48,487 nt of DNA from an uncultured Spirochaetota bacterium. GTDB taxonomy: Bacteria; Spirochaetota; Spirochaetia; Treponematales; Rectinemataceae. The notes beneath the pieces were generated by a model. The model was not told where the DNA came from, searched no databases, and saw only the letters and a list, made by a program, of their open reading frames with translations. Position numbers and translations under genes: made by a program. Every line of letters begins with the position of its first letter. The first letter of the stretch is position 1. The stretch covers positions 1 to 48,487 of the forward strand of contig CAIJMU010000176.1 in assembly GCA_903821875.1 (NCBI GenBank), given 5' to 3'. Shown piece after piece: positions 1 to 48,487 of this stretch.

Positions 1-2
1 CC

Positions 3-275
3 GACGCCGAGATCGAGCCCCTTCTCCGCCACGCCTCGCACTTCCACGCGCGCGGAGCGGCGAAGGGCAGGATCCAGACCTCGGTGAAGGAGAGCTCCAT
101 CGACTACGCAAGGGTGGTCACGGCGATGAAGGAGGCCCGCTACTCGGGCTTCCTGGGCGTCGAGTACACCTGGAACGAATGGGAGGACTGCAACAGGACG
201 GACAATGTCTCCGAGACCATCCTGCTTCGGGACCTGGTTTCAAAGGCCGATCACGCACACAAGGGGGAATCCTGA
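3..275 (+). CDS. Sugar phosphate isomerase/epimerase-like TIM-barrel protein, C-terminal fragment
   Basis: The reading frame is open from the window edge (frame starting at base 3) to a TGA at 273-275, so this is the last 90 residues of a longer gene. The visible part reads like the C-terminus of xylose-isomerase-like TIM-barrel proteins: a stretch with G-F-L-G-V-E-Y just before the end carries the usual late Glu, followed by N-E-W, and then a short helical tail. Such proteins are metal-dependent sugar or sugar-acid isomerases or epimerases. It is the first gene of the run that continues through the MBL-fold gene, which starts only one base after this stop. An internal ATG at 84 exists but is not a credible start, because the family-like sequence continues upstream of it. 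Substrate unknown. Confidence 0.7.
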   Translation, partial: DAEIEPLLRHASHFHARGAAKGRIQTSVKESSIDYARVVTAMKEARYSGFLGVEYTWNEWEDCNRTDNVSETILLRDLVSKADHAHKGES

Positions 276-276
276 T

Positions 277-1041
277 ATGGGCACCACGTTCAAATTTCTT
301 GGATTTTCATCCTTCTACATCACTGCCTCCGACGACAAGCGGATACTGATCGACCCCTACCTGAACGCCAATCCAGCAAGCCCATGCAAGGCAGCTGACC
401 TGGACCGGGTGGATCTTATCCTCGTCAGCCATGCTGCCTTCGACCATATCGGCGATACCGCCGAAATAGCCATAAAGCAGGGTTGCCCCGTCATCTGCGG
501 AGGAGATTCCAAGCTATTCCTGCTCGAGCAGGGTGTCCCTGCAGCACAGTTGACCGAGACCGTCTGGGGCCTGACAGTCAAAGCGGCTGGCATCAAGGTC
601 AGACCAGTTGTGAGCATGCATCGATCAGCAGCAAAGCTCCAGGACGGTCGCATTGTCGTCGCCCTCCCCCTGGGCTTCATTGTCCATCTCGCTGACGGGA
701 CCAGGATATACAACGCAAGCGACACAGCCCTTTTCAGCGACATGAAGCTCATAGGCGAGCTGGAAAAGCCCCATGTCGGCCTGATGAACGTCACCATCGA
801 AAACTGCTTTGATTTCCTTCCGGAATTCCTCACCGGGGAGATGACGCCCTACGAAGCAGCCCTCGCTTCCCAATGGCTCGGACTTGAATACGCAATAGCC
901 TGCCACTATACAAAGCGGAATTGCCCCGATGTCGACCAGTTCGTAACCCTCCTTAAGGAAATGGGCAATGGCGGCAAGCCCTCTGTAGTGCCGGTAGCCA
1001 TGAACCCCGGGGAGGAGTTCTTCTATGACAGGGTCCATTGA
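277..1041 (+). CDS. MBL-fold metallo-hydrolase (UlaG-like), one motif His replaced
   Basis: A 254-residue protein of the metallo-beta-lactamase superfamily, closest in style to the UlaG-like branch, whose characterised member is an L-ascorbate-6-phosphate lactonase. Start ATG 277 follows the A-rich/GGGGG ribosome site at 261-267; a start at 205 would overlap the previous gene. The metal-binding motif at residues 52-57 reads H-A-A-F-D-H, whereas the family normally has H-x-H-x-D-H, so the second His is Ala54. A conserved S-D-T segment and a late C-H-Y-T segment supply further likely metal ligands. A lactonase or phosphodiester hydrolase role is plausible in a sugar-oxidation operon. The missing His means activity and metal content cannot be assumed. 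Confidence 0.75.
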   Translation: MGTTFKFLGFSSFYITASDDKRILIDPYLNANPASPCKAADLDRVDLILVSHAAFDHIGDTAEIAIKQGCPVICGGDSKLFLLEQGVPAAQLTETVWGLTVKAAGIKVRPVVSMHRSAAKLQDGRIVVALPLGFIVHLADGTRIYNASDTALFSDMKLIGELEKPHVGLMNVTIENCFDFLPEFLTGEMTPYEAALASQWLGLEYAIACHYTKRNCPDVDQFVTLLKEMGNGGKPSVVPVAMNPGEEFFYDRVH

Positions 1042-1060
1042 AGGAAAGGGTGGTGTGCAG

Positions 1061-1957
1061 ATGAATCGAAAGATCGGCTTCATAGGCCTCGGAATCATGG
1101 GAAGGCCGATGGCCAGGAACCTGATCAAGGCCGGATACACGCTGGTGGTCTTCGACGTCAATGCGGAAGCGATTCAGGACCTCTGCTCCGCCGGTGCCGA
1201 AGAGGGCCTCTCAGCCAGGGACGTGGCGGAACGGGCTCCCTTAGTGATCACAATGCTGCCTAATTCTCCCCATGTCGTCGAGGCGATCCTGGGCAAGGAC
1301 GGTGCGCTGGCCGGCGCCGGTCCCGGATCCATCCTGGTCGACATGAGCTCGATCGCGCCACTCGTGTCCAAGGATGTCGCTGCGAAGGCGCGCGCGAAGG
1401 GCGTCGAAATGCTGGACGCACCTGTCAGCGGCGGCGAACCAAAGGCTGTCGAGGGAACGCTGGCCATCATGGTGGGTGGCGAAGAAAAGACCTTCGATGC
1501 TGTCAGGGAGATTCTCCTCAAGATGGGGTCCTCGGCGATCCTCGTCGGCGGGATCGGCAGCGGCAATGTGGCGAAACTCGCCAACCAGATCATCGTAGCA
1601 CTGAACATCGCCGCGATGTCCGAGGCCATGACCCTCGCCACCAAGGCTGGCGTCGACCCCGAGAAAGTGTTCCAGGCCATCAGGGGAGGCCTCGCAGGAA
1701 GCACGGTGCTCGAGGCCAAGATGCCCAAGGTGCTGAAAGGCGACTTCAAGCCAGGTTTCAGGATCGAGCTACACATCAAGGACCTGATGAACGCCCTCGA
1801 CACCGCCCATGGGATCGGGGTGCCCCTCCCCCTCACCGCCGGGGTCCTTGAAATGATGCAAGCCCTCAAGGTCGATGGAAAGGCGCAGAACGACCATGCC
1901 GGACTTATTCAGTATTACGAAAGTCTCTGCGCCATCGAAGTGCGCGGACGACAATAG
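1061..1957 (+). CDS. 3-hydroxyisobutyrate dehydrogenase-family reductase (GarR/tartronate-semialdehyde reductase-like)
   Basis: A 298-residue NAD(P)-dependent beta-hydroxyacid dehydrogenase. The N-terminal Rossmann motif G-L-G-I-M-G starts at residue 8; the substrate-loop signature D-A-P-V-S-G-G lies near residue 124; the catalytic Lys segment G-x-G-N-V-A-K-L-A-N-Q is near residue 172. Length matches GarR/GlxR (about 295). I chose ATG 1061, which follows the purine-rich 1041-1050 site and the end of the preceding gene; an in-frame ATG at 1025 would overlap that gene by 17 bases. Enzymes of this family reduce tartronate semialdehyde or oxidise short beta-hydroxyacids, so it may handle a C3/C4 fragment released by the pathway encoded next to it. 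The exact substrate is not readable from sequence. Confidence 0.85.
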   Translation: MNRKIGFIGLGIMGRPMARNLIKAGYTLVVFDVNAEAIQDLCSAGAEEGLSARDVAERAPLVITMLPNSPHVVEAILGKDGALAGAGPGSILVDMSSIAPLVSKDVAAKARAKGVEMLDAPVSGGEPKAVEGTLAIMVGGEEKTFDAVREILLKMGSSAILVGGIGSGNVAKLANQIIVALNIAAMSEAMTLATKAGVDPEKVFQAIRGGLAGSTVLEAKMPKVLKGDFKPGFRIELHIKDLMNALDTAHGIGVPLPLTAGVLEMMQALKVDGKAQNDHAGLIQYYESLCAIEVRGRQ

Positions 1958-1981
1958 CCGAAGGAAAGGAAGGGTCTACGT

Positions 1982-3028
1982 ATGACGAAAGTGTTGCCTC
2001 GTGAAGACGACGGAGACGGCAAATGCTTCGAGGACCTTGAGATCCCTCCAGATCTCGACCTCGGCCGCCAGAAGGATATGTACCTGAAGATGTGCCTCAT
2101 CCGTGAGTTCGACACCAAGGTCAAGGAACTCTGGCTGGACAACAAGATCTATGGGCTGGCGCATTCCTATGTCGGAGCCGAGGCGATCGCGGTCGGAGCC
2201 TGTGCGGCGCTGCACCCTGACGACTACATCACAAGCACGCATCGCGGACATGGCCATACGATCGCCAAGGGTGCCGACATCAACAAGATGATGGCAGAGC
2301 TCTTCGGCAAGTACGAAGGATACAACCGAGGCAAGGGCGGATCCATGCATATCGCCGATGTCGAGCACGGCATGCTCGGTGCAACGGGCATCGTCGGCAG
2401 CGGAATGCCCATCGCCCTCGGTTCTGCCCTGTCTGCAAATGTCCTCGGCAATGGCAAGATCACCATCTGCTTCCACGGCGACGGAGGTACCAACCAGGGT
2501 GTCTGGCACGAGACGATCAACATGGCAGCCGCCTGGAACCTGCCTGTAGTCTTCGTAATTGAAAACAACCAGATGGCAATCGGCACCGAGCTCAGTTGCG
2601 TCTCCAAGGAAACCGACCTCTTCCGAAGGGCCCTCGGCTACGGCATCCCCGGTGTCCTGGTCGATGGATTCAACGTCTTCGAGGTTTACCTTGCCGTGAA
2701 GGAAGCGGTGGAGCGTGCCCGTGCAGGACAGGGACCAACCCTGATCGAAGCGCGATTTCTCCGCCTCCTCGGACACTTTGTCGCCGACGACCAGTGGTAC
2801 CGCGACCTGACTAAAGTCGAGCCCTATTGGGACTACGATCCGGTCAAGCGCATGCGCGAGTATTTCATCCTGAACAAGCTGCTCAAGGAGAAGGAAATCG
2901 TGGAGATCGAGGCGAAGGCGAAGGCCAGCGTCGAGAGGTCCGTCGTCTACGCCTCGACAGAGTGCAGCGAGCCTGGCATCGATACCTTGTATGAGGACAT
3001 TTACGCCCACGGTGAAGTGATTGTGTGA
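1982..3028 (+). CDS. Thiamine-diphosphate-dependent dehydrogenase E1 alpha subunit (acetoin/pyruvate type)
   Basis: A 348-residue E1 alpha subunit of a 2-oxoacid or acetoin dehydrogenase complex. The thiamine-diphosphate motif is complete: G-D-G at residues 166-168, ending in the paired Asn at 195-196. H-R-G-H-G-H-T-I-A-K-G at 87-97 and R-x-x-G-H-x-x-x-D-x-x-Y-R at 261-273 are the expected active-site loops of the family. With the beta subunit 13 bases downstream it should form an alpha2beta2 enzyme that decarboxylates or cleaves a keto substrate and passes the acyl group to the lipoyl E2. The split alpha/beta form and the sugar-gene context favour an acetoin-type or specialised complex over the housekeeping pyruvate dehydrogenase, but sequence alone does not settle the substrate. 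Confidence 0.92.
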   Translation: MTKVLPREDDGDGKCFEDLEIPPDLDLGRQKDMYLKMCLIREFDTKVKELWLDNKIYGLAHSYVGAEAIAVGACAALHPDDYITSTHRGHGHTIAKGADINKMMAELFGKYEGYNRGKGGSMHIADVEHGMLGATGIVGSGMPIALGSALSANVLGNGKITICFHGDGGTNQGVWHETINMAAAWNLPVVFVIENNQMAIGTELSCVSKETDLFRRALGYGIPGVLVDGFNVFEVYLAVKEAVERARAGQGPTLIEARFLRLLGHFVADDQWYRDLTKVEPYWDYDPVKRMREYFILNKLLKEKEIVEIEAKAKASVERSVVYASTECSEPGIDTLYEDIYAHGEVIV

Positions 3029-3041
3029 AAGGACATAAGAT

Positions 3042-4025
3042 ATGAGCATCAAGACCGTCAGGGAAGCCTTGAACGATGGCATGCGTGAAGAGATGAGGCG
3101 CGATCCCACCGTGATCCTCATGGGCTGCGATGTTGCCGTCAGGGGCAACCCCTTCGGCGTCACGAAGGGCCTCCTCCAGGAATTCGGCCCGAAGCGGGTC
3201 ATCGACACCCCCATATCCGAACCGGGCTTCACGGGGGCTGGAGTCGGCGCTGCGGCAACAGGACTCAGGCCGATCGTCGAAATCCTCTATTCTGACTGGA
3301 TCACCCTGGCCATGGACCAGATCGTGAACATGGCAGCCAAGATGCGCTACATGTTCGGCGGAAAGGTCAATGTACCCCTGGTCGTGAGGGCTCCCTTCGG
3401 CTCGGGTGGCGGCAACGCGGCCCAGCACTCCCAGTCCTTCGAGAACTGGTTCAACCATGTCCCTGGATTGAAGGTGGTAGCACCGATCAGTCCCTACGAT
3501 TGCAAGGGCATGTTGCTCACGGCGATAAGGGACGACAACCCGGTCATCTTCTTCGAGCACAAGCGTGCATACCAGATCAAGGGCGAGGTGCCCGACGAAG
3601 AGTACACAGTGCCCTTCGGCAAGGCGGCCATCCGCAAGGAAGGTTCGGACGTCACAATAGTTTCTTACTCCATGATGTCCATCAAGGCCTTGCAGGCAGC
3701 CGAGGAACTGGAAAAAGAGCAGGGAATCAAGTGCGAAGTGATCGACCTGCGGTCGCTCTTGCCCCTCGACTACGAGACCGTGATGGGCTCGCTCGCGAAG
3801 ACCAACCGTATCGTGGTCTGCCAGGAGGCGAACCTGCGTGGAGGGATGGCCGCAGATATCGTGGCCGAGATCATCGATCGGGGCTTCGATCTCCTCGATG
3901 CGCCTCCGGTCCGGGTGGCCGCGCTTAACGTACCAATGCCCTATAACATGGCCCTGGAAAACGAGGTCATACCAAGTGTCCAGAAAATCAAGGCCGCCGT
4001 CCTCAAAGCACTTGGCGATCGATAA
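3042..4025 (+). CDS. Thiamine-diphosphate-dependent dehydrogenase E1 beta subunit
   Basis: A 327-residue transketolase-like pyrimidine-binding subunit that pairs with the E1 alpha product. Recognisable segments are the D-V-A-V-R-G-N-P-F-G-V-T-K-G region near residue 30, the P-I-S-E-P-G-F segment with the conserved Glu near residue 58, the A-A-Q-H-S-Q-S segment near residue 126 with the conserved active-site His, and the C-terminal transketolase domain beginning around residue 190 with E-G-S-D-V-T-I-V-S-Y. Length is normal for the family (about 325). It lies 13 bases after E1 alpha and 12 before E2, so all three are almost certainly co-transcribed and translated in stoichiometric amounts. Confidence 0.92.
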   Translation: MSIKTVREALNDGMREEMRRDPTVILMGCDVAVRGNPFGVTKGLLQEFGPKRVIDTPISEPGFTGAGVGAAATGLRPIVEILYSDWITLAMDQIVNMAAKMRYMFGGKVNVPLVVRAPFGSGGGNAAQHSQSFENWFNHVPGLKVVAPISPYDCKGMLLTAIRDDNPVIFFEHKRAYQIKGEVPDEEYTVPFGKAAIRKEGSDVTIVSYSMMSIKALQAAEELEKEQGIKCEVIDLRSLLPLDYETVMGSLAKTNRIVVCQEANLRGGMAADIVAEIIDRGFDLLDAPPVRVAALNVPMPYNMALENEVIPSVQKIKAAVLKALGDR

Positions 4026-4037
4026 GGGTGGATTGAA

Positions 4038-5294
4038 ATGCCGAAAATGCTGAACATGCCCAAGCTCGGCGTGAACATGACCGAGGCCCTCATTGTCGAA
4101 TGGCTCGTCAAGGAAGGTGACTCGATCAAGGTAGGTGACCACATCCTCGACGCCGAGACCGACAAGGCCATTCAGGAGATCTGCTCCTCCATGTCAGGCG
4201 TAATTGCAAAGATTCTAGTGCCCGTCGGCGTAACCGCCCTGTGCCAGACTCCCATCGCCGTGCTGCTGGAGCCCGGGGAAAAGCCGGCAGAGGCAGCCTC
4301 GGACACACTGGCTGCGGTCAAGCCCGCCTCAAAGCCGGCAGCGAGCGAGCCAGGCGCCAGTGCAGCTGCGAAGAAAGATCGCCTGGACCTCGAAGAAGCC
4401 CCGACTCCCAGCATCCTCCAGAGAAAAAAAATCTCCCCCCTGGCCAAGGTGATCGCTGCCAGCCTCGGCGTGGATTGGAAAGCCCTTTCGCCTGCGAAGC
4501 CTGGTGACAGGATCGTCAAGGCGGATGTGCTTGCCTTTGCTGCAGCCAGTGGAGCCCGGGCTCCTGCCGATCATCCGCGCGTCCAGGTCCCTATCAAGCA
4601 TTCAGCCAGTCCCGTCCATGGTTCTGTCATTCCCTACGCCGGCATCAGGCGCGTGATCGGCGATCGCATGACCGAGAGCGCGCGCACGATACCGAGCGTC
4701 GCCCTGACCCTTCACGCGGAGGTGGAACGGCTGATCGCCTGGAGGGAGGATCTCAAGGACAAGGGCTTGGCTGCAAGTTTCAACGAGATGATGGCCATGA
4801 TCGTTGCCAAGGCGCTCAGGGAGCACCCGATCATGAATTCAACCTTGGTGGGCAACGAGATCCGGCTTCTAGGTGATATCAATATCGGGATCGCCGTCGA
4901 TACGGAACGGGGTCTCTTCGTGCCGGTGATCCGGAACACGGACACCAAGGGTCTCATGGAGATCGGTGAGGAACTGCGGAGAAAGGTCGAAGCGGCGAAG
5001 GCCGGAAGGGCAGGAACCGAGGACCTCTCGGGAGGAACCTTCACCATCACCAACCTCGGCATGCACGAAATCGAGAGTTTCGTTCCCATCATCAATTTTC
5101 CGGAATGCGCGATCCTGGGCATTGGAGCCATTCGCCGCGATCCGGTCGTCCGCGAAAACGACAGGATCGACGTAGTCTCGAGGATGCAGCTTACCTTGGT
5201 GTTCGACCACAGGATCGTCGACGGCGCGCCAGCCGCCAGGTTCCTCCAGAGGGTGAAGCGCCTGGTGGAACAGCCGATGGATATGCTCAACTAG
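4038..5294 (+). CDS. Dihydrolipoamide acyltransferase (E2) of the 2-oxoacid/acetoin dehydrogenase complex
   Basis: A 418-residue E2 with all three expected domains. The N-terminal lipoyl domain (about 1-80) carries the lipoylated Lys43 within E-T-D-K-A. An Ala/Pro-rich linker (about 81-130) leads to a peripheral-subunit-binding domain (about 133-168) beginning S-P-L-A. The C-terminal catalytic acyltransferase domain ends with the H-R-I-V-D-G motif at residues 391-396, giving the active-site His and Asp. There is one lipoyl domain, as in acetoin dehydrogenase E2 and many bacterial complexes. It receives the acyl group from E1 and transfers it to CoA; the matching E3 gene is at 6941. The acyl group is unknown. 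Confidence 0.92.
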   Translation: MPKMLNMPKLGVNMTEALIVEWLVKEGDSIKVGDHILDAETDKAIQEICSSMSGVIAKILVPVGVTALCQTPIAVLLEPGEKPAEAASDTLAAVKPASKPAASEPGASAAAKKDRLDLEEAPTPSILQRKKISPLAKVIAASLGVDWKALSPAKPGDRIVKADVLAFAAASGARAPADHPRVQVPIKHSASPVHGSVIPYAGIRRVIGDRMTESARTIPSVALTLHAEVERLIAWREDLKDKGLAASFNEMMAMIVAKALREHPIMNSTLVGNEIRLLGDINIGIAVDTERGLFVPVIRNTDTKGLMEIGEELRRKVEAAKAGRAGTEDLSGGTFTITNLGMHEIESFVPIINFPECAILGIGAIRRDPVVRENDRIDVVSRMQLTLVFDHRIVDGAPAARFLQRVKRLVEQPMDMLN

Positions 5295-5301
5295 AGGTAC
5301 C

Positions 5302-6045
5302 ATGTTGAAAGAAAAGGTAGCCATTGTAACCGGGGCAGGCCAGGGCCTGGGAAAGGCAATTGCGGAATCGCTCGCATCAAAAGGATGTTCCGTAGCAGTC
5401 GTCGACATCAAGGTCCCCGAGGCGCAGAGTGTCGCCGAAGGAATCATGCGCTCAGGCGGTAAAGCCATCGCAGTCGGGGCGGACGTATCGAAGGTCGATG
5501 AGATCAGGAGGATGGTGCGGGAGACAGTAGCTGCCTTTTGCGGCATCGACATCCTCGTCAATAACGCCGGCATCCTCCATCAGACAGCAATCGAGGACAT
5601 CACCGAGGAGGAATGGGACCGGATCATGGCCGTTAACCTCAAGAGTGTCTTCTTTTCGATGCAGCAGGTACTGCCGAGCATGAAGTCACGGGGATCGGGC
5701 AGGATCATCAGCATCTCCTCCCTCGCCGGCAGGATGGGAGGCTACGCCAATGGCGTGGCATATTCCGCCTCGAAGGCCGGGATCATCGGCCTGACCAGGG
5801 CGGTTGCACGAAGGCTCGCATCGTTCGCCATCACCGTGAACGCCATCGCCCCTGGTACCACAGAGACGGATATCATCAAGAATCTTTCGGTGGAGCAGAT
5901 TGACATGCTCAAGGAAGCGATACCGCTCAAGCGACTCGGCAGGCCGGACAACACCTCGGAGCTCGTCGCATTCCTCTGTACCGATGCCGCGGACTTCATC
6001 ACCGGGGCGGTAATAGACGTGAACGGCGGAATATACATGGCGTGA
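5302..6045 (+). CDS. Short-chain dehydrogenase/reductase (FabG-like SDR)
   Basis: A 247-residue classical SDR. The cofactor motif T-G-A-G-Q-G-L-G spans residues 10-17, N-N-A-G is at 87-90, and the catalytic Y-x-x-x-K is Tyr154/Lys158 with the catalytic Ser near 139-140. Asp36 at the end of the second beta strand suggests NAD rather than NADP preference. It begins seven bases after E2 and so belongs to the same transcript. SDRs of this type oxidise sugar or sugar-acid hydroxyls; some act as butanediol/acetoin reductases, which would also fit an acetoin-type complex. Substrate not assignable. Confidence 0.88.
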   Translation: MLKEKVAIVTGAGQGLGKAIAESLASKGCSVAVVDIKVPEAQSVAEGIMRSGGKAIAVGADVSKVDEIRRMVRETVAAFCGIDILVNNAGILHQTAIEDITEEEWDRIMAVNLKSVFFSMQQVLPSMKSRGSGRIISISSLAGRMGGYANGVAYSASKAGIIGLTRAVARRLASFAITVNAIAPGTTETDIIKNLSVEQIDMLKEAIPLKRLGRPDNTSELVAFLCTDAADFITGAVIDVNGGIYMA

Positions 6046-6099
6046 TCCCGCTCCCGTGAAAAGAGCAATTGGGAATATACGATGAAGGAGGCCAGTTAC

Positions 6100-6903
6100 A
6101 TGCGCGATGGAAGACTCAAGGGCCAGGTCGCATGGATAAGCGGTGGAACCAAGGGCATCGGCGAAGGCGCCGCCCGCCTTTTCGCCCGGGAAGGCGCCGC
6201 TGTTGCCATCATCGGGCGCGATGTCAAGGACGGAAAGCGGGTAGTCGACACAATCGCGGGCGAGGGCGGCAAAGCCCTGTTCATCCCCTGCGACGTGACG
6301 AAAGCCGACCAGGTCGAGACGTCCATCGAGCAAACGGTTGGCCATTTCGGTGGACTCCAGATCCTTGTCAACAACGCCGGCATTGTCGACGTGAGGGCCC
6401 TCCACGAATACAGCGAGGAGCAATTCACCCGTGTCATGGATGTGAATGTCAAATCCATGTTCCTGGCATTCAAGTACGCCTTTCCCCATCTCAAGGCCAA
6501 CGCGCAGAGCTATGTCGTCAATATTGGATCGATCAGCAGCTACGTCGGCCAGGACGGAACGCCTGTCTACACCTCATCGAAGGGAGCGGTGCTCCAGCTG
6601 TCGCGCTCCATCGGGCTCGACTACGCACGGTATGGTATTCGAAGCAATTGTGTGTGTCCGGGGATAACCGATACGCCGATGCTGCATGAGCACCTTGACA
6701 AGGCCCCCGATCCCGCGGCGCATCTCGCCGAGCGGCTCAGGCGGGTCCCGCTCGGGAGGATCCTGACTCCCGAAGATATCGCGAAGGCCATCCTCTATTT
6801 CTCCTGCGAAGATTCCGCCGGCATCACCGCGACCTCCCTCATCGTGGATGGCGGCTATCTCGCAGCTGCGGAATGGGATTGCGGAGCCTCCGACAGTACA
6901 TGA
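6100..6903 (+). CDS. Short-chain dehydrogenase/reductase (second SDR of the operon)
   Basis: A 267-residue classical SDR with G-G-T-K-G-I-G at residues 15-21, N-N-A-G at 91-94 and Tyr157/Lys161 as the catalytic pair; the C-terminus has the usual I-V-D-G-G-Y. Start ATG 6100 is preferred over the in-frame ATG at 6082 because a perfect AAGGAGG ribosome site (6085-6091) sits eight bases before 6100 and would be inside the gene otherwise. Sequence around both Rossmann motifs differs clearly from the first SDR, so the two probably act on different steps or substrates. Two SDRs between E2 and E3 of a dehydrogenase complex is an unusual gene order. Confidence 0.88.
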   Translation: MRDGRLKGQVAWISGGTKGIGEGAARLFAREGAAVAIIGRDVKDGKRVVDTIAGEGGKALFIPCDVTKADQVETSIEQTVGHFGGLQILVNNAGIVDVRALHEYSEEQFTRVMDVNVKSMFLAFKYAFPHLKANAQSYVVNIGSISSYVGQDGTPVYTSSKGAVLQLSRSIGLDYARYGIRSNCVCPGITDTPMLHEHLDKAPDPAAHLAERLRRVPLGRILTPEDIAKAILYFSCEDSAGITATSLIVDGGYLAAAEWDCGASDST

Positions 6904-6940
6904 CAGGCACATCGGAAAAGAGGGCGACGATGGAGAGTAC

Positions 6941-8353
6941 ATGGAAAAGCGCTTCGATCTGACCATTGTAGGTGGTGGACCCGGCGGCTACGTCGCGGCG
7001 ATCCGGGCTTCGCAGCTTGGATTGAAAGTCGCGGTGGTCGAGGAAGGGGAGATGGGCGGGACCTGTCTGAACAGGGGATGCATCCCTACAAAGGCCTTGC
7101 TCCAATCTGCGGAACTGTACCACCTCATGGGCAGGAGCACCGAGTTCGGAATTACAGCCTCGGTTGAAGGCTTCAACTACGCGAAACTCTCCGAGCGCAA
7201 GGCCTCCATTGTAAAGCGACTCAGGCTCGGGGTCGAATCACTCGTTCGGAAGGCGGGTGGTACCATGATTTCCGGCAGGGCCGGCCTCCTGGACAATCAT
7301 ACCCTCACGATATCGGGAGCCGAATCGGGAATCATAAGGACCAGTACCATTATTATCGCTACCGGTTCCCGTCCCTCGCGGCCGCCGATTGCAGGTATCG
7401 ACGGAGCCAGGGTTCTCGACAGCAACCAGGTCCTCGAGTTGCATGACTGTCCCAGGAGCGTCGTGATCATCGGAGGCGGTGTGATAGGGGTCGAGTTCGC
7501 GACCCTGTTCAATCTGCTGGGGAAAAAAGTAGCCATAGTCGAAATGACAGGTTCACTGGTCCCCGGCCTCGACCTCGAGATAGCCGGACTCTTACGGAAA
7601 TCGCTAGAAGCGCGGGGAATCGAGGTTTTCACCGACTCGCGTGTAAGCGAGATGCTCTCGGGACCCTCCCAGGAATCACCGCTAACCTGCCGCTTCGAGG
7701 TGGGTGGCGAGAAATTCCAGGTGGATGGCGATTTTGCCATTGTCGCGACCGGTCGCAGGCCCAACATCGAGGGTCTCGGCCTGGAAGCGCTGGGAATCGC
7801 GCTCGAGAAAGGGCACATCAAGGTGAACGGGGGCATGGAGACCTCCATTCCTGGCATCTATGCGATCGGGGATGTCGTAGGCACCTGGCAACTCGCACAC
7901 GCGGCCTCGGCTCAAGGGATGGTTGCGGCTGCCAACGCAGCCGGCGGACACGCGATCATGGATAATTCGGTCATACCTGCCTGCATCTATTCCAGCCCGG
8001 AGATCGCGACAGTCGGCTTGACCGAGAAAGCAGCCCGTGACCGGGGCCTCGATGTGAGGATCGGACGCTTCCCGGTCGCTGCAAACGGAAAGTCCATGAT
8101 CCTCGGGGAAAAAGAAGGCATTGCAAAGATGGTTACCGATCGTTCCACGGGGGAAATCATTGGCGCACATATCATGGCCCCGAGGGCAACCGAAATGATC
8201 GGCGAAATCTGTGTTGCGATGAGACTCGAGGCAACGAGCGCAGAAATCGCGGATACGGTGCATCCTCATCCCACGGTCAGCGAGATGCTGATGGAGGCAG
8301 CCATGGACGCGGAGGGCCGCGGGCTGCATCAACCAGGTACTGGACGGAAATGA
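6941..8353 (+). CDS. lpdA: Dihydrolipoamide dehydrogenase (E3)
   Basis: A 470-residue FAD-dependent disulfide oxidoreductase. The N-terminal FAD motif G-G-G-P-G-G is at residues 11-16, the redox-active disulfide C-x-x-x-x-C is Cys42/Cys47 within G-G-T-C-L-N-R-G-C, a second Rossmann motif G-G-G-V-I-G lies in the NAD domain, and the C-terminal dimerisation domain has the active-site H-P-H-P-T-x-S-E. Length matches E3 proteins (460-480). ATG 6941 gives the classical N-terminus; upstream in-frame starts overlap the SDR gene. It reoxidises the dihydrolipoyl E2, completing the complex encoded from 1982. The next gene begins directly after this stop. Confidence 0.93.
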   Translation: MEKRFDLTIVGGGPGGYVAAIRASQLGLKVAVVEEGEMGGTCLNRGCIPTKALLQSAELYHLMGRSTEFGITASVEGFNYAKLSERKASIVKRLRLGVESLVRKAGGTMISGRAGLLDNHTLTISGAESGIIRTSTIIIATGSRPSRPPIAGIDGARVLDSNQVLELHDCPRSVVIIGGGVIGVEFATLFNLLGKKVAIVEMTGSLVPGLDLEIAGLLRKSLEARGIEVFTDSRVSEMLSGPSQESPLTCRFEVGGEKFQVDGDFAIVATGRRPNIEGLGLEALGIALEKGHIKVNGGMETSIPGIYAIGDVVGTWQLAHAASAQGMVAAANAAGGHAIMDNSVIPACIYSSPEIATVGLTEKAARDRGLDVRIGRFPVAANGKSMILGEKEGIAKMVTDRSTGEIIGAHIMAPRATEMIGEICVAMRLEATSAEIADTVHPHPTVSEMLMEAAMDAEGRGLHQPGTGRK

Positions 8354-9373
8354 ATGGGCGGTGAAAAACCCAGGCTCCGAACGCCCACGCTCAAGGATAT
8401 TGCGAGGGAATTGGGCATTTCGGCAATGGCCGTGTCGAAAGCCCTCAACGGCAAGGGCGGCGTCGGAGCCGAAACCTTGCAACGCGTCAAGGAAACAGCA
8501 GAGCGCCTGAACTACCAGCCGAATGCGGTCGCGAAGAGCCTCCGGCTCAGCAGCACCAAGACGATCGGGGTTGTCGTCTCGGACAGTTCCCTCTCCTTTT
8601 TTGCCAAGGTGGTAAAGGGCATCGAGGAAACCGCTTCACGCAATGGATACAGCATCATCCTCTGCAACACGGATCAGGATTGCAGCAAGGAAAAGCTGGC
8701 CATCCAGGTCCTCGTCAACAAGAGAATCGATGGGCTGATCCTGGCGGCATCGATGCTGACCCGGAAAGAAGACGTAGCGTATCTCCGGAGCTTTGGCATC
8801 CCCTTCGTATTCCTGATCCGGCGGAGCGAGGCAGAGGAGGTCGATTACGTCATCAATGACAACATAGGCGGCGCCTGCCAGATGGTGGACTACCTGGTTG
8901 GAAGCGGTAGCCGAAAGGTGCATTTCATCAACCTCAATGAGGAAATTCCCAGCAGGAAGGACAGGTTGTCGGGATACAGGAAAGCCTTGGAAGAAAATGG
9001 CATCTCCTACGAGCCGAGCCTGGTTCGCAGCGTGAAACCGACGATCGAGGATGGCCATTCTGCAATGGTAGAGCTCCTCGACGGGAAGGAGGAAATCCAG
9101 GCTGTCTTTTGCGGCTGCGACGTGATCGGGATCGGGGTCATGGAGGCCATCCTCGAGCGCGGATTGAGGATCCCCCAGGACATCAGGGTCGCAGCCTATG
9201 ACGACATCGATTTCGCTGCCTATCTCCGTGTGCCCCTCACGACGGTACGGCAACCGAAATTCACCATCGGGTGCAAGGGGACGGAGCTCCTTATCGAGAA
9301 GATCCGGGTGGGGGGCCAGGAGGCGAAGCATCTGGTCTTGCAGCCGGAGCTGGTTATCAGGATGTCGACGTGA
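8354..9373 (+). CDS. LacI-family transcriptional regulator
   Basis: A 339-residue LacI/GalR-type repressor. An N-terminal helix-turn-helix (about 11-35, beginning T-L-K-D-I-A-R-E-L-G) is followed by the hinge helix N-Y-Q-P-N-A-V-A-K-S-L and a periplasmic-binding-protein-like effector domain. The ATG abuts the TGA of the E3 gene, so it is translated as part of that operon. It probably senses a sugar or sugar phosphate and controls the operon that contains it. A CG-centred palindrome in the downstream intergenic region (9444-9455) is a candidate operator. The effector is unknown. Confidence 0.9.
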   Translation: MGGEKPRLRTPTLKDIARELGISAMAVSKALNGKGGVGAETLQRVKETAERLNYQPNAVAKSLRLSSTKTIGVVVSDSSLSFFAKVVKGIEETASRNGYSIILCNTDQDCSKEKLAIQVLVNKRIDGLILAASMLTRKEDVAYLRSFGIPFVFLIRRSEAEEVDYVINDNIGGACQMVDYLVGSGSRKVHFINLNEEIPSRKDRLSGYRKALEENGISYEPSLVRSVKPTIEDGHSAMVELLDGKEEIQAVFCGCDVIGIGVMEAILERGLRIPQDIRVAAYDDIDFAAYLRVPLTTVRQPKFTIGCKGTELLIEKIRVGGQEAKHLVLQPELVIRMST

Positions 9374-9472
9374 TTGCAGGGCTGTGGCAGAAGCTGCAAA
9401 TGAATATCATTTTTTCCAGCCCTGCAGGAAGCTGAATGCGCCTATCATCGATGATCGTGAAAGGAGGAAGGA
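9374..9472. promoter_or_regulatory. Intergenic regulatory region between LacI gene and mutarotase gene
   Basis: This 99-base gap holds three nested signals. A 10-bp perfect inverted repeat TGCAGGGCTG (9375-9384) and CAGCCCTGCA (9417-9426) can close a hairpin with a 32-base loop. Inside the loop is a 15-base AT-rich palindrome, AAATGA-ATA-TCATTT (9398-9412). Downstream is the 12-bp perfect palindrome ATCATCGATGAT (9444-9455), CG-centred as LacI-family operators usually are, followed by a strong AAAGGAGG ribosome site (9460-9467) for the next gene. No T-run follows the hairpin, so it is not a classical terminator. Operator assignment is inference. Confidence 0.45.
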
Positions 9473-9793
9473 ATGAAGCGATATACGTTTCAGATGAGGA
9501 TCCATCCCGAAATGAAGGCCGAGTACAAAAAGGCGCATGACGAGATCTGGCCGGACATGGCTGCTGCCATCAGGGACGCAGGCATCCGGAATTATTCGAT
9601 CAGCTTCCGGGCCGATGGAACGCTGTTCGCCTATCTCGAGTGCGACGACCCCTCGGCAGCCTTTGGAAAACTCGGGAAGACCGAGGTGAACGCCCGCTGG
9701 CAGAAGGCCATGGACCGCTTTTTCATGAAGGAGGATCCGGCGACCGTCGGTCCCACGATCATAGAACTCGAAGAGGTTTTCCACCTCGATTGA
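9473..9793 (+). CDS. RhaM-type L-rhamnose mutarotase family protein (copy 1)
   Basis: A 106-residue protein of the small dimeric RhaM family, which interconverts anomers of 6-deoxy sugars. The family pattern is plain: H22-D-E-I-W-P, N-Y-S near residue 40 with Tyr41, and a Trp at 76 where E. coli RhaM has its Trp pair, although here the pair is W-Q. The C-terminus E-E-V-F-H-L is conserved. The start has a strong AAAGGAGGAAG site. It directly precedes the UroD-corrinoid fusion, and another RhaM copy precedes two UroD-like genes at 44455. The Trp-Gln change makes the natural sugar uncertain; it may not be rhamnose itself. Confidence 0.85.
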   Translation: MKRYTFQMRIHPEMKAEYKKAHDEIWPDMAAAIRDAGIRNYSISFRADGTLFAYLECDDPSAAFGKLGKTEVNARWQKAMDRFFMKEDPATVGPTIIELEEVFHLD

Positions 9794-9816
9794 TACCTAT
9801 GCACAAGGAGAACAGC

Positions 9817-11673
9817 ATGCAGATCGAACCCTTTGTCGGCGAACCCGACATCCAGCGTCTTCTCGCAACATTCAAGCGGAAGAAAGTCGACCGCGTTCCC
9901 AACTTCGAGGTTCTTTTCGAGGACCAGCATGTGGAAAAGCTCCTGGGCCGGCCCGCGGGCAACTCATTGTCCTACGGCGGAGATCCAGCCAAGGGCGTTT
10001 CGGAGGGAGAGGGCGCCCGCCCCATGATGGCGCAGGACTACATCGACCTCTGCAAGATCGTCGGCCAGGACTCCATGATCGTGGAAGCGATCTGGACTCC
10101 CTTCAAGCACCGGAATCCCGACGGCAGCGTTGGCGGAATGATCGCCGACCGCAGCATCAAGAACAGGTCGGACTTCGAGAAAAAGGTAGTGCTTCCTGAC
10201 GATGCAGACATCGAGGCCAAGATGGTCTTCATCCGGGAGTACCGCCAGGCCCTGGACCGCTCGGGCACGAAGATCGGATTCTGCATGCTCTTCGGGGCCT
10301 ACTTCCAGACCCTCTATGAGTTCGTGATCGGCCTCGAGGATACGATGAGGATGGTCTATGAAGACCGCGAATTCATCGACCATCTCCTGGACCTCAGCGC
10401 GGACTGGTGCGCCAAGCTCTGCGCAGCCGCTGTGAAGAACGGTGTGGACTTCGTCTGGACCGCCGATGACGTGGCCTTCAAGACCGGCTTGTTCCTGCCG
10501 CCGGCCATCATGCGGGAGCTCTGGTTGCCCAAGCTCAAGCGCATCCACGCGCCTGCCCTGGCTGCCGGCAAGCCGATCATGTTCCACTCCGACGGAAACG
10601 TCGACGAGCTTGTGCCCATGCTCATCGAGGCGGGCGTCGATTGTCTCAACCCCCTCGATCCCTACGGCGTCGACTATCGCCAGATCAAGAAGCGCTTTGG
10701 CGACCGCCTCTGCCTGTCAGGGAACATCGACATCGAGTTTCCCCTCGCCCATGGAACGCCAGCAGAAGTCGAAGCCGACGTGAAGGCCCATATGGACGCG
10801 CTCAAGCCCGGTGGCGGCTATGTCTGCGGCTCCAGCCACAGCATCGTGAACTACATACCTCACGATAATGTCATAACTATGATCAACGCGATCCACAAAT
10901 ACGGAGTCTATGACGAGAAGAGCTGGACTGGCTCCGACCTAAAGAAGCCATCGGAAACCCTCGCCGCAAAGCCCGAGCGCCTGAGCCTGGCCCAGATGGA
11001 AGCGAAGGAACTCCAGAACATCGCCTCGGCAGGGCTCAAGCCGCTTTTCTCTGCTGTCTACAAAGGCGCATCCAAGGAGATCGGGAAGGCAGTAGAGGCA
11101 GCCCTCGCTTCAGGGATCGATCCGATGACCATCATCGGCGGGGCCTTGATGCCTGCCATCAAGGCGGTCGGCAGCAACTTCTCCAGCGGCCAGATGTTCC
11201 TTCCCCAGCTGATCATGGCTTCCAGCGCAATGCAGGAAGCGATGAAAGTCCTCACTCCCCTCTTAAAAGGGCGACCCGAGGCGGCGAGCAAGGGCAAGAT
11301 CCTACTTGGTACGATCAAGGGAGACCTCCACGACATCGGCAAGAACATCCTGCGTGCCTTGCTCGAAGGCAACGGCTTCGAGGTGGTCGACATCGGAGTC
11401 GATGTCGCTCCCCAGAAATTCGTTGACGCAATAAAGCTGCACAAGCCGGACGTCGTGGGGTATTCCGGTCTCCTCACAACTACACTGAGCGGCATGCCCG
11501 AGCAGATCGATGCTCTGAAGAAAGCCGGTCTCAGGGACAGCGTCATCACCATCGTCGGAGGAGCCCCTGTCACCCTTGATTTCGCCAAGCGCAACGGTAT
11601 CGACCTCTTTGCGATGGACGCGAACGAGGGAGTACTTGCCATCGAGAAAGCCCTGGCTGCCCGGAAAAAATGA
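9817..11673 (+). CDS. Fusion of UroD-type methyltransferase and corrinoid (B12)-binding protein
   Basis: A 618-residue two-part protein. Residues 1 to about 365 are a UroD-fold domain like the MtaA/MtbA methylcobamide methyltransferases. Residues about 388-618 are a complete methionine-synthase-type corrinoid module: a helical cap (about 388-485) and a Rossmann B12 domain with the cobalt-ligand motif D503-L-H505-D-I-G508, an S-G-L-L-T-T-T segment at 550-556 and G-G at 581-582. In the UroD part the zinc motif H-x-C-G is H-S-D-G (257-260), but Cys337 in G-Y-V-C-G-S-S-H could be a ligand. ATG 9817 follows AAGGAG (9805-9810); an ATG at 9799 is less well placed. In known systems methyltransferase and corrinoid protein are separate chains. 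The likely role is methyl transfer from or to a bound corrinoid, linked to sugar catabolism by its neighbours. This is not haem biosynthesis. Confidence 0.88.
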   Translation: MQIEPFVGEPDIQRLLATFKRKKVDRVPNFEVLFEDQHVEKLLGRPAGNSLSYGGDPAKGVSEGEGARPMMAQDYIDLCKIVGQDSMIVEAIWTPFKHRNPDGSVGGMIADRSIKNRSDFEKKVVLPDDADIEAKMVFIREYRQALDRSGTKIGFCMLFGAYFQTLYEFVIGLEDTMRMVYEDREFIDHLLDLSADWCAKLCAAAVKNGVDFVWTADDVAFKTGLFLPPAIMRELWLPKLKRIHAPALAAGKPIMFHSDGNVDELVPMLIEAGVDCLNPLDPYGVDYRQIKKRFGDRLCLSGNIDIEFPLAHGTPAEVEADVKAHMDALKPGGGYVCGSSHSIVNYIPHDNVITMINAIHKYGVYDEKSWTGSDLKKPSETLAAKPERLSLAQMEAKELQNIASAGLKPLFSAVYKGASKEIGKAVEAALASGIDPMTIIGGALMPAIKAVGSNFSSGQMFLPQLIMASSAMQEAMKVLTPLLKGRPEAASKGKILLGTIKGDLHDIGKNILRALLEGNGFEVVDIGVDVAPQKFVDAIKLHKPDVVGYSGLLTTTLSGMPEQIDALKKAGLRDSVITIVGGAPVTLDFAKRNGIDLFAMDANEGVLAIEKALAARKK

Positions 11674-11681
11674 CGGAATCG

Positions 11682-11731
11682 GCCGTCGCGGGCATAAGCG
11701 ATCGCGTGCCAAGGCGATCGCCCGCGGCGGC
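11682..11731. terminator. Long hairpin between convergent genes, probable bidirectional terminator
   Basis: GCCGTCGCGGGC (11682-11693) pairs with GCCCGCGGCGGC (11720-11731) over 12 positions with a single G-U pair. The enclosed segment contains the self-complementary octamer GCGATCGC at 11698-11705 and again at 11714-11721, which can extend the fold or form an alternative inner stem. It fills the gap between two convergent genes. There is no long T-run, so the terminator role is inferred from position and stem strength. Confidence 0.55.
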
Positions 11732-12409
11732 TTAGTTCTTCAGGAGGCCGCCGTCGAGGATTCTTGCCGCGATGGCCTCACCGAGCTTCCTTTGTCCCGC
11801 CGCATCCAGATGGAGCGAGTCGGCGGTGCAGGCGCTGACTTCCTTGCCCGCATCGAGGAAGGCGACACCCAGAGTCCGGGCCAAGGTCTCATAGCGAATT
11901 CCGAGAAGCTTTGATTTATCGATCTCTGCCCTGCCTCCGAGCAATTCCGCGAAGGGCGAGCTCGACAGGCCCTCTCCCAGGGGGAAGGGCGCAACTAGAA
12001 GCACCCTGGGGGCCTTTCCATCGGGACCGGCTTCGCTGCCAAGTACGCAGCGGATGAGCCTTCCTGCCCCGTTGGCAATATCGCCAGCGGAGGCGCCGAA
12101 TCGTGCCTTCACGTCGTTGATGCCGAGGGCGATGATGACGAGGTCGAGTGGCATGTGAGACTCGAGGCAGGGCAGGAGGTAGCGGAGGCCGTTCTTGTGT
12201 TCGCCGTCGAAGGGATCGTCCTGGGAGGTCGTCCTGCCGTTCAGCCCCTCCTCGATGACGCGATGCCCCTGCCCGAGGCGGGCGGCCATGACCCCGGGCC
12301 AGCGGAGTTCGGGGGAGAAGCGGGCCTTCGCCATCGGCGCTCCGCCGGCATAGGCTTCGATGTTGAAGCCCCAGGTATTAGAATCGCCATAACACAGAAT
12401 GACTGCCAT
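11732..12409 (-). CDS. SGNH/GDSL-family esterase or lipase-like hydrolase
   Basis: A 225-residue SGNH hydrolase without a signal peptide, so probably cytoplasmic. Block I is G-D-S-N-T-W at residues 8-13 (nucleophile Ser10), block III is G-I-N-D near residue 97, and block V is D-S-L-H-L-D near the C-terminus with the catalytic Asp/His. Such enzymes commonly de-O-acetylate sugars or cleave small esters. It is the last gene of the minus-strand operon that starts at 17332 with a sugar-binding protein; a role in removing acyl groups from imported sugars fits. The ATG follows a GGAGG site. Substrate not determinable. Confidence 0.82.
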   Translation of the reverse strand: MAVILCYGDSNTWGFNIEAYAGGAPMAKARFSPELRWPGVMAARLGQGHRVIEEGLNGRTTSQDDPFDGEHKNGLRYLLPCLESHMPLDLVIIALGINDVKARFGASAGDIANGAGRLIRCVLGSEAGPDGKAPRVLLVAPFPLGEGLSSSPFAELLGGRAEIDKSKLLGIRYETLARTLGVAFLDAGKEVSACTADSLHLDAAGQRKLGEAIAARILDGGLLKN

Positions 12410-12505
12410 GCCATCCTCCCTGCAACTATGAAGTAATCAGCATCGCCTTCACACGCGTGGGTCGGGCGGCATCACTGAAGCCGGCTTCCCTCAGACAGTC
12501 GGCTT

Positions 12506-13741
12506 TCAGCGATGGCTGTCTATCAATGCGTTGAGACTGCGACGGTAATAGCTGAACTCATCCCAGTGTATCTCGGGAGGGATGAGGTGGTCGCCGAAGG
12601 GTATGTAGCCACCAGTGGCGAGAACGGACTTCACCGGTTCGAGTATTTCATCGATCCGCCTGTAACCCTTCGCGATCTCGCTCTTGGGGATTCCACCCAT
12701 GAGCTGAAGCTTCGGATACATCTTCCGGACCTTGACTATGTCCACCCCGCAGCTTGCTTCCATCGGATAGAGGCCGGTAATGCCCCCCTCGAGGAAAAGC
12801 GGGATGAGGTTGGTGCATTCCCCGTCGGTATCGACAAATATGGTCTTCACTCCATGTGCCTTGAGGAAGCCTGTCATCCGCTTGTAGTAGGGCAACATGA
12901 ATTCCCGCATGGTGTCCGGTGCGACCATGGAACCGATGCCGGCGGAGATGTCCTCCCAGAAGACGAACATGTCTACGTCGGTCTGGGCGAAGACCTCTTC
13001 GTAGACGGAGATCCAGATCTCGGTGAAGGTCTTCTGGATGTCATGGATAAGCTCTGGCTGGTCGTAGTAGTTGAAAAAAAGATGTTCATAACCCATAAGA
13101 TGGGCGAGAGTGCCGAAGTAGCCGTGCGGGTATCCCCCGAGAACCAGGGGATAGTCACGGCTCTTATAGTTCTTGACCAATGTAGACCAGTTGGCGGGAA
13201 ACCTGTCCATCACGTGCTTCAGGGAAAGCCGCTCGTCCTTGAGCTTGTTCCAGCTAGGCCAGTCCTTGACGGGATTGTCCTCCGCCATGGGAATGACTCC
13301 TGTCTGCTTGGCAAAGCGGCGCTTGACGCCGTCTATGTCGATGTAGAGCATCGTGGTCTCTGTGTCCTCGAGGATCTGGACATCGAACTTCGGATAGAAC
13401 AGGAGATCCACATTAACGAGGATCTGCCCCTTGTCCATGTCACAGGCGGTTCGCACGTCGTCGTCAAGGGCGAAGCCCTGGGTAGGCCAGTACAGACCAC
13501 CTCCTAGGACCGCCATGCCGTCGGAGATCTCCCCCCGCTTCCGAGAATTCCAGCAGGGAGCGTAGAGGGACGCGGTTGCTGTCGTGGTCTTCGACAGCGG
13601 TCTCGGCGTCCTGTGCCGGGGCAGGCCTTCCTTGTACCAATTGGCATAATTTGCGCCCCAGTAGCCGAACTCCCATTTGGGAGGGCTCACCGCAGTGTTG
13701 AAATTCTCCATCACCTCGCGGAAACGATCCCTGACGTTCAT
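12506..13741 (-). CDS. UroD-like family protein (uroporphyrinogen decarboxylase fold), divergent
   Basis: A 411-residue protein of the UroD superfamily, longer than true HemE (about 350). Sequence features of the C-terminal half fit the group (T-I-F-V-D-T-D-G-E followed by a long helix and a G-G-Y segment). The zinc motif H-x-C-G of the methyltransferase branch is replaced by V-D-T-D-G and no Cys occurs in the late G-G-Y-I-P-F-G segment, so a zinc-thiolate methyltransferase mechanism is unlikely for this copy. It sits between the permease and the SGNH hydrolase of a sugar-importer operon, which argues for a sugar-linked function. The ATG has an AGGAG site eight bases upstream. Function unknown. 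Confidence 0.8.
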   Translation of the reverse strand: MNVRDRFREVMENFNTAVSPPKWEFGYWGANYANWYKEGLPRHRTPRPLSKTTTATASLYAPCWNSRKRGEISDGMAVLGGGLYWPTQGFALDDDVRTACDMDKGQILVNVDLLFYPKFDVQILEDTETTMLYIDIDGVKRRFAKQTGVIPMAEDNPVKDWPSWNKLKDERLSLKHVMDRFPANWSTLVKNYKSRDYPLVLGGYPHGYFGTLAHLMGYEHLFFNYYDQPELIHDIQKTFTEIWISVYEEVFAQTDVDMFVFWEDISAGIGSMVAPDTMREFMLPYYKRMTGFLKAHGVKTIFVDTDGECTNLIPLFLEGGITGLYPMEASCGVDIVKVRKMYPKLQLMGGIPKSEIAKGYRRIDEILEPVKSVLATGGYIPFGDHLIPPEIHWDEFSYYRRSLNALIDSHR

Positions 13742-13751
13742 GGTACCACTC

Positions 13752-14738
13752 CTATTGCTTTTTCAGCGCTCCGCTTCTGACGACATCGATCATGACCGCG
13801 ACAAGAAGCACACCACCTGAAACCACCATCTGGAAATACGCGTTGACGCTCAGCAGGGTGAGCCCATTGTTGATCGTCTGTAGTATCAGGATGCCCAGGA
13901 TGGTTCCGGAGAGTTTACCCTTGCCGCCGCTCAGGCTTATTCCGCCGAGGATGACGGCGGAGATCGTATTCATCTCGGTGCCCGCCCCGGACTGCGGAAG
14001 GGCCGCTCCAACCTGGCAGGCTACCAGGAATCCTGCCATCCCGGCGGTGAGGCCGCTGATCACGAAGGAGACAAACTTGACCCTGCTCGCATTGATGCCC
14101 GAAAGGTAGCTGGCGCGCTCATTGCCGCCAACCATGTACACTTTCCGGCCGAAGGAGGTGAAGTTCAGGAGGTAGTAGATGACGATGAGGACCACGAGGG
14201 CTATCAAGGTAACGTAGGGGATGACCCCGAACAGGCGACCCCTCCCGAGCGCTATGAGCACGGGATCGGTGACCATGACGGTAGCGTCCTTGATGAGCCA
14301 GGCCGTACCACGGAAGATCTGCATTGTGCCCAGGGTCGTAATGATGGCCGCGATCTTGAAGATCGTCACAAGGGTCGCGTTGATGACTCCCATCAGGAGT
14401 CCGAGAAGTACTACCAGGATCAGGACCTGCCACCAGGGAGCCCCTGAGATGCTGAACAGGACGCACAGGAGGCCCGTCACCGCCCCGACCGCGTTCTGGG
14501 AGATGTCCATTCCACCAAGGATCATCGAAACCGTAAGGCCCGAAGCCCTGATCGCCAGGATCGAGGCGAACATGAGGACGTTCATGATGTTCTGCACAGT
14601 GAAGAAATAGGGAGAAAGCGAAGACCACACAATACAGAGGATCAGCAGCGCTATCGCCAGGCTCAGCGTGTTGCCGAGGTCTGAGACCCTTCTCCAGAAT
14701 TTCGGCTTCTCGTTCATCGTCAGGTTCTTGCTAGCCAT
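13752..14738 (-). CDS. Sugar ABC transporter permease (RbsC-like)
   Basis: A 328-residue membrane protein of the ribose/xylose-type (BPD_transp_2) permease family with about eight to ten hydrophobic segments. The conserved G-G-M-D-I-S-Q-N-A-V segment, variant of the usual G-G-I-D-L-S, lies in the middle third, and the late signature A-V-I-L-G-G-I-S-L-S-G-G-K-G is present. The start is ATG 14738: it overlaps the stop of the upstream ATPase by eight bases (translational coupling) and is preceded by AAAGGAAA. In-frame starts further upstream would lie deep inside the ATPase gene. It works as the membrane channel with the ATPase and the binding protein of the same operon. Confidence 0.9.
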   Translation of the reverse strand: MASKNLTMNEKPKFWRRVSDLGNTLSLAIALLILCIVWSSLSPYFFTVQNIMNVLMFASILAIRASGLTVSMILGGMDISQNAVGAVTGLLCVLFSISGAPWWQVLILVVLLGLLMGVINATLVTIFKIAAIITTLGTMQIFRGTAWLIKDATVMVTDPVLIALGRGRLFGVIPYVTLIALVVLIVIYYLLNFTSFGRKVYMVGGNERASYLSGINASRVKFVSFVISGLTAGMAGFLVACQVGAALPQSGAGTEMNTISAVILGGISLSGGKGKLSGTILGILILQTINNGLTLLSVNAYFQMVVSGGVLLVAVMIDVVRSGALKKQ

Positions 14739-16272
14739 TCTCGTTTCCTTTGACAGCCATGTGTAGTATCGTCTTCTGGTCATAGTCATTCCGCATGAAT
14801 TCCCCCGCGATCGTGCCGTTGGCGAATACAAGCATCCTGTCCGTTATTCCGATGACCTCAAGAAGCTCGGCGGTGACCATGATGATCGAGATTCCCCTGC
14901 TGCACAGCTCTTCCATGATCTTGTAGATCTCGACCTTGGCTCCGACATCGACGCCCCGCGTCGGATCGTTCATGATGAGGACTTTGGGCTCGGTGAGGAT
15001 CCATTTGGCAACGACGACTTTCTGCTGGTTTCCACCGCTCAGGGACTCGACGATTGCGTTGCGGGATGGCGTCCTGATCTGCATCTTGTCTATCCAGGTA
15101 TCGCAGTATTCCTTGGCCTTGGCATTGTCGATCATGAAGCCCTTTCCAAGTTCATCGAGCTTGGTGATCGTCAGGTTGTCCTTGAGGGAGTGTATCAGAA
15201 TGAGGCCCTCGGCCTTGCGATCGCTGGGCACATAGGCTAACCCGCGCTTTTTCGCTTCTATCGGGGAACCGATCGACGCTTCCTTGCCGTCTATCAAGAC
15301 CTTCCCACTGGAGATCGCCTTGATCCCCAACAAGCCTTCTACCGTCTCGACGCAACCTGAGCCAACGAGGCCGTAGAGACCGAAGATCTCCCCCTTGCGA
15401 AGGGAAAACGAAATGTCCTTTGCGCAGCCGCAGCTCAGGTGTTCTATCCGGAGCACCTCGTCTCCGATGGGTACTTTTTCCTTTGGATACATTTCAGTGA
15501 TGGCCCTGCCGACCATCATCTCCACGAGTTGCCCCGAACTCGTGTCCTTGATGTCGACGACCCCGACCCGTTTGCCGTCACGCATCACCATCACCCGGTC
15601 GGCGAGGCGGAAAACCTCTTCCAGCTTGTGGCTGATATAGATGATGGACACTCCGCGGTTCTTGAGGTTTTCGATATGGCCGAAAAGCCGCTGGGTCTCC
15701 ACCTCGTTCAAACTGGAGGTCGGCTCGTCCATTATCAGGACCTTCACGTCGCGGGAGACAGCCCGCAGTATTTCCAGTATCTGCTTCTCCGCCACGCTCA
15801 GTTCCTTGACGAGGGTGAAGGGGTTGTAGTCAAGATTGAAGAGGCGCAACAGGTCCATGGAGGCCTGCTTCATTCCCTGATAGTCCACGCGCCTGAATGG
15901 ACCCTTCACCGGGACTCTTCCGAGGAAGAGGTTCTCCGCGATCGACATTTCGTTCAGGTAATTGAGTTCCTGGTAGATGATACCCAATCCGTAGTCCATC
16001 CGCGCCTTTGGCGTGGTTTCAGGCGGAATCACCTTCCCATCGAGCAGGATTTCCCCGGAGTCCATGAGGAGGGCGCCGGAAAGGATCTTCATAAGAGTGG
16101 ATTTCCCGGCTCCATTCTCCCCGATCACCGCGAGGACTTCGCCTTTGTGGATCTCCAGATCCACCCCGTCGAGCGCCAGGACGCCCGGGAATCGTTTCAC
16201 CGCGTTCCTGACCTGAAGATTATACTCTCCGCCCACTCCCTCCCTGCCAGTCGCCACGAATGCCCCCCGCAT
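14731..16272 (-). CDS. Sugar ABC transporter ATP-binding protein, two nucleotide-binding domains (RbsA-like)
   Basis: A 513-residue tandem ATPase. The first domain has Walker A G-E-N-G-A-G-K-S-T at 51-59, a normal L-I-M-D-E-P-T Walker B and a signature region beginning L-S-V-A-E-K-Q. The second has the usual degenerate Walker A, the signature L-S-G-G-N-Q-Q-K and a Walker B that reads L-I-M-N-D-P-T, where the other two importers here have L-I-L-D-E-P-T. Thus the second site lacks the normal Asp-Glu pair. ATG 16272 is chosen; an in-frame TTG lies two codons upstream and the ribosome site is weak. A terminator-like hairpin separates it from the binding-protein gene. Confidence 0.9.
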   Translation of the reverse strand: MRGAFVATGREGVGGEYNLQVRNAVKRFPGVLALDGVDLEIHKGEVLAVIGENGAGKSTLMKILSGALLMDSGEILLDGKVIPPETTPKARMDYGLGIIYQELNYLNEMSIAENLFLGRVPVKGPFRRVDYQGMKQASMDLLRLFNLDYNPFTLVKELSVAEKQILEILRAVSRDVKVLIMDEPTSSLNEVETQRLFGHIENLKNRGVSIIYISHKLEEVFRLADRVMVMRDGKRVGVVDIKDTSSGQLVEMMVGRAITEMYPKEKVPIGDEVLRIEHLSCGCAKDISFSLRKGEIFGLYGLVGSGCVETVEGLLGIKAISSGKVLIDGKEASIGSPIEAKKRGLAYVPSDRKAEGLILIHSLKDNLTITKLDELGKGFMIDNAKAKEYCDTWIDKMQIRTPSRNAIVESLSGGNQQKVVVAKWILTEPKVLIMNDPTRGVDVGAKVEIYKIMEELCSRGISIIMVTAELLEVIGITDRMLVFANGTIAGEFMRNDYDQKTILHMAVKGNENG

Positions 16273-16290
16273 AGTCAAGACTTGTCGAAA

Positions 16291-16340
16291 ATAAAACGAC
16301 CCCCCGGCCGCGGGCCAAGAATGACCGACGACCGGAGGGT
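16291..16340 (-). terminator. Attenuator/terminator hairpin between binding-protein and ATPase genes
   Basis: On the minus strand ACCCTCCGG (16340-16332) pairs with CCGGGGGGT (16307-16299), nine positions with one G-U pair, followed by CGTTTTATTTT. This is a good rho-independent shape placed directly after the stop of the substrate-binding gene. It would let most transcripts end there, giving excess binding protein over membrane components, while readthrough supplies the ATPase and permease. Confidence 0.7.
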
Positions 16341-16351
16341 TCCCTTTGCTG

Positions 16352-17332
16352 TTACTTGTTCTCGTCCTTGATCTTCTGGATTTCGGCGCGAGTCAGGAAC
16401 TCGTGCTTCATGGTCTGGATCTTGGCGGGCTTCTTGCCATTGATGATGTCGATGGCGAGTGGAATGATGTAGTCACCGTACTGCGTGGGGTAATAGGCCG
16501 TACCACCGAGCCAGCAGTTGTCACCCTGGGCAAAGGCGGCCAGGGTCTGCATGCCGTTGTTGTTGGTCGCGAGAAGGACATCCTTGTCCCTGTTTGCAGC
16601 CTGTACTGCGGAGAAGACTCCCTGGCCGGTCTCGGTGTTGACCGTGCCGACCGCGATGCGGTGGAGCGTCGGATGGGCTGTGAGCCAGTCCGTCATCTTC
16701 TGGTTTGCGGCCATCGTCGTGTCGGATCCGCCACCGCCCATGTCGATGTACTGGACGTTCTTCGCGTCGAGGGTGATGCCGCCAGCGGCCTTGATGCCGT
16801 CATACATGCCGGACAGTCTCTTCTTTACAAGGTCCCCGTTCTCGGAGTTATAGAACAGAAGGAGATAGTCGACCTTGCTGGCCCATTTAGCCTTGATGGC
16901 CTTGGCCAGGCCCCTTCCGGCAACTTCGCCGGCCATCGGATTGTTGGCCCCGAAGAACCAGGCCTGATCGCCCTTGGCGCCCGTATACATGACGTCGATG
17001 CCGATAACCTTGACGCCCTTGGCACCGCAGTAGTCTACAAGACTTCCGCCGACCTGTGCGTTGACATTGAAATCGACGATGATCTGGGCACCCTGGAGGA
17101 GCATGTTGTCTACGTTTGGAAGGATCTTCTCGACGTCGAAGTTCGACTCTGCCACGATGAGCTTGACCCCGGCCTTGTCAGCGGCCCGCTCCATGCTTTC
17201 CCCGACCTGGCGGAGGAAGTCGACAGTGGTCGAACCGTTGTTGAAACCGATGATGATCTTGTCGTTGGGAATGGCCAAAACGCCACCCACCCCAATCAAC
17301 CCGATCAAAGCAATTGCCAATAGCTTCTTCAC
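16352..17332 (-). CDS. Sugar ABC transporter substrate-binding protein (RbsB-like, periplasmic)
   Basis: A 326-residue type I periplasmic binding protein. It starts at GTG 17332 with an AGGAGG site seven bases upstream and a typical Sec signal peptide (K-K, then a hydrophobic run to about residue 20, cleavage near V-L-A). No lipobox Cys is present, so it should be soluble in the periplasm. The mature part has the Peripla_BP_4 pattern: I-I-I-G-F-N-N-G at the first strand, D-F-N near residue 88, and a C-terminal domain with L-L-A-T-N-N-N-G. It is the first gene of the operon and is followed by a terminator-like hairpin. Ligand is probably a mono- or disaccharide. Confidence 0.9.
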   Translation of the reverse strand: MKKLLAIALIGLIGVGGVLAIPNDKIIIGFNNGSTTVDFLRQVGESMERAADKAGVKLIVAESNFDVEKILPNVDNMLLQGAQIIVDFNVNAQVGGSLVDYCGAKGVKVIGIDVMYTGAKGDQAWFFGANNPMAGEVAGRGLAKAIKAKWASKVDYLLLFYNSENGDLVKKRLSGMYDGIKAAGGITLDAKNVQYIDMGGGGSDTTMAANQKMTDWLTAHPTLHRIAVGTVNTETGQGVFSAVQAANRDKDVLLATNNNGMQTLAAFAQGDNCWLGGTAYYPTQYGDYIIPLAIDIINGKKPAKIQTMKHEFLTRAEIQKIKDENK

Positions 17333-17520
17333 TCCTGCCTCCTGTAAAGATGTGCGATCTATTCAAAAAGCCCCACCGAAGGCAAGGCCCTTGAACCAAG
17401 GGAAACACTTGAACGATATCCCTGCCGACAGCCCACGATTTTCAATGGCGCTGGAACAGGAGCTCCTCGCATGGCAGCCTGATGGAATCATTCCCATGAG
17501 AGGCTTCCCATTTTGAATAC

Positions 17521-17549
17521 ACTATTGGGTTGTTTCCCAAATCTGTCAA
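17521..17549 (-). promoter_or_regulatory. Predicted sigma-70 promoter for the 17332 importer operon
   Basis: On the minus strand a consensus -35 TTGACA (17549-17544) is followed by a 17-base spacer and a -10 AATAGT (17526-17521, 4 of 6 consensus positions). The spacer holds an inverted repeat TTGGG-N6-CCCAA (17525-17540), which could be a repressor site. Transcription would begin near 17514, leaving a leader of about 180 bases before the GTG start. Confidence 0.55.
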
Positions 17550-17665
17550 ATGGAGTTTTCGGGAAAAAGGATGGACTATTGCTTCCGCTTCCGGAGCGTG
17601 GCCAGGGCTGCAGGATTGCCCGCGAGACCAGAACCAATTCCATATTGAATCTCGCCGATTGAGTA

Positions 17666-17695
17666 TTGACAAATGGCAAATCGCACACCTAAATT
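17666..17695 (+). promoter_or_regulatory. Predicted sigma-70 promoter for the LacI gene
   Basis: TTGACA at 17666-17671 is a consensus -35. The best -10 candidate about 18 bases downstream is TAAATT (17690-17695), 4 of 6 consensus positions. It lies just upstream of the palindromic candidate operator at 17707-17732, so a repressor bound there would sit over the start of the transcript, as in autoregulated LacI genes. Confidence 0.4.
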
Positions 17696-17706
17696 GCCGC
17701 CGGTCG

Positions 17707-17732
17707 GGGATCGATCCCATGGAATCGATCCC
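17707..17732. promoter_or_regulatory. 26-bp near-perfect palindrome, candidate LacI-family operator
   Basis: The element is GGGATCGATCCC, then AT, then GGAATCGATCCC. The left 12-mer is a perfect CG-centred palindrome and the right one is nearly perfect; the whole 26 bases also form one larger palindrome around CCATGG with one mismatched pair. Two adjacent CG-centred palindromes in the divergent region between an importer operon and a LacI gene strongly suggest the binding site of that LacI protein (17779-18828). Confidence 0.6.
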
Positions 17733-17778
17733 ATCCATTCATATTGGCCTCATGATCTGGAAGTATAGAGGTTTCAGA

Positions 17779-18828
17779 ATGCCTACGATACTTGACGTCG
17801 CCGTAAGTGCAGGAGTCTCAAAGACGACGGTATCACGCTACCTGAATGGCCAGGGCCCCATCAGCGAAGAAACGGCTGAAAGGATACGGGCCACAATTAG
17901 CAGGCTTCAGTATTCCCCGAACCATTTCGCGCAGGGCATGCGGACCAGCCGGACCAAGACCATCGGCATAGTGATCCCGGATTATGCAAATCCCTTCTAC
18001 CCCGAGCTCATCAAGGGCATCGAGGACTATGCCCGGAAGCATGGCTACGTCACACAGCTGTCGAGCACCCATGCCGATCCGGCTTCCGAGCTGGAAAGCC
18101 TCAGGGAAATGGTGAGGCGCCACATCGATGGGATTGTCTTCTGCAGCTACGGTCGCGCGAAGCGGGATATTGATTACCTGGTCGAGATAGCAGACCGGAT
18201 GCCGGTTGTCGTCATGGATCCCCTGGTGAGAAAAGAACCCCTTTCCTACGTCGTTACGGCTGGCAGGGCCGCGACCAAGGAAGCCGTATCCTACCTCGTT
18301 TCAATTGGCAGGAAAAGGATCGGCTACATCAAGGGACCTTCGAAGCGTTTCGCGACAAACGACCGCTTCGAGGGCTATAAGGACGGATTGGTAGCGCAGG
18401 GGCTTCCCTACGACAAGGACTTGGTGGTCGAGGCCGATTTCTCCCTCAGGTCCGGGTACGCAGCCGCGGAGGCCATATTGAGAAGCGGCATGCCGGTAGA
18501 TTCGGTAATGACCGCCACGGATCTGATGGCCATCGGGGCGATAAAGGCCTTCAATCATCACCGCGTTGCCATTCCCCAGCGCATCGCGGTAGTGGGATTC
18601 GATGACATTTCGCTGTGCAGGATAATCGAGCCCTCGCTGACGACCATCGCGCAGCCGATAGCAGCCCTCGGAACAGCGGCAGCCCGCATCATCATCGACG
18701 CGATCGACTCAGAAAACATGGAGAAGAGGCAGATTTCCATGAAAGGCGAGCTGATCGTCAGGAAGTCCTCGAATCCGGACTACCGGGACGAATTTCCATC
18801 GGACACTGGATCCTTCGGCATCCATTGA
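17779..18828 (+). CDS. LacI-family transcriptional regulator
   Basis: A 349-residue LacI/GalR-type regulator. ATG 17779 gives the classical N-terminus M-P-T-I-L-D-V-A followed by the helix-turn-helix (S-A-G-V-S-K-T-T-V-S-R-Y-L-N-G) and hinge (Y-S-P-N-H-F-A-Q-G-M). The frame is open much further upstream but those codons overlap the palindromic operator and read as non-protein-like. AGAGG at 17766-17770 is the ribosome site. The effector domain is standard, ending with the I-A-Q-P-I-A-A-L-G segment seen in many members. It is divergent from the 17332 importer operon and upstream of two UroD-like genes, so it may control both directions. Confidence 0.9.
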   Translation: MPTILDVAVSAGVSKTTVSRYLNGQGPISEETAERIRATISRLQYSPNHFAQGMRTSRTKTIGIVIPDYANPFYPELIKGIEDYARKHGYVTQLSSTHADPASELESLREMVRRHIDGIVFCSYGRAKRDIDYLVEIADRMPVVVMDPLVRKEPLSYVVTAGRAATKEAVSYLVSIGRKRIGYIKGPSKRFATNDRFEGYKDGLVAQGLPYDKDLVVEADFSLRSGYAAAEAILRSGMPVDSVMTATDLMAIGAIKAFNHHRVAIPQRIAVVGFDDISLCRIIEPSLTTIAQPIAALGTAAARIIIDAIDSENMEKRQISMKGELIVRKSSNPDYRDEFPSDTGSFGIH

Positions 18829-18877
18829 GACGTGATCCCGTCCGGGGATGAAAACTATATGCATAATTGGAGGTAGT

Positions 18878-19957
18878 ATGCAAGCGAGAGAACGGGTCCT
18901 CATGGCCATGAGCCGGGGCGGCAAACCCGACAGGGTGCCCTTCGAGATAAGCTGGGGTGCATTCACCCCGATGCTCATGAAAACCTACAGACAGGAAACA
19001 GGCAGCGCCCTGGAGCCGGACGACTACTTCGATTTCGATACGCGGTACGTGCGGCCCCTGCCGACCTCCGCTTCCACGGATTTCAGGCGATATTTCCCGG
19101 ATACTGAACTGGATGCCGACGCCTCCTTCGATGAATGGGGGATCGGAAGCGTTCCCACCCGCTTCGAGATACCCGATTTCAAGTATCACCCACTGGCGGC
19201 GATGTCCACTGTAAAGGAGATCGAATCCTACGAGTGGCCCGATCTTGATGACGAAAGAAGGTATCTACCCCTGTGCGAGAAAATCGACGCCTACCATGCC
19301 CGGGGCTACGCCGTGAGCGCGGACATGTATCAGACCATTTTCGAGACCGCCTGGCTCATGCGGGGCATGGAGAACCTGCTTACTGATTTTTTCCTGAATC
19401 CGGAAATGGTAGAAGCGATAATCGGACGGATGACCGCCCTCCGGGTAGCCCAGGCTGGCTTTTTTGCGAGGCTGGGCGTCGATATCATCCGGCTTGGCGA
19501 CGACGTCGTGACGCAGCGCGGGCTCATGTTCTCCAGGGAAACCTACGGGAAATTCCTCAAGCCAGGCTTGAGGGCCATAGTCGATGCCGCGAAAGAAGCC
19601 AATCCCTCGGTACTCGTGTTCATGCACTGCTGCGGGAAGGTCGAGGAAGTCATCCCCGATTTCATCGACTGCGGTATCGACATCCTCAACCCGATCCAGC
19701 CGGAGTGCAACGATCTCGGATTCATCGAAAGGACCTACGGGGACGACATCGCCTTCTGGGGTGGGATAGGCGTCCAATCCGTCATGCCCAATGGCAGTCC
19801 CGCAGACGTGAAAAACGAGGTAGCCCGGGTCCAGGGAATCCTCGGCAGGAAGGGGCATTGGCTCGCGGCCCCTGCCCACATCCTCGACCCAGCGATTCCC
19901 TGGGAAAATGTCATCGCCTATGTCGAGGCGGTGCGCGGCGCCAGCTATGCCCACTAG
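18878..19957 (+). CDS. UroD-like methyltransferase family protein (H-x-C-G present)
   Basis: A 359-residue UroD-superfamily protein of the type found in methylcobamide methyltransferases. The zinc-site motif H250-C-C252-G is intact; the later position where MtaA-type enzymes have a third Cys ligand reads L-A-A-P-A-H, with no Cys. The N-terminal Q-A-R-E-R-V-L-M-A and D-R-V-P-F segments are typical of this branch. ATG 18878 has GGAGG four bases before it; an in-frame ATG at 18848 is possible. The next UroD-like gene starts 20 bases later. Whether it transfers methyl groups is not proven; no separate corrinoid protein lies beside it. Confidence 0.82.
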   Translation: MQARERVLMAMSRGGKPDRVPFEISWGAFTPMLMKTYRQETGSALEPDDYFDFDTRYVRPLPTSASTDFRRYFPDTELDADASFDEWGIGSVPTRFEIPDFKYHPLAAMSTVKEIESYEWPDLDDERRYLPLCEKIDAYHARGYAVSADMYQTIFETAWLMRGMENLLTDFFLNPEMVEAIIGRMTALRVAQAGFFARLGVDIIRLGDDVVTQRGLMFSRETYGKFLKPGLRAIVDAAKEANPSVLVFMHCCGKVEEVIPDFIDCGIDILNPIQPECNDLGFIERTYGDDIAFWGGIGVQSVMPNGSPADVKNEVARVQGILGRKGHWLAAPAHILDPAIPWENVIAYVEAVRGASYAH

Positions 19958-19977
19958 GCACAATTGAGGAGATACTG

Positions 19978-21108
19978 ATGACCCACAGAGAGCGTGTTAT
20001 TCGCTGCTGCGAACGGAGCGGCTACGACCGCATCCCGATAAAGCACGAGGGGACCCCCGAGGTGAACGGGGAGCTCAAGAAGCATTTCGGCCTGAAGAAC
20101 GACGAGCAGCTCATGGCAGTGCTCGGAGACGACTTCCGCTACGTCGAGCCCCGCTATGTCGGGCCGGAGCTCCGGACCTTCCCGGACGGGAGCGTCGAGG
20201 GCTACTTCGGCGAACGTTATATCTATGTCCAGTTCGACGGGGGAAAATACCTCGAGTCGGTCTACAAGCCCTTCGCCGGAATAGAGGACCTGAAGGACCT
20301 CGACCGTTCCCACTATCCAAGCGCCGACTGGTTCGATTATTCGAGCCTGGCTACAGAGGCAGCCACGCTGCGCAGGCAGGGTTTCGCCATCTGCATCGGC
20401 TCGGCAGGTGACATGGACTTCATCAACTCCATAGCCCGGGCCCGTGGCTTCGAGCAGGTCCTGATGGATCTCATCGACGACAGCGAAGTCTATCTCGACA
20501 TCATGCAGGCCCGCTTCCGCTTCTATTTCGAGATGCACGAGCGGATCCTGAAGGAGTGCGGGGGCATGGTCGACTTCGCCCATGTGGGCGACGACCTTGG
20601 GAACCAGCTTGGTCCGATGATCTCCTTGGAGATATTCGACCGACACCTCGCCCCGAAGTACGCTGAGTATTTCCGCATGGTCCATTCCTATGGGGCCCGC
20701 ACCATGATGCACATGTGCGGCACTGTATGGCCCTTTCTCGACCGCCTGATCGGACTTGGCCTGGATGTCTACGATGTCGTCCAGCCCACGACCCCCGAAA
20801 ACGACATAGGCGCCCTTCGCGACCGCTTCGGCTCGAGGTTGCTCTTCCAGGGCAGCATGGACGTCCAGCGGGAACTGGCTTTCGGAACCCCTGCCGAGGT
20901 CGAGCATGAAGTCGAGCGGCGCCTGGCGCTCTTCCCGAAAGGTGGACTCTTCCTTGGGCCTTCACATGCGGTTCAGGCGCGATCGCCGGTCGAGAATGTT
21001 GTTGCGATGTACAGGAAGGCAGGAACCCTCATGGATCCCATCGAGCCCTGGGTCTTCGAGGTGGCAGGACCGGAGTCGACGGCGATCAGCATGTCGAAGC
21101 TGTTTTAG
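19978..21108 (+). CDS. UroD-like methyltransferase family protein (H-x-C-G present)
   Basis: A 376-residue UroD-superfamily protein. It begins T-H-R-E-R-V-I-R, has a G-D-D-L-G segment near residue 205 and the H245-M-C247-G zinc-site motif; the later G-L-F-L-G-P-S-H segment has no Cys but keeps the His. It is distinct in sequence from the preceding UroD-like protein, so the pair is not a recent duplication. GAGGAGA lies just before the start. It follows the LacI regulator and precedes the sugar importer at 21295, so probably serves the same substrate. Function inferred only to fold level. Confidence 0.82.
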   Translation: MTHRERVIRCCERSGYDRIPIKHEGTPEVNGELKKHFGLKNDEQLMAVLGDDFRYVEPRYVGPELRTFPDGSVEGYFGERYIYVQFDGGKYLESVYKPFAGIEDLKDLDRSHYPSADWFDYSSLATEAATLRRQGFAICIGSAGDMDFINSIARARGFEQVLMDLIDDSEVYLDIMQARFRFYFEMHERILKECGGMVDFAHVGDDLGNQLGPMISLEIFDRHLAPKYAEYFRMVHSYGARTMMHMCGTVWPFLDRLIGLGLDVYDVVQPTTPENDIGALRDRFGSRLLFQGSMDVQRELAFGTPAEVEHEVERRLALFPKGGLFLGPSHAVQARSPVENVVAMYRKAGTLMDPIEPWVFEVAGPESTAISMSKLF

Positions 21109-21294
21109 CAGAAAGCCCCGCTTCTACCTGATGGAAGCGGCATGGGATGATGTGTTTCCTGTAGAATTCAAGAGAATCCAATCAGATTCAATCACCGATG
21201 ACGCTTTTTTGCTTGACGAGAAGCCCGAATTGACTAAATATGTGGCAATCGAAAAACAGGGCCAGAGGCCCTGCACTATTTCCAGGAGGCAGAC
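21109..21294 (+). promoter_or_regulatory. Promoter/leader region of the RhaS-like importer operon
   Basis: The 186-base gap holds, in order: a hairpin CCGCTTC (21118-21124)/GAAGCGG (21134-21140) just after the UroD-like gene; a short repeat with A-A-T-C-C-A-A-T-C-A and A-T-T-C-A-A-T-C-A around 21174-21194; a predicted promoter with TTGACG at 21213-21218 and TAAATA at 21235-21240 (16-base spacer); and a 7-bp hairpin CAGGGCC-AGA-GGCCCTG at 21257-21273, ending ten bases before the AGGAGG ribosome site (21284-21289). The last could modulate translation. Promoter call is moderate. Confidence 0.45.
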
Positions 21295-22416
21295 GTGAAG
21301 AAGATTTTCTTGATCCTGATGACGCTGGTCGTACTCGCCGGCGCCACGCCGCTTTTCGCCCAGAAGACCTACAAGATCGGCGTAATCCCGAAGTTCATCG
21401 CCGAGGATTATTTCATTGCCTGCGAGCGCGGTTTCCGCCAGGCAGAGAAGGAAATCGGCAATCTCAAGGTTGACTGGATCGGCGATCCCATGTCCCAGAC
21501 CTCGGCCGCCAACCAGAAAAACTACATCCAGGGCTTTATCGACAAGCGCTACGATGCCATCCTCGTGTCGGCCCTCGATCCCGAAAGCTATGCCGATACC
21601 CTCAAGGCTGCCCGCGCCAAGGGCATCAAGATCATCACCTGGGATGCCGACGTGAACGTCGCCGCCCGCGACTATTTCGTCAACCAGGTCATCAGCGAGC
21701 AGATCGCCATCCAGCTCCTCAAGGGCCTCGCAGGCGACCTGACCGGCTACTCGGCCTCCAACAAGGCGACAATCGCCCTCGTGTCCACCACCAACGACTC
21801 GCCAAACCAGAACGCCTGGCTCAAGGCCATCATCGACGAGTACAAGAGCAAGGCCAGCGCCGAGTACAAGCATATCAACCTGATGGCCAGCGCCGACGAG
21901 ATTGTCTACGCCGGAAACGACCAGGGCACCGCCGACGAGAAGATCAAGTCCCTTCTCTCTGCGAATGCCAGCATCAAGGGCATCATCGCCCTCTCCTCCA
22001 ACACCGTCCCGGCCGTATCCTCGGCCCGTGACCAGCTCGGCATCAAAGACGCAATCAAGATCGTCGGTGTCAGCGTTCCCGAGTCCTCCAGGAAAGACAT
22101 GCAGGCTGGCAAGATGTCCGGCGTCGTCCTCTGGCAGCCCTTTGACCTCGGCTACCTGACCCTCTACGTTGCCAAAGCCGTCCTCGATGGCAAGAATCCC
22201 AGCGGCAAGACCTTCAAGTCCCCCCTCTCTGGCACGACCATGGCCCCCAGCTTTATCGACGGCAAGACCTCCGTGAAGTACCCGGCAGCCGGCCACCAGA
22301 TCCTCGCCAACAACGTCGTCATCCTTGGCGACCCGATCGTCTGGAATCTCAAGAACATCGACGCCTTCCGTGGCTATCCGAATCCCGACAGCGGGATGGC
22401 CCAGTTCAAGAAATAA
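21295..22416 (+). CDS. Sugar ABC transporter substrate-binding protein (RhaS/LsrB-like)
   Basis: A 373-residue periplasmic binding protein starting at GTG 21295 with an AGGAGG site. A Sec signal peptide ends near residue 22 (L-F-A-Q). The mature sequence resembles the rhamnose-binding RhaS and AI-2-binding LsrB group: D-W-I-G-D-P near residue 56, A-L-D-P-E-S-Y near residue 97, and I-I-T-W-D-A-D, the segment that in this group supplies sugar-binding Asp residues. It heads the importer operon ahead of ATPase and two permeases, the same gene content as rhizobial rhaSTPQ. Rhamnose is the favoured ligand because rhamnose isomerase lies 10 kb downstream, but another deoxysugar is possible. Confidence 0.88.
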   Translation: MKKIFLILMTLVVLAGATPLFAQKTYKIGVIPKFIAEDYFIACERGFRQAEKEIGNLKVDWIGDPMSQTSAANQKNYIQGFIDKRYDAILVSALDPESYADTLKAARAKGIKIITWDADVNVAARDYFVNQVISEQIAIQLLKGLAGDLTGYSASNKATIALVSTTNDSPNQNAWLKAIIDEYKSKASAEYKHINLMASADEIVYAGNDQGTADEKIKSLLSANASIKGIIALSSNTVPAVSSARDQLGIKDAIKIVGVSVPESSRKDMQAGKMSGVVLWQPFDLGYLTLYVAKAVLDGKNPSGKTFKSPLSGTTMAPSFIDGKTSVKYPAAGHQILANNVVILGDPIVWNLKNIDAFRGYPNPDSGMAQFKK

Positions 22417-22426
22417 GCTCTCGCCA

Positions 22427-22457
22427 CGCTGCTCTCCGGCTTGCACCGGAGACAGCG
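22427..22457 (+). terminator. Hairpin 1 after the binding-protein gene
   Basis: CGCTG-C-TCTCCGG (22427-22439) pairs with CCGGAGA-CAGCG (22446-22457): a 12-bp stem with one bulged C and a six-base loop, starting ten bases after the binding-protein stop. There is no T-run after it, so it is better seen as an mRNA 3-prime protecting structure working with hairpin 2. Confidence 0.65.
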
Positions 22458-22482
22458 TGACATCTACCAGCGTCCGCTGGCG

Positions 22483-22521
22483 CTATGCCCGGCTCGACAC
22501 TCTCGGGTCGGGCATAGTTTT
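22483..22521 (+). terminator. Hairpin 2, rho-independent terminator/attenuator before the ATPase gene
   Basis: CTATGCCCGGCTCGA (22483-22497) pairs with TCGGGTCGGGCATAG (22503-22517) over 15 positions, with two G-U pairs and a five-base loop, followed by TTTT (22518-22521). This is a strong terminator shape inside an otherwise continuous operon. Partial readthrough would give high binding protein and low ATPase/permease. Confidence 0.75.
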
Positions 22522-22554
22522 GTAATGGGACGTTTCCGAAGCGGGGAAGGGATG

Positions 22555-24084
22555 ATGCAAACGGCACACACAGAAGTATCCAGCACGACCGTGCTTCACC
22601 TTGAGGGGATCAGCAAGTCCTTTCCCGGAGTGAAAGCCCTCAACAACATGGCCATCGAGCTTCGCCTGGGAGAGATCCACGCGGTCTGCGGCGAAAATGG
22701 CGCGGGCAAGTCCACGCTCATGAAGCTGATCACCGGGGTCTATCGTCCCGACTCCGGGACGATGAGCCTGAACGGCGCCCCCCTGGTGGTGCACAATCCC
22801 AACGACGCCTACGCCAAGGGAATCGCCATCATCTTCCAGGAAACGAGCCTCTTCCCCGAACTGACTGTCCTCGAGAACATCTTCATGGGACACGAGGTGC
22901 TGCGCCCTTTACTCGGCGGCCTGGCCTTCCTCCCGGTGCTTGATTACCCGACAATGCGGGCACAGGCCAAGGAAATTTTCTCGCGACTCGGCATGGACCT
23001 CGATCTTGACGCCCGAGTTGCCGACCTCGGCGTCGCCACCAAGCAGATGGTCGAGATCGCCAAGGCTCTCTCCTTTGATTCGAGCATCCTGATCCTCGAC
23101 GAGCCGACGGCAGCCCTCACGAGCAGGGAGGTCGCCACCCTCTTCGATACAATAGGAAAGCTCAAGGCCCACGGCGTTTCGATGCTCTACATCAGCCACC
23201 GCCTCGACGAGATCTTCCAGATCGCGGACCGCGTGACCGTCATCCGTGACGGAGAGCACGTCCACACCGAGGATGTGATCAAGGTTACCCGCGACCAGCT
23301 CGTGTCCTGGATGGTAGGGCGCACCCTCCACAACCTCTACCCGAAGGAGGATGTCGAGATCGGAGAGGTCGTTTTCGAGGCGCGGGACATCAGGCAGGAG
23401 GGCAAGCTCGGAGGAGTGGACTTAAGCCTGCGCCGAGGGGAGATCCTCGGCCTCTCAGGACTCGCTGGTTCAGGGAGAACAGAACTCGCCCTGGCCCTTG
23501 CAGGTCTTACAGAAAGGGACTCGGGCGAAATCCTCATCGACGGCAAGCCAGCCACCTTCAGGGATTACCGCGGGGCGATGGCGAGGGGGATCGTCTACAT
23601 CTCGGAGGACAGGCAAAAGTACGGACTCGTCGTACCCATGAGCGTCTCCGAGAACATCACCCTACCCCTCCTCCATCGTATCTCCGGCCTTGCGGGCATC
23701 ATAAACCGCGGCAAAGAGGGCACGATCAGCGACAGGTACATCGCCGATCTCTCGATCAAGACGCCGGGGGGCGACTTCGTCGTCAACAACCTCTCCGGAG
23801 GCAATCAGCAGAAGGTCTCGGTAGCCAAGGCCCTGGCCATGGAACCGCGCATCCTCATCCTCGACGAACCGACGCGGGGCGTCGATGTCGGGGCGAAGAG
23901 CGAGATCCACCGCATCATCTGCGCCCTCGCTCGCTCAGGCAAGTCCATCATCATGATCTCGAGCGACCTTCCCGAGATCCTCGGCATGAGCGACCGTGTA
24001 ATCGTGATGAAGGGCGGACTGAAGGTGGGCGAACTTTCGCGCGCCGAACTGAGCCAGGAGAAAATCCTGGAACTAGCCTTGTAG
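22555..24084 (+). CDS. Sugar ABC transporter ATP-binding protein, two nucleotide-binding domains (RhaT/RbsA-like)
   Basis: A 509-residue tandem ATPase. The first domain has Walker A G-E-N-G-A-G-K-S-T near residue 48 and Walker B L-I-L-D-E-P-T; the second has the degenerate G-L-A-G-S-G-R-T-E loop, the L-S-G-G-N-Q-Q-K signature and Walker B L-I-L-D-E-P-T. GGGGAAGG at 22543-22550 points to ATG 22552 or 22555, and I list 22555. A longer TTG start at 22441 would put the terminator hairpin inside the gene and is rejected; ATG 22525 is possible. It powers import with the two permeases that follow. Confidence 0.9.
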   Translation: MQTAHTEVSSTTVLHLEGISKSFPGVKALNNMAIELRLGEIHAVCGENGAGKSTLMKLITGVYRPDSGTMSLNGAPLVVHNPNDAYAKGIAIIFQETSLFPELTVLENIFMGHEVLRPLLGGLAFLPVLDYPTMRAQAKEIFSRLGMDLDLDARVADLGVATKQMVEIAKALSFDSSILILDEPTAALTSREVATLFDTIGKLKAHGVSMLYISHRLDEIFQIADRVTVIRDGEHVHTEDVIKVTRDQLVSWMVGRTLHNLYPKEDVEIGEVVFEARDIRQEGKLGGVDLSLRRGEILGLSGLAGSGRTELALALAGLTERDSGEILIDGKPATFRDYRGAMARGIVYISEDRQKYGLVVPMSVSENITLPLLHRISGLAGIINRGKEGTISDRYIADLSIKTPGGDFVVNNLSGGNQQKVSVAKALAMEPRILILDEPTRGVDVGAKSEIHRIICALARSGKSIIMISSDLPEILGMSDRVIVMKGGLKVGELSRAELSQEKILELAL

Positions 24085-24093
24085 GGGTATGCG

Positions 24094-25089
24094 ATGAGTG
24101 GTAAACGCAAGGTCTCGCGAGAGGCCATCCTGGGAATCCTGGTAGTTGCCTTCATGGCCTTCCTCGCCTTGACCTCCAACTTCGACTCCAAGAGCGGCAT
24201 CTACAGCATGATGCTCGATGTCAGTCCCTCCATCGTAGGCGCGATAGCGATGTCCATGGTCATCATAACCGGGAACATCGACATCTCGGCAGGGACAATC
24301 CTCGGCTTTGTAGCCTTTGCCGCCGGCTCCCTGGCGGAGCTTGGAGCGCCAGCCTGGATCTTCATCCCTGCGGGCATCCTCATGGGAATCTGCCTGGCCG
24401 GGCTCAATGGCTGGATATCGGTGACCTTCAAGGTGCCCTCCATTGTCGTAACCCTGGCCATGAACATGGTCCACCTGGGATTCTACGCCACCTTCCTGCC
24501 CAATGCGGGTTGGGTCGAGAACCTCAAGGACAATTTCACCTGGCTCGGGCGCGGAAGGTTCTTCGACCTCGTCCCCTACATCTTCGTCATCGCCCTCCTG
24601 GTCGCAGTCCTCTTCATGTACATCATGAAAAACACGAGCTTCGGAAAGTCCCTCTACGCAGTCGGTGGCAACCGCCAGGCCGCCATCTACGCTGGCATAA
24701 ACCCCGACAGGACCGTGATCAAGGTCTACCTCGTGGAAGGCCTCCTCCTGGGCGTGGCAGGCATCCTCAAGGCGACCACAGCCAATGAGATCATGCCCTC
24801 GGCCTTCCAGGGCCGCGAGATGATCTTCATCTCCGCCGCGGTCGTCGGTGGCGTCAGCATCCTGGGCGGAGGAGGGAAGGTACTCGGGGCGGTCTTCGGC
24901 GCCTTCCTCGTCTATCTCCTCAGTATTGCCATGATCTATCTCGGCTTCCAGGACTACTTCCAGTTCTCCCTCCAGGGCATCATCGTGCTGATCGCGGTCT
25001 TTGTGACGGTGACCGACTTTACGGAGCTGCGGAAGAAGCTGCGGGGCACATTCACGCGGGCGGGCCGGGCCCGAAAGGCACGAGCATGA
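24094..25089 (+). CDS. Sugar ABC transporter permease 1 (RhaP-like)
   Basis: A 331-residue polytopic membrane protein of the ribose/rhamnose permease family. About eight to ten hydrophobic segments are visible. The first conserved loop reads T-G-N-I-D-I-S-A-G-T-I near residue 65 and the late signature A-V-V-G-G-V-S-I-L-G-G-G-G is present. It begins nine bases after the ATPase and overlaps the next permease by four bases (ATGA), so the two should be translated together as a heterodimeric channel, as in RhaP/RhaQ and LsrC/LsrD. Confidence 0.9.
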   Translation: MSGKRKVSREAILGILVVAFMAFLALTSNFDSKSGIYSMMLDVSPSIVGAIAMSMVIITGNIDISAGTILGFVAFAAGSLAELGAPAWIFIPAGILMGICLAGLNGWISVTFKVPSIVVTLAMNMVHLGFYATFLPNAGWVENLKDNFTWLGRGRFFDLVPYIFVIALLVAVLFMYIMKNTSFGKSLYAVGGNRQAAIYAGINPDRTVIKVYLVEGLLLGVAGILKATTANEIMPSAFQGREMIFISAAVVGGVSILGGGGKVLGAVFGAFLVYLLSIAMIYLGFQDYFQFSLQGIIVLIAVFVTVTDFTELRKKLRGTFTRAGRARKARA

Positions 25090-26078
25090 GCGACAAAGCC
25101 AGAGCCTCACGCAGGCCCCGGATCACCTACCAGGTAGCTTTGGGCGGCCTCCTGGTCGCCCTTATCCTCCTTTTCGGGGCGATAGAGCCGGTCTTTTTCT
25201 ACCCAGATGTCCTCTTCGACGTCACCTCCATAGTAGGCGAAATCGGGATCATGGCCCTGGCGATGACCTTTATCATCACAACCAGTGGTATCGACCTTTC
25301 AGTCGGCTTTATCCTCCAGCTCAGCGCCATCTCCTTCGGCGCCGTCTTCGCCGGCACCGGAAACCTGGCCCTCGCGGTGAGCGCCGCAATGGTCGCGGGC
25401 ATACTCTGCGGCTTCCTCAACGGCCTCATCATTTCCGGAACCAAGATTCCGCCACTCGTCACGACCCTCGCCACCATGAGCCTGTTCCGGGGGCTCTCGA
25501 TGATCCTCGCTGGCGTCAACTCCTTTTCCGGCTTTCCCGAGGGCTTCAAGAAGATCTCGACGACCCTCCTCTTCGGCGTCGTTCCCATCCAGTTCATCTA
25601 CCTCATCGTCCTCTTCCTGGTCTTCAATCTCGTCTACACGCGGGGCCGACTTGGACGCCATCTCAAGGGCATAGGATTCAATGAAAACGCCCTGATCTTT
25701 TCGGGCATCAAGACCAAACGCATCCTGTTGTTGATCTACACCCTCTCGGGCTTCATGGCTGCCCTGGCCTCCATGGTCTACCTCGGGCGCCTGTCTTCCG
25801 CGAAGACAAGCATGGGCAACGACCTGAACCTCCAGGTCATCACTGCCGTCGTCCTCGGTGGCACCTCCATCGTCGGCGGCATAGGCAGCATGTCGGGAAC
25901 CCTCATCGGCGTCCTCATCATCGGAGTCCTCCGCAAGGGCTTTACCCTCCTCAACCTGAGTGGCAATGTCTTCAACTTCACCCTCGGGCTTATCCTGATC
26001 GTGGCCCTTGTCATCTTTGCCGTCCTCGAGCGCCGCAAGGCCCTTGCGGGCAGAACGCAGCCGGCGGCAAAGACATAA
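25086..26078 (+). CDS. Sugar ABC transporter permease 2 (RhaQ-like)
   Basis: A 330-residue polytopic membrane protein, partner of the previous permease. It has a T-S-G-I-D-L-S-V-G-F loop near residue 64, the usual cluster of hydrophobic segments and the late V-V-L-G-G-T-S-I-V-G-G-I-G signature. Its ATG overlaps the preceding stop by four bases. The last codons contain the first copy of a 10-base repeat (CCGGCGGCAA) that recurs twice after the stop. Confidence 0.9.
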   Translation: MSDKARASRRPRITYQVALGGLLVALILLFGAIEPVFFYPDVLFDVTSIVGEIGIMALAMTFIITTSGIDLSVGFILQLSAISFGAVFAGTGNLALAVSAAMVAGILCGFLNGLIISGTKIPPLVTTLATMSLFRGLSMILAGVNSFSGFPEGFKKISTTLLFGVVPIQFIYLIVLFLVFNLVYTRGRLGRHLKGIGFNENALIFSGIKTKRILLLIYTLSGFMAALASMVYLGRLSSAKTSMGNDLNLQVITAVVLGGTSIVGGIGSMSGTLIGVLIIGVLRKGFTLLNLSGNVFNFTLGLILIVALVIFAVLERRKALAGRTQPAAKT

Positions 26079-26115
26079 GATGCCGGCGGCAAAAGTCTAG
26101 GATTTCCGGCGGCAA
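26061..26115. repeat. Three imperfect tandem repeats with core CCGGCGGCAA
   Basis: The 10-mer CCGGCGGCAA occurs at 26061-26070, 26083-26092 and 26106-26115, spaced 22 and 23 bases, with partly similar sequence between the cores (G-A-C-A-T-A-A-G-A-T and A-G-T-C-T-A-G-G-A-T-T). The first copy is in the permease tail, the other two are intergenic, and the third runs straight into the palindrome at 26113. Confidence 0.75.
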
Positions 26116-26140
26116 TATCAATCAATGCTGATTGATATTG
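26113..26140. promoter_or_regulatory. Perfect 12-bp inverted repeat, candidate DeoR operator
   Basis: CAATATCAATCA (26113-26124), spacer ATGC, TGATTGATATTG (26129-26140): a perfect AT-rich palindrome in a GC-rich window, 52 bases before the epimerase start. It extends by a further G-C pair on the outside. The half-site TTATCAATCA/TGATCGATAA recurs between the divergent DeoR and dehydrogenase genes at 28900-28933. No T-run follows, so it is not a normal terminator. TTGACA at 26142-26147 begins two bases after it and could be a -35 element. Confidence 0.6.
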
Positions 26141-26192
26141 CTTGACACTCGAGTCTCTTGCCGGTACTGATGATGGGAAAGGAGGCCCCCTC

Positions 26193-26918
26193 ATGGGACC
26201 GTTCCGCAATTCCGTATCCATGATGTGCGCGGACTTCCTCGATATCAGGTCCGCCCTCGATGCCTTCGCCCGTGGGGGCGTCGACTACCTCCACATCGAC
26301 GTGATGGACGGACACTATGTCCCGAATTTCACCCTGGGACCCGACTTCTGCGCAAGCCTGAGTGCCTACTCACCCATTCCCCTCGATATCCACCTCATGA
26401 TCGAAGACGTCGATGCCTATATCCCTGCCTTTTCGAGGGTTCCTGGCAGCCTCATAAGCTTCCATCCTGAAACCTGCCGCCATCCCTTCAGGACGATCGA
26501 CCTCATCCGCAAGCACAACTGCCGCCCCGGACTGGCCCTCGAACCTGGCCTCGCCATCGAAACCGTCAAGGACCTCCTCCCCCAGGTCGAGTTTGTCCTG
26601 GCCATGACCGTGAGCCCGGGCTACGCGGGGCAAAAGCTCATTCCTGGCATGCTCGGGAAAATGGCTGCGCTCAGGGAGACCCTCGAAAGCGCGGGCCTCG
26701 ATATTCCCATCGAGGTCGACGGCAATGTATCCTGGGAAAACCTCCCCGCCATGATCCGCAGCGGCGGCGAGATTTTTGTAACTGGTACTTCTTCGATCTT
26801 CGAGCGGGGAACCTCCCTCGAGGCTAATCTCGGACGACTCCGCGCTCTTTTCGCATCCCTGGACAGGCCGGAGGGAAGGGGTCGCCCCGCTTCGTCAGGC
26901 ACAAAGGCCCTTCCATGA
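26193..26918 (+). CDS. Ribulose-phosphate 3-epimerase family protein
   Basis: A 241-residue TIM-barrel epimerase. Family landmarks are H-I-D-V-M-D-G-H-Y-V-P-N-F near residue 34 (metal-binding His and catalytic Asp), D-I-H-L-M-I near 67, M-T-V-S-P-G-Y-A-G-Q-K near 145 and E-V-D-G-N-V near 180, where true Rpe has D-x-D-G-G; the phosphate-binding V-T-G-T-S-S-I-F is present. ATG 26193 is chosen because AAAGGAGG lies seven bases before it, rather than the in-frame start at 26142. Probably a paralogue epimerising a ketose phosphate other than ribulose 5-phosphate. It overlaps the next gene by four bases. Confidence 0.85.
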   Translation: MGPFRNSVSMMCADFLDIRSALDAFARGGVDYLHIDVMDGHYVPNFTLGPDFCASLSAYSPIPLDIHLMIEDVDAYIPAFSRVPGSLISFHPETCRHPFRTIDLIRKHNCRPGLALEPGLAIETVKDLLPQVEFVLAMTVSPGYAGQKLIPGMLGKMAALRETLESAGLDIPIEVDGNVSWENLPAMIRSGGEIFVTGTSSIFERGTSLEANLGRLRALFASLDRPEGRGRPASSGTKALP

Positions 26919-28018
26919 AGAACCTGGTCTACCTTCTAGATGCACCCGGCCGTGAGTTCCGCGCAGTCGAGGAAGAGATCGGCGAGCCGGGCCCAGGAGA
27001 GATCAGGCTCCGAACCCTCCGCACCTCGGTCTGCCAGTCCGATGTCGTCATCTGGAACCAGGGCCTCCCCCGTATCAGGAGCTGGCCAGCCGTCATCCTT
27101 CACGAGGCGAGCTGTACGGTGGATGCTATCGGCCCTGGAGTGAGCCGTTTCGCGGTAGGCGACCTCGTTGCCCTGGGCTGCGACATCCCCTGCGGCGACA
27201 GGGATTGCATCTACTGCGGAGACAAGGGCACAGGCGACTGGACCTCCTGCCCGAATACCCAGGCTACCGGCCACGAGTTCCCCGGTTTTGCGCGGCGCTA
27301 CGCCATCCTGCCCTCATGGTTTGTCGATCTCGGACCAATTGTGAAATTCCCCGCCGCAATCGGTCCCGACCTGGCCTGCCACCTCGAGCCCCTGGCCTGC
27401 AACCTCGAGGGAATGACCCGTGTGAACAGCTGCATCGAGAACAGGGTAGTGGTCCTCATTGGCTCTGGCTCGCAGGGCTGCTATGCCCTCCAGTCAGCCC
27501 AGGCCATGGGCGCGCGCAAGGTCATCCTGGTCAACCGCGGAAAGTCACGGCTTGAGCGCGCACTCCGCGATTTCGGCGACACCAACACAGTGGGCCTGGC
27601 CTGGGACGAAAACATCATCGAGCGAGTCAGGGAAGAGTGTTCCCCCTTCAACGAGCCCCACTTCGTCATGGTGAACGCCTCGGCGGAACCGGCCTACCGC
27701 CTGGCGACAGCCCTGATGGGCTATGGCACCGTGCTGGACGCCCACGCTGGCGTGAAGGGCGCCTCCGGGAAGCCGAGGATTGCCCACGAGATTGATCTTA
27801 ACACTGACATTCATTACAAGCTGCAGTGCTTCCAGGCGACGCATGGGTCCACGATGCGGGGCATCGGCCTGGCCGCTGGTTTTATCGCCGAGGGAAGGCT
27901 TCCACGACTTTCCAGGATGACCGACGCCTCGGAGCGCTTCCCCCACGGGCGCCTCCTCGAGGCCATAAAGCGCGCCTCGGATCCCGATAGCCTCAAGGTC
28001 ATTGTCGAATGGGATTGA
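26915..28018 (+). CDS. Zinc-dependent medium-chain alcohol/polyol dehydrogenase
   Basis: A 367-residue MDR-family dehydrogenase. Catalytic zinc ligands are visible as Cys in T-S-V-C-Q-S-D and His-Glu in L-H-E-A-S-C; the four-Cys structural zinc lobe follows (C-G-D-R-D-C-I-Y-C, then C-P after eight residues). The Rossmann motif reads G-S-G-S-Q-G. It is translationally coupled to the epimerase (ATGA overlap), so both probably act on the sugar brought in by the 21295 importer. It would oxidise a polyol or aldose hydroxyl with NAD(P). It is only distantly similar to the other Zn dehydrogenase at 28985. Confidence 0.85.
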   Translation: MKNLVYLLDAPGREFRAVEEEIGEPGPGEIRLRTLRTSVCQSDVVIWNQGLPRIRSWPAVILHEASCTVDAIGPGVSRFAVGDLVALGCDIPCGDRDCIYCGDKGTGDWTSCPNTQATGHEFPGFARRYAILPSWFVDLGPIVKFPAAIGPDLACHLEPLACNLEGMTRVNSCIENRVVVLIGSGSQGCYALQSAQAMGARKVILVNRGKSRLERALRDFGDTNTVGLAWDENIIERVREECSPFNEPHFVMVNASAEPAYRLATALMGYGTVLDAHAGVKGASGKPRIAHEIDLNTDIHYKLQCFQATHGSTMRGIGLAAGFIAEGRLPRLSRMTDASERFPHGRLLEAIKRASDPDSLKVIVEWD

Positions 28019-28038
28019 GTACTCTCGGGGATGCGACA

Positions 28039-28806
28039 CTAGACCTGGCTGACCTCGATACCCTTGTTCCTGAGCAGGCGGATGAGGACTGGATCGGCCT
28101 CCATAGTGGTCACGATGCGGGTCGCCCGTTCCACCGGACAGAGGGTGAGGTGGCCGATTTTCCCGAACTTGGTTTCGTCCGCGAGGATGACCAGTTCCCG
28201 GGCGTGGGCAATCATGGAACGCTCCATCTGGATGAGGTTGGGTTCAGTGTTCGTGAGCGCTGTTTCCGTGATGCCCTCGATGCCCATGAAGGCGACGGAA
28301 GCGTTGTAATTGGCGAAGGGATCGGGCGAGAGGTTGTTGAGGATGAGCTGGGAATCTGGATCGAGGATTCCCTCGGGAATGATGATGCCGCACCTCGAAT
28401 GATGGCTGAGGTGCTCGATTATCGCAAAGGAATTGGTCACAACTGTGATGGCCATGCCGGCCAGGTGTTCGGTCATCTGAAAGGTTGTCGAACCGCCGTC
28501 GATGATGATGGTGTCGCCGCTCTTGATCAGGGTGCAGGCTTCCCGGGCAATGCGGCGTTTCTTTTCGAGGTTGACTCCCAGGCGCCGGTCGAGGGGCTGC
28601 TCCCTCCAGGATGGGGTCGCGTGATCTCGCACAATCTCGATGCCTCCCCGGACCCGGCGCAGGATGCCTTGGCGCTCGAGTTCGATGAAGTCCCTCCGCA
28701 TGGTCGCCTCCGAGGCTCCGGTAGCGGCGACTATGTCGTGGATCGTGGAGAAGTCGTGCAGGTCGAGGAGCCTGAGGATAGTCTCTTTTCTTTCCCGCTC
28801 AAGCAT
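28039..28806 (-). CDS. DeoR-family transcriptional regulator
   Basis: A 255-residue DeoR/GlpR-type repressor as listed. The N-terminal winged helix-turn-helix reads E-R-K-E-T-I-L-R-L-L and G-A-S-E-A-T-M-R-R-D-F-I-E-L, followed by R-V-R-G-G; the C-terminal sugar-phosphate-sensing domain has I-I-I-D-G-G-S-T-T and I-L-A-D-E-T-K-F-G-K-I-G. ATG 28806 gives the normal family length and has AGGTGG upstream; an ATG at 28887 would add 27 residues with two Cys, without a good ribosome site, and cannot be excluded. It is divergent from the dehydrogenase operon at 28985. Members of this family respond to sugar phosphates. Confidence 0.88.
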   Translation of the reverse strand: MLERERKETILRLLDLHDFSTIHDIVAATGASEATMRRDFIELERQGILRRVRGGIEIVRDHATPSWREQPLDRRLGVNLEKKRRIAREACTLIKSGDTIIIDGGSTTFQMTEHLAGMAITVVTNSFAIIEHLSHHSRCGIIIPEGILDPDSQLILNNLSPDPFANYNASVAFMGIEGITETALTNTEPNLIQMERSMIAHARELVILADETKFGKIGHLTLCPVERATRIVTTMEADPVLIRLLRNKGIEVSQV

Positions 28807-28899
28807 ATGCAGGGCCACCTCATCCTCGGTTTCGGAGGAACGTCTCCCGCAGTCGGGACTCTGACATTCGCGCCGTTTAGTATACATGGGCGCAGCGAA

Positions 28900-28933
28900 T
28901 TATCAATCAACTTCGATCCCGCATGATCGATAA
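28900..28933. promoter_or_regulatory. Inverted repeat between divergent DeoR and dehydrogenase genes, candidate operator
   Basis: TTATCAATCA (28900-28909) and TGATCGATAA (28924-28933) form an inverted repeat with 9 of 10 positions matching and a 14-base spacer. The half-site is the same as in the perfect palindrome at 26113-26140. Further downstream, ATATCGG occurs twice (28934-28940 and 28944-28950). Position and shared half-site suggest autoregulation by DeoR and control of the operon at 28985. Confidence 0.55.
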
Positions 28934-28984
28934 ATATCGGCGGATATCGGATTTTGGCACATTGAAGCTGGGAGGCAACTTGTC

Positions 28985-30013
28985 ATGAAAGCCTTGGTAC
29001 TCAAGCAAGACGGGGTCCTGGTCCATGAGGTCCGGCCCGATCCCCAGGCCCGATCCGGGAACGAGCTCCTCATAGAGGTCAGGCACGCGGGCATCTGCGG
29101 CTCGGACCTGCCGCGCGCCTTCCACGGCAAGGCCTATCACTATCCCCTCGTCATGGGACACGAGTTCTCGGGCCTGGTGCGCGAGGCGCCCAAGGGTTCT
29201 GCCTGGGCGGCGGGCGACAGGGTAGTCGCCTTTCCCCTCCTCCCCTGCGGCAGCTGCGCTGCCTGCCAGACCGGGGACTATGCCCAATGCTCCAATTATG
29301 ACTATCTCGGCTCGAGGCGGGACGGGGGTTTTTCCGAACTCGTCCATGTGCCTGAGGAAAACCTCTTTCGGATACCGGAGAAGGTCAGCCTCGAGTCGGC
29401 GGCCATGACTGAACCCTGCGCGGTCGCCCTCCACGGTGTCGAAAAGCTTGCCATCGAGGCGGGCATGGACGCCCTTGTGATCGGAGGAGGCCCCGTAGGC
29501 CTCATGGTAGCCCAATGGCTCAGGATCAAGGGCTGTTCTCCAATCCGCGTCGCAGACATTGACCCTGCCAAGCTCGAAATCGCCCGGAGCCTCGGATTTG
29601 AAGCCTTCGACTCGGCAAAAGCTGATCTCGTAGAAGCCATGCAGGCCAAGGATGGTGGCGTGGATTGCGTGGTGGAAGCCTGTGGCTTCCCCGCTACCTT
29701 CCGGCAGGCCATCCTCTCGGCTGGCCGCTTCGGCCAGGTGGTCTTCATGGGCAACATCGCCGGTGAATTCAAGCTCCCCGAAAAGGACTTTTCGCGGATA
29801 CTCCGCAACGAACTCCGTATCCTCGGGACCTGGAACTCGAAAGTTGTACCTCGTGGCAGGGACGAGTGGACCCGGGTCCTTGCCTTCCTGGACAGTCGCA
29901 TCGATGTCCAGTGCCTGATCAGTCACCGTCCAGCCCTCGCCGAGGGTCCAGAGATATTCCGGAAGATGGAAGCCCGCGAGCTCTGGTTCAACAAGGTGGT
30001 GTTTGCCCTATGA
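28985..30013 (+). CDS. Zinc-dependent polyol dehydrogenase (GatD/sorbitol dehydrogenase-like)
   Basis: A 342-residue MDR dehydrogenase. Catalytic Cys in A-G-I-C-G-S-D-L, G-H-E-F near residue 58, a complete structural zinc lobe C-G-S-C-A-A-C followed by C after seven residues, then Y-D-Y-L-G-S-R-R-D-G-G-F, a segment characteristic of galactitol-1-phosphate 5-dehydrogenase (GatD) and relatives. The NAD motif is G-G-G-P-V-G. GGGAGG precedes the start. It is the first of three genes joined by four-base ATGA overlaps (dehydrogenase, TIM-barrel isomerase, RhaM), a coupled module. Substrate is probably a sugar alcohol, aldose or its phosphate. Confidence 0.87.
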   Translation: MKALVLKQDGVLVHEVRPDPQARSGNELLIEVRHAGICGSDLPRAFHGKAYHYPLVMGHEFSGLVREAPKGSAWAAGDRVVAFPLLPCGSCAACQTGDYAQCSNYDYLGSRRDGGFSELVHVPEENLFRIPEKVSLESAAMTEPCAVALHGVEKLAIEAGMDALVIGGGPVGLMVAQWLRIKGCSPIRVADIDPAKLEIARSLGFEAFDSAKADLVEAMQAKDGGVDCVVEACGFPATFRQAILSAGRFGQVVFMGNIAGEFKLPEKDFSRILRNELRILGTWNSKVVPRGRDEWTRVLAFLDSRIDVQCLISHRPALAEGPEIFRKMEARELWFNKVVFAL

Positions 30014-30942
30014 GTTCCGCAGCAGGTCCCCTCGCCCTCGAACTAGGGGTCAAGAGCGACCCGATCGAGTATCGCTACTCCTTCGACTGGCTCTTTGCCC
30101 TCATGGAGCGCAACGGCATCCGGCAGCTCCAGCTCGGCTCCTTTTTTGAGCTCTACCAGCTCGAGGATTCCTGGTTCAAGGAACTCCGCGCCAAGGCTGC
30201 CGACCACGGCATCGCCATCACAAGCGTTTTTACCGCCCACCGCGAACTGGGAGGTTTTTTCGAGGGGGACCCGCGCTTCGAAGCTGTTGCCCGGAGAAAT
30301 TTCGAGCGCTTGATTGAGGTGGCAGCCCTCGTGGGAGCTAGACATGTGGGCTCCAATCCCGGTGCCGCCTATCGAGACAGGATGGGAGACAAGGCAGCCG
30401 GGCTGGCGCGCTATTCGAGCCATGTCAAAGACCTTACCAGGAAGGCCTGCGACCTCGGCCTCGAAGCCCTTACCCTCGAGCCCATGAGCTGCTCAGCCGA
30501 ACCGCCGACCACAGCCGCTGAGATCCGTAGTCTGATGGAGGATTTCGCCGCCTTCCACGCAGCCAATCCCGGGACTACAGTGCCCGTCTACCTCTGCGGC
30601 GACATCTCCCACGGACTGGCCGACGAATCAAAGCATGTCCTCGAGGGCAACATCGAGCTCTTCGAGGCTGGCATCCCCTGGATGTGCGAGTTCCACCTCA
30701 AGAACACCGATGCGAATTTCGGCTCCACCTTCGGTTTCGGCCCTGAAGAACGGGCTCGGGGCATCGTCGACCTCTCCTCTATCTTTGCCCTGGCCAGGAG
30801 TCGTTCCGCTGACTGGCCCCTCCGCAGGGTCGTTGCCTACCTGGAGATCGGCGGCCCCAAGCTCGGCCGCGACTGGTCCGACAAGCTCCTCGGGCGCCAG
30901 CTCGAGGAATCACTGCTGCATGCCAAGGAGGCCCTCGGATGA
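30010..30942 (+). CDS. Sugar isomerase/epimerase-like TIM-barrel protein
   Basis: A 310-residue xylose-isomerase-like TIM-barrel protein. Four likely metal ligands are in the expected order: Glu in L-T-L-E-P-M-S, Asp/His in C-G-D-I-S-H-G, His in E-F-H-L-K-N and Glu in A-Y-L-E-I-G-G. ATG 30010 overlaps the dehydrogenase stop by four bases; a longer frame upstream reads into that gene and is rejected. The last four bases overlap the RhaM gene. An isomerase between a polyol dehydrogenase and a mutarotase suggests ketose-aldose interconversion or 3-epimerisation of the same sugar. Substrate unknown. Confidence 0.83.
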   Translation: MSSAAGPLALELGVKSDPIEYRYSFDWLFALMERNGIRQLQLGSFFELYQLEDSWFKELRAKAADHGIAITSVFTAHRELGGFFEGDPRFEAVARRNFERLIEVAALVGARHVGSNPGAAYRDRMGDKAAGLARYSSHVKDLTRKACDLGLEALTLEPMSCSAEPPTTAAEIRSLMEDFAAFHAANPGTTVPVYLCGDISHGLADESKHVLEGNIELFEAGIPWMCEFHLKNTDANFGSTFGFGPEERARGIVDLSSIFALARSRSADWPLRRVVAYLEIGGPKLGRDWSDKLLGRQLEESLLHAKEALG

Positions 30943-31253
30943 AACGAGTAGCGTTCAAGATGAAGCTCAAGGCGGGAAAGGCTGCCGAATACAAGAAACG
31001 CCACGATGAGATATGGCCGGAACTCGCTGAGTTGATCAGGAGCAGCGGCGTTTATGACTATTCCATCTTCCTCGACGAGGAAACCAACATCCTTTTCGCC
31101 TGCCAGAAGGTCTCCGGCGAGGGCGGATCCCAGGATCTCGGCAGCCTCGAAATCGTACAACGCTGGTGGGCCTACATGGCGGACCTCATGGAAACCAACC
31201 CGGACAAGTCGCCCGTGAGCATCCCCCTCGGCGAGGTTTTTCGCCTCGAATAG
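30939..31253 (+). CDS. rhaM: L-rhamnose mutarotase RhaM (canonical copy)
   Basis: A 104-residue protein that matches E. coli RhaM along its whole length: R-H22-D-E-I-W-P-E-L, Tyr41 in Y-D-Y-S-I-F-L, the Trp76-Trp77 pair in Q-R-W-W-A-Y-M, and the C-terminal N-P-D-K-S-P-V-S. It converts alpha- and beta-L-rhamnopyranose and speeds delivery of the correct anomer to rhamnose isomerase, encoded 1.1 kb downstream at 32359. Of the three RhaM-type genes in the window this is the one most like the true enzyme. It overlaps the preceding gene by four bases and ends convergently against the AraC regulator. Confidence 0.9.
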   Translation: MKRVAFKMKLKAGKAAEYKKRHDEIWPELAELIRSSGVYDYSIFLDEETNILFACQKVSGEGGSQDLGSLEIVQRWWAYMADLMETNPDKSPVSIPLGEVFRLE

Positions 31254-31274
31254 GGCTTCCTTGTCGGAACGACC

Positions 31275-32171
31275 CTATTCGCAGCCGAAGGGCTTCCAGC
31301 GGGAGGGTGAGCTGCCCGTCTTGTTCTTGAACAGGCGCGAGAAATAGTACTCGTCGCTGAAACCAAGGAGGCGGGCGACCTCCTTTACCGGTAGCCCGCG
31401 TTCCAGGAGTTCCTTCGCCCGGCCGATCTTGATCCCGATGAAGTAGCGATACGGCGTCATGGCAGTCCAGGCCTTGAACACCTTGTTGAGGTGGGAGGTG
31501 CTTACCCCCAGGGAATCCGCGATAGCGTTGAGATTGACCTCGCCGTCTACCTCCGCCTCCATCAGGAATTTCGCCCGCGAGACGAGATCCTCCGAGTGCG
31601 AAGCCTGGACAGCCTTCCTCTCGCCGGAGAGAAGCTCCGCGATGAGGCCGAGAATGAGTGAACCGGCCTTGAGCTGGTAGAGGGGCTCCTGCCCACGCAC
31701 GAGATCGATGACCTGCAGGTAATGGGCCAGAAGGGAGTTTCTAAGCCCGACATGAAAGAGGGGACGCTCGGAAGTGAGAAAACCCTCGCATTGCAGCCTG
31801 TCGGCATGTTCGCCCCGGAAGCCGACCCAGTATTCCGTCCAGCCAGTCTCTATGTCTGGGCGATAGCTGTGAAGGAGGCCAGGGAAAAGGACCAGGACAG
31901 AACCCGGCTGAACCTCGTACTCCCCCTCCCCGCTCCGGAAGACGCCTTTGCCCTTGGTGACGTAGACGAGCTGGTAGTCGGCGAGGATCCGCCCCTCGGC
32001 CACGGTCCGGAAGATGCCCGGATGCGCATCACGATCGGGCGGGTACACTGTCCCGGGGGCTGTTTCGCTATGGCCGGCGTCGGTGCAGAACATGCCCCAG
32101 CGCTCATCCTCGTCGCTCCAGGTGAGGTAGCGGAAAAAAGCCTGCCCGGCCTTGGGTATGCTCTCGGACAT
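31275..32171 (-). CDS. AraC-family transcriptional regulator (probable rhamnose activator)
   Basis: A 298-residue AraC/XylS-type regulator. An N-terminal cupin sugar-sensing domain (with Y-Q-L-V-Y-V-T-K-G and P-G-S-V-L-V-L-F-P-G-L-L-H near residues 65-105) is followed by two C-terminal helix-turn-helix motifs (I-A-D-S-L-G-V-S-T-S-H-L-N-K-V-F and V-A-R-L-L-G-F-S-D-E-Y-Y-F-S-R-L-F). It is divergent from rhaA, the usual arrangement for RhaS/RhaR-type activators. Two CTCCAT direct repeats 21 bases apart in the shared upstream region are candidate binding sites. Confidence 0.9.
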   Translation of the reverse strand: MSESIPKAGQAFFRYLTWSDEDERWGMFCTDAGHSETAPGTVYPPDRDAHPGIFRTVAEGRILADYQLVYVTKGKGVFRSGEGEYEVQPGSVLVLFPGLLHSYRPDIETGWTEYWVGFRGEHADRLQCEGFLTSERPLFHVGLRNSLLAHYLQVIDLVRGQEPLYQLKAGSLILGLIAELLSGERKAVQASHSEDLVSRAKFLMEAEVDGEVNLNAIADSLGVSTSHLNKVFKAWTAMTPYRYFIGIKIGRAKELLERGLPVKEVARLLGFSDEYYFSRLFKNKTGSSPSRWKPFGCE

Positions 32172-32358
32172 CGAAGCCAGTATAGGATCGAGTCAGCCTC
32201 TGGGCAAGGCGCGGAAGCAGGGAGAGATTTCTCCATGTCTGGTGGGGAAAACTCCATTCACGGATGGAGCCTCAGGTTGGAGAATAGTGTAGTGCGATGC
32301 GGATCGGGACTGTTGCCCCTACCGTCCCGCACAAGCTTGAGCACAGGAAGGACGGACT
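32172..32358. promoter_or_regulatory. Divergent araC-type/rhaA control region
   Basis: The 187-base region contains CTCCAT at 32231-32236 and again at 32252-32257, exactly 21 bases (two helical turns) apart, in contexts TTCTCCATGTCTGG and AACTCCATTCACGG; AraC-family proteins bind such direct repeats. The second copy also forms a hairpin with ATGGAG at 32264-32269. AGGAAGG (32345-32351) is the rhaA ribosome site. I could not pick convincing -35/-10 boxes, as expected for an activator-dependent promoter. Confidence 0.45.
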
Positions 32359-33627
32359 ATGGAAAAGTCACTGAAGCGCGCGTCCTGGAACGAAGCGCGC
32401 GCAACCTATGAGGGACTCGGAGTCGATGTCGAAGCCGCACTTTCCGCGATCGATGCGATACCCATATCGATCCATTGCTGGCAGGGCGACGATGTCGGCG
32501 GTTTCGAGCGGGCTGGAGCCGAACTCAGTGGCGGTGGCATCCAGGTCACGGGGAACCAGCCAGGCAAGGCCCGGAACATCGCAGAACTTCGCCACGACAT
32601 TGAAGAGGTCTCCCTCCTCAGCCCGGGACCCAAGCGTCTTTCCCTCCACGCCAGCTACGGCGAGTTCGGGGGGAAGAAAATCGATCGCAACGCCATCGAG
32701 CCTGCCCATTTCGCCGGCTGGATGGATTGGGCCACAGCGCGAAAGCTGCCCCTGGACTTCAACTCCACCCTCTTTTCCCACCCCCTGGCCGCCGACGGCT
32801 ACACCCTTTCCCACCGTTCGCCCGAAGTCCGCGCCTTCTGGGTCGAGCACGTCGCTCGTTCGCGGCGCATATCCGCTGCAATGGGCAAAAGCCAGGGCAG
32901 TGCCTGCGTCCACAACATCTGGCTTCCGGACGGTTCGAAGGACTCGCCGGTGGACCGGACGGGCTTCCGGAGCCGACTCCTTGAATCCCTCGATGCATCA
33001 ATGGCCGAGCGCCTTCCTGCCTCCCAGGTCGAGGACTCGGTCGAGGGCAAGCTCTTCGGCATCGGCAGCGAGTCATTCGTAGTTGGTTCCAATGATTTCT
33101 ATCTCGGCTACGCGGCAACGAGGAAGGTCTTCCTCACCCTCGACATGGGCCACTTCCATCCGACCGAGAGCGTCGCCGACAAGATCAGCGCCGTCCTCCC
33201 CTTTGTGCCGGGACTCCTCCTCCACGTGAGCCGGGGCGTCCGCTGGGACTCCGACCACGTCGTCACCCTCACCGACGAGCTGTCGGAGCTCTGCCGCGAA
33301 CTGGCCAGAAGCGGGCAGCTTGGCAGGATCCGCTTCGGCCTCGACTATTTCGATGCTTCCATCAACCGCGTCGGAGCCTGGGCCCTGGGTTACCGCTCGG
33401 CACGGAAGGCCCTCCTCGCGGCCTTCCTCGAACCCCATGCCCGGCTCCTGGCCGCAGACGAGGCCGGCGACGGTTTTGCTCGACTGGCCCTCCTCGAAGA
33501 AGCCAAGGCCCTTCCCTGGAGCGCGGTCTGGGACGAGTACTGCCTCCGCTCCGGCGCTCCCCTCGACAGCGAGTTCATCGCCCAGGTGGCAGCCTACGCC
33601 CGCGATGTCCTTTCGAAAAGGAGCTGA
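32359..33627 (+). CDS. rhaA: L-rhamnose isomerase
   Basis: A 422-residue protein closely following E. coli RhaA (419) from end to end: I-H-C-W-Q-G-D-D-V near residue 38, P-G-K-A-R-N near 68, P-G-P-K-R-L near 90, S-H-P-L-A-A-D-G-Y-T-L-S-H near 134, K-L-F-G-I-G-S-E-S-F near 231, L-D-M-G-H-F-H-P-T-E near 262, S-R-G-V-R-W-D-S-D-H near 290 and G-L-D-Y-F-D-A-S-I-N-R near 328, covering the metal and substrate ligands. It converts L-rhamnose to L-rhamnulose in the cytoplasm. The next gene, an aldolase, starts three bases later; the kinase expected between them in the pathway is missing from the window. Confidence 0.96.
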   Translation: MEKSLKRASWNEARATYEGLGVDVEAALSAIDAIPISIHCWQGDDVGGFERAGAELSGGGIQVTGNQPGKARNIAELRHDIEEVSLLSPGPKRLSLHASYGEFGGKKIDRNAIEPAHFAGWMDWATARKLPLDFNSTLFSHPLAADGYTLSHRSPEVRAFWVEHVARSRRISAAMGKSQGSACVHNIWLPDGSKDSPVDRTGFRSRLLESLDASMAERLPASQVEDSVEGKLFGIGSESFVVGSNDFYLGYAATRKVFLTLDMGHFHPTESVADKISAVLPFVPGLLLHVSRGVRWDSDHVVTLTDELSELCRELARSGQLGRIRFGLDYFDASINRVGAWALGYRSARKALLAAFLEPHARLLAADEAGDGFARLALLEEAKALPWSAVWDEYCLRSGAPLDSEFIAQVAAYARDVLSKRS

Positions 33628-33630
33628 GCA

Positions 33631-34752
33631 ATGGCCGCTGCAGTCCTCGAAGAGCTTGCCGCCCTCTCGCGCCGCTATGGCTCCAAGCCAGATTGGGTCC
33701 TGGCTGGCGGGGGCAATAGCTCCTACAAGGACAAGAAGGTGCTCTGGGTAAAGGCTTCGGGGACATCCCTCGCCACAATAGAGCCATCCGGTTTTTGCGA
33801 AATGGACAGAGAGGCTCTGGCAGCGATCTGGACCAGGACCTACCCCGCTGAGTCAGCAGCCCGCGAGGAGGCCGCCCTGGCCGACCTCATGGCTGCCCGC
33901 GTTTCAGGCGAAATTCGCAGGCCCTCGGTCGAGACCCTTATGCACGGCTTCTTTCCCCAGGCCTTTGTCCTCCATACCCATCCCTCTCTGGTGAACGGGC
34001 TGACCTGCGGCAAGGAAGGCGAGGCCATCTTCCGCGAACTCTTTGCCGACGAGGCGATCTGGGTGCCCTTTGTGGATCCCGGCTACATCCTGGCAAAAAC
34101 CGTGCGCGAAGCCTTCGAGGAGTGGAGCCTCAAAAAGGGTGCAATTCCCTCTATCATGTTCATGCAGAACCACGGCCTCCTGGTCGCCTCGGAAACCCCA
34201 GAAGGGATCGACCGCCTTTCGGCGTCCGTGGTTTCGCGACTCCAGGGCAGGCTCGGCCGCAGCCCGGACAGCACAGCCATGGCCGTCGACGCGGGTCTCC
34301 TCGCGGCGACAGTCTCGCGGGTGGCAGCCCTCGCCCCCAAAGGAAGCTTTATCGCGCATCGCGCGGACCACGATATCCTGGCCTTTGCCGCTTCGAAGGA
34401 AGCCTTCACCCCCCTCTCGGCCGCCTTCACTCCCGATCATATTGTCTATGCTGGCCATGAATTCTTGTACGCCCCAGCGCCTGATGCGCTCGAGCTCGCG
34501 TGGAAGGATTACCGCAGCCGTAATGGCTCCGACCCACGCGTGCTCTCTATCGGAGGAGTCGGAGCCATGGCAATTGCTTCGACGCAGGCTGCGGCTTCGA
34601 CAGCCCTCGCGCTTTTCCAGGATGCCATTGCCATCGCTGTCTACTCGAAGAGTTTCGGAGGAGCACTGCACATGACGGCCGACAAGATCGACTTTATCCG
34701 CAACTGGGAAGTCGAAAAATACCGGGCGAAGGCGGCCCCGCAGGGGAAGTGA
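33631..34752 (+). CDS. Class II aldolase, probable rhamnulose-1-phosphate aldolase
   Basis: A 373-residue class II aldolase/adducin-family protein. G-G-G-N-S-S near residue 27 and V-K-A-S-G-T near 43 form the phosphate/substrate loops, H-G-F-F-P-Q-A-F-V-L-H-T-H-P near residue 107 supplies zinc-binding His, and Q-N-H-G-L-L-V is the later conserved His segment. It is longer than E. coli RhaD (274) and resembles the aldolase half of the bifunctional aldolase-lactaldehyde dehydrogenase proteins (RhaEW type), but the SDR half is absent. AAGGAG precedes the ATG. Directly following rhaA, it most likely cleaves rhamnulose 1-phosphate to DHAP and L-lactaldehyde; other ketose phosphates are possible. 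Confidence 0.8.
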   Translation: MAAAVLEELAALSRRYGSKPDWVLAGGGNSSYKDKKVLWVKASGTSLATIEPSGFCEMDREALAAIWTRTYPAESAAREEAALADLMAARVSGEIRRPSVETLMHGFFPQAFVLHTHPSLVNGLTCGKEGEAIFRELFADEAIWVPFVDPGYILAKTVREAFEEWSLKKGAIPSIMFMQNHGLLVASETPEGIDRLSASVVSRLQGRLGRSPDSTAMAVDAGLLAATVSRVAALAPKGSFIAHRADHDILAFAASKEAFTPLSAAFTPDHIVYAGHEFLYAPAPDALELAWKDYRSRNGSDPRVLSIGGVGAMAIASTQAAASTALALFQDAIAIAVYSKSFGGALHMTADKIDFIRNWEVEKYRAKAAPQGK

Positions 34753-34776
34753 CGCCCGCCGCGCGCAGCAGGAGAA

Positions 34777-35841
34777 TCAACCCACGATGCCCCTGACTGC
34801 CTCAAGGAAGGTTGTCATCTCCTCTTCGGTCCCCACGCTTACGCGGAGGTGGTTGGAAATGCGGCTCTTGTTCCAGTATCGTACCAACACTTTCTTTTCC
34901 CTCAGTCTCGCGTAGAGGGTTGCAGCTGGCACCGCGGGGTGGCTCACGAAGAGGAAGTTGGCACGCGAATCGCAAACGGAAAAACCCAGCGTAGCGAGTT
35001 CGCGCGCCACCCTCGTCCTGGTTGCCACGATCCTTGCGGTTGTAGCCCTGAAATAGTCCTCGTCGGCGAAGGCAGCCTGGGCACCAGCCAGGGCCAGTCG
35101 GTCGATCGTGTAGGAATTGATGGAGCTCTTCACGCGGCCAAGTCCTTCCACCAGGTCGCGCTGCCCGAGGGCGTAGCCGACGCGGAGGCCCGCGAGCGAG
35201 CGGGACTTGGACAGGGTGCGGATCACCAGGAGGTTCGGGTGGTCTGCGATGAGCCCGATGGCGGTCTCGGCGCCGAAGTCGACGTAGGCCTCGTCCACAG
35301 CCAGGACCCTCCCCCTTTCGAGGTTATGGCCAGCAATCTTCCGGATGCCTTCGAGCGGAATGCCGAGGGAGGTCGGCGCGTTGGGGTTGGACAGGACCAC
35401 GCCGCCGTTCGCCGACAAGAAGGGTTCAATTGGTATCGAAAAGTCAGCGTTCACCGGAACCGTAGCGGCCTCGATCCCGAAAAACCTGGAATATACCGGA
35501 TAGAAGCTGTAGGTGATGTCCGGGTAGAGGAGCGTCTCCCCGTGGTCGAAGAAGGCAGCGAAGGCAAAGGCCAGGATCTCGTCCGAGCCGTTGCCGACAA
35601 AGACCTCGTCCTTCGAAAGCCCGTGATAGTCCGCGATGGTCTGGCGGAGGGATAAGCACTCGGGATCGGGATAGAGCCTGAGCTTTCCGTCCGCGGCCGC
35701 CTTCATGGCCTCGAGGACCAGGGGTGAGGGCGGGTAGGGGTTTTCGTTGGTGTTGAGCTTGACCCAGCCGCCATCCTGCGGCTGCTCGCCCGGCACATAG
35801 GCCTCGAGGGCGGCGATGCCCCTGCTCCAGAAAATGCTCAT
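34777..35841 (-). CDS. hisC: Histidinol-phosphate aminotransferase (HisC family)
   Basis: A 354-residue fold-type I PLP aminotransferase. L-N-T-N-E-N-P-Y-P-P-S-P near residue 27 is the HisC hallmark; G-N-G-S-D-E near 80, S-N-P-N-A-P-T near 150, D-E-A-Y-V-D-F near 183 and the PLP-lysine segment T-L-S-K-S-R-S-L-A-G-L-R-V-G follow, and the C-terminus has N-H-L-R-V-S-V-G-T. ATG 35841 lies 17 bases after the upstream ACT-domain gene; an in-frame start at 35952 would overlap that gene and is rejected. It probably acts in histidine biosynthesis, though related enzymes transaminate aromatic amino acids. No other his gene is in the window. Confidence 0.88.
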   Translation of the reverse strand: MSIFWSRGIAALEAYVPGEQPQDGGWVKLNTNENPYPPSPLVLEAMKAAADGKLRLYPDPECLSLRQTIADYHGLSKDEVFVGNGSDEILAFAFAAFFDHGETLLYPDITYSFYPVYSRFFGIEAATVPVNADFSIPIEPFLSANGGVVLSNPNAPTSLGIPLEGIRKIAGHNLERGRVLAVDEAYVDFGAETAIGLIADHPNLLVIRTLSKSRSLAGLRVGYALGQRDLVEGLGRVKSSINSYTIDRLALAGAQAAFADEDYFRATTARIVATRTRVARELATLGFSVCDSRANFLFVSHPAVPAATLYARLREKKVLVRYWNKSRISNHLRVSVGTEEEMTTFLEAVRGIVG

Positions 35842-35857
35842 AGTGAGTAAGAGAAGC

Positions 35858-36397
35858 TCAGCGTTCCGAGGAATTGGCAGTGAGGGGATGGATCGATACG
35901 TCGATGTCCAGCTCCTCTGCGGCCTTCGCGAGGTCGGCGCGCAGGGCGGCAACCTTGGCTCCCACCGGGGCGATGACGCGGACCTTCATCCGGAACAGGG
36001 GAGCGCCAGTCCAGGGGGCTGCCTCCGTACTCGACTCCAGGTCCTCGACGTTGAAGCCACGGGCGCGCAGTATTGCCGTAATCGAGTGCACTAGGCCGGG
36101 TGTGTCGAGCGACACAGTCTCGACGAGGTAGGGGATACCGGTAACCGGTGCTGGTTTTCCGGTGGCCTTTATCGTCAGGGCCAGGCCCTTGGTGGCGGCT
36201 GATCCCGAAAGTCCGCGCTCGAGGTCGCCTACGATGCCTGCTCCGCCTGAGACGAGCATGATCACCGCGAACTCGCCACCGAGGACGGCGGCCTTGAGCT
36301 CCTCGATATTGCCCTTGGCGCTGACGACCTCGGCGGCGATGTCGTCCATGATGCCGATCCTGTCGGGACCGATCGCGGTAATGACTGCGTAGTTCAT
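35858..36397 (-). CDS. Tandem ACT-domain protein (GcvR-like)
   Basis: A 179-residue protein made of two ACT-type domains, the layout of the glycine cleavage repressor GcvR. The first begins V-I-T-A-I-G-P-D-R-I-G-I-M near residue 4, the second near residue 90 with S-L-D-T-P-G-L-V-H-S-I, each the typical start of an amino-acid-binding ACT domain. There is no DNA-binding domain, so it would act through another protein or as a ligand sensor. It is co-transcribed with hisC 17 bases downstream, suggesting a link to amino acid metabolism rather than to the sugar genes around it. Confidence 0.82.
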   Translation of the reverse strand: MNYAVITAIGPDRIGIMDDIAAEVVSAKGNIEELKAAVLGGEFAVIMLVSGGAGIVGDLERGLSGSAATKGLALTIKATGKPAPVTGIPYLVETVSLDTPGLVHSITAILRARGFNVEDLESSTEAAPWTGAPLFRMKVRVIAPVGAKVAALRADLAKAAEELDIDVSIHPLTANSSER

Positions 36398-36439
36398 GAC
36401 GGTATGCTATTCCGAAATATTGGCGCCGCACAAGGCATC

Positions 36440-36484
36440 AAAAAAAGCCCGCCCCGCAGCGCGCGATGCGCCTGGGGACGGGCT
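36440..36484 (-). terminator. Rho-independent terminator of the 44455-36546 operon
   Basis: Reading the minus strand, AAGCCCG-T-CCCC pairs with GGGG-CGGGCTT (7 plus 4 base pairs with one bulge and a GC-rich inner segment), followed by seven T residues. It lies about 60 bases after the stop of the substrate-binding gene at 36546 and is the clearest terminator in the window. Confidence 0.85.
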
Positions 36485-36545
36485 TCAGGAAAGCAGATCG
36501 GAGGCCGGCAGGGATTCCAGTAGCCGGCTCCCGACAATCAGGCTC

Positions 36546-37745
36546 TTACCACTGGGGTGGGTAGAAGCCTTCCACATCCTCGGCAGTGATGATGTGCTGC
36601 GCGAGGTTCTGGCGAACGGCGAGCTTCTTACCATTGAACCAGTCGGCGGCGTACTGGACGGAGAGGGCTCCGTCGCCTTCGGCGGTCTGGTAGGTGATAC
36701 CGAAGAGCTTGCCGTCCTTTACGAGGTCCATGCCCTGCTTGGAGTTTCCGGCAGCCACGACGACGATGTCGTTGCGTCCGGCCTTCTCGAGGGCCTCAAA
36801 GATACCGAGGGCCTGGGCGGAGTCGTCGGAGGCACAGATACCCTTGAGGTCATCGCCGTACTTGGTGATCCAGTCGGAGACGAGCTGCATCGTGGTATTG
36901 GCGTCAAAGGTGGCGGGGGTCGGCGAGGCGGCGACGAGGGTCTTGATCTCCTTGGCGTAGCCGGCGAGTTCGGAGATGGGGCCGAAGGAGCGAGCGAAGA
37001 AGGGCGAGCCGCCGGGGGCGTGCTGAACATAGGCTACGCCGATGCTCTTGGCGCCGGGATTGCGCTTCCTGAGTTCGTCTGCCCAGGCGCGGGCGAGAAG
37101 GCGGAACTGGCCGAAATCATCCGGACCGGTCCAGCCGAGGGAGTAGTTGAGGGCGGCGGCATCGGGGAGCATGTTGAAGAGATGGAGAGGAATCTTGGCC
37201 TGGTTGATCTTGCGGGCCTGCTGGACTGCGCCCTTGGCATCAAGCGGGATGAGGAGGATCATGTCGGGCTTTTCGGCGATAGCCTGGTCGATCATCTGGT
37301 CCTGGACAACCTTGTCCCAGTTCGGAGATAGGGCCTTGAATTCCATCTGGTAGGCGTCGGCGACTTTCTGTGCGCCCAGGATACAGGCGGTGGTCCAGGG
37401 ATGGTCACCGTGAACGATAAAGATAACCTTCTTGCCGATGGCTCCTGTCATGGGAGATTTGGGAATGTTGGTCGGCTTGACATTCCAGCCCGCCCACTCC
37501 ATGTCGTACCAGTGGAGGGGATCGGTTTCCGGGAGCTTGTTGGGATCGGCGGGGCGCTTCGGCACCTTGCGGTTGTCGGTCGAGGGAGCCAGAAGCAGCT
37601 GGTTGTCCGCTGACAAGAGCTTGCTCGTGTCGATCTTGAGCGATGCGGCCAGATTAGCCTTCTGCGCGGCCGTCTGGCCGATCAGCGGAACGGCGACGAA
37701 CGCAGCCAGTGCGATCGCCAATGCGATGAACGCTAGTTTCTTCAT
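36546..37745 (-). CDS. Sugar ABC transporter substrate-binding protein (periplasmic, larger type)
   Basis: A 399-residue type I periplasmic binding protein. ATG 37745 follows GAGGAGGAAG; a TTG one codon upstream is less likely. A Sec signal peptide covers about residues 1-24. Before the sugar-binding fold there is an unusual extra segment (about residues 25-100, rich in Lys/Pro/Asp, containing H-W-Y-D-M-E-W-A-G-W). The fold then starts with K-V-I-F-I-V-H-G-D-H-P-W and has Peripla_BP_4 features such as I-L-L-I-P-L-D-A-K-G. It is the last gene of the operon, separated from the permease by 151 bases with a hairpin, an order opposite to the other two importers. Ligand unknown; fucose or a related sugar is plausible from the nearby fucosidase. 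Confidence 0.85.
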   Translation of the reverse strand: MKKLAFIALAIALAAFVAVPLIGQTAAQKANLAASLKIDTSKLLSADNQLLLAPSTDNRKVPKRPADPNKLPETDPLHWYDMEWAGWNVKPTNIPKSPMTGAIGKKVIFIVHGDHPWTTACILGAQKVADAYQMEFKALSPNWDKVVQDQMIDQAIAEKPDMILLIPLDAKGAVQQARKINQAKIPLHLFNMLPDAAALNYSLGWTGPDDFGQFRLLARAWADELRKRNPGAKSIGVAYVQHAPGGSPFFARSFGPISELAGYAKEIKTLVAASPTPATFDANTTMQLVSDWITKYGDDLKGICASDDSAQALGIFEALEKAGRNDIVVVAAGNSKQGMDLVKDGKLFGITYQTAEGDGALSVQYAADWFNGKKLAVRQNLAQHIITAEDVEGFYPPQW

Positions 37746-37896
37746 CAAACTTCCTCCTCTGCGAATATATCCCTCCGGTCACCGCCCCTAGGGGGCGCTC
37801 CGGTAATGGAACCAAACATTAGCACCTTCAACGACCTCGCGGTCAACTAAGGTTGGATGATGCGGGCCACTCAAGCACCCCATCACCGAATGACGT
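37746..37896 (-). promoter_or_regulatory. Leader region with hairpin upstream of the binding-protein gene
   Basis: The 151-base gap between permease and binding-protein genes holds CGCCCC (37783-37788)-TAG-GGGGCG (37792-37797), a very tight GC hairpin, flanked by CCGG on both sides (37775-37778 and 37799-37802) that can extend it after internal loops. It could end or pause transcription from the upstream genes, or protect a processed binding-protein mRNA. No convincing promoter boxes were found. Confidence 0.4.
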
Positions 37897-38949
37897 CTAT
37901 GCTCCTCGCGAACCGAGCAGCTTCTTTTCCTTAGTGCTGAGCCTGGTAGCGAGTTCCTTCATGAGCTCGGGCCGCTGGCCAAGGTTCTTTTCGTGCCGGT
38001 AGGTCGCATAGGCTTCATAGAGTACCACGTAGGCCAGGATTAGTCCCGCAAAGAAAATCTTCACCTCGTTGCCGAGGCCGAAAAGGATGATCCCCGTGTA
38101 GAGCATTTCGAGGCTCAAGATGGCGATGACGCTGCGAAGGACTCCGCCCTTGCCTCCGGACATGGCCGTGCCGCCGATGATGGTGGCCGAGATTACATAC
38201 ATCAGGGAAATCTCGCCAAGCTTGAGCGTGGCGGCGGTGGAAACCAGCACCGAGACGACGCCACCGATGGCGGCCATGACGCTTGAAAGCACGAAGGCGC
38301 CGATCAGATAGCGGTCGGTGTTGATGCCTGCAAGCCAGGCCGTGTTGCGGTTGCCGCCCACGATGTAGAAGTTGCGTCCGGCCCGTGTTCTCCGCAGCAT
38401 GAATTCCACGGCGACTACGAGGATCAAGGTTATCAGAATGCGAGGGGTGAGGAGGGGGAGAAGACTCACCTGGAGAAAATCGGAAATGGCGAAAGCCTCG
38501 TCGGTCGTGACGCTGATGGAATTGCCGCCTGAATACTGGTAAATGGCTCCCTGCAGGATGGTCATCGTGCCTAAAGTGACGATGAAGGAATTGATCTTGG
38601 CCTTGGCGACGAGGATTCCGTTGAGGAAACCGACCAAGGCGCCTCCGAGCACGGCTACAGCGATGGAGCCGGGAAACCCGAGAAGGGGTTGGAGTCCCAA
38701 GGTCAGGCACCCTGCAAAGGTTATGACCGTGCCGATCGAGAGATCCAGCTGTCCGCAGATCATCACGACCGTAAATCCTATGGCGACGGTCGCGTTCATC
38801 GCGATGGCGTTGAGGATCGTCGTGAAATTAAAAACGCTGAAGAATTTCGGAGCGAAGATCGACATGAATCCGAATATGACGACAAAAAGAATGTAAATCC
38901 TGTACTTATCGCCCTGCGCGAGAAAGTTGATTTTTCCGGACCTACGCAT
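37897..38949 (-). CDS. Sugar ABC transporter permease (RbsC-like)
   Basis: A 350-residue polytopic membrane protein of the ribose-type permease family, with I-C-G-Q-L-D-L-S-I-G as the conserved loop near residue 66 and T-I-I-G-G-T-A-M-S-G-G-K-G late. ATG 38949 overlaps the stop of the upstream permease by eight bases. A longer frame starting at 39042 would lie within that gene and is rejected. It should form a heterodimeric channel with the upstream permease. Confidence 0.9.
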   Translation of the reverse strand: MRRSGKINFLAQGDKYRIYILFVVIFGFMSIFAPKFFSVFNFTTILNAIAMNATVAIGFTVVMICGQLDLSIGTVITFAGCLTLGLQPLLGFPGSIAVAVLGGALVGFLNGILVAKAKINSFIVTLGTMTILQGAIYQYSGGNSISVTTDEAFAISDFLQVSLLPLLTPRILITLILVVAVEFMLRRTRAGRNFYIVGGNRNTAWLAGINTDRYLIGAFVLSSVMAAIGGVVSVLVSTAATLKLGEISLMYVISATIIGGTAMSGGKGGVLRSVIAILSLEMLYTGIILFGLGNEVKIFFAGLILAYVVLYEAYATYRHEKNLGQRPELMKELATRLSTKEKKLLGSRGA

Positions 38950-40012
38950 CGTCCCTCCCGAGGCTTCGTAGCGACTTGGCGTTGATGCCGACCACGAGGA
39001 TGAAGATTGCGCCTCGGACCATGTCCTGCGAGAAGGTCCCAATCCCGATGAGCGTCATGATGTTGTTGAGTATTCCTATGATAAGCGAACCGCCCAGGAC
39101 CCCGAGGATGGTTCCGCGGCCGCCTGCGAGGGTCATGCCGCCGATTACGATGGCAGTAACTGCCTTGAAGTCGTAGCCAGCGCCGTTGTACCAGGCGCCG
39201 ACCCGCGACAGCGAGGTTACCGCCAGCCCCGCGATGGCCGCTGTGAACGCGGCCAGGACGAAGGAGGTCATGATCACGGTCTCGATCGGTATGCCGGAGA
39301 GCTTGGCCGCCTTGGGGGCGGAGCCGGTAAGCTTGAGCTTGACCCCGAAGGAGGTCTTTGTGAGCACAAACTGGCCGATGACTACCAGTAGTATGAGGAT
39401 CACTAGGGGTAATCCTATGAGCTTGAAGAAACGGAGCCGGTAGATGGCGTCGAAGAGGGCTACCACATCGGGGCTCGACCCCTTCATGTCGGGGTAGATC
39501 TGCTTGTTGACCCATACGAGGCGTATGATGCCCATGGTCACGTAGTTGACGGCCAGGGTCCAGATGATGGGATTGGCCTTGAACTTGCCTACCACAAATC
39601 CGTTCAGGACCCCGATGAGGAGGCTGACCCCGATGGCGCCGATTATGGCGGGTATGAAACCGTAGCGCAGGAGTTCGATGCAGATGTAGCCGGTCAGACC
39701 CATCGTCGTGGGTACCGACATATCCGCGTAATTGCCCGAATAGGTGACAAAGGACATGCCCACCGCGACGATGCCCACGAGGGCTACGGCGTCGACGATG
39801 TTGAGGAGGTTCTGGGGCGAGAGGAAGTTCCCGATGGCTCCGGTGAACTGGAGGACTGCTCCCAGCACCAGGAAGAGCAGGGCTATGCCGTAGACCCCCG
39901 CCGTGTTGACAAGGCTCGACAGGGAGCCGGTCTTCACGCTCCTTGTGTCAGCCTGTGCCGTGGCGGCGCCATCGGTGGCGCCATCAGGCGCTGGACCTCT
40001 GTTGTCGCTCAT
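38942..40012 (-). CDS. Sugar ABC transporter permease (RbsC-like)
   Basis: A 356-residue polytopic membrane protein. A polar N-terminus of about 30 residues precedes the first hydrophobic segment. The loop that usually reads G-G-I-D-L-S reads S-G-N-Y-A-D-M-S-V here, and the late signature is I-V-I-G-G-M-T-L-A-G-G-R-G. The start overlaps the ATPase stop by four bases. Two permeases plus one tandem ATPase is the layout of rhamnose/AI-2-type importers. Confidence 0.9.
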   Translation of the reverse strand: MSDNRGPAPDGATDGAATAQADTRSVKTGSLSSLVNTAGVYGIALLFLVLGAVLQFTGAIGNFLSPQNLLNIVDAVALVGIVAVGMSFVTYSGNYADMSVPTTMGLTGYICIELLRYGFIPAIIGAIGVSLLIGVLNGFVVGKFKANPIIWTLAVNYVTMGIIRLVWVNKQIYPDMKGSSPDVVALFDAIYRLRFFKLIGLPLVILILLVVIGQFVLTKTSFGVKLKLTGSAPKAAKLSGIPIETVIMTSFVLAAFTAAIAGLAVTSLSRVGAWYNGAGYDFKAVTAIVIGGMTLAGGRGTILGVLGGSLIIGILNNIMTLIGIGTFSQDMVRGAIFILVVGINAKSLRSLGRDDA

Positions 40013-41517
40013 GAAGCCCTCCCCTCACCTGTGCCGACATCACCGTTGGCGGCAAGGAGGAGGCTCTCCTCGCTGCATTCGCCGTAATCCATCTCCCTCG
40101 TGAAGTGCCCCTTCCGCATGATCATGACCCGGTCGGTGAGGCCCACGAGCTCGGGCAGGTCCGAGGAGATGAGGAGGACCGTGCAGCCCTGGCGGGCCAG
40201 CTTTTCGATCGAGGAGTGTATGGTCATCTTCGCGCCGATGTCCACGCCGCGCGTCGGCTCATCGAGGATGAGGACCTTGGGTTCCGAGGCCAGCCACTTG
40301 GCCAGGAGGACCTTCTGCTGGTTCCCTCCCGAAAGGTTGCCGACCGTCCTTGAGGGATCAGGCGGATAGATCGACAGCTCGCCTATGAGTGCCCTCACGC
40401 GCTGCATACCCTTCGACTTCGAAAAGACCGAGGCTGAGGAGAGCCGGTCGATGATAGCAGAGAGGATGTTGTCATCGACCGCAAGCCTGAGGGCCAGACC
40501 TTCGATCTTGCGGTCCTCGGTGAGGTAGGCGATGCCCTGTTCGAGGTGCTCAGCCATCGTGGAACCCCGGACCGGTGACCCGTCGACTTCGATGCTGCCG
40601 GCGTCGGCCCGATCGAGCCCGACCAGGACGCGTGCCAGTTCGGTACGCCCCGCCCCGGAGAGTCCGCAGATGCCGAGGATCTCGCCCCGGCGCGCCTCGA
40701 AGTCCACGTCGTGGAAGAAGCCGAAGCGTGAGAGTCCCTTGACCCTGAGCCTCGCCTCGCCGATCGTCCGCTCCTGGCGCTTGTAGAATTCCTTGACGGA
40801 GCGGCCGACCATCATCTGCACGATCTCCTCGCGCGTGACCTCTCCGATAGGTTTAGTTGCTATCTTCTTGCCGTCGCGCATGACCGTGACCCGGTCGGCG
40901 ATCTTGAAGATCTCAGGCAGGTGGTGGGAGATGTAGACGATCGCTATGCCGCGCTTCCTGAGCTGGTCGATGATCGCGAAGAGACGTTCCACCTCCTCGC
41001 GGGAAAGGGCCGAAGTCGGTTCGTCCATCACGAGGATTATGGGATCGTTGCCCAGAACCTTGGCTATCTCGACGAGCTGGGCCTCGTGCTGGCTTATGTC
41101 CTCGATGGGCAGGTCTGGATCGAGGTCGAGGCCGACTCCCTCAAGAAGGGACCTGGCCTGGCGCTTCGCAAGACGCTTGTCGAGGAAGGGACCCTTCCGT
41201 GGCAGCCGTCCAGCCAGGAGGTTCTCCGTAATGCTGATCGGCCGGGCCAGGCTGAGCTCCTGGTAGATCATCCCAATACCGAACTTTTTCGCGATGGTCG
41301 GGGTATGGAGCCTGACCTCCCTGCCCTTGACGATGATCTGGCCCTCGTAATCGTCAAAGGAGCCGGCGATCATCTTCATGAGGGTCGATTTTCCCGCCCC
41401 GTTCTCCCCGACCAGGGCGTGGACCTCCCCTGGGCGGACCTCGAAGTCTACGTCATCGACCGCTATCGTCCCGGGAAAACTCTTGCGGACTCCCTTCATC
41501 TCGAGGGCCAGCCCCAT
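40009..41517 (-). CDS. Sugar ABC transporter ATP-binding protein, two nucleotide-binding domains
   Basis: A 502-residue tandem ATPase from ATG 41517. The first domain carries G-E-N-G-A-G-K-S-T near residue 37, the Q-loop region Y-Q-E-L-S-L and Walker B L-V-M-D-E-P-T; the second has G-L-S-G-A-G-R-T-E, L-S-G-G-N-Q-Q-K and L-I-L-D-E-P-T-R-G-V-D-I-G. Start choice is uncertain: an in-frame GTG at 41532 has a better placed AGGAG, and another GTG is at 41550. It overlaps the permease by four bases. The upstream gap of 175 bases to the UroD-like gene may hold a promoter. Confidence 0.9.
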   Translation of the reverse strand: MGLALEMKGVRKSFPGTIAVDDVDFEVRPGEVHALVGENGAGKSTLMKMIAGSFDDYEGQIIVKGREVRLHTPTIAKKFGIGMIYQELSLARPISITENLLAGRLPRKGPFLDKRLAKRQARSLLEGVGLDLDPDLPIEDISQHEAQLVEIAKVLGNDPIILVMDEPTSALSREEVERLFAIIDQLRKRGIAIVYISHHLPEIFKIADRVTVMRDGKKIATKPIGEVTREEIVQMMVGRSVKEFYKRQERTIGEARLRVKGLSRFGFFHDVDFEARRGEILGICGLSGAGRTELARVLVGLDRADAGSIEVDGSPVRGSTMAEHLEQGIAYLTEDRKIEGLALRLAVDDNILSAIIDRLSSASVFSKSKGMQRVRALIGELSIYPPDPSRTVGNLSGGNQQKVLLAKWLASEPKVLILDEPTRGVDIGAKMTIHSSIEKLARQGCTVLLISSDLPELVGLTDRVMIMRKGHFTREMDYGECSEESLLLAANGDVGTGEGRAS

Positions 41518-41692
41518 CGACTCTTCGTTCACCTGCCGCTCCTGCCGCACATCGCCGATTTCCCTGCCGCGTCACTGAATCCTAGGCTCGTACCCAGCCC
41601 GGCGCAACAACAAAAAAAGACAATATGCCTATGAATATTCCGATTTGTCCAGAGGGGACCGACACCACAACAGGTCGCTACTTCCCCCCGGC
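41518..41692 (-). promoter_or_regulatory. Gap between UroD-like and ATPase genes, possible internal promoter or weak terminator
   Basis: An AT-rich patch interrupts the GC-rich sequence. On the minus strand TGGACA (41650-41645) is followed by an 18-base spacer and CATATT (41626-41621), a passable sigma-70 promoter. The same patch can fold as GACAA...AATAT/ATATTGTC and is followed by seven T residues (41618-41612), so a weak terminator is an alternative reading. Confidence 0.35.
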
Positions 41693-42940
41693 TCATGGGG
41701 TCACTCCATTCCATTCAGCAACAGCGTCGAAGAGGGCGATGACATTGGCCGCTGGTACGTCGGGGAGTATGTTGTGCACTGTGTTGAAAATATAACCACC
41801 GCCAGGCGCCAGGATTTCAAGGCGCCTCCGTACCTCGTCCCTCACCCCCTCGGGGCTTGCCTGGTTCAGCACGGTACGGTTGTCTATGCCACCGCCCCAG
41901 AAGGTGATGTCCTGGCCGAATTCGCGCTTCAGCTTCTCGGGCCCCATGTCGCGGGCGCTGGTCTGCATGGGATTGAGCACGTCGTAGCCCACCTCGATGA
42001 GGTCAGGGATCAGCTCGTGGATCGAACCGCAGGAATGGAGAAATGTCTTCATAGTGCTGTGCTTTTTAACGTAGGCTACCAGTTCCGCGTGCCGGGGTTT
42101 GAACAGACGCCGGTAGATTTCCGGCGACATGAAGGGTCCGCCCTCGTGCCCGAGGTCATCGCCGAAACGGAGGACGTCAACGATGTCGCCCACCGACTCG
42201 CAAACCTTCGCCAGCGTAGCCATGTGCGATTCCATGAGGGCGTCGAGGAGGCGGACTGCGTTTTCCTCGTCGGAGTAGATGTCCATGAGGAAGTTGTCCA
42301 GGCGGCGGATGAAGGTGCCCCACTCAAAGAGGTTGCAGCCCACGACGATCATCAGCGCACGGTCGGTCTTTGCGCGGAGGGCCAGGGTCCGCTCCCGGAG
42401 CTGCTTCCAGAAGTCGGGTTCGGAGGCATGGTCCCAGGGCGAGTGGACGAGGGCTGACCACAGGACCTTGCCCATGGCTTTTGGCAGGCCGGAATAGTCC
42501 GCGGGATAGCCGTCTTCCCAGGGGAAGCAGCGCTCGTCGTAGAAGGTGGCGCCGAAGGGCCGCTGCGCGATCAGGGTACCCTCGGCATCGTAGGCGAAAA
42601 AATCGTCGCCCTTCCGCACAGGCATGAACCAGGAAGGATAGAGGTAGGTCGATCCCTCGGGCATGGCCATCGGCGTCCAGTCGCCGGGCCTGTCGTTCCA
42701 GGCCCGGCCGATGTCCACGACATCGACACCGAAGCGGTCGAGCATCCAGTCATCAGGCTGGGCGAGCTCCTGAACGACATCGTAGACCTTCGGCCTCGTG
42801 TCGCTCTGGCCAAGGAGTTTCGCTACGCCGGAATAGGCTATGGCCGAGATGCCCGAGCTGGGGTTCGAGCCCAGATCCACCGGAACCTGGTCAGGTTGCC
42901 GGTGCTCGATGGCGGCTATCACCCGTTCCCTTGAAGTCAT
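41693..42940 (-). CDS. UroD-like methyltransferase family protein (H-x-C-G present)
   Basis: A 415-residue UroD-superfamily protein, starting T-S-R-E-R-V-I-A-A-I, with G-D-D-L-G near residue 260 and the zinc-site motif H302-S-C304-G. The late segment G-G-Y-I-F-N-T-V-H has no Cys. Its ATG overlaps the stop of the upstream UroD-like gene by four bases, so the two are made together, possibly as a heteromer. The operon order is RhaM, UroD-like, UroD-like, ATPase, permeases, binding protein, tying it to deoxysugar uptake. Reaction unknown. Confidence 0.82.
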   Translation of the reverse strand: MTSRERVIAAIEHRQPDQVPVDLGSNPSSGISAIAYSGVAKLLGQSDTRPKVYDVVQELAQPDDWMLDRFGVDVVDIGRAWNDRPGDWTPMAMPEGSTYLYPSWFMPVRKGDDFFAYDAEGTLIAQRPFGATFYDERCFPWEDGYPADYSGLPKAMGKVLWSALVHSPWDHASEPDFWKQLRERTLALRAKTDRALMIVVGCNLFEWGTFIRRLDNFLMDIYSDEENAVRLLDALMESHMATLAKVCESVGDIVDVLRFGDDLGHEGGPFMSPEIYRRLFKPRHAELVAYVKKHSTMKTFLHSCGSIHELIPDLIEVGYDVLNPMQTSARDMGPEKLKREFGQDITFWGGGIDNRTVLNQASPEGVRDEVRRRLEILAPGGGYIFNTVHNILPDVPAANVIALFDAVAEWNGVTP

Positions 42941-44124
42941 CGCACCGTACCGAGGGAGGGAATGTCATGCTTCCCGAGTTCGAGTGGGTACTTCCCGTAC
43001 TTCCTGAGGAGGTTGAGCACGAACTCGTAGCGCTCGGCCGAGACGTTGCTCGGCACCGAGTGGTCGGACTGGGGCAGGTAACCTCCACCCTTGGCCGCGT
43101 TGAGCCGCCTGAGCACGAGCTCTTCGAGCTCAGGCAGGGGTGCGTTGGCCCAGGTAATGGCGTCGATGTTGCCGCAGAAGCCCATCGTATGCCCGTACTG
43201 TTTGCGGATCTCCACTACGTCGAGTCCCGACTTGGACTCGAGGGGATTGTAGGCGTCGAGGCCCATCTCGACGAAGTCGGGAAAAATCTCGCTCGCGTTG
43301 CCGCAGCCGTGGTAGATGACCGGCAGGCCGTTTTCGTGGCAGATCGAGATCAATTCCCTGGTAATTGGCTTGAAGTGCTCCCTCCACATGTCGGGAGAGA
43401 AGAGCATGCCGTTGCGGTAGGCCACATCGCCCCAGAGGACCATGCCGTCGAGCATGCCCTCTCCTGCCTTGATCTGCGCACGGAGGTAGCTGGTCAGGAA
43501 GTCCCCGATCCGTTTGACGAAGGCGCCGAACTCATCGGGATAGAGGGCGATCCATAGGAGGACATTCTCCGAGCCTATGATGCGCCAGGCATACTCGTGG
43601 GCCTCGCAGATCGAACCGAAGACGGGAAAGTCGGCGTAGTAGGACTTCACACGGTCGATCCAGGCTGGCAGGTTCCGGCTTATAACGTCCCCGACTCCGT
43701 TGAGCTGATCGTCGCCAGATTGCGAGAAGCGGCGCTGGTCATCGGGATCGTCAAACCTGAAGGCAGCCATCTTCTCGAGGTCGTCCGTGTCGAAGTGCTC
43801 GAAATAGGGCATCTGGGTGCCGAGCTTCTTGCGGATGGTTGCCTCGAAGCCTGTCTTCAGTATTACGTCATCCTCGGTTTCCTTGATGACAGTGAAGCTC
43901 TTGATGTGCGGATCCATGTTCGGCGTGATGCAGATCCAGTCGAGGTCGTAATACCTGTAGATATCGGTGTCGGGAGGAAGGTTCTTCTCCTTCTTCCAGC
44001 GGTTGACGAAGGTCGTCCAGTAGAAATCGGAGATCGGGATGCGGTCGGCTTCCTCATGGTGGAGGGTTTTGCGCACCCTGTCGGCCTTCGCGAGGCAATT
44101 GGCTGTACGGGCTGGTTTCGTCAT
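42937..44124 (-). CDS. UroD-like methyltransferase family protein (H-x-C-G present)
   Basis: A 395-residue UroD-superfamily protein with D-R-V-R-K-T-L-H-H-E-E-A-D-R-I-P at the N-terminus, W-G-D-V-A near residue 231, the zinc-site motif H272-G-C274-G and a late G-G-Y-L-P-Q-S-D-H segment without Cys. It starts seven bases after the mutarotase stop and overlaps the next UroD-like gene by four bases. It is more like a partner than a duplicate of that protein, as their sequences differ strongly outside the motif. Methyl transfer is a family-based inference only. Confidence 0.82.
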   Translation of the reverse strand: MTKPARTANCLAKADRVRKTLHHEEADRIPISDFYWTTFVNRWKKEKNLPPDTDIYRYYDLDWICITPNMDPHIKSFTVIKETEDDVILKTGFEATIRKKLGTQMPYFEHFDTDDLEKMAAFRFDDPDDQRRFSQSGDDQLNGVGDVISRNLPAWIDRVKSYYADFPVFGSICEAHEYAWRIIGSENVLLWIALYPDEFGAFVKRIGDFLTSYLRAQIKAGEGMLDGMVLWGDVAYRNGMLFSPDMWREHFKPITRELISICHENGLPVIYHGCGNASEIFPDFVEMGLDAYNPLESKSGLDVVEIRKQYGHTMGFCGNIDAITWANAPLPELEELVLRRLNAAKGGGYLPQSDHSVPSNVSAERYEFVLNLLRKYGKYPLELGKHDIPSLGTVR

Positions 44125-44131
44125 AACTCCC

Positions 44132-44455
44132 TCAATCCTGGTGGAAGACTTCTTCCATGTCGGCCCACCACTCGCCAGCGGAGCGCGTGGGTATGGGATC
44201 CTGCATGGGCTTCATGATGGCCCACCACTCCTGCGTCTTGGGATCCTCGCCCATCTTCGCCATGTCAGAGTCGAAATTGGAGCCATGGTACTCCATGTAG
44301 GCGTAGAGGACACCGTCCTTGTGGTAGATCGAGTAGTTCTTGATGTTGCAGGCGCTGATGGTTTTTGCCACCTCGGGCCAGATGGCAGCGTGGTAGCTCT
44401 TGTAGCTTTCAAGGACTCCGGGCTTGAGGCGGATGACCTGGCCGAATCTCTTCAT
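44132..44455 (-). CDS. RhaM-family mutarotase (copy 3, possibly L-fucose mutarotase)
   Basis: A 107-residue RhaM-family protein with H22-A-A-I-W-P-E, Tyr41 in N-Y-S-I-Y and a Trp pair at 77-78, but a different middle section (Y-H-G-S-N-F-D-S-D-M) and a D-P-K-T-Q-E-W-W context. Some proteins of this family are reported as L-fucose mutarotases, and here a GH29 fucosidase is divergently encoded next door, so fucose or a methylated fucose is a reasonable guess. AAGGAGGAT gives a strong ribosome site. It is the first gene of the minus-strand UroD-like/importer operon. Confidence 0.82.
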   Translation of the reverse strand: MKRFGQVIRLKPGVLESYKSYHAAIWPEVAKTISACNIKNYSIYHKDGVLYAYMEYHGSNFDSDMAKMGEDPKTQEWWAIMKPMQDPIPTRSAGEWWADMEEVFHQD

Positions 44456-44495
44456 GTTGGGATCCTCCTTCTACAGCAGTCGATAGTGGTCTTTG

Positions 44496-44523
44496 AGACT
44501 AGCACTTCCTCAGAGAACGTCAA
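44496..44523 (-). promoter_or_regulatory. Predicted sigma-70 promoter for the 44455 operon
   Basis: On the minus strand TTGACG (44523-44518) is followed by a 16-base spacer and TAGTCT (44501-44496). Directly upstream is an A/T-rich tract (T-T-T-T-A-G-C-A-A-A-A-T-T-T-T-A-G) that resembles an UP element and contains the first of the repeated motifs described at 44523-44619. The -35 match is good, the -10 only 3 of 6. Confidence 0.4.
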
Positions 44524-44619
44524 CTAAAATTTTGCTAAAATACATAACTTCCTGCCCAATATTGCTAAATTATCGCGTCCTTCTTGCTATAAAGAGCGAA
44601 AAGCAGGCTAAATTTGCTA
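44523..44619. repeat. Cluster of helically phased GCTA(AA) repeats in the divergent control region
   Basis: TTGCTA occurs four times, at 44532, 44562, 44584 and 44614. Adding the looser copies ACTAAAAT (44523) and GGCTAAAT (44606) gives core positions 44523, 44534, 44564, 44586, 44607 and 44616, spaced 11, 30, 22, 21 and 9 bases, close to whole helical turns. The tract is strikingly AT-rich for this window. It lies between the fucosidase gene and the 44455 operon and looks like an array of activator or repressor sites. Confidence 0.6.
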
Positions 44620-44742
44620 TTCACCCCCTGGTCACGGCACCCAGCCCCCCCCCCTTGGGTCTGCAGCATCACAAGAATACGAGGAGGACTTCCACTTTCC
44701 GCACTCGCTTTACAGGAATCAGGCCCGGGCCTAAAGTGGCCC
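44620..44742 (+). promoter_or_regulatory. Leader of the fucosidase gene with a 10-C tract
   Basis: A homopolymer of ten C residues (44645-44654) lies about 90 bases before the fucosidase ATG. GAGGAGG at 44681-44687 is a strong ribosome-site sequence with no start codon at a usable distance, while the chosen ATG at 44743 has no clear ribosome site. The frame is open back to a TTG at 44614 across the C tract. Confidence 0.4.
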
Positions 44743-47262
44743 ATGTCCTACACCCCCGATCCAAATTCGCTCAGGCTCCATTCTGTCCCCGCATGGTTTA
44801 CCGAAGCCAAGTTCGGGATATTCGTCCATTGGAGCCTCTCCACCATCCCCGCCTGGGCGCCCACCGAAAAGGGTGACTTCCATGATGTAATCAGGAAGGA
44901 GGGCTTTGAGACCTATTTTCGATACAACCCCTACTCTGAATGGTACCAGAACGGCCTCCGTATGGGGGAAGGAGCTGTCTGGGAGCATCACAGGGATACC
45001 TGGGGCGCGGACTATCCTTATGCGAGCTTCAAGGAGAGTTTCAACGCGACCCTCGCTGACTGGGACCCCGAAGCCTGGGCGGAGAGCTTCAAGGCGGCCG
45101 GCGCTCGCTATGTTGTCCTCGTTACCAAGCACCACGACGGCTTCTGCCTCTGGCCCAGCGCAGTGCCCAATCCGCGCATGCCCGGTTTCCATACAACCCG
45201 CGACGTTGTAGGCGAACTCACCGAGGCGGTGCGGAAGCGCGGCATGAAAATGGGCCTCTACTATTCGGGTGCCCTCGACTGGACCTGGAGTGAGGAGCCC
45301 ATCCGCATTGCCGCTGACATGCTGACAAACGGCAACCCGAGCCAGGAATACGCTGACTATGCGGAAGCCCAGTACCGCGAACTCATCGCGCGCTACCGAC
45401 CGTCGATCCTCTGGAACGACATCGCCTATCCAGCTCATGGGCGCTACCTCAAGCTTCTCGCCGACTACTACGAAGCCGTGCCCGATGGGCTGGTCAACGA
45501 CCGCTGGATGCAGGCGAGCGACGAGTTCAGGCTCTCACTCAGGAAGCCCCTCATGCGTGCAGTGGCCGACTGGGGCGCAAAGCAGATCATGCTCAAGCCC
45601 AGGCCCTCTGATCCCGGAGTCCCCTTCGACTATTCCACGATGGAGTACCACGTCTCGGACAAGATCCTGGACCGGCACTGGGAATGCGTGAGGGGAATCG
45701 GACATTCCTTCGGCTACACGGCCAACGAGCCCGAGGCCAACTTCCTGAAGGCCACCGAGGGCATCGGTCTCCTTGCCGACGTCGTAAGTTCCAATGGCAA
45801 CCTCCTCCTCAACATCGGCCCCAAGCCGGGCGGCAGCTTCCAGGGCATCCAAAAGGACTGTATCGACGGCATGGGCGCCTGGCTTGCAGCCAATGGCGAG
45901 GCCATCTACGGTACCAGGCCCTGGACAAGACCCTCCGGCCTGACCTCGCTGGGAGGCAAGCTCCGCTTTACCTGCAAGGGTGATGACCTCTATGCCATCT
46001 TTGCGGAGGCGCCTGTTGCAGGAAGTGTGACCATCCTTGACCTCGCACTGCCGGCGGGGGCGAGGGTCACGGTCCTCGGCGCTATGCCCGCGACGCCCTC
46101 GGGGGCTGTCGCAGTCACCCAGGCAGGCCGTAACCTCACCATCGAGCTCCCCGCGTCCACGTCAGATATGCCTCTAGTACTGAAGATCGGAGGGGGAAAC
46201 GTAAAGCCACTGAAGGGGCCCCAGGCAAAGCCAGGGCAGCCTGAGGGCCAACTCAAGCGGCCCAAGAGCGATAAATCCCTCGTAGCAACAAAGATCATCG
46301 GCGCTGTCGTCGTCATCGCAATAATAATCCCCCTCCTTTCCATGACCGGCTTCAACCCCGCAACCTCGTTTTCGCTGCCCTGGGCCCTCGCCTACGCTGC
46401 CATGGTCATCCTCTCCTTCGGAGTACTCCTCAGCGTCGACACCGCTTCCCAGGTGAGGAAGGAACTGATACGCGGCGACATCGCCCCGGAGACCCGGAGA
46501 GCGCCGGGAGCCACCGAAAAGACAGCGACACGCAGCCCCTGGCGTCACGTCCTGCCAAGCGCCCTCCCCGCTTCCCTGGTTTCCACCGCAGTCGTCACCG
46601 GCTTTGTCCTCATTCTTTCCGCAGTCGGTGTCAGCGTTTCGCCCCTCGTCCTCAGCCTCATCCTGATTGTGGGCCTGTCAGTTCCAGTTGCCTTCACGCT
46701 CAGGCGCGCCCTTCCCGAAGTCGTCGCGGAGAACGAGAGCTTCCTCGCGCGGCCGGCCATGGCCACGCCTGTCCTGGGGCCTTGGTACTTCATCGCAGAA
46801 CACCTGGTCCCGCGCCTCGTCCTCATGACCGCCATCAACCTCGTGCTGGGCCTCATGATCGCCGCGGGCTATGCCGCAGCGGGACCGACCATCACGGCTT
46901 CACGCGCCCAGCAGGACTGGGGAACAACCTTCCTGATACTGATCGTGTGCTGCTTCAGCGCGGCCGGCGACTGGACAGTGGGCGACCTCTGGTCGGGCCG
47001 ACGCCCGACGACGACGCGGAAGCCCTGGCTCAACGGACTCCTTCTCTTTATTCTCCTGATAGGTATTTCCTATGCCGCAGGCTTCGTCTACCAACTCTAC
47101 CTCGACGCCTCGGGCCTCGCAGCCCTGTCGCCATGGACAGCACTGGTGCACAAGATGGTCGGCGTATGGATTTCCACAATCCTCGGACTCGTCATGGGCA
47201 TCGCGTGGACGCTGCCGCGGACTTCACGGAAGGTGGCGGCGAGGAAGGAGTTCGCGCTCTGA
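44743..47262 (+). CDS. GH29 alpha-L-fucosidase fused to a C-terminal multi-spanning membrane domain
   Basis: An 839-residue protein. Residues about 8-365 form the GH29 catalytic barrel: K-F-G-I-F-V-H-W at 23-30, T-K-H-H-D-G-F at 128-134, and Asp226 in I-L-W-N-D-I as the probable nucleophile; N-L-L-L-N-I-G-P at 353-360 closes the domain. A beta-rich module follows to about 482. There is no signal peptide. After a Lys/Pro/Gly linker (about 485-512) come about eight hydrophobic segments (near 515-533, 545-565, 605-630, 632-652, 691-713, 727-742, 763-785, 804-824). I know of no standard fucosidase with such a tail. It would release L-fucose from oligosaccharides, probably at the inner membrane face. 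The start codon is uncertain but ATG 44743 fits the domain. Confidence 0.88.
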   Translation: MSYTPDPNSLRLHSVPAWFTEAKFGIFVHWSLSTIPAWAPTEKGDFHDVIRKEGFETYFRYNPYSEWYQNGLRMGEGAVWEHHRDTWGADYPYASFKESFNATLADWDPEAWAESFKAAGARYVVLVTKHHDGFCLWPSAVPNPRMPGFHTTRDVVGELTEAVRKRGMKMGLYYSGALDWTWSEEPIRIAADMLTNGNPSQEYADYAEAQYRELIARYRPSILWNDIAYPAHGRYLKLLADYYEAVPDGLVNDRWMQASDEFRLSLRKPLMRAVADWGAKQIMLKPRPSDPGVPFDYSTMEYHVSDKILDRHWECVRGIGHSFGYTANEPEANFLKATEGIGLLADVVSSNGNLLLNIGPKPGGSFQGIQKDCIDGMGAWLAANGEAIYGTRPWTRPSGLTSLGGKLRFTCKGDDLYAIFAEAPVAGSVTILDLALPAGARVTVLGAMPATPSGAVAVTQAGRNLTIELPASTSDMPLVLKIGGGNVKPLKGPQAKPGQPEGQLKRPKSDKSLVATKIIGAVVVIAIIIPLLSMTGFNPATSFSLPWALAYAAMVILSFGVLLSVDTASQVRKELIRGDIAPETRRAPGATEKTATRSPWRHVLPSALPASLVSTAVVTGFVLILSAVGVSVSPLVLSLILIVGLSVPVAFTLRRALPEVVAENESFLARPAMATPVLGPWYFIAEHLVPRLVLMTAINLVLGLMIAAGYAAAGPTITASRAQQDWGTTFLILIVCCFSAAGDWTVGDLWSGRRPTTTRKPWLNGLLLFILLIGISYAAGFVYQLYLDASGLAALSPWTALVHKMVGVWISTILGLVMGIAWTLPRTSRKVAARKEFAL

Positions 47263-47305
47263 TGAGCGGGGTCGGATGCAGCGGGGAGTCAGCACCCTTA
47301 AACCG

Positions 47306-48487
47306 TCACTGAAGCAACTCCAGGGTCCTGCCCGCGAAGTAGAGCGGCAGGGAGATGAGTTCGCTGGTAGCCACGCCGAATTTGAGGGTCTGGATGGAGG
47401 GGGGATTGAGGTCGAAACGCAGAGCGCGGGGAATCTTTTTCTCACCGAGGAACTGGTAGAGCGATTTCAGGGTCCCACTCTTCCCCGCTTTTACTTCGAT
47501 GGGTAGGATGCCCGCGCCTTGCTGGATCACGAAATCCAGTTCCGCGTTATTGCTCCGTCCCTCCCTGAGCCAATAATGGAGTTCGGGTGCCTGGATGCCG
47601 TGATGCCTTCCAAGCAACTCCTGTCCGACAAACTGCTCAGCCAGCGTGCCCTCGTTCAGCAGGCTTCGCTCGTCGAGCCTTTGAACCTGGACCCAATCGA
47701 GGCCAAGCTGCAGACTGACCAGACCTACATCGAGGAAGAGCAGCTTGAATACCGAGGAATCTTGCCCCACTCCAAGGGGGATTCCGGAGCAGTTTGAATG
47801 ATAGACATAATTGCACACTCTTGCCTTGCAGAGGAGGTCGATTGCTCCCTTGACCTCGGCGCTTCGGTCGTCGGGAGAGAGGCTCGAATATTTCACCTTA
47901 CGGCCCAGCTGGGCGGGCACCTTGCGGAAGATTCCCTGGAGACGAAGCAGCTGCGACTGCTTTGCGTATTTCGCAAAGTCATCGATGTAGGTATCGACGA
48001 TATCCCGCTGTACCCGCTGCACATCGCTGAAAAGCCCCGATTCCAGCCAGGTATGGACCGCCTCGGGCATCCCTCCGACGAAAAGGTACTCCCGCTGGCG
48101 CTGAAGCAGTTTCTGGTGCCGACTCTCGGGCAGCTCGTCTCCGAGTTTCCACCCGGCGAAGAAGTTGTGCAGTTCAGGATCGGCGGCCAGCAGGAATTCG
48201 CCAAAGGAAAGCGGCCCAAGATGGAAGTACGAAATCCTGCCTACCGGCATTGAAAAAAAATGGTCTGCCAGGGTGAACTCAAGAAGGGAACCTGCGGCGA
48301 TCACAGGGAGTTCGGGTATGTCCTCGAGAAAGTAGCGAAGGGCAGGTGTCGCCGCGCACATTGATCTGACAATCTTTCTCACGCTTTCCTGTCTCGCAGA
48401 TTCTGTTGACAATTGAGTCGGGTTCCCGGATTTCCCCGAGAGCCCGGATTTTTTTACAGGGTTTCCGTCGTCGCGATGCGGACGTGC
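47306..48487 (-). pseudogene. DUF4143-type ATPase remnant lacking the N-terminal P-loop region
   Basis: About 370 residues match the AAA/DUF4143 family from the middle of the ATPase domain onward: L-P-V-I-A-A-G-S-L-L-E-F near residue 34 (sensor region), L-F-V-G-G-M-P-E-A-V near 112, and the C-terminal nuclease-like fold with E-L-D-F-V-I and I-E-V-K-A-G. The family normally starts with a P-loop R-Q-V-G-K-T about 100 residues earlier and a D-E-I-Q Walker B just before A-L-R-Y-F. Here family-like sequence begins abruptly at P-A-L-R-Y-F. The frame stays open to the window edge but reads as unrelated, low-complexity sequence (K-K-S-G-L-S-G-K-S-G), and no ATG is available at the expected place (first codon TTG at 48412). 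Most likely a decayed or rearranged gene. Confidence 0.7.

Follow-up and report, generated by a model that had tools for sequence, protein, structure and literature searches.

A URO-D and corrinoid-protein fusion in a deoxysugar gene cluster of an uncultured spirochaete, a candidate for oxygen-independent sugar demethylation

What does a URO-D barrel joined to a complete corrinoid protein do at the end of a run of sugar genes? The question is raised by the window analysed here, the whole stretch of 48,487 nucleotides from an uncultured Spirochaetota bacterium of the Rectinemataceae, in which a single 618-residue chain carries both domains directly behind a sugar mutarotase.

The fusion protein and its gene cluster

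The span that first drew attention (9473–11673) contains two genes on the + strand, one of 106 aa (9473–9793) and one of 618 aa (9817–11673). The latter, the fusion, starts with the ATG at 9817, preceded by AAGGAG at 9805–9810, and ends a same-strand run beginning at 205, in which the intergenic gaps are at most 99 bp. The genes of the run and the neighbouring features are as follows:

205–1041, + strand: MBL-fold hydrolase, first gene of the run
1025–1957, + strand: 2-hydroxy-3-oxopropionate reductase
1982–3028, + strand: E1 alpha
3042–4025, + strand: E1 beta
4038–5294, + strand: E2
5302–6045 and 6082–6903, + strand: two SDRs
6848–8353, + strand: dihydrolipoyl dehydrogenase
8354–9373, + strand: regulator of the LacI family, by similarity
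9473–9793, + strand: RhaM-type sugar mutarotase, 106 aa (Pfam rhaM, E 5e-28), 23 bp upstream of the fusion
9817–11673, + strand: 618-aa fusion of a URO-D methyltransferase and a corrinoid protein (open reading frame, Pfam, NCBIfam, model and fold search)
12506–13741, − strand: partner URO-D protein B
13752–17332, − strand: CUT2 sugar ABC transporter (permease 13752–14831, ATPase 14731–16278, binding protein 16352–17332)
19978–21108, + strand: URO-D protein C, in the adjacent rhamnose cluster

The mutarotase scores 73.9 bits against NCBIfam YiiL_rotase, below the cut-off of 99.6, and its position directly upstream of the fusion bears out the placement of the enzyme in a deoxysugar-type cluster, as the preliminary description had proposed. 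Following the fusion on the − strand are a GDSL-type hydrolase (identified by eye), URO-D protein B and the CUT2 transporter, and beyond the transporter another cluster, of the rhamnose type, includes RhaA and RhaM. Farther along, at 36546–47262, a second pair of URO-D proteins and a CUT2 transporter adjoin a GH29 alpha-L-fucosidase. Genes for E1 alpha, E1 beta and E2 of the 2-oxoacid or acetoin dehydrogenase type adjoin the fusion in two distant spirochaetes (window 1982–5294 and L112:8563–11614); such a complex may cleave an oxidised product of the deoxysugar. Neither the promoter scans nor the inverted repeats near the LacI gene yielded anything usable.

Within the fusion, the URO-D domain is followed by a short linker and a complete corrinoid module, with the following parts, all on the + strand:

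9817–10911: URO-D domain, residues 1–365, the putative substrate methyltransferase half (Pfam, fold match, end of the stand-alone relatives near residue 365)
10585–10596: H257-S-D-G, at the position of the H-x-C zinc ligands of MtaA and CmuA (alignments)
10837–10839: H341, at the position of the second zinc Cys of MtaA and CmuA (alignments)
11041–11253: B12-binding_2 helical cap, residues 409–479 (Pfam PF02607, E 4e-19, above cut-off)
11293–11607: B12-binding Rossmann domain, residues 493–597 (Pfam PF02310, E 6e-27, above cut-off; match to 1y80 with Z 21.0 over residues 489–613)
11323–11340: D-L-H-D-I-G cobalt-ligand motif, residues 503–508, with D503 and H505 (motif reading)

The Pfam URO-D match covers residues 114–362 (E 2e-28, above the Pfam cut-off), and the corrinoid module also possesses S550-G-L and GG581. 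A single-sequence model was unusable (pLDDT 42.6), and an AlphaFold model built on a 12-sequence alignment was used instead (mean pLDDT 81.5, pTM 0.76), its Rossmann part being less confident. Residues 10–370 of this model match URO-D enzymes and MtaA with Z of 28–31 (MtaA 4ay7, Z 28.1), and residues 402–613 match corrinoid proteins with Z of 21.9. In its D-x-H-x-x-G, S-x-L and GG motifs and its helical cap, the module fits the methyltransferase-cognate corrinoid proteins of TIGR02370 (E 1.5e-55; 187.6 bits, below the cut-off of 215.3). The score against TIGR01463, the MtaA/CmuA subfamily, is 70.2 bits, below the curated cut-off of 235.4. No HemE family appeared among the NCBIfam matches at E 1e-10 and no haem genes were present in the annotated window; hence, a role in haem synthesis was dropped for lack of both the HemE sequence type and a haem-gene context. 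The reported 618-residue chain with URO-D and a complete B12 module containing D-L-H-D-I-G is thus upheld by Pfam, the motifs, the fold model and its recurrence in other genomes.

Known systems with a similar fold or architecture

The single-chain combination of URO-D and corrinoid domains is already known from CmuA of Methylorubrum extorquens, a characterised two-domain methyltransferase/corrinoid-binding protein of 67 kDa (PMC3621897; also PMC13222342), and the general statement that methyltransferase and corrinoid protein occupy separate chains has to be amended. CmuA, which acts on chloromethane in strain CM4, shares with the fusion the N-terminal URO-D and C-terminal corrinoid arrangement and nearly the same length (617 versus 618 aa), and the two align co-linearly over 165–616 with 24% identity. 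Significant differences exist at both metal sites: the zinc ligands H248-T-C250 and C330 of CmuA are replaced by H257-S-D259 and H341 in the fusion, and the cobalt-ligand site reads NTQDIG, with Gln, in CmuA but DLHDIG, with His, in the fusion. The contexts also differ, CmuA lying with chloromethane and folate genes and the fusion among deoxysugar genes. MtgB, named in the preliminary description as a comparable system, belongs to the MttB family and not to URO-D.

The fold of the URO-D half is shared with the methyl-corrinoid:CoM methyltransferases MtaA and MtbA. However, MtaA carries H-I-C and PGC at its zinc site, ligands that the fusion does not possess, and the fusion has no CoM or methyl-sulfur context, unlike the MtaA/MtbA types and the type 1 mlp clusters, each of which contains several URO-D proteins (PMC10418091). 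In the MtvB, OdmB, VdmB, MtoB and CdmB systems, a URO-D barrel hands the methyl group to a corrinoid protein, as is predicted for the fusion, but in those systems the carrier is encoded as a chain of its own. The substrates of the URO-D O-demethylase and haloalkane systems are methoxy-aromatics or haloalkanes (PMC13222342), and the helpers of the five systems named, RACo and a Pterin_bind enzyme, both occur in the host genome as well, outside the fusion cluster.

An engineered protein from Desulfitobacterium hafniense, with the methyltransferase at the N-terminus, the corrinoid protein at the C-terminus and a short linker as in the window protein, O-demethylates guaiacol-type compounds in vitro (PMC9930637). 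This construct is artificial, whereas the window protein is natural; since the former is active, such an architecture can work as an O-demethylase. A task like the one proposed for the fusion is performed by the unrelated P450 demethylases of 6-O-methyl-galactose in marine bacteria, which depend on oxygen and release formaldehyde (PMC8360166).

Recurrence, neighbouring genes and helpers

The same full-length architecture was found in two other Spirochaetota genomes, with 78% identity in L021 and 59.6% over 617 aa in L112; these two further fusions rule out chance or chimeric assembly as the origin of the chain. In L021, a Spirochaetaceae MAG from a fen, the fusion also stands behind RhaM (75% identical to that of the window), with a rhamnulokinase-type kinase downstream. 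In the third and more distant genome, L112, the neighbours are a LacI regulator, another URO-D protein, a CUT2 transporter and the set of E1 alpha, E1 beta and E2; the RhaM orthologue (70%) lies at a separate locus, L138, where it adjoins a 65% identical orthologue of URO-D protein B. The three fusions are monophyletic in the URO-D tree (support 0.81; 1.0 for the pair) and in the corrinoid-domain tree (0.996), which suggests that they go back to a single fusion event, and in both trees they stand apart from CmuA.

The closest relatives of the URO-D half share 54–58% identity over 360 residues and stop before the corrinoid domain. These stand-alone proteins occur in Acidobacteria, Pirellulaceae, one actinobacterial MAG and another spirochaete. 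The clade is rare: few members were added by 345 genomes of Spirochaetota, another 391 of Planctomycetota and another 255 from the Solibacter-like order, with matches at E 1e-60 in four further genomes among the Spirochaetota and in none among the Planctomycetota, so that the neighbour statistics comprise 11 loci.

Around the clade members, genes for deoxysugars recur. L024 and L025 each have a GH106 rhamnosidase gene immediately before the clade member, L026 has two GH78 genes upstream and a GH29 fucosidase downstream, L029/L113 a rhamnulokinase and an SftI-like isomerase, and L022 an AraA/SftI-like isomerase; CUT2 transporters are also among the neighbours. RhaM adjoins the fusion in the window and L021, and a 41% identical relative in L115. 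Rhamnose genes (RhaM, RhaA, RhaB, GH78, GH106) were present at 6 of the 11 clade loci versus 0 of 42 control loci (1 of 42 when a weak kinase match is included; P 2e-5 to 1e-4), the controls being a convenience set, not a random one, of other loci of the clade genomes and the window's own, with the window longer than most loci. Neighbours of this kind, and not methanol, methylamine or haem genes, were obtained when the surroundings and domain order were tabulated as the preliminary description had suggested; the relatives in other phyla strengthen its deoxysugar idea as a hypothesis. The isomerases adjoining clade members at L022:1857–3320 and L113:3127–4548 are distant relatives of the sulfoquinovose isomerase SftI.

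The clade is also repeatedly accompanied by partner URO-D proteins. In L024, of the Pirellulaceae, a protein 64.6% identical to URO-D protein C directly precedes a stand-alone relative of the fusion's N-terminal domain. This gene (L024:9989–11122), common to a Pirellulaceae rhamnosidase locus and the rhamnose cluster of the window, has probably been transferred.

The host genome, 97% complete and 4.7 Mb in size, contains 38 URO-D matches, most of them with H-x-C-G or H-x-D-G and a later His. Of 31 clusters of these genes, 11 lie no more than 5 kb from a CUT2 permease, compared with 2.4 expected (P 1e-5). The reductive activator that the preliminary description had advised looking for is represented by two RACo activases, both away from the fusion cluster, and a folate-type acceptor methyltransferase (Pterin_bind) likewise accompanies RACo in the genome (C88, C56), unlinked to the fusion. 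The fusion is hence not the self-contained enzyme first described; an activase and an acceptor methyltransferase are needed in trans. Selenocysteine in RACo, suggested by in-frame TGA codons reported in both genes, was rejected, as only the terminal stop was found on reading. On C88 (L052:7471–12809), a corrinoid protein, a CdmB-like URO-D protein, RACo, a protein without a Pfam match and a Pterin_bind enzyme form a run that is apparently a separate, complete demethylase operon; its URO-D protein, and not the fusion, gives a clear match to CdmB (E 3e-33). Two of the three MTHFR-family matches in the genome lie close to a Pterin_bind match (C2:16911–22505), perhaps constituting a methyl-folate branch that takes up methyl groups. 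No acetyl-CoA synthase (AcsB/CdhC) was found in the 97%-complete genome, and acetogenesis as the methyl sink was therefore dropped.

Of 10 genomes with the URO-D clade, 8 contain RACo, versus 1 of 14 controls. In some clade genomes it stands with Wood–Ljungdahl genes (read by eye), so RACo alone is no proof of a demethylase, and two Solibacter-like genomes with stand-alone relatives (G379, G382) gave no RACo match. In G378, of the Pirellulaceae, one RACo lies beside a corrinoid protein and a Pterin_bind enzyme (L128), an arrangement that would let stand-alone clade members act in trans. G377 and G381 have additional RACo loci rich in URO-D genes (L133–L135), as read by eye only.

The proposed reaction and its alternatives

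The reading that best accommodates these data, with a probability of roughly one half, is that the fusion is a substrate:corrinoid methyltransferase joined to its own carrier, which demethylates an O-methyl-6-deoxyhexose and passes the methyl group to tetrahydrofolate. Corrinoid methyl transfer is a well-supported prediction. The direction of transfer, the methylated deoxysugar as the donor and folate as the acceptor are presumed: the loss of the zinc ligands of MtaA and CmuA favours a role on the donor side, though not decisively, and the genes neighbouring the fusion and its relatives, from which alone the substrate is deduced, indicate a small molecule that goes with rhamnose or fucose. In such a reaction, the CUT2 transporter would import a 6-deoxyhexose bearing a methyl group, for instance 3-O-methyl-L-rhamnose or a methyl fucose, and RhaM would set its anomer. 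Co(I) in the C-terminal domain would attack the O-methyl carbon in the barrel, giving the free sugar and methyl-Co(III); the folate-type methyltransferase encoded elsewhere would move the methyl group to tetrahydrofolate, and RACo would re-reduce accidental Co(II). The demethylated sugar would enter the rhamnose or fucose route, and methyl-folate would proceed to oxidation or methionine.

Several observations count against this reaction. All cluster neighbours would equally serve plain rhamnose or fucose, and none proves a methylated sugar. An alkoxide is a poor leaving group and the zinc ligands are absent, H257, D259 and H341 being candidates only for activation. The conserved complex of the 2-oxoacid dehydrogenase type is not accounted for by demethylation, and RACo and the acceptor methyltransferase are unlinked to the fusion.

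More tentatively, at somewhat less than even odds, the fusion may belong to a so far undescribed, oxygen-independent corrinoid system for the O-demethylation of methylated sugars, in which a rare clade of URO-D enzymes, whose members are separate chains in Planctomycetes and Acidobacteria but joined to the carrier in Spirochaetes, uses Co(I) to strip the O-methyl group from 6-deoxyhexoses and feeds it into the folate pool. The cell walls of plants and algae contain O-methyl sugars, and methylation is said to shield polysaccharides from microbial attack. To judge from titles in the reference list of PMC12590268, mosses, ferns and further lower land plants contain 3-O-methyl-rhamnose. This last sugar would suit the relative from the fen, and the host lineage itself is known from peat. 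In the open-licence literature consulted, the enzymatic sugar demethylation described is that of the oxygen-dependent P450 (PMC8360166), and no anaerobic enzyme or corrinoid system for this purpose was found. If the proposal is true, the fusion may demethylate methylated plant sugars in the absence of oxygen; furthermore, a gene family, partners and substrates are named for testing, and a natural scaffold would be available for cobalamin biocatalysis, in which the methyltransferase–corrinoid fusions used to date are man-made designs (PMC9930637).

URO-D proteins may also act on the acceptor side. Those of the MtaA type are second methyltransferases, and the URO-D half could similarly carry the methyl group from the fused corrinoid to the acceptor, with the partners at 12506–13741 and 19978–21108 as the substrate-specific demethylases. 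The recurrence of these partners with the clade (64.6% in L024, 65% beside RhaM in L138) and the several URO-D proteins of type 1 mlp clusters (PMC10418091) agree with such a division of labour, but it is unlikely given H-S-D and H in place of the H-x-C and Cys ligands of MtaA and CmuA, and a Pterin_bind candidate for the acceptor step is already encoded in the genome.

Rather less likely is a corrinoid methyltransferase that takes the methyl group from some other compound, be it a methoxylated aromatic aglycone released by rhamnosidases, a cyclitol carrying methyl groups or a further small methylated molecule. The GH78 and GH106 rhamnosidases that adjoin relatives of the fusion also act on rhamnosylated aromatics. 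Methoxy-aromatics are demethylated by URO-D relatives (PMC13222342); however, RhaM, the sugar isomerases, rhamnulokinase and the CUT2 transporters point to the sugar itself, and aromatic chemistry is better fitted by the separate CdmB-like operon on C88.

It is improbable that no methyl transfer takes place, with the URO-D half catalysing another reaction of deoxysugars and the corrinoid half being regulatory or otherwise recruited. Stand-alone relatives are known from presumably aerobic bacteria, two of whose genomes gave no RACo match, and we know of no tested function for most URO-D proteins in sugar clusters. Nevertheless, the corrinoid module retains all cobalamin motifs, is closest to the methyltransferase-cognate corrinoid proteins and has been kept in three genomes.

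A CmuA-type chloromethane:corrinoid methyltransferase, notwithstanding the common domain order and length, was rejected as highly improbable on the 24% identity and separate branches in both domain trees, the missing zinc ligands and the His in place of Gln at the cobalt site, and the absence of chloromethane genes near the fusion. Another natural single chain of URO-D and corrinoid domains, apart from the window fusion in the trees, was observed in the gut bacterium Vescimonas fastidiosa (L102:9611–11350), where it adjoins an amidohydrolase, with glycine-cleavage genes nearby.
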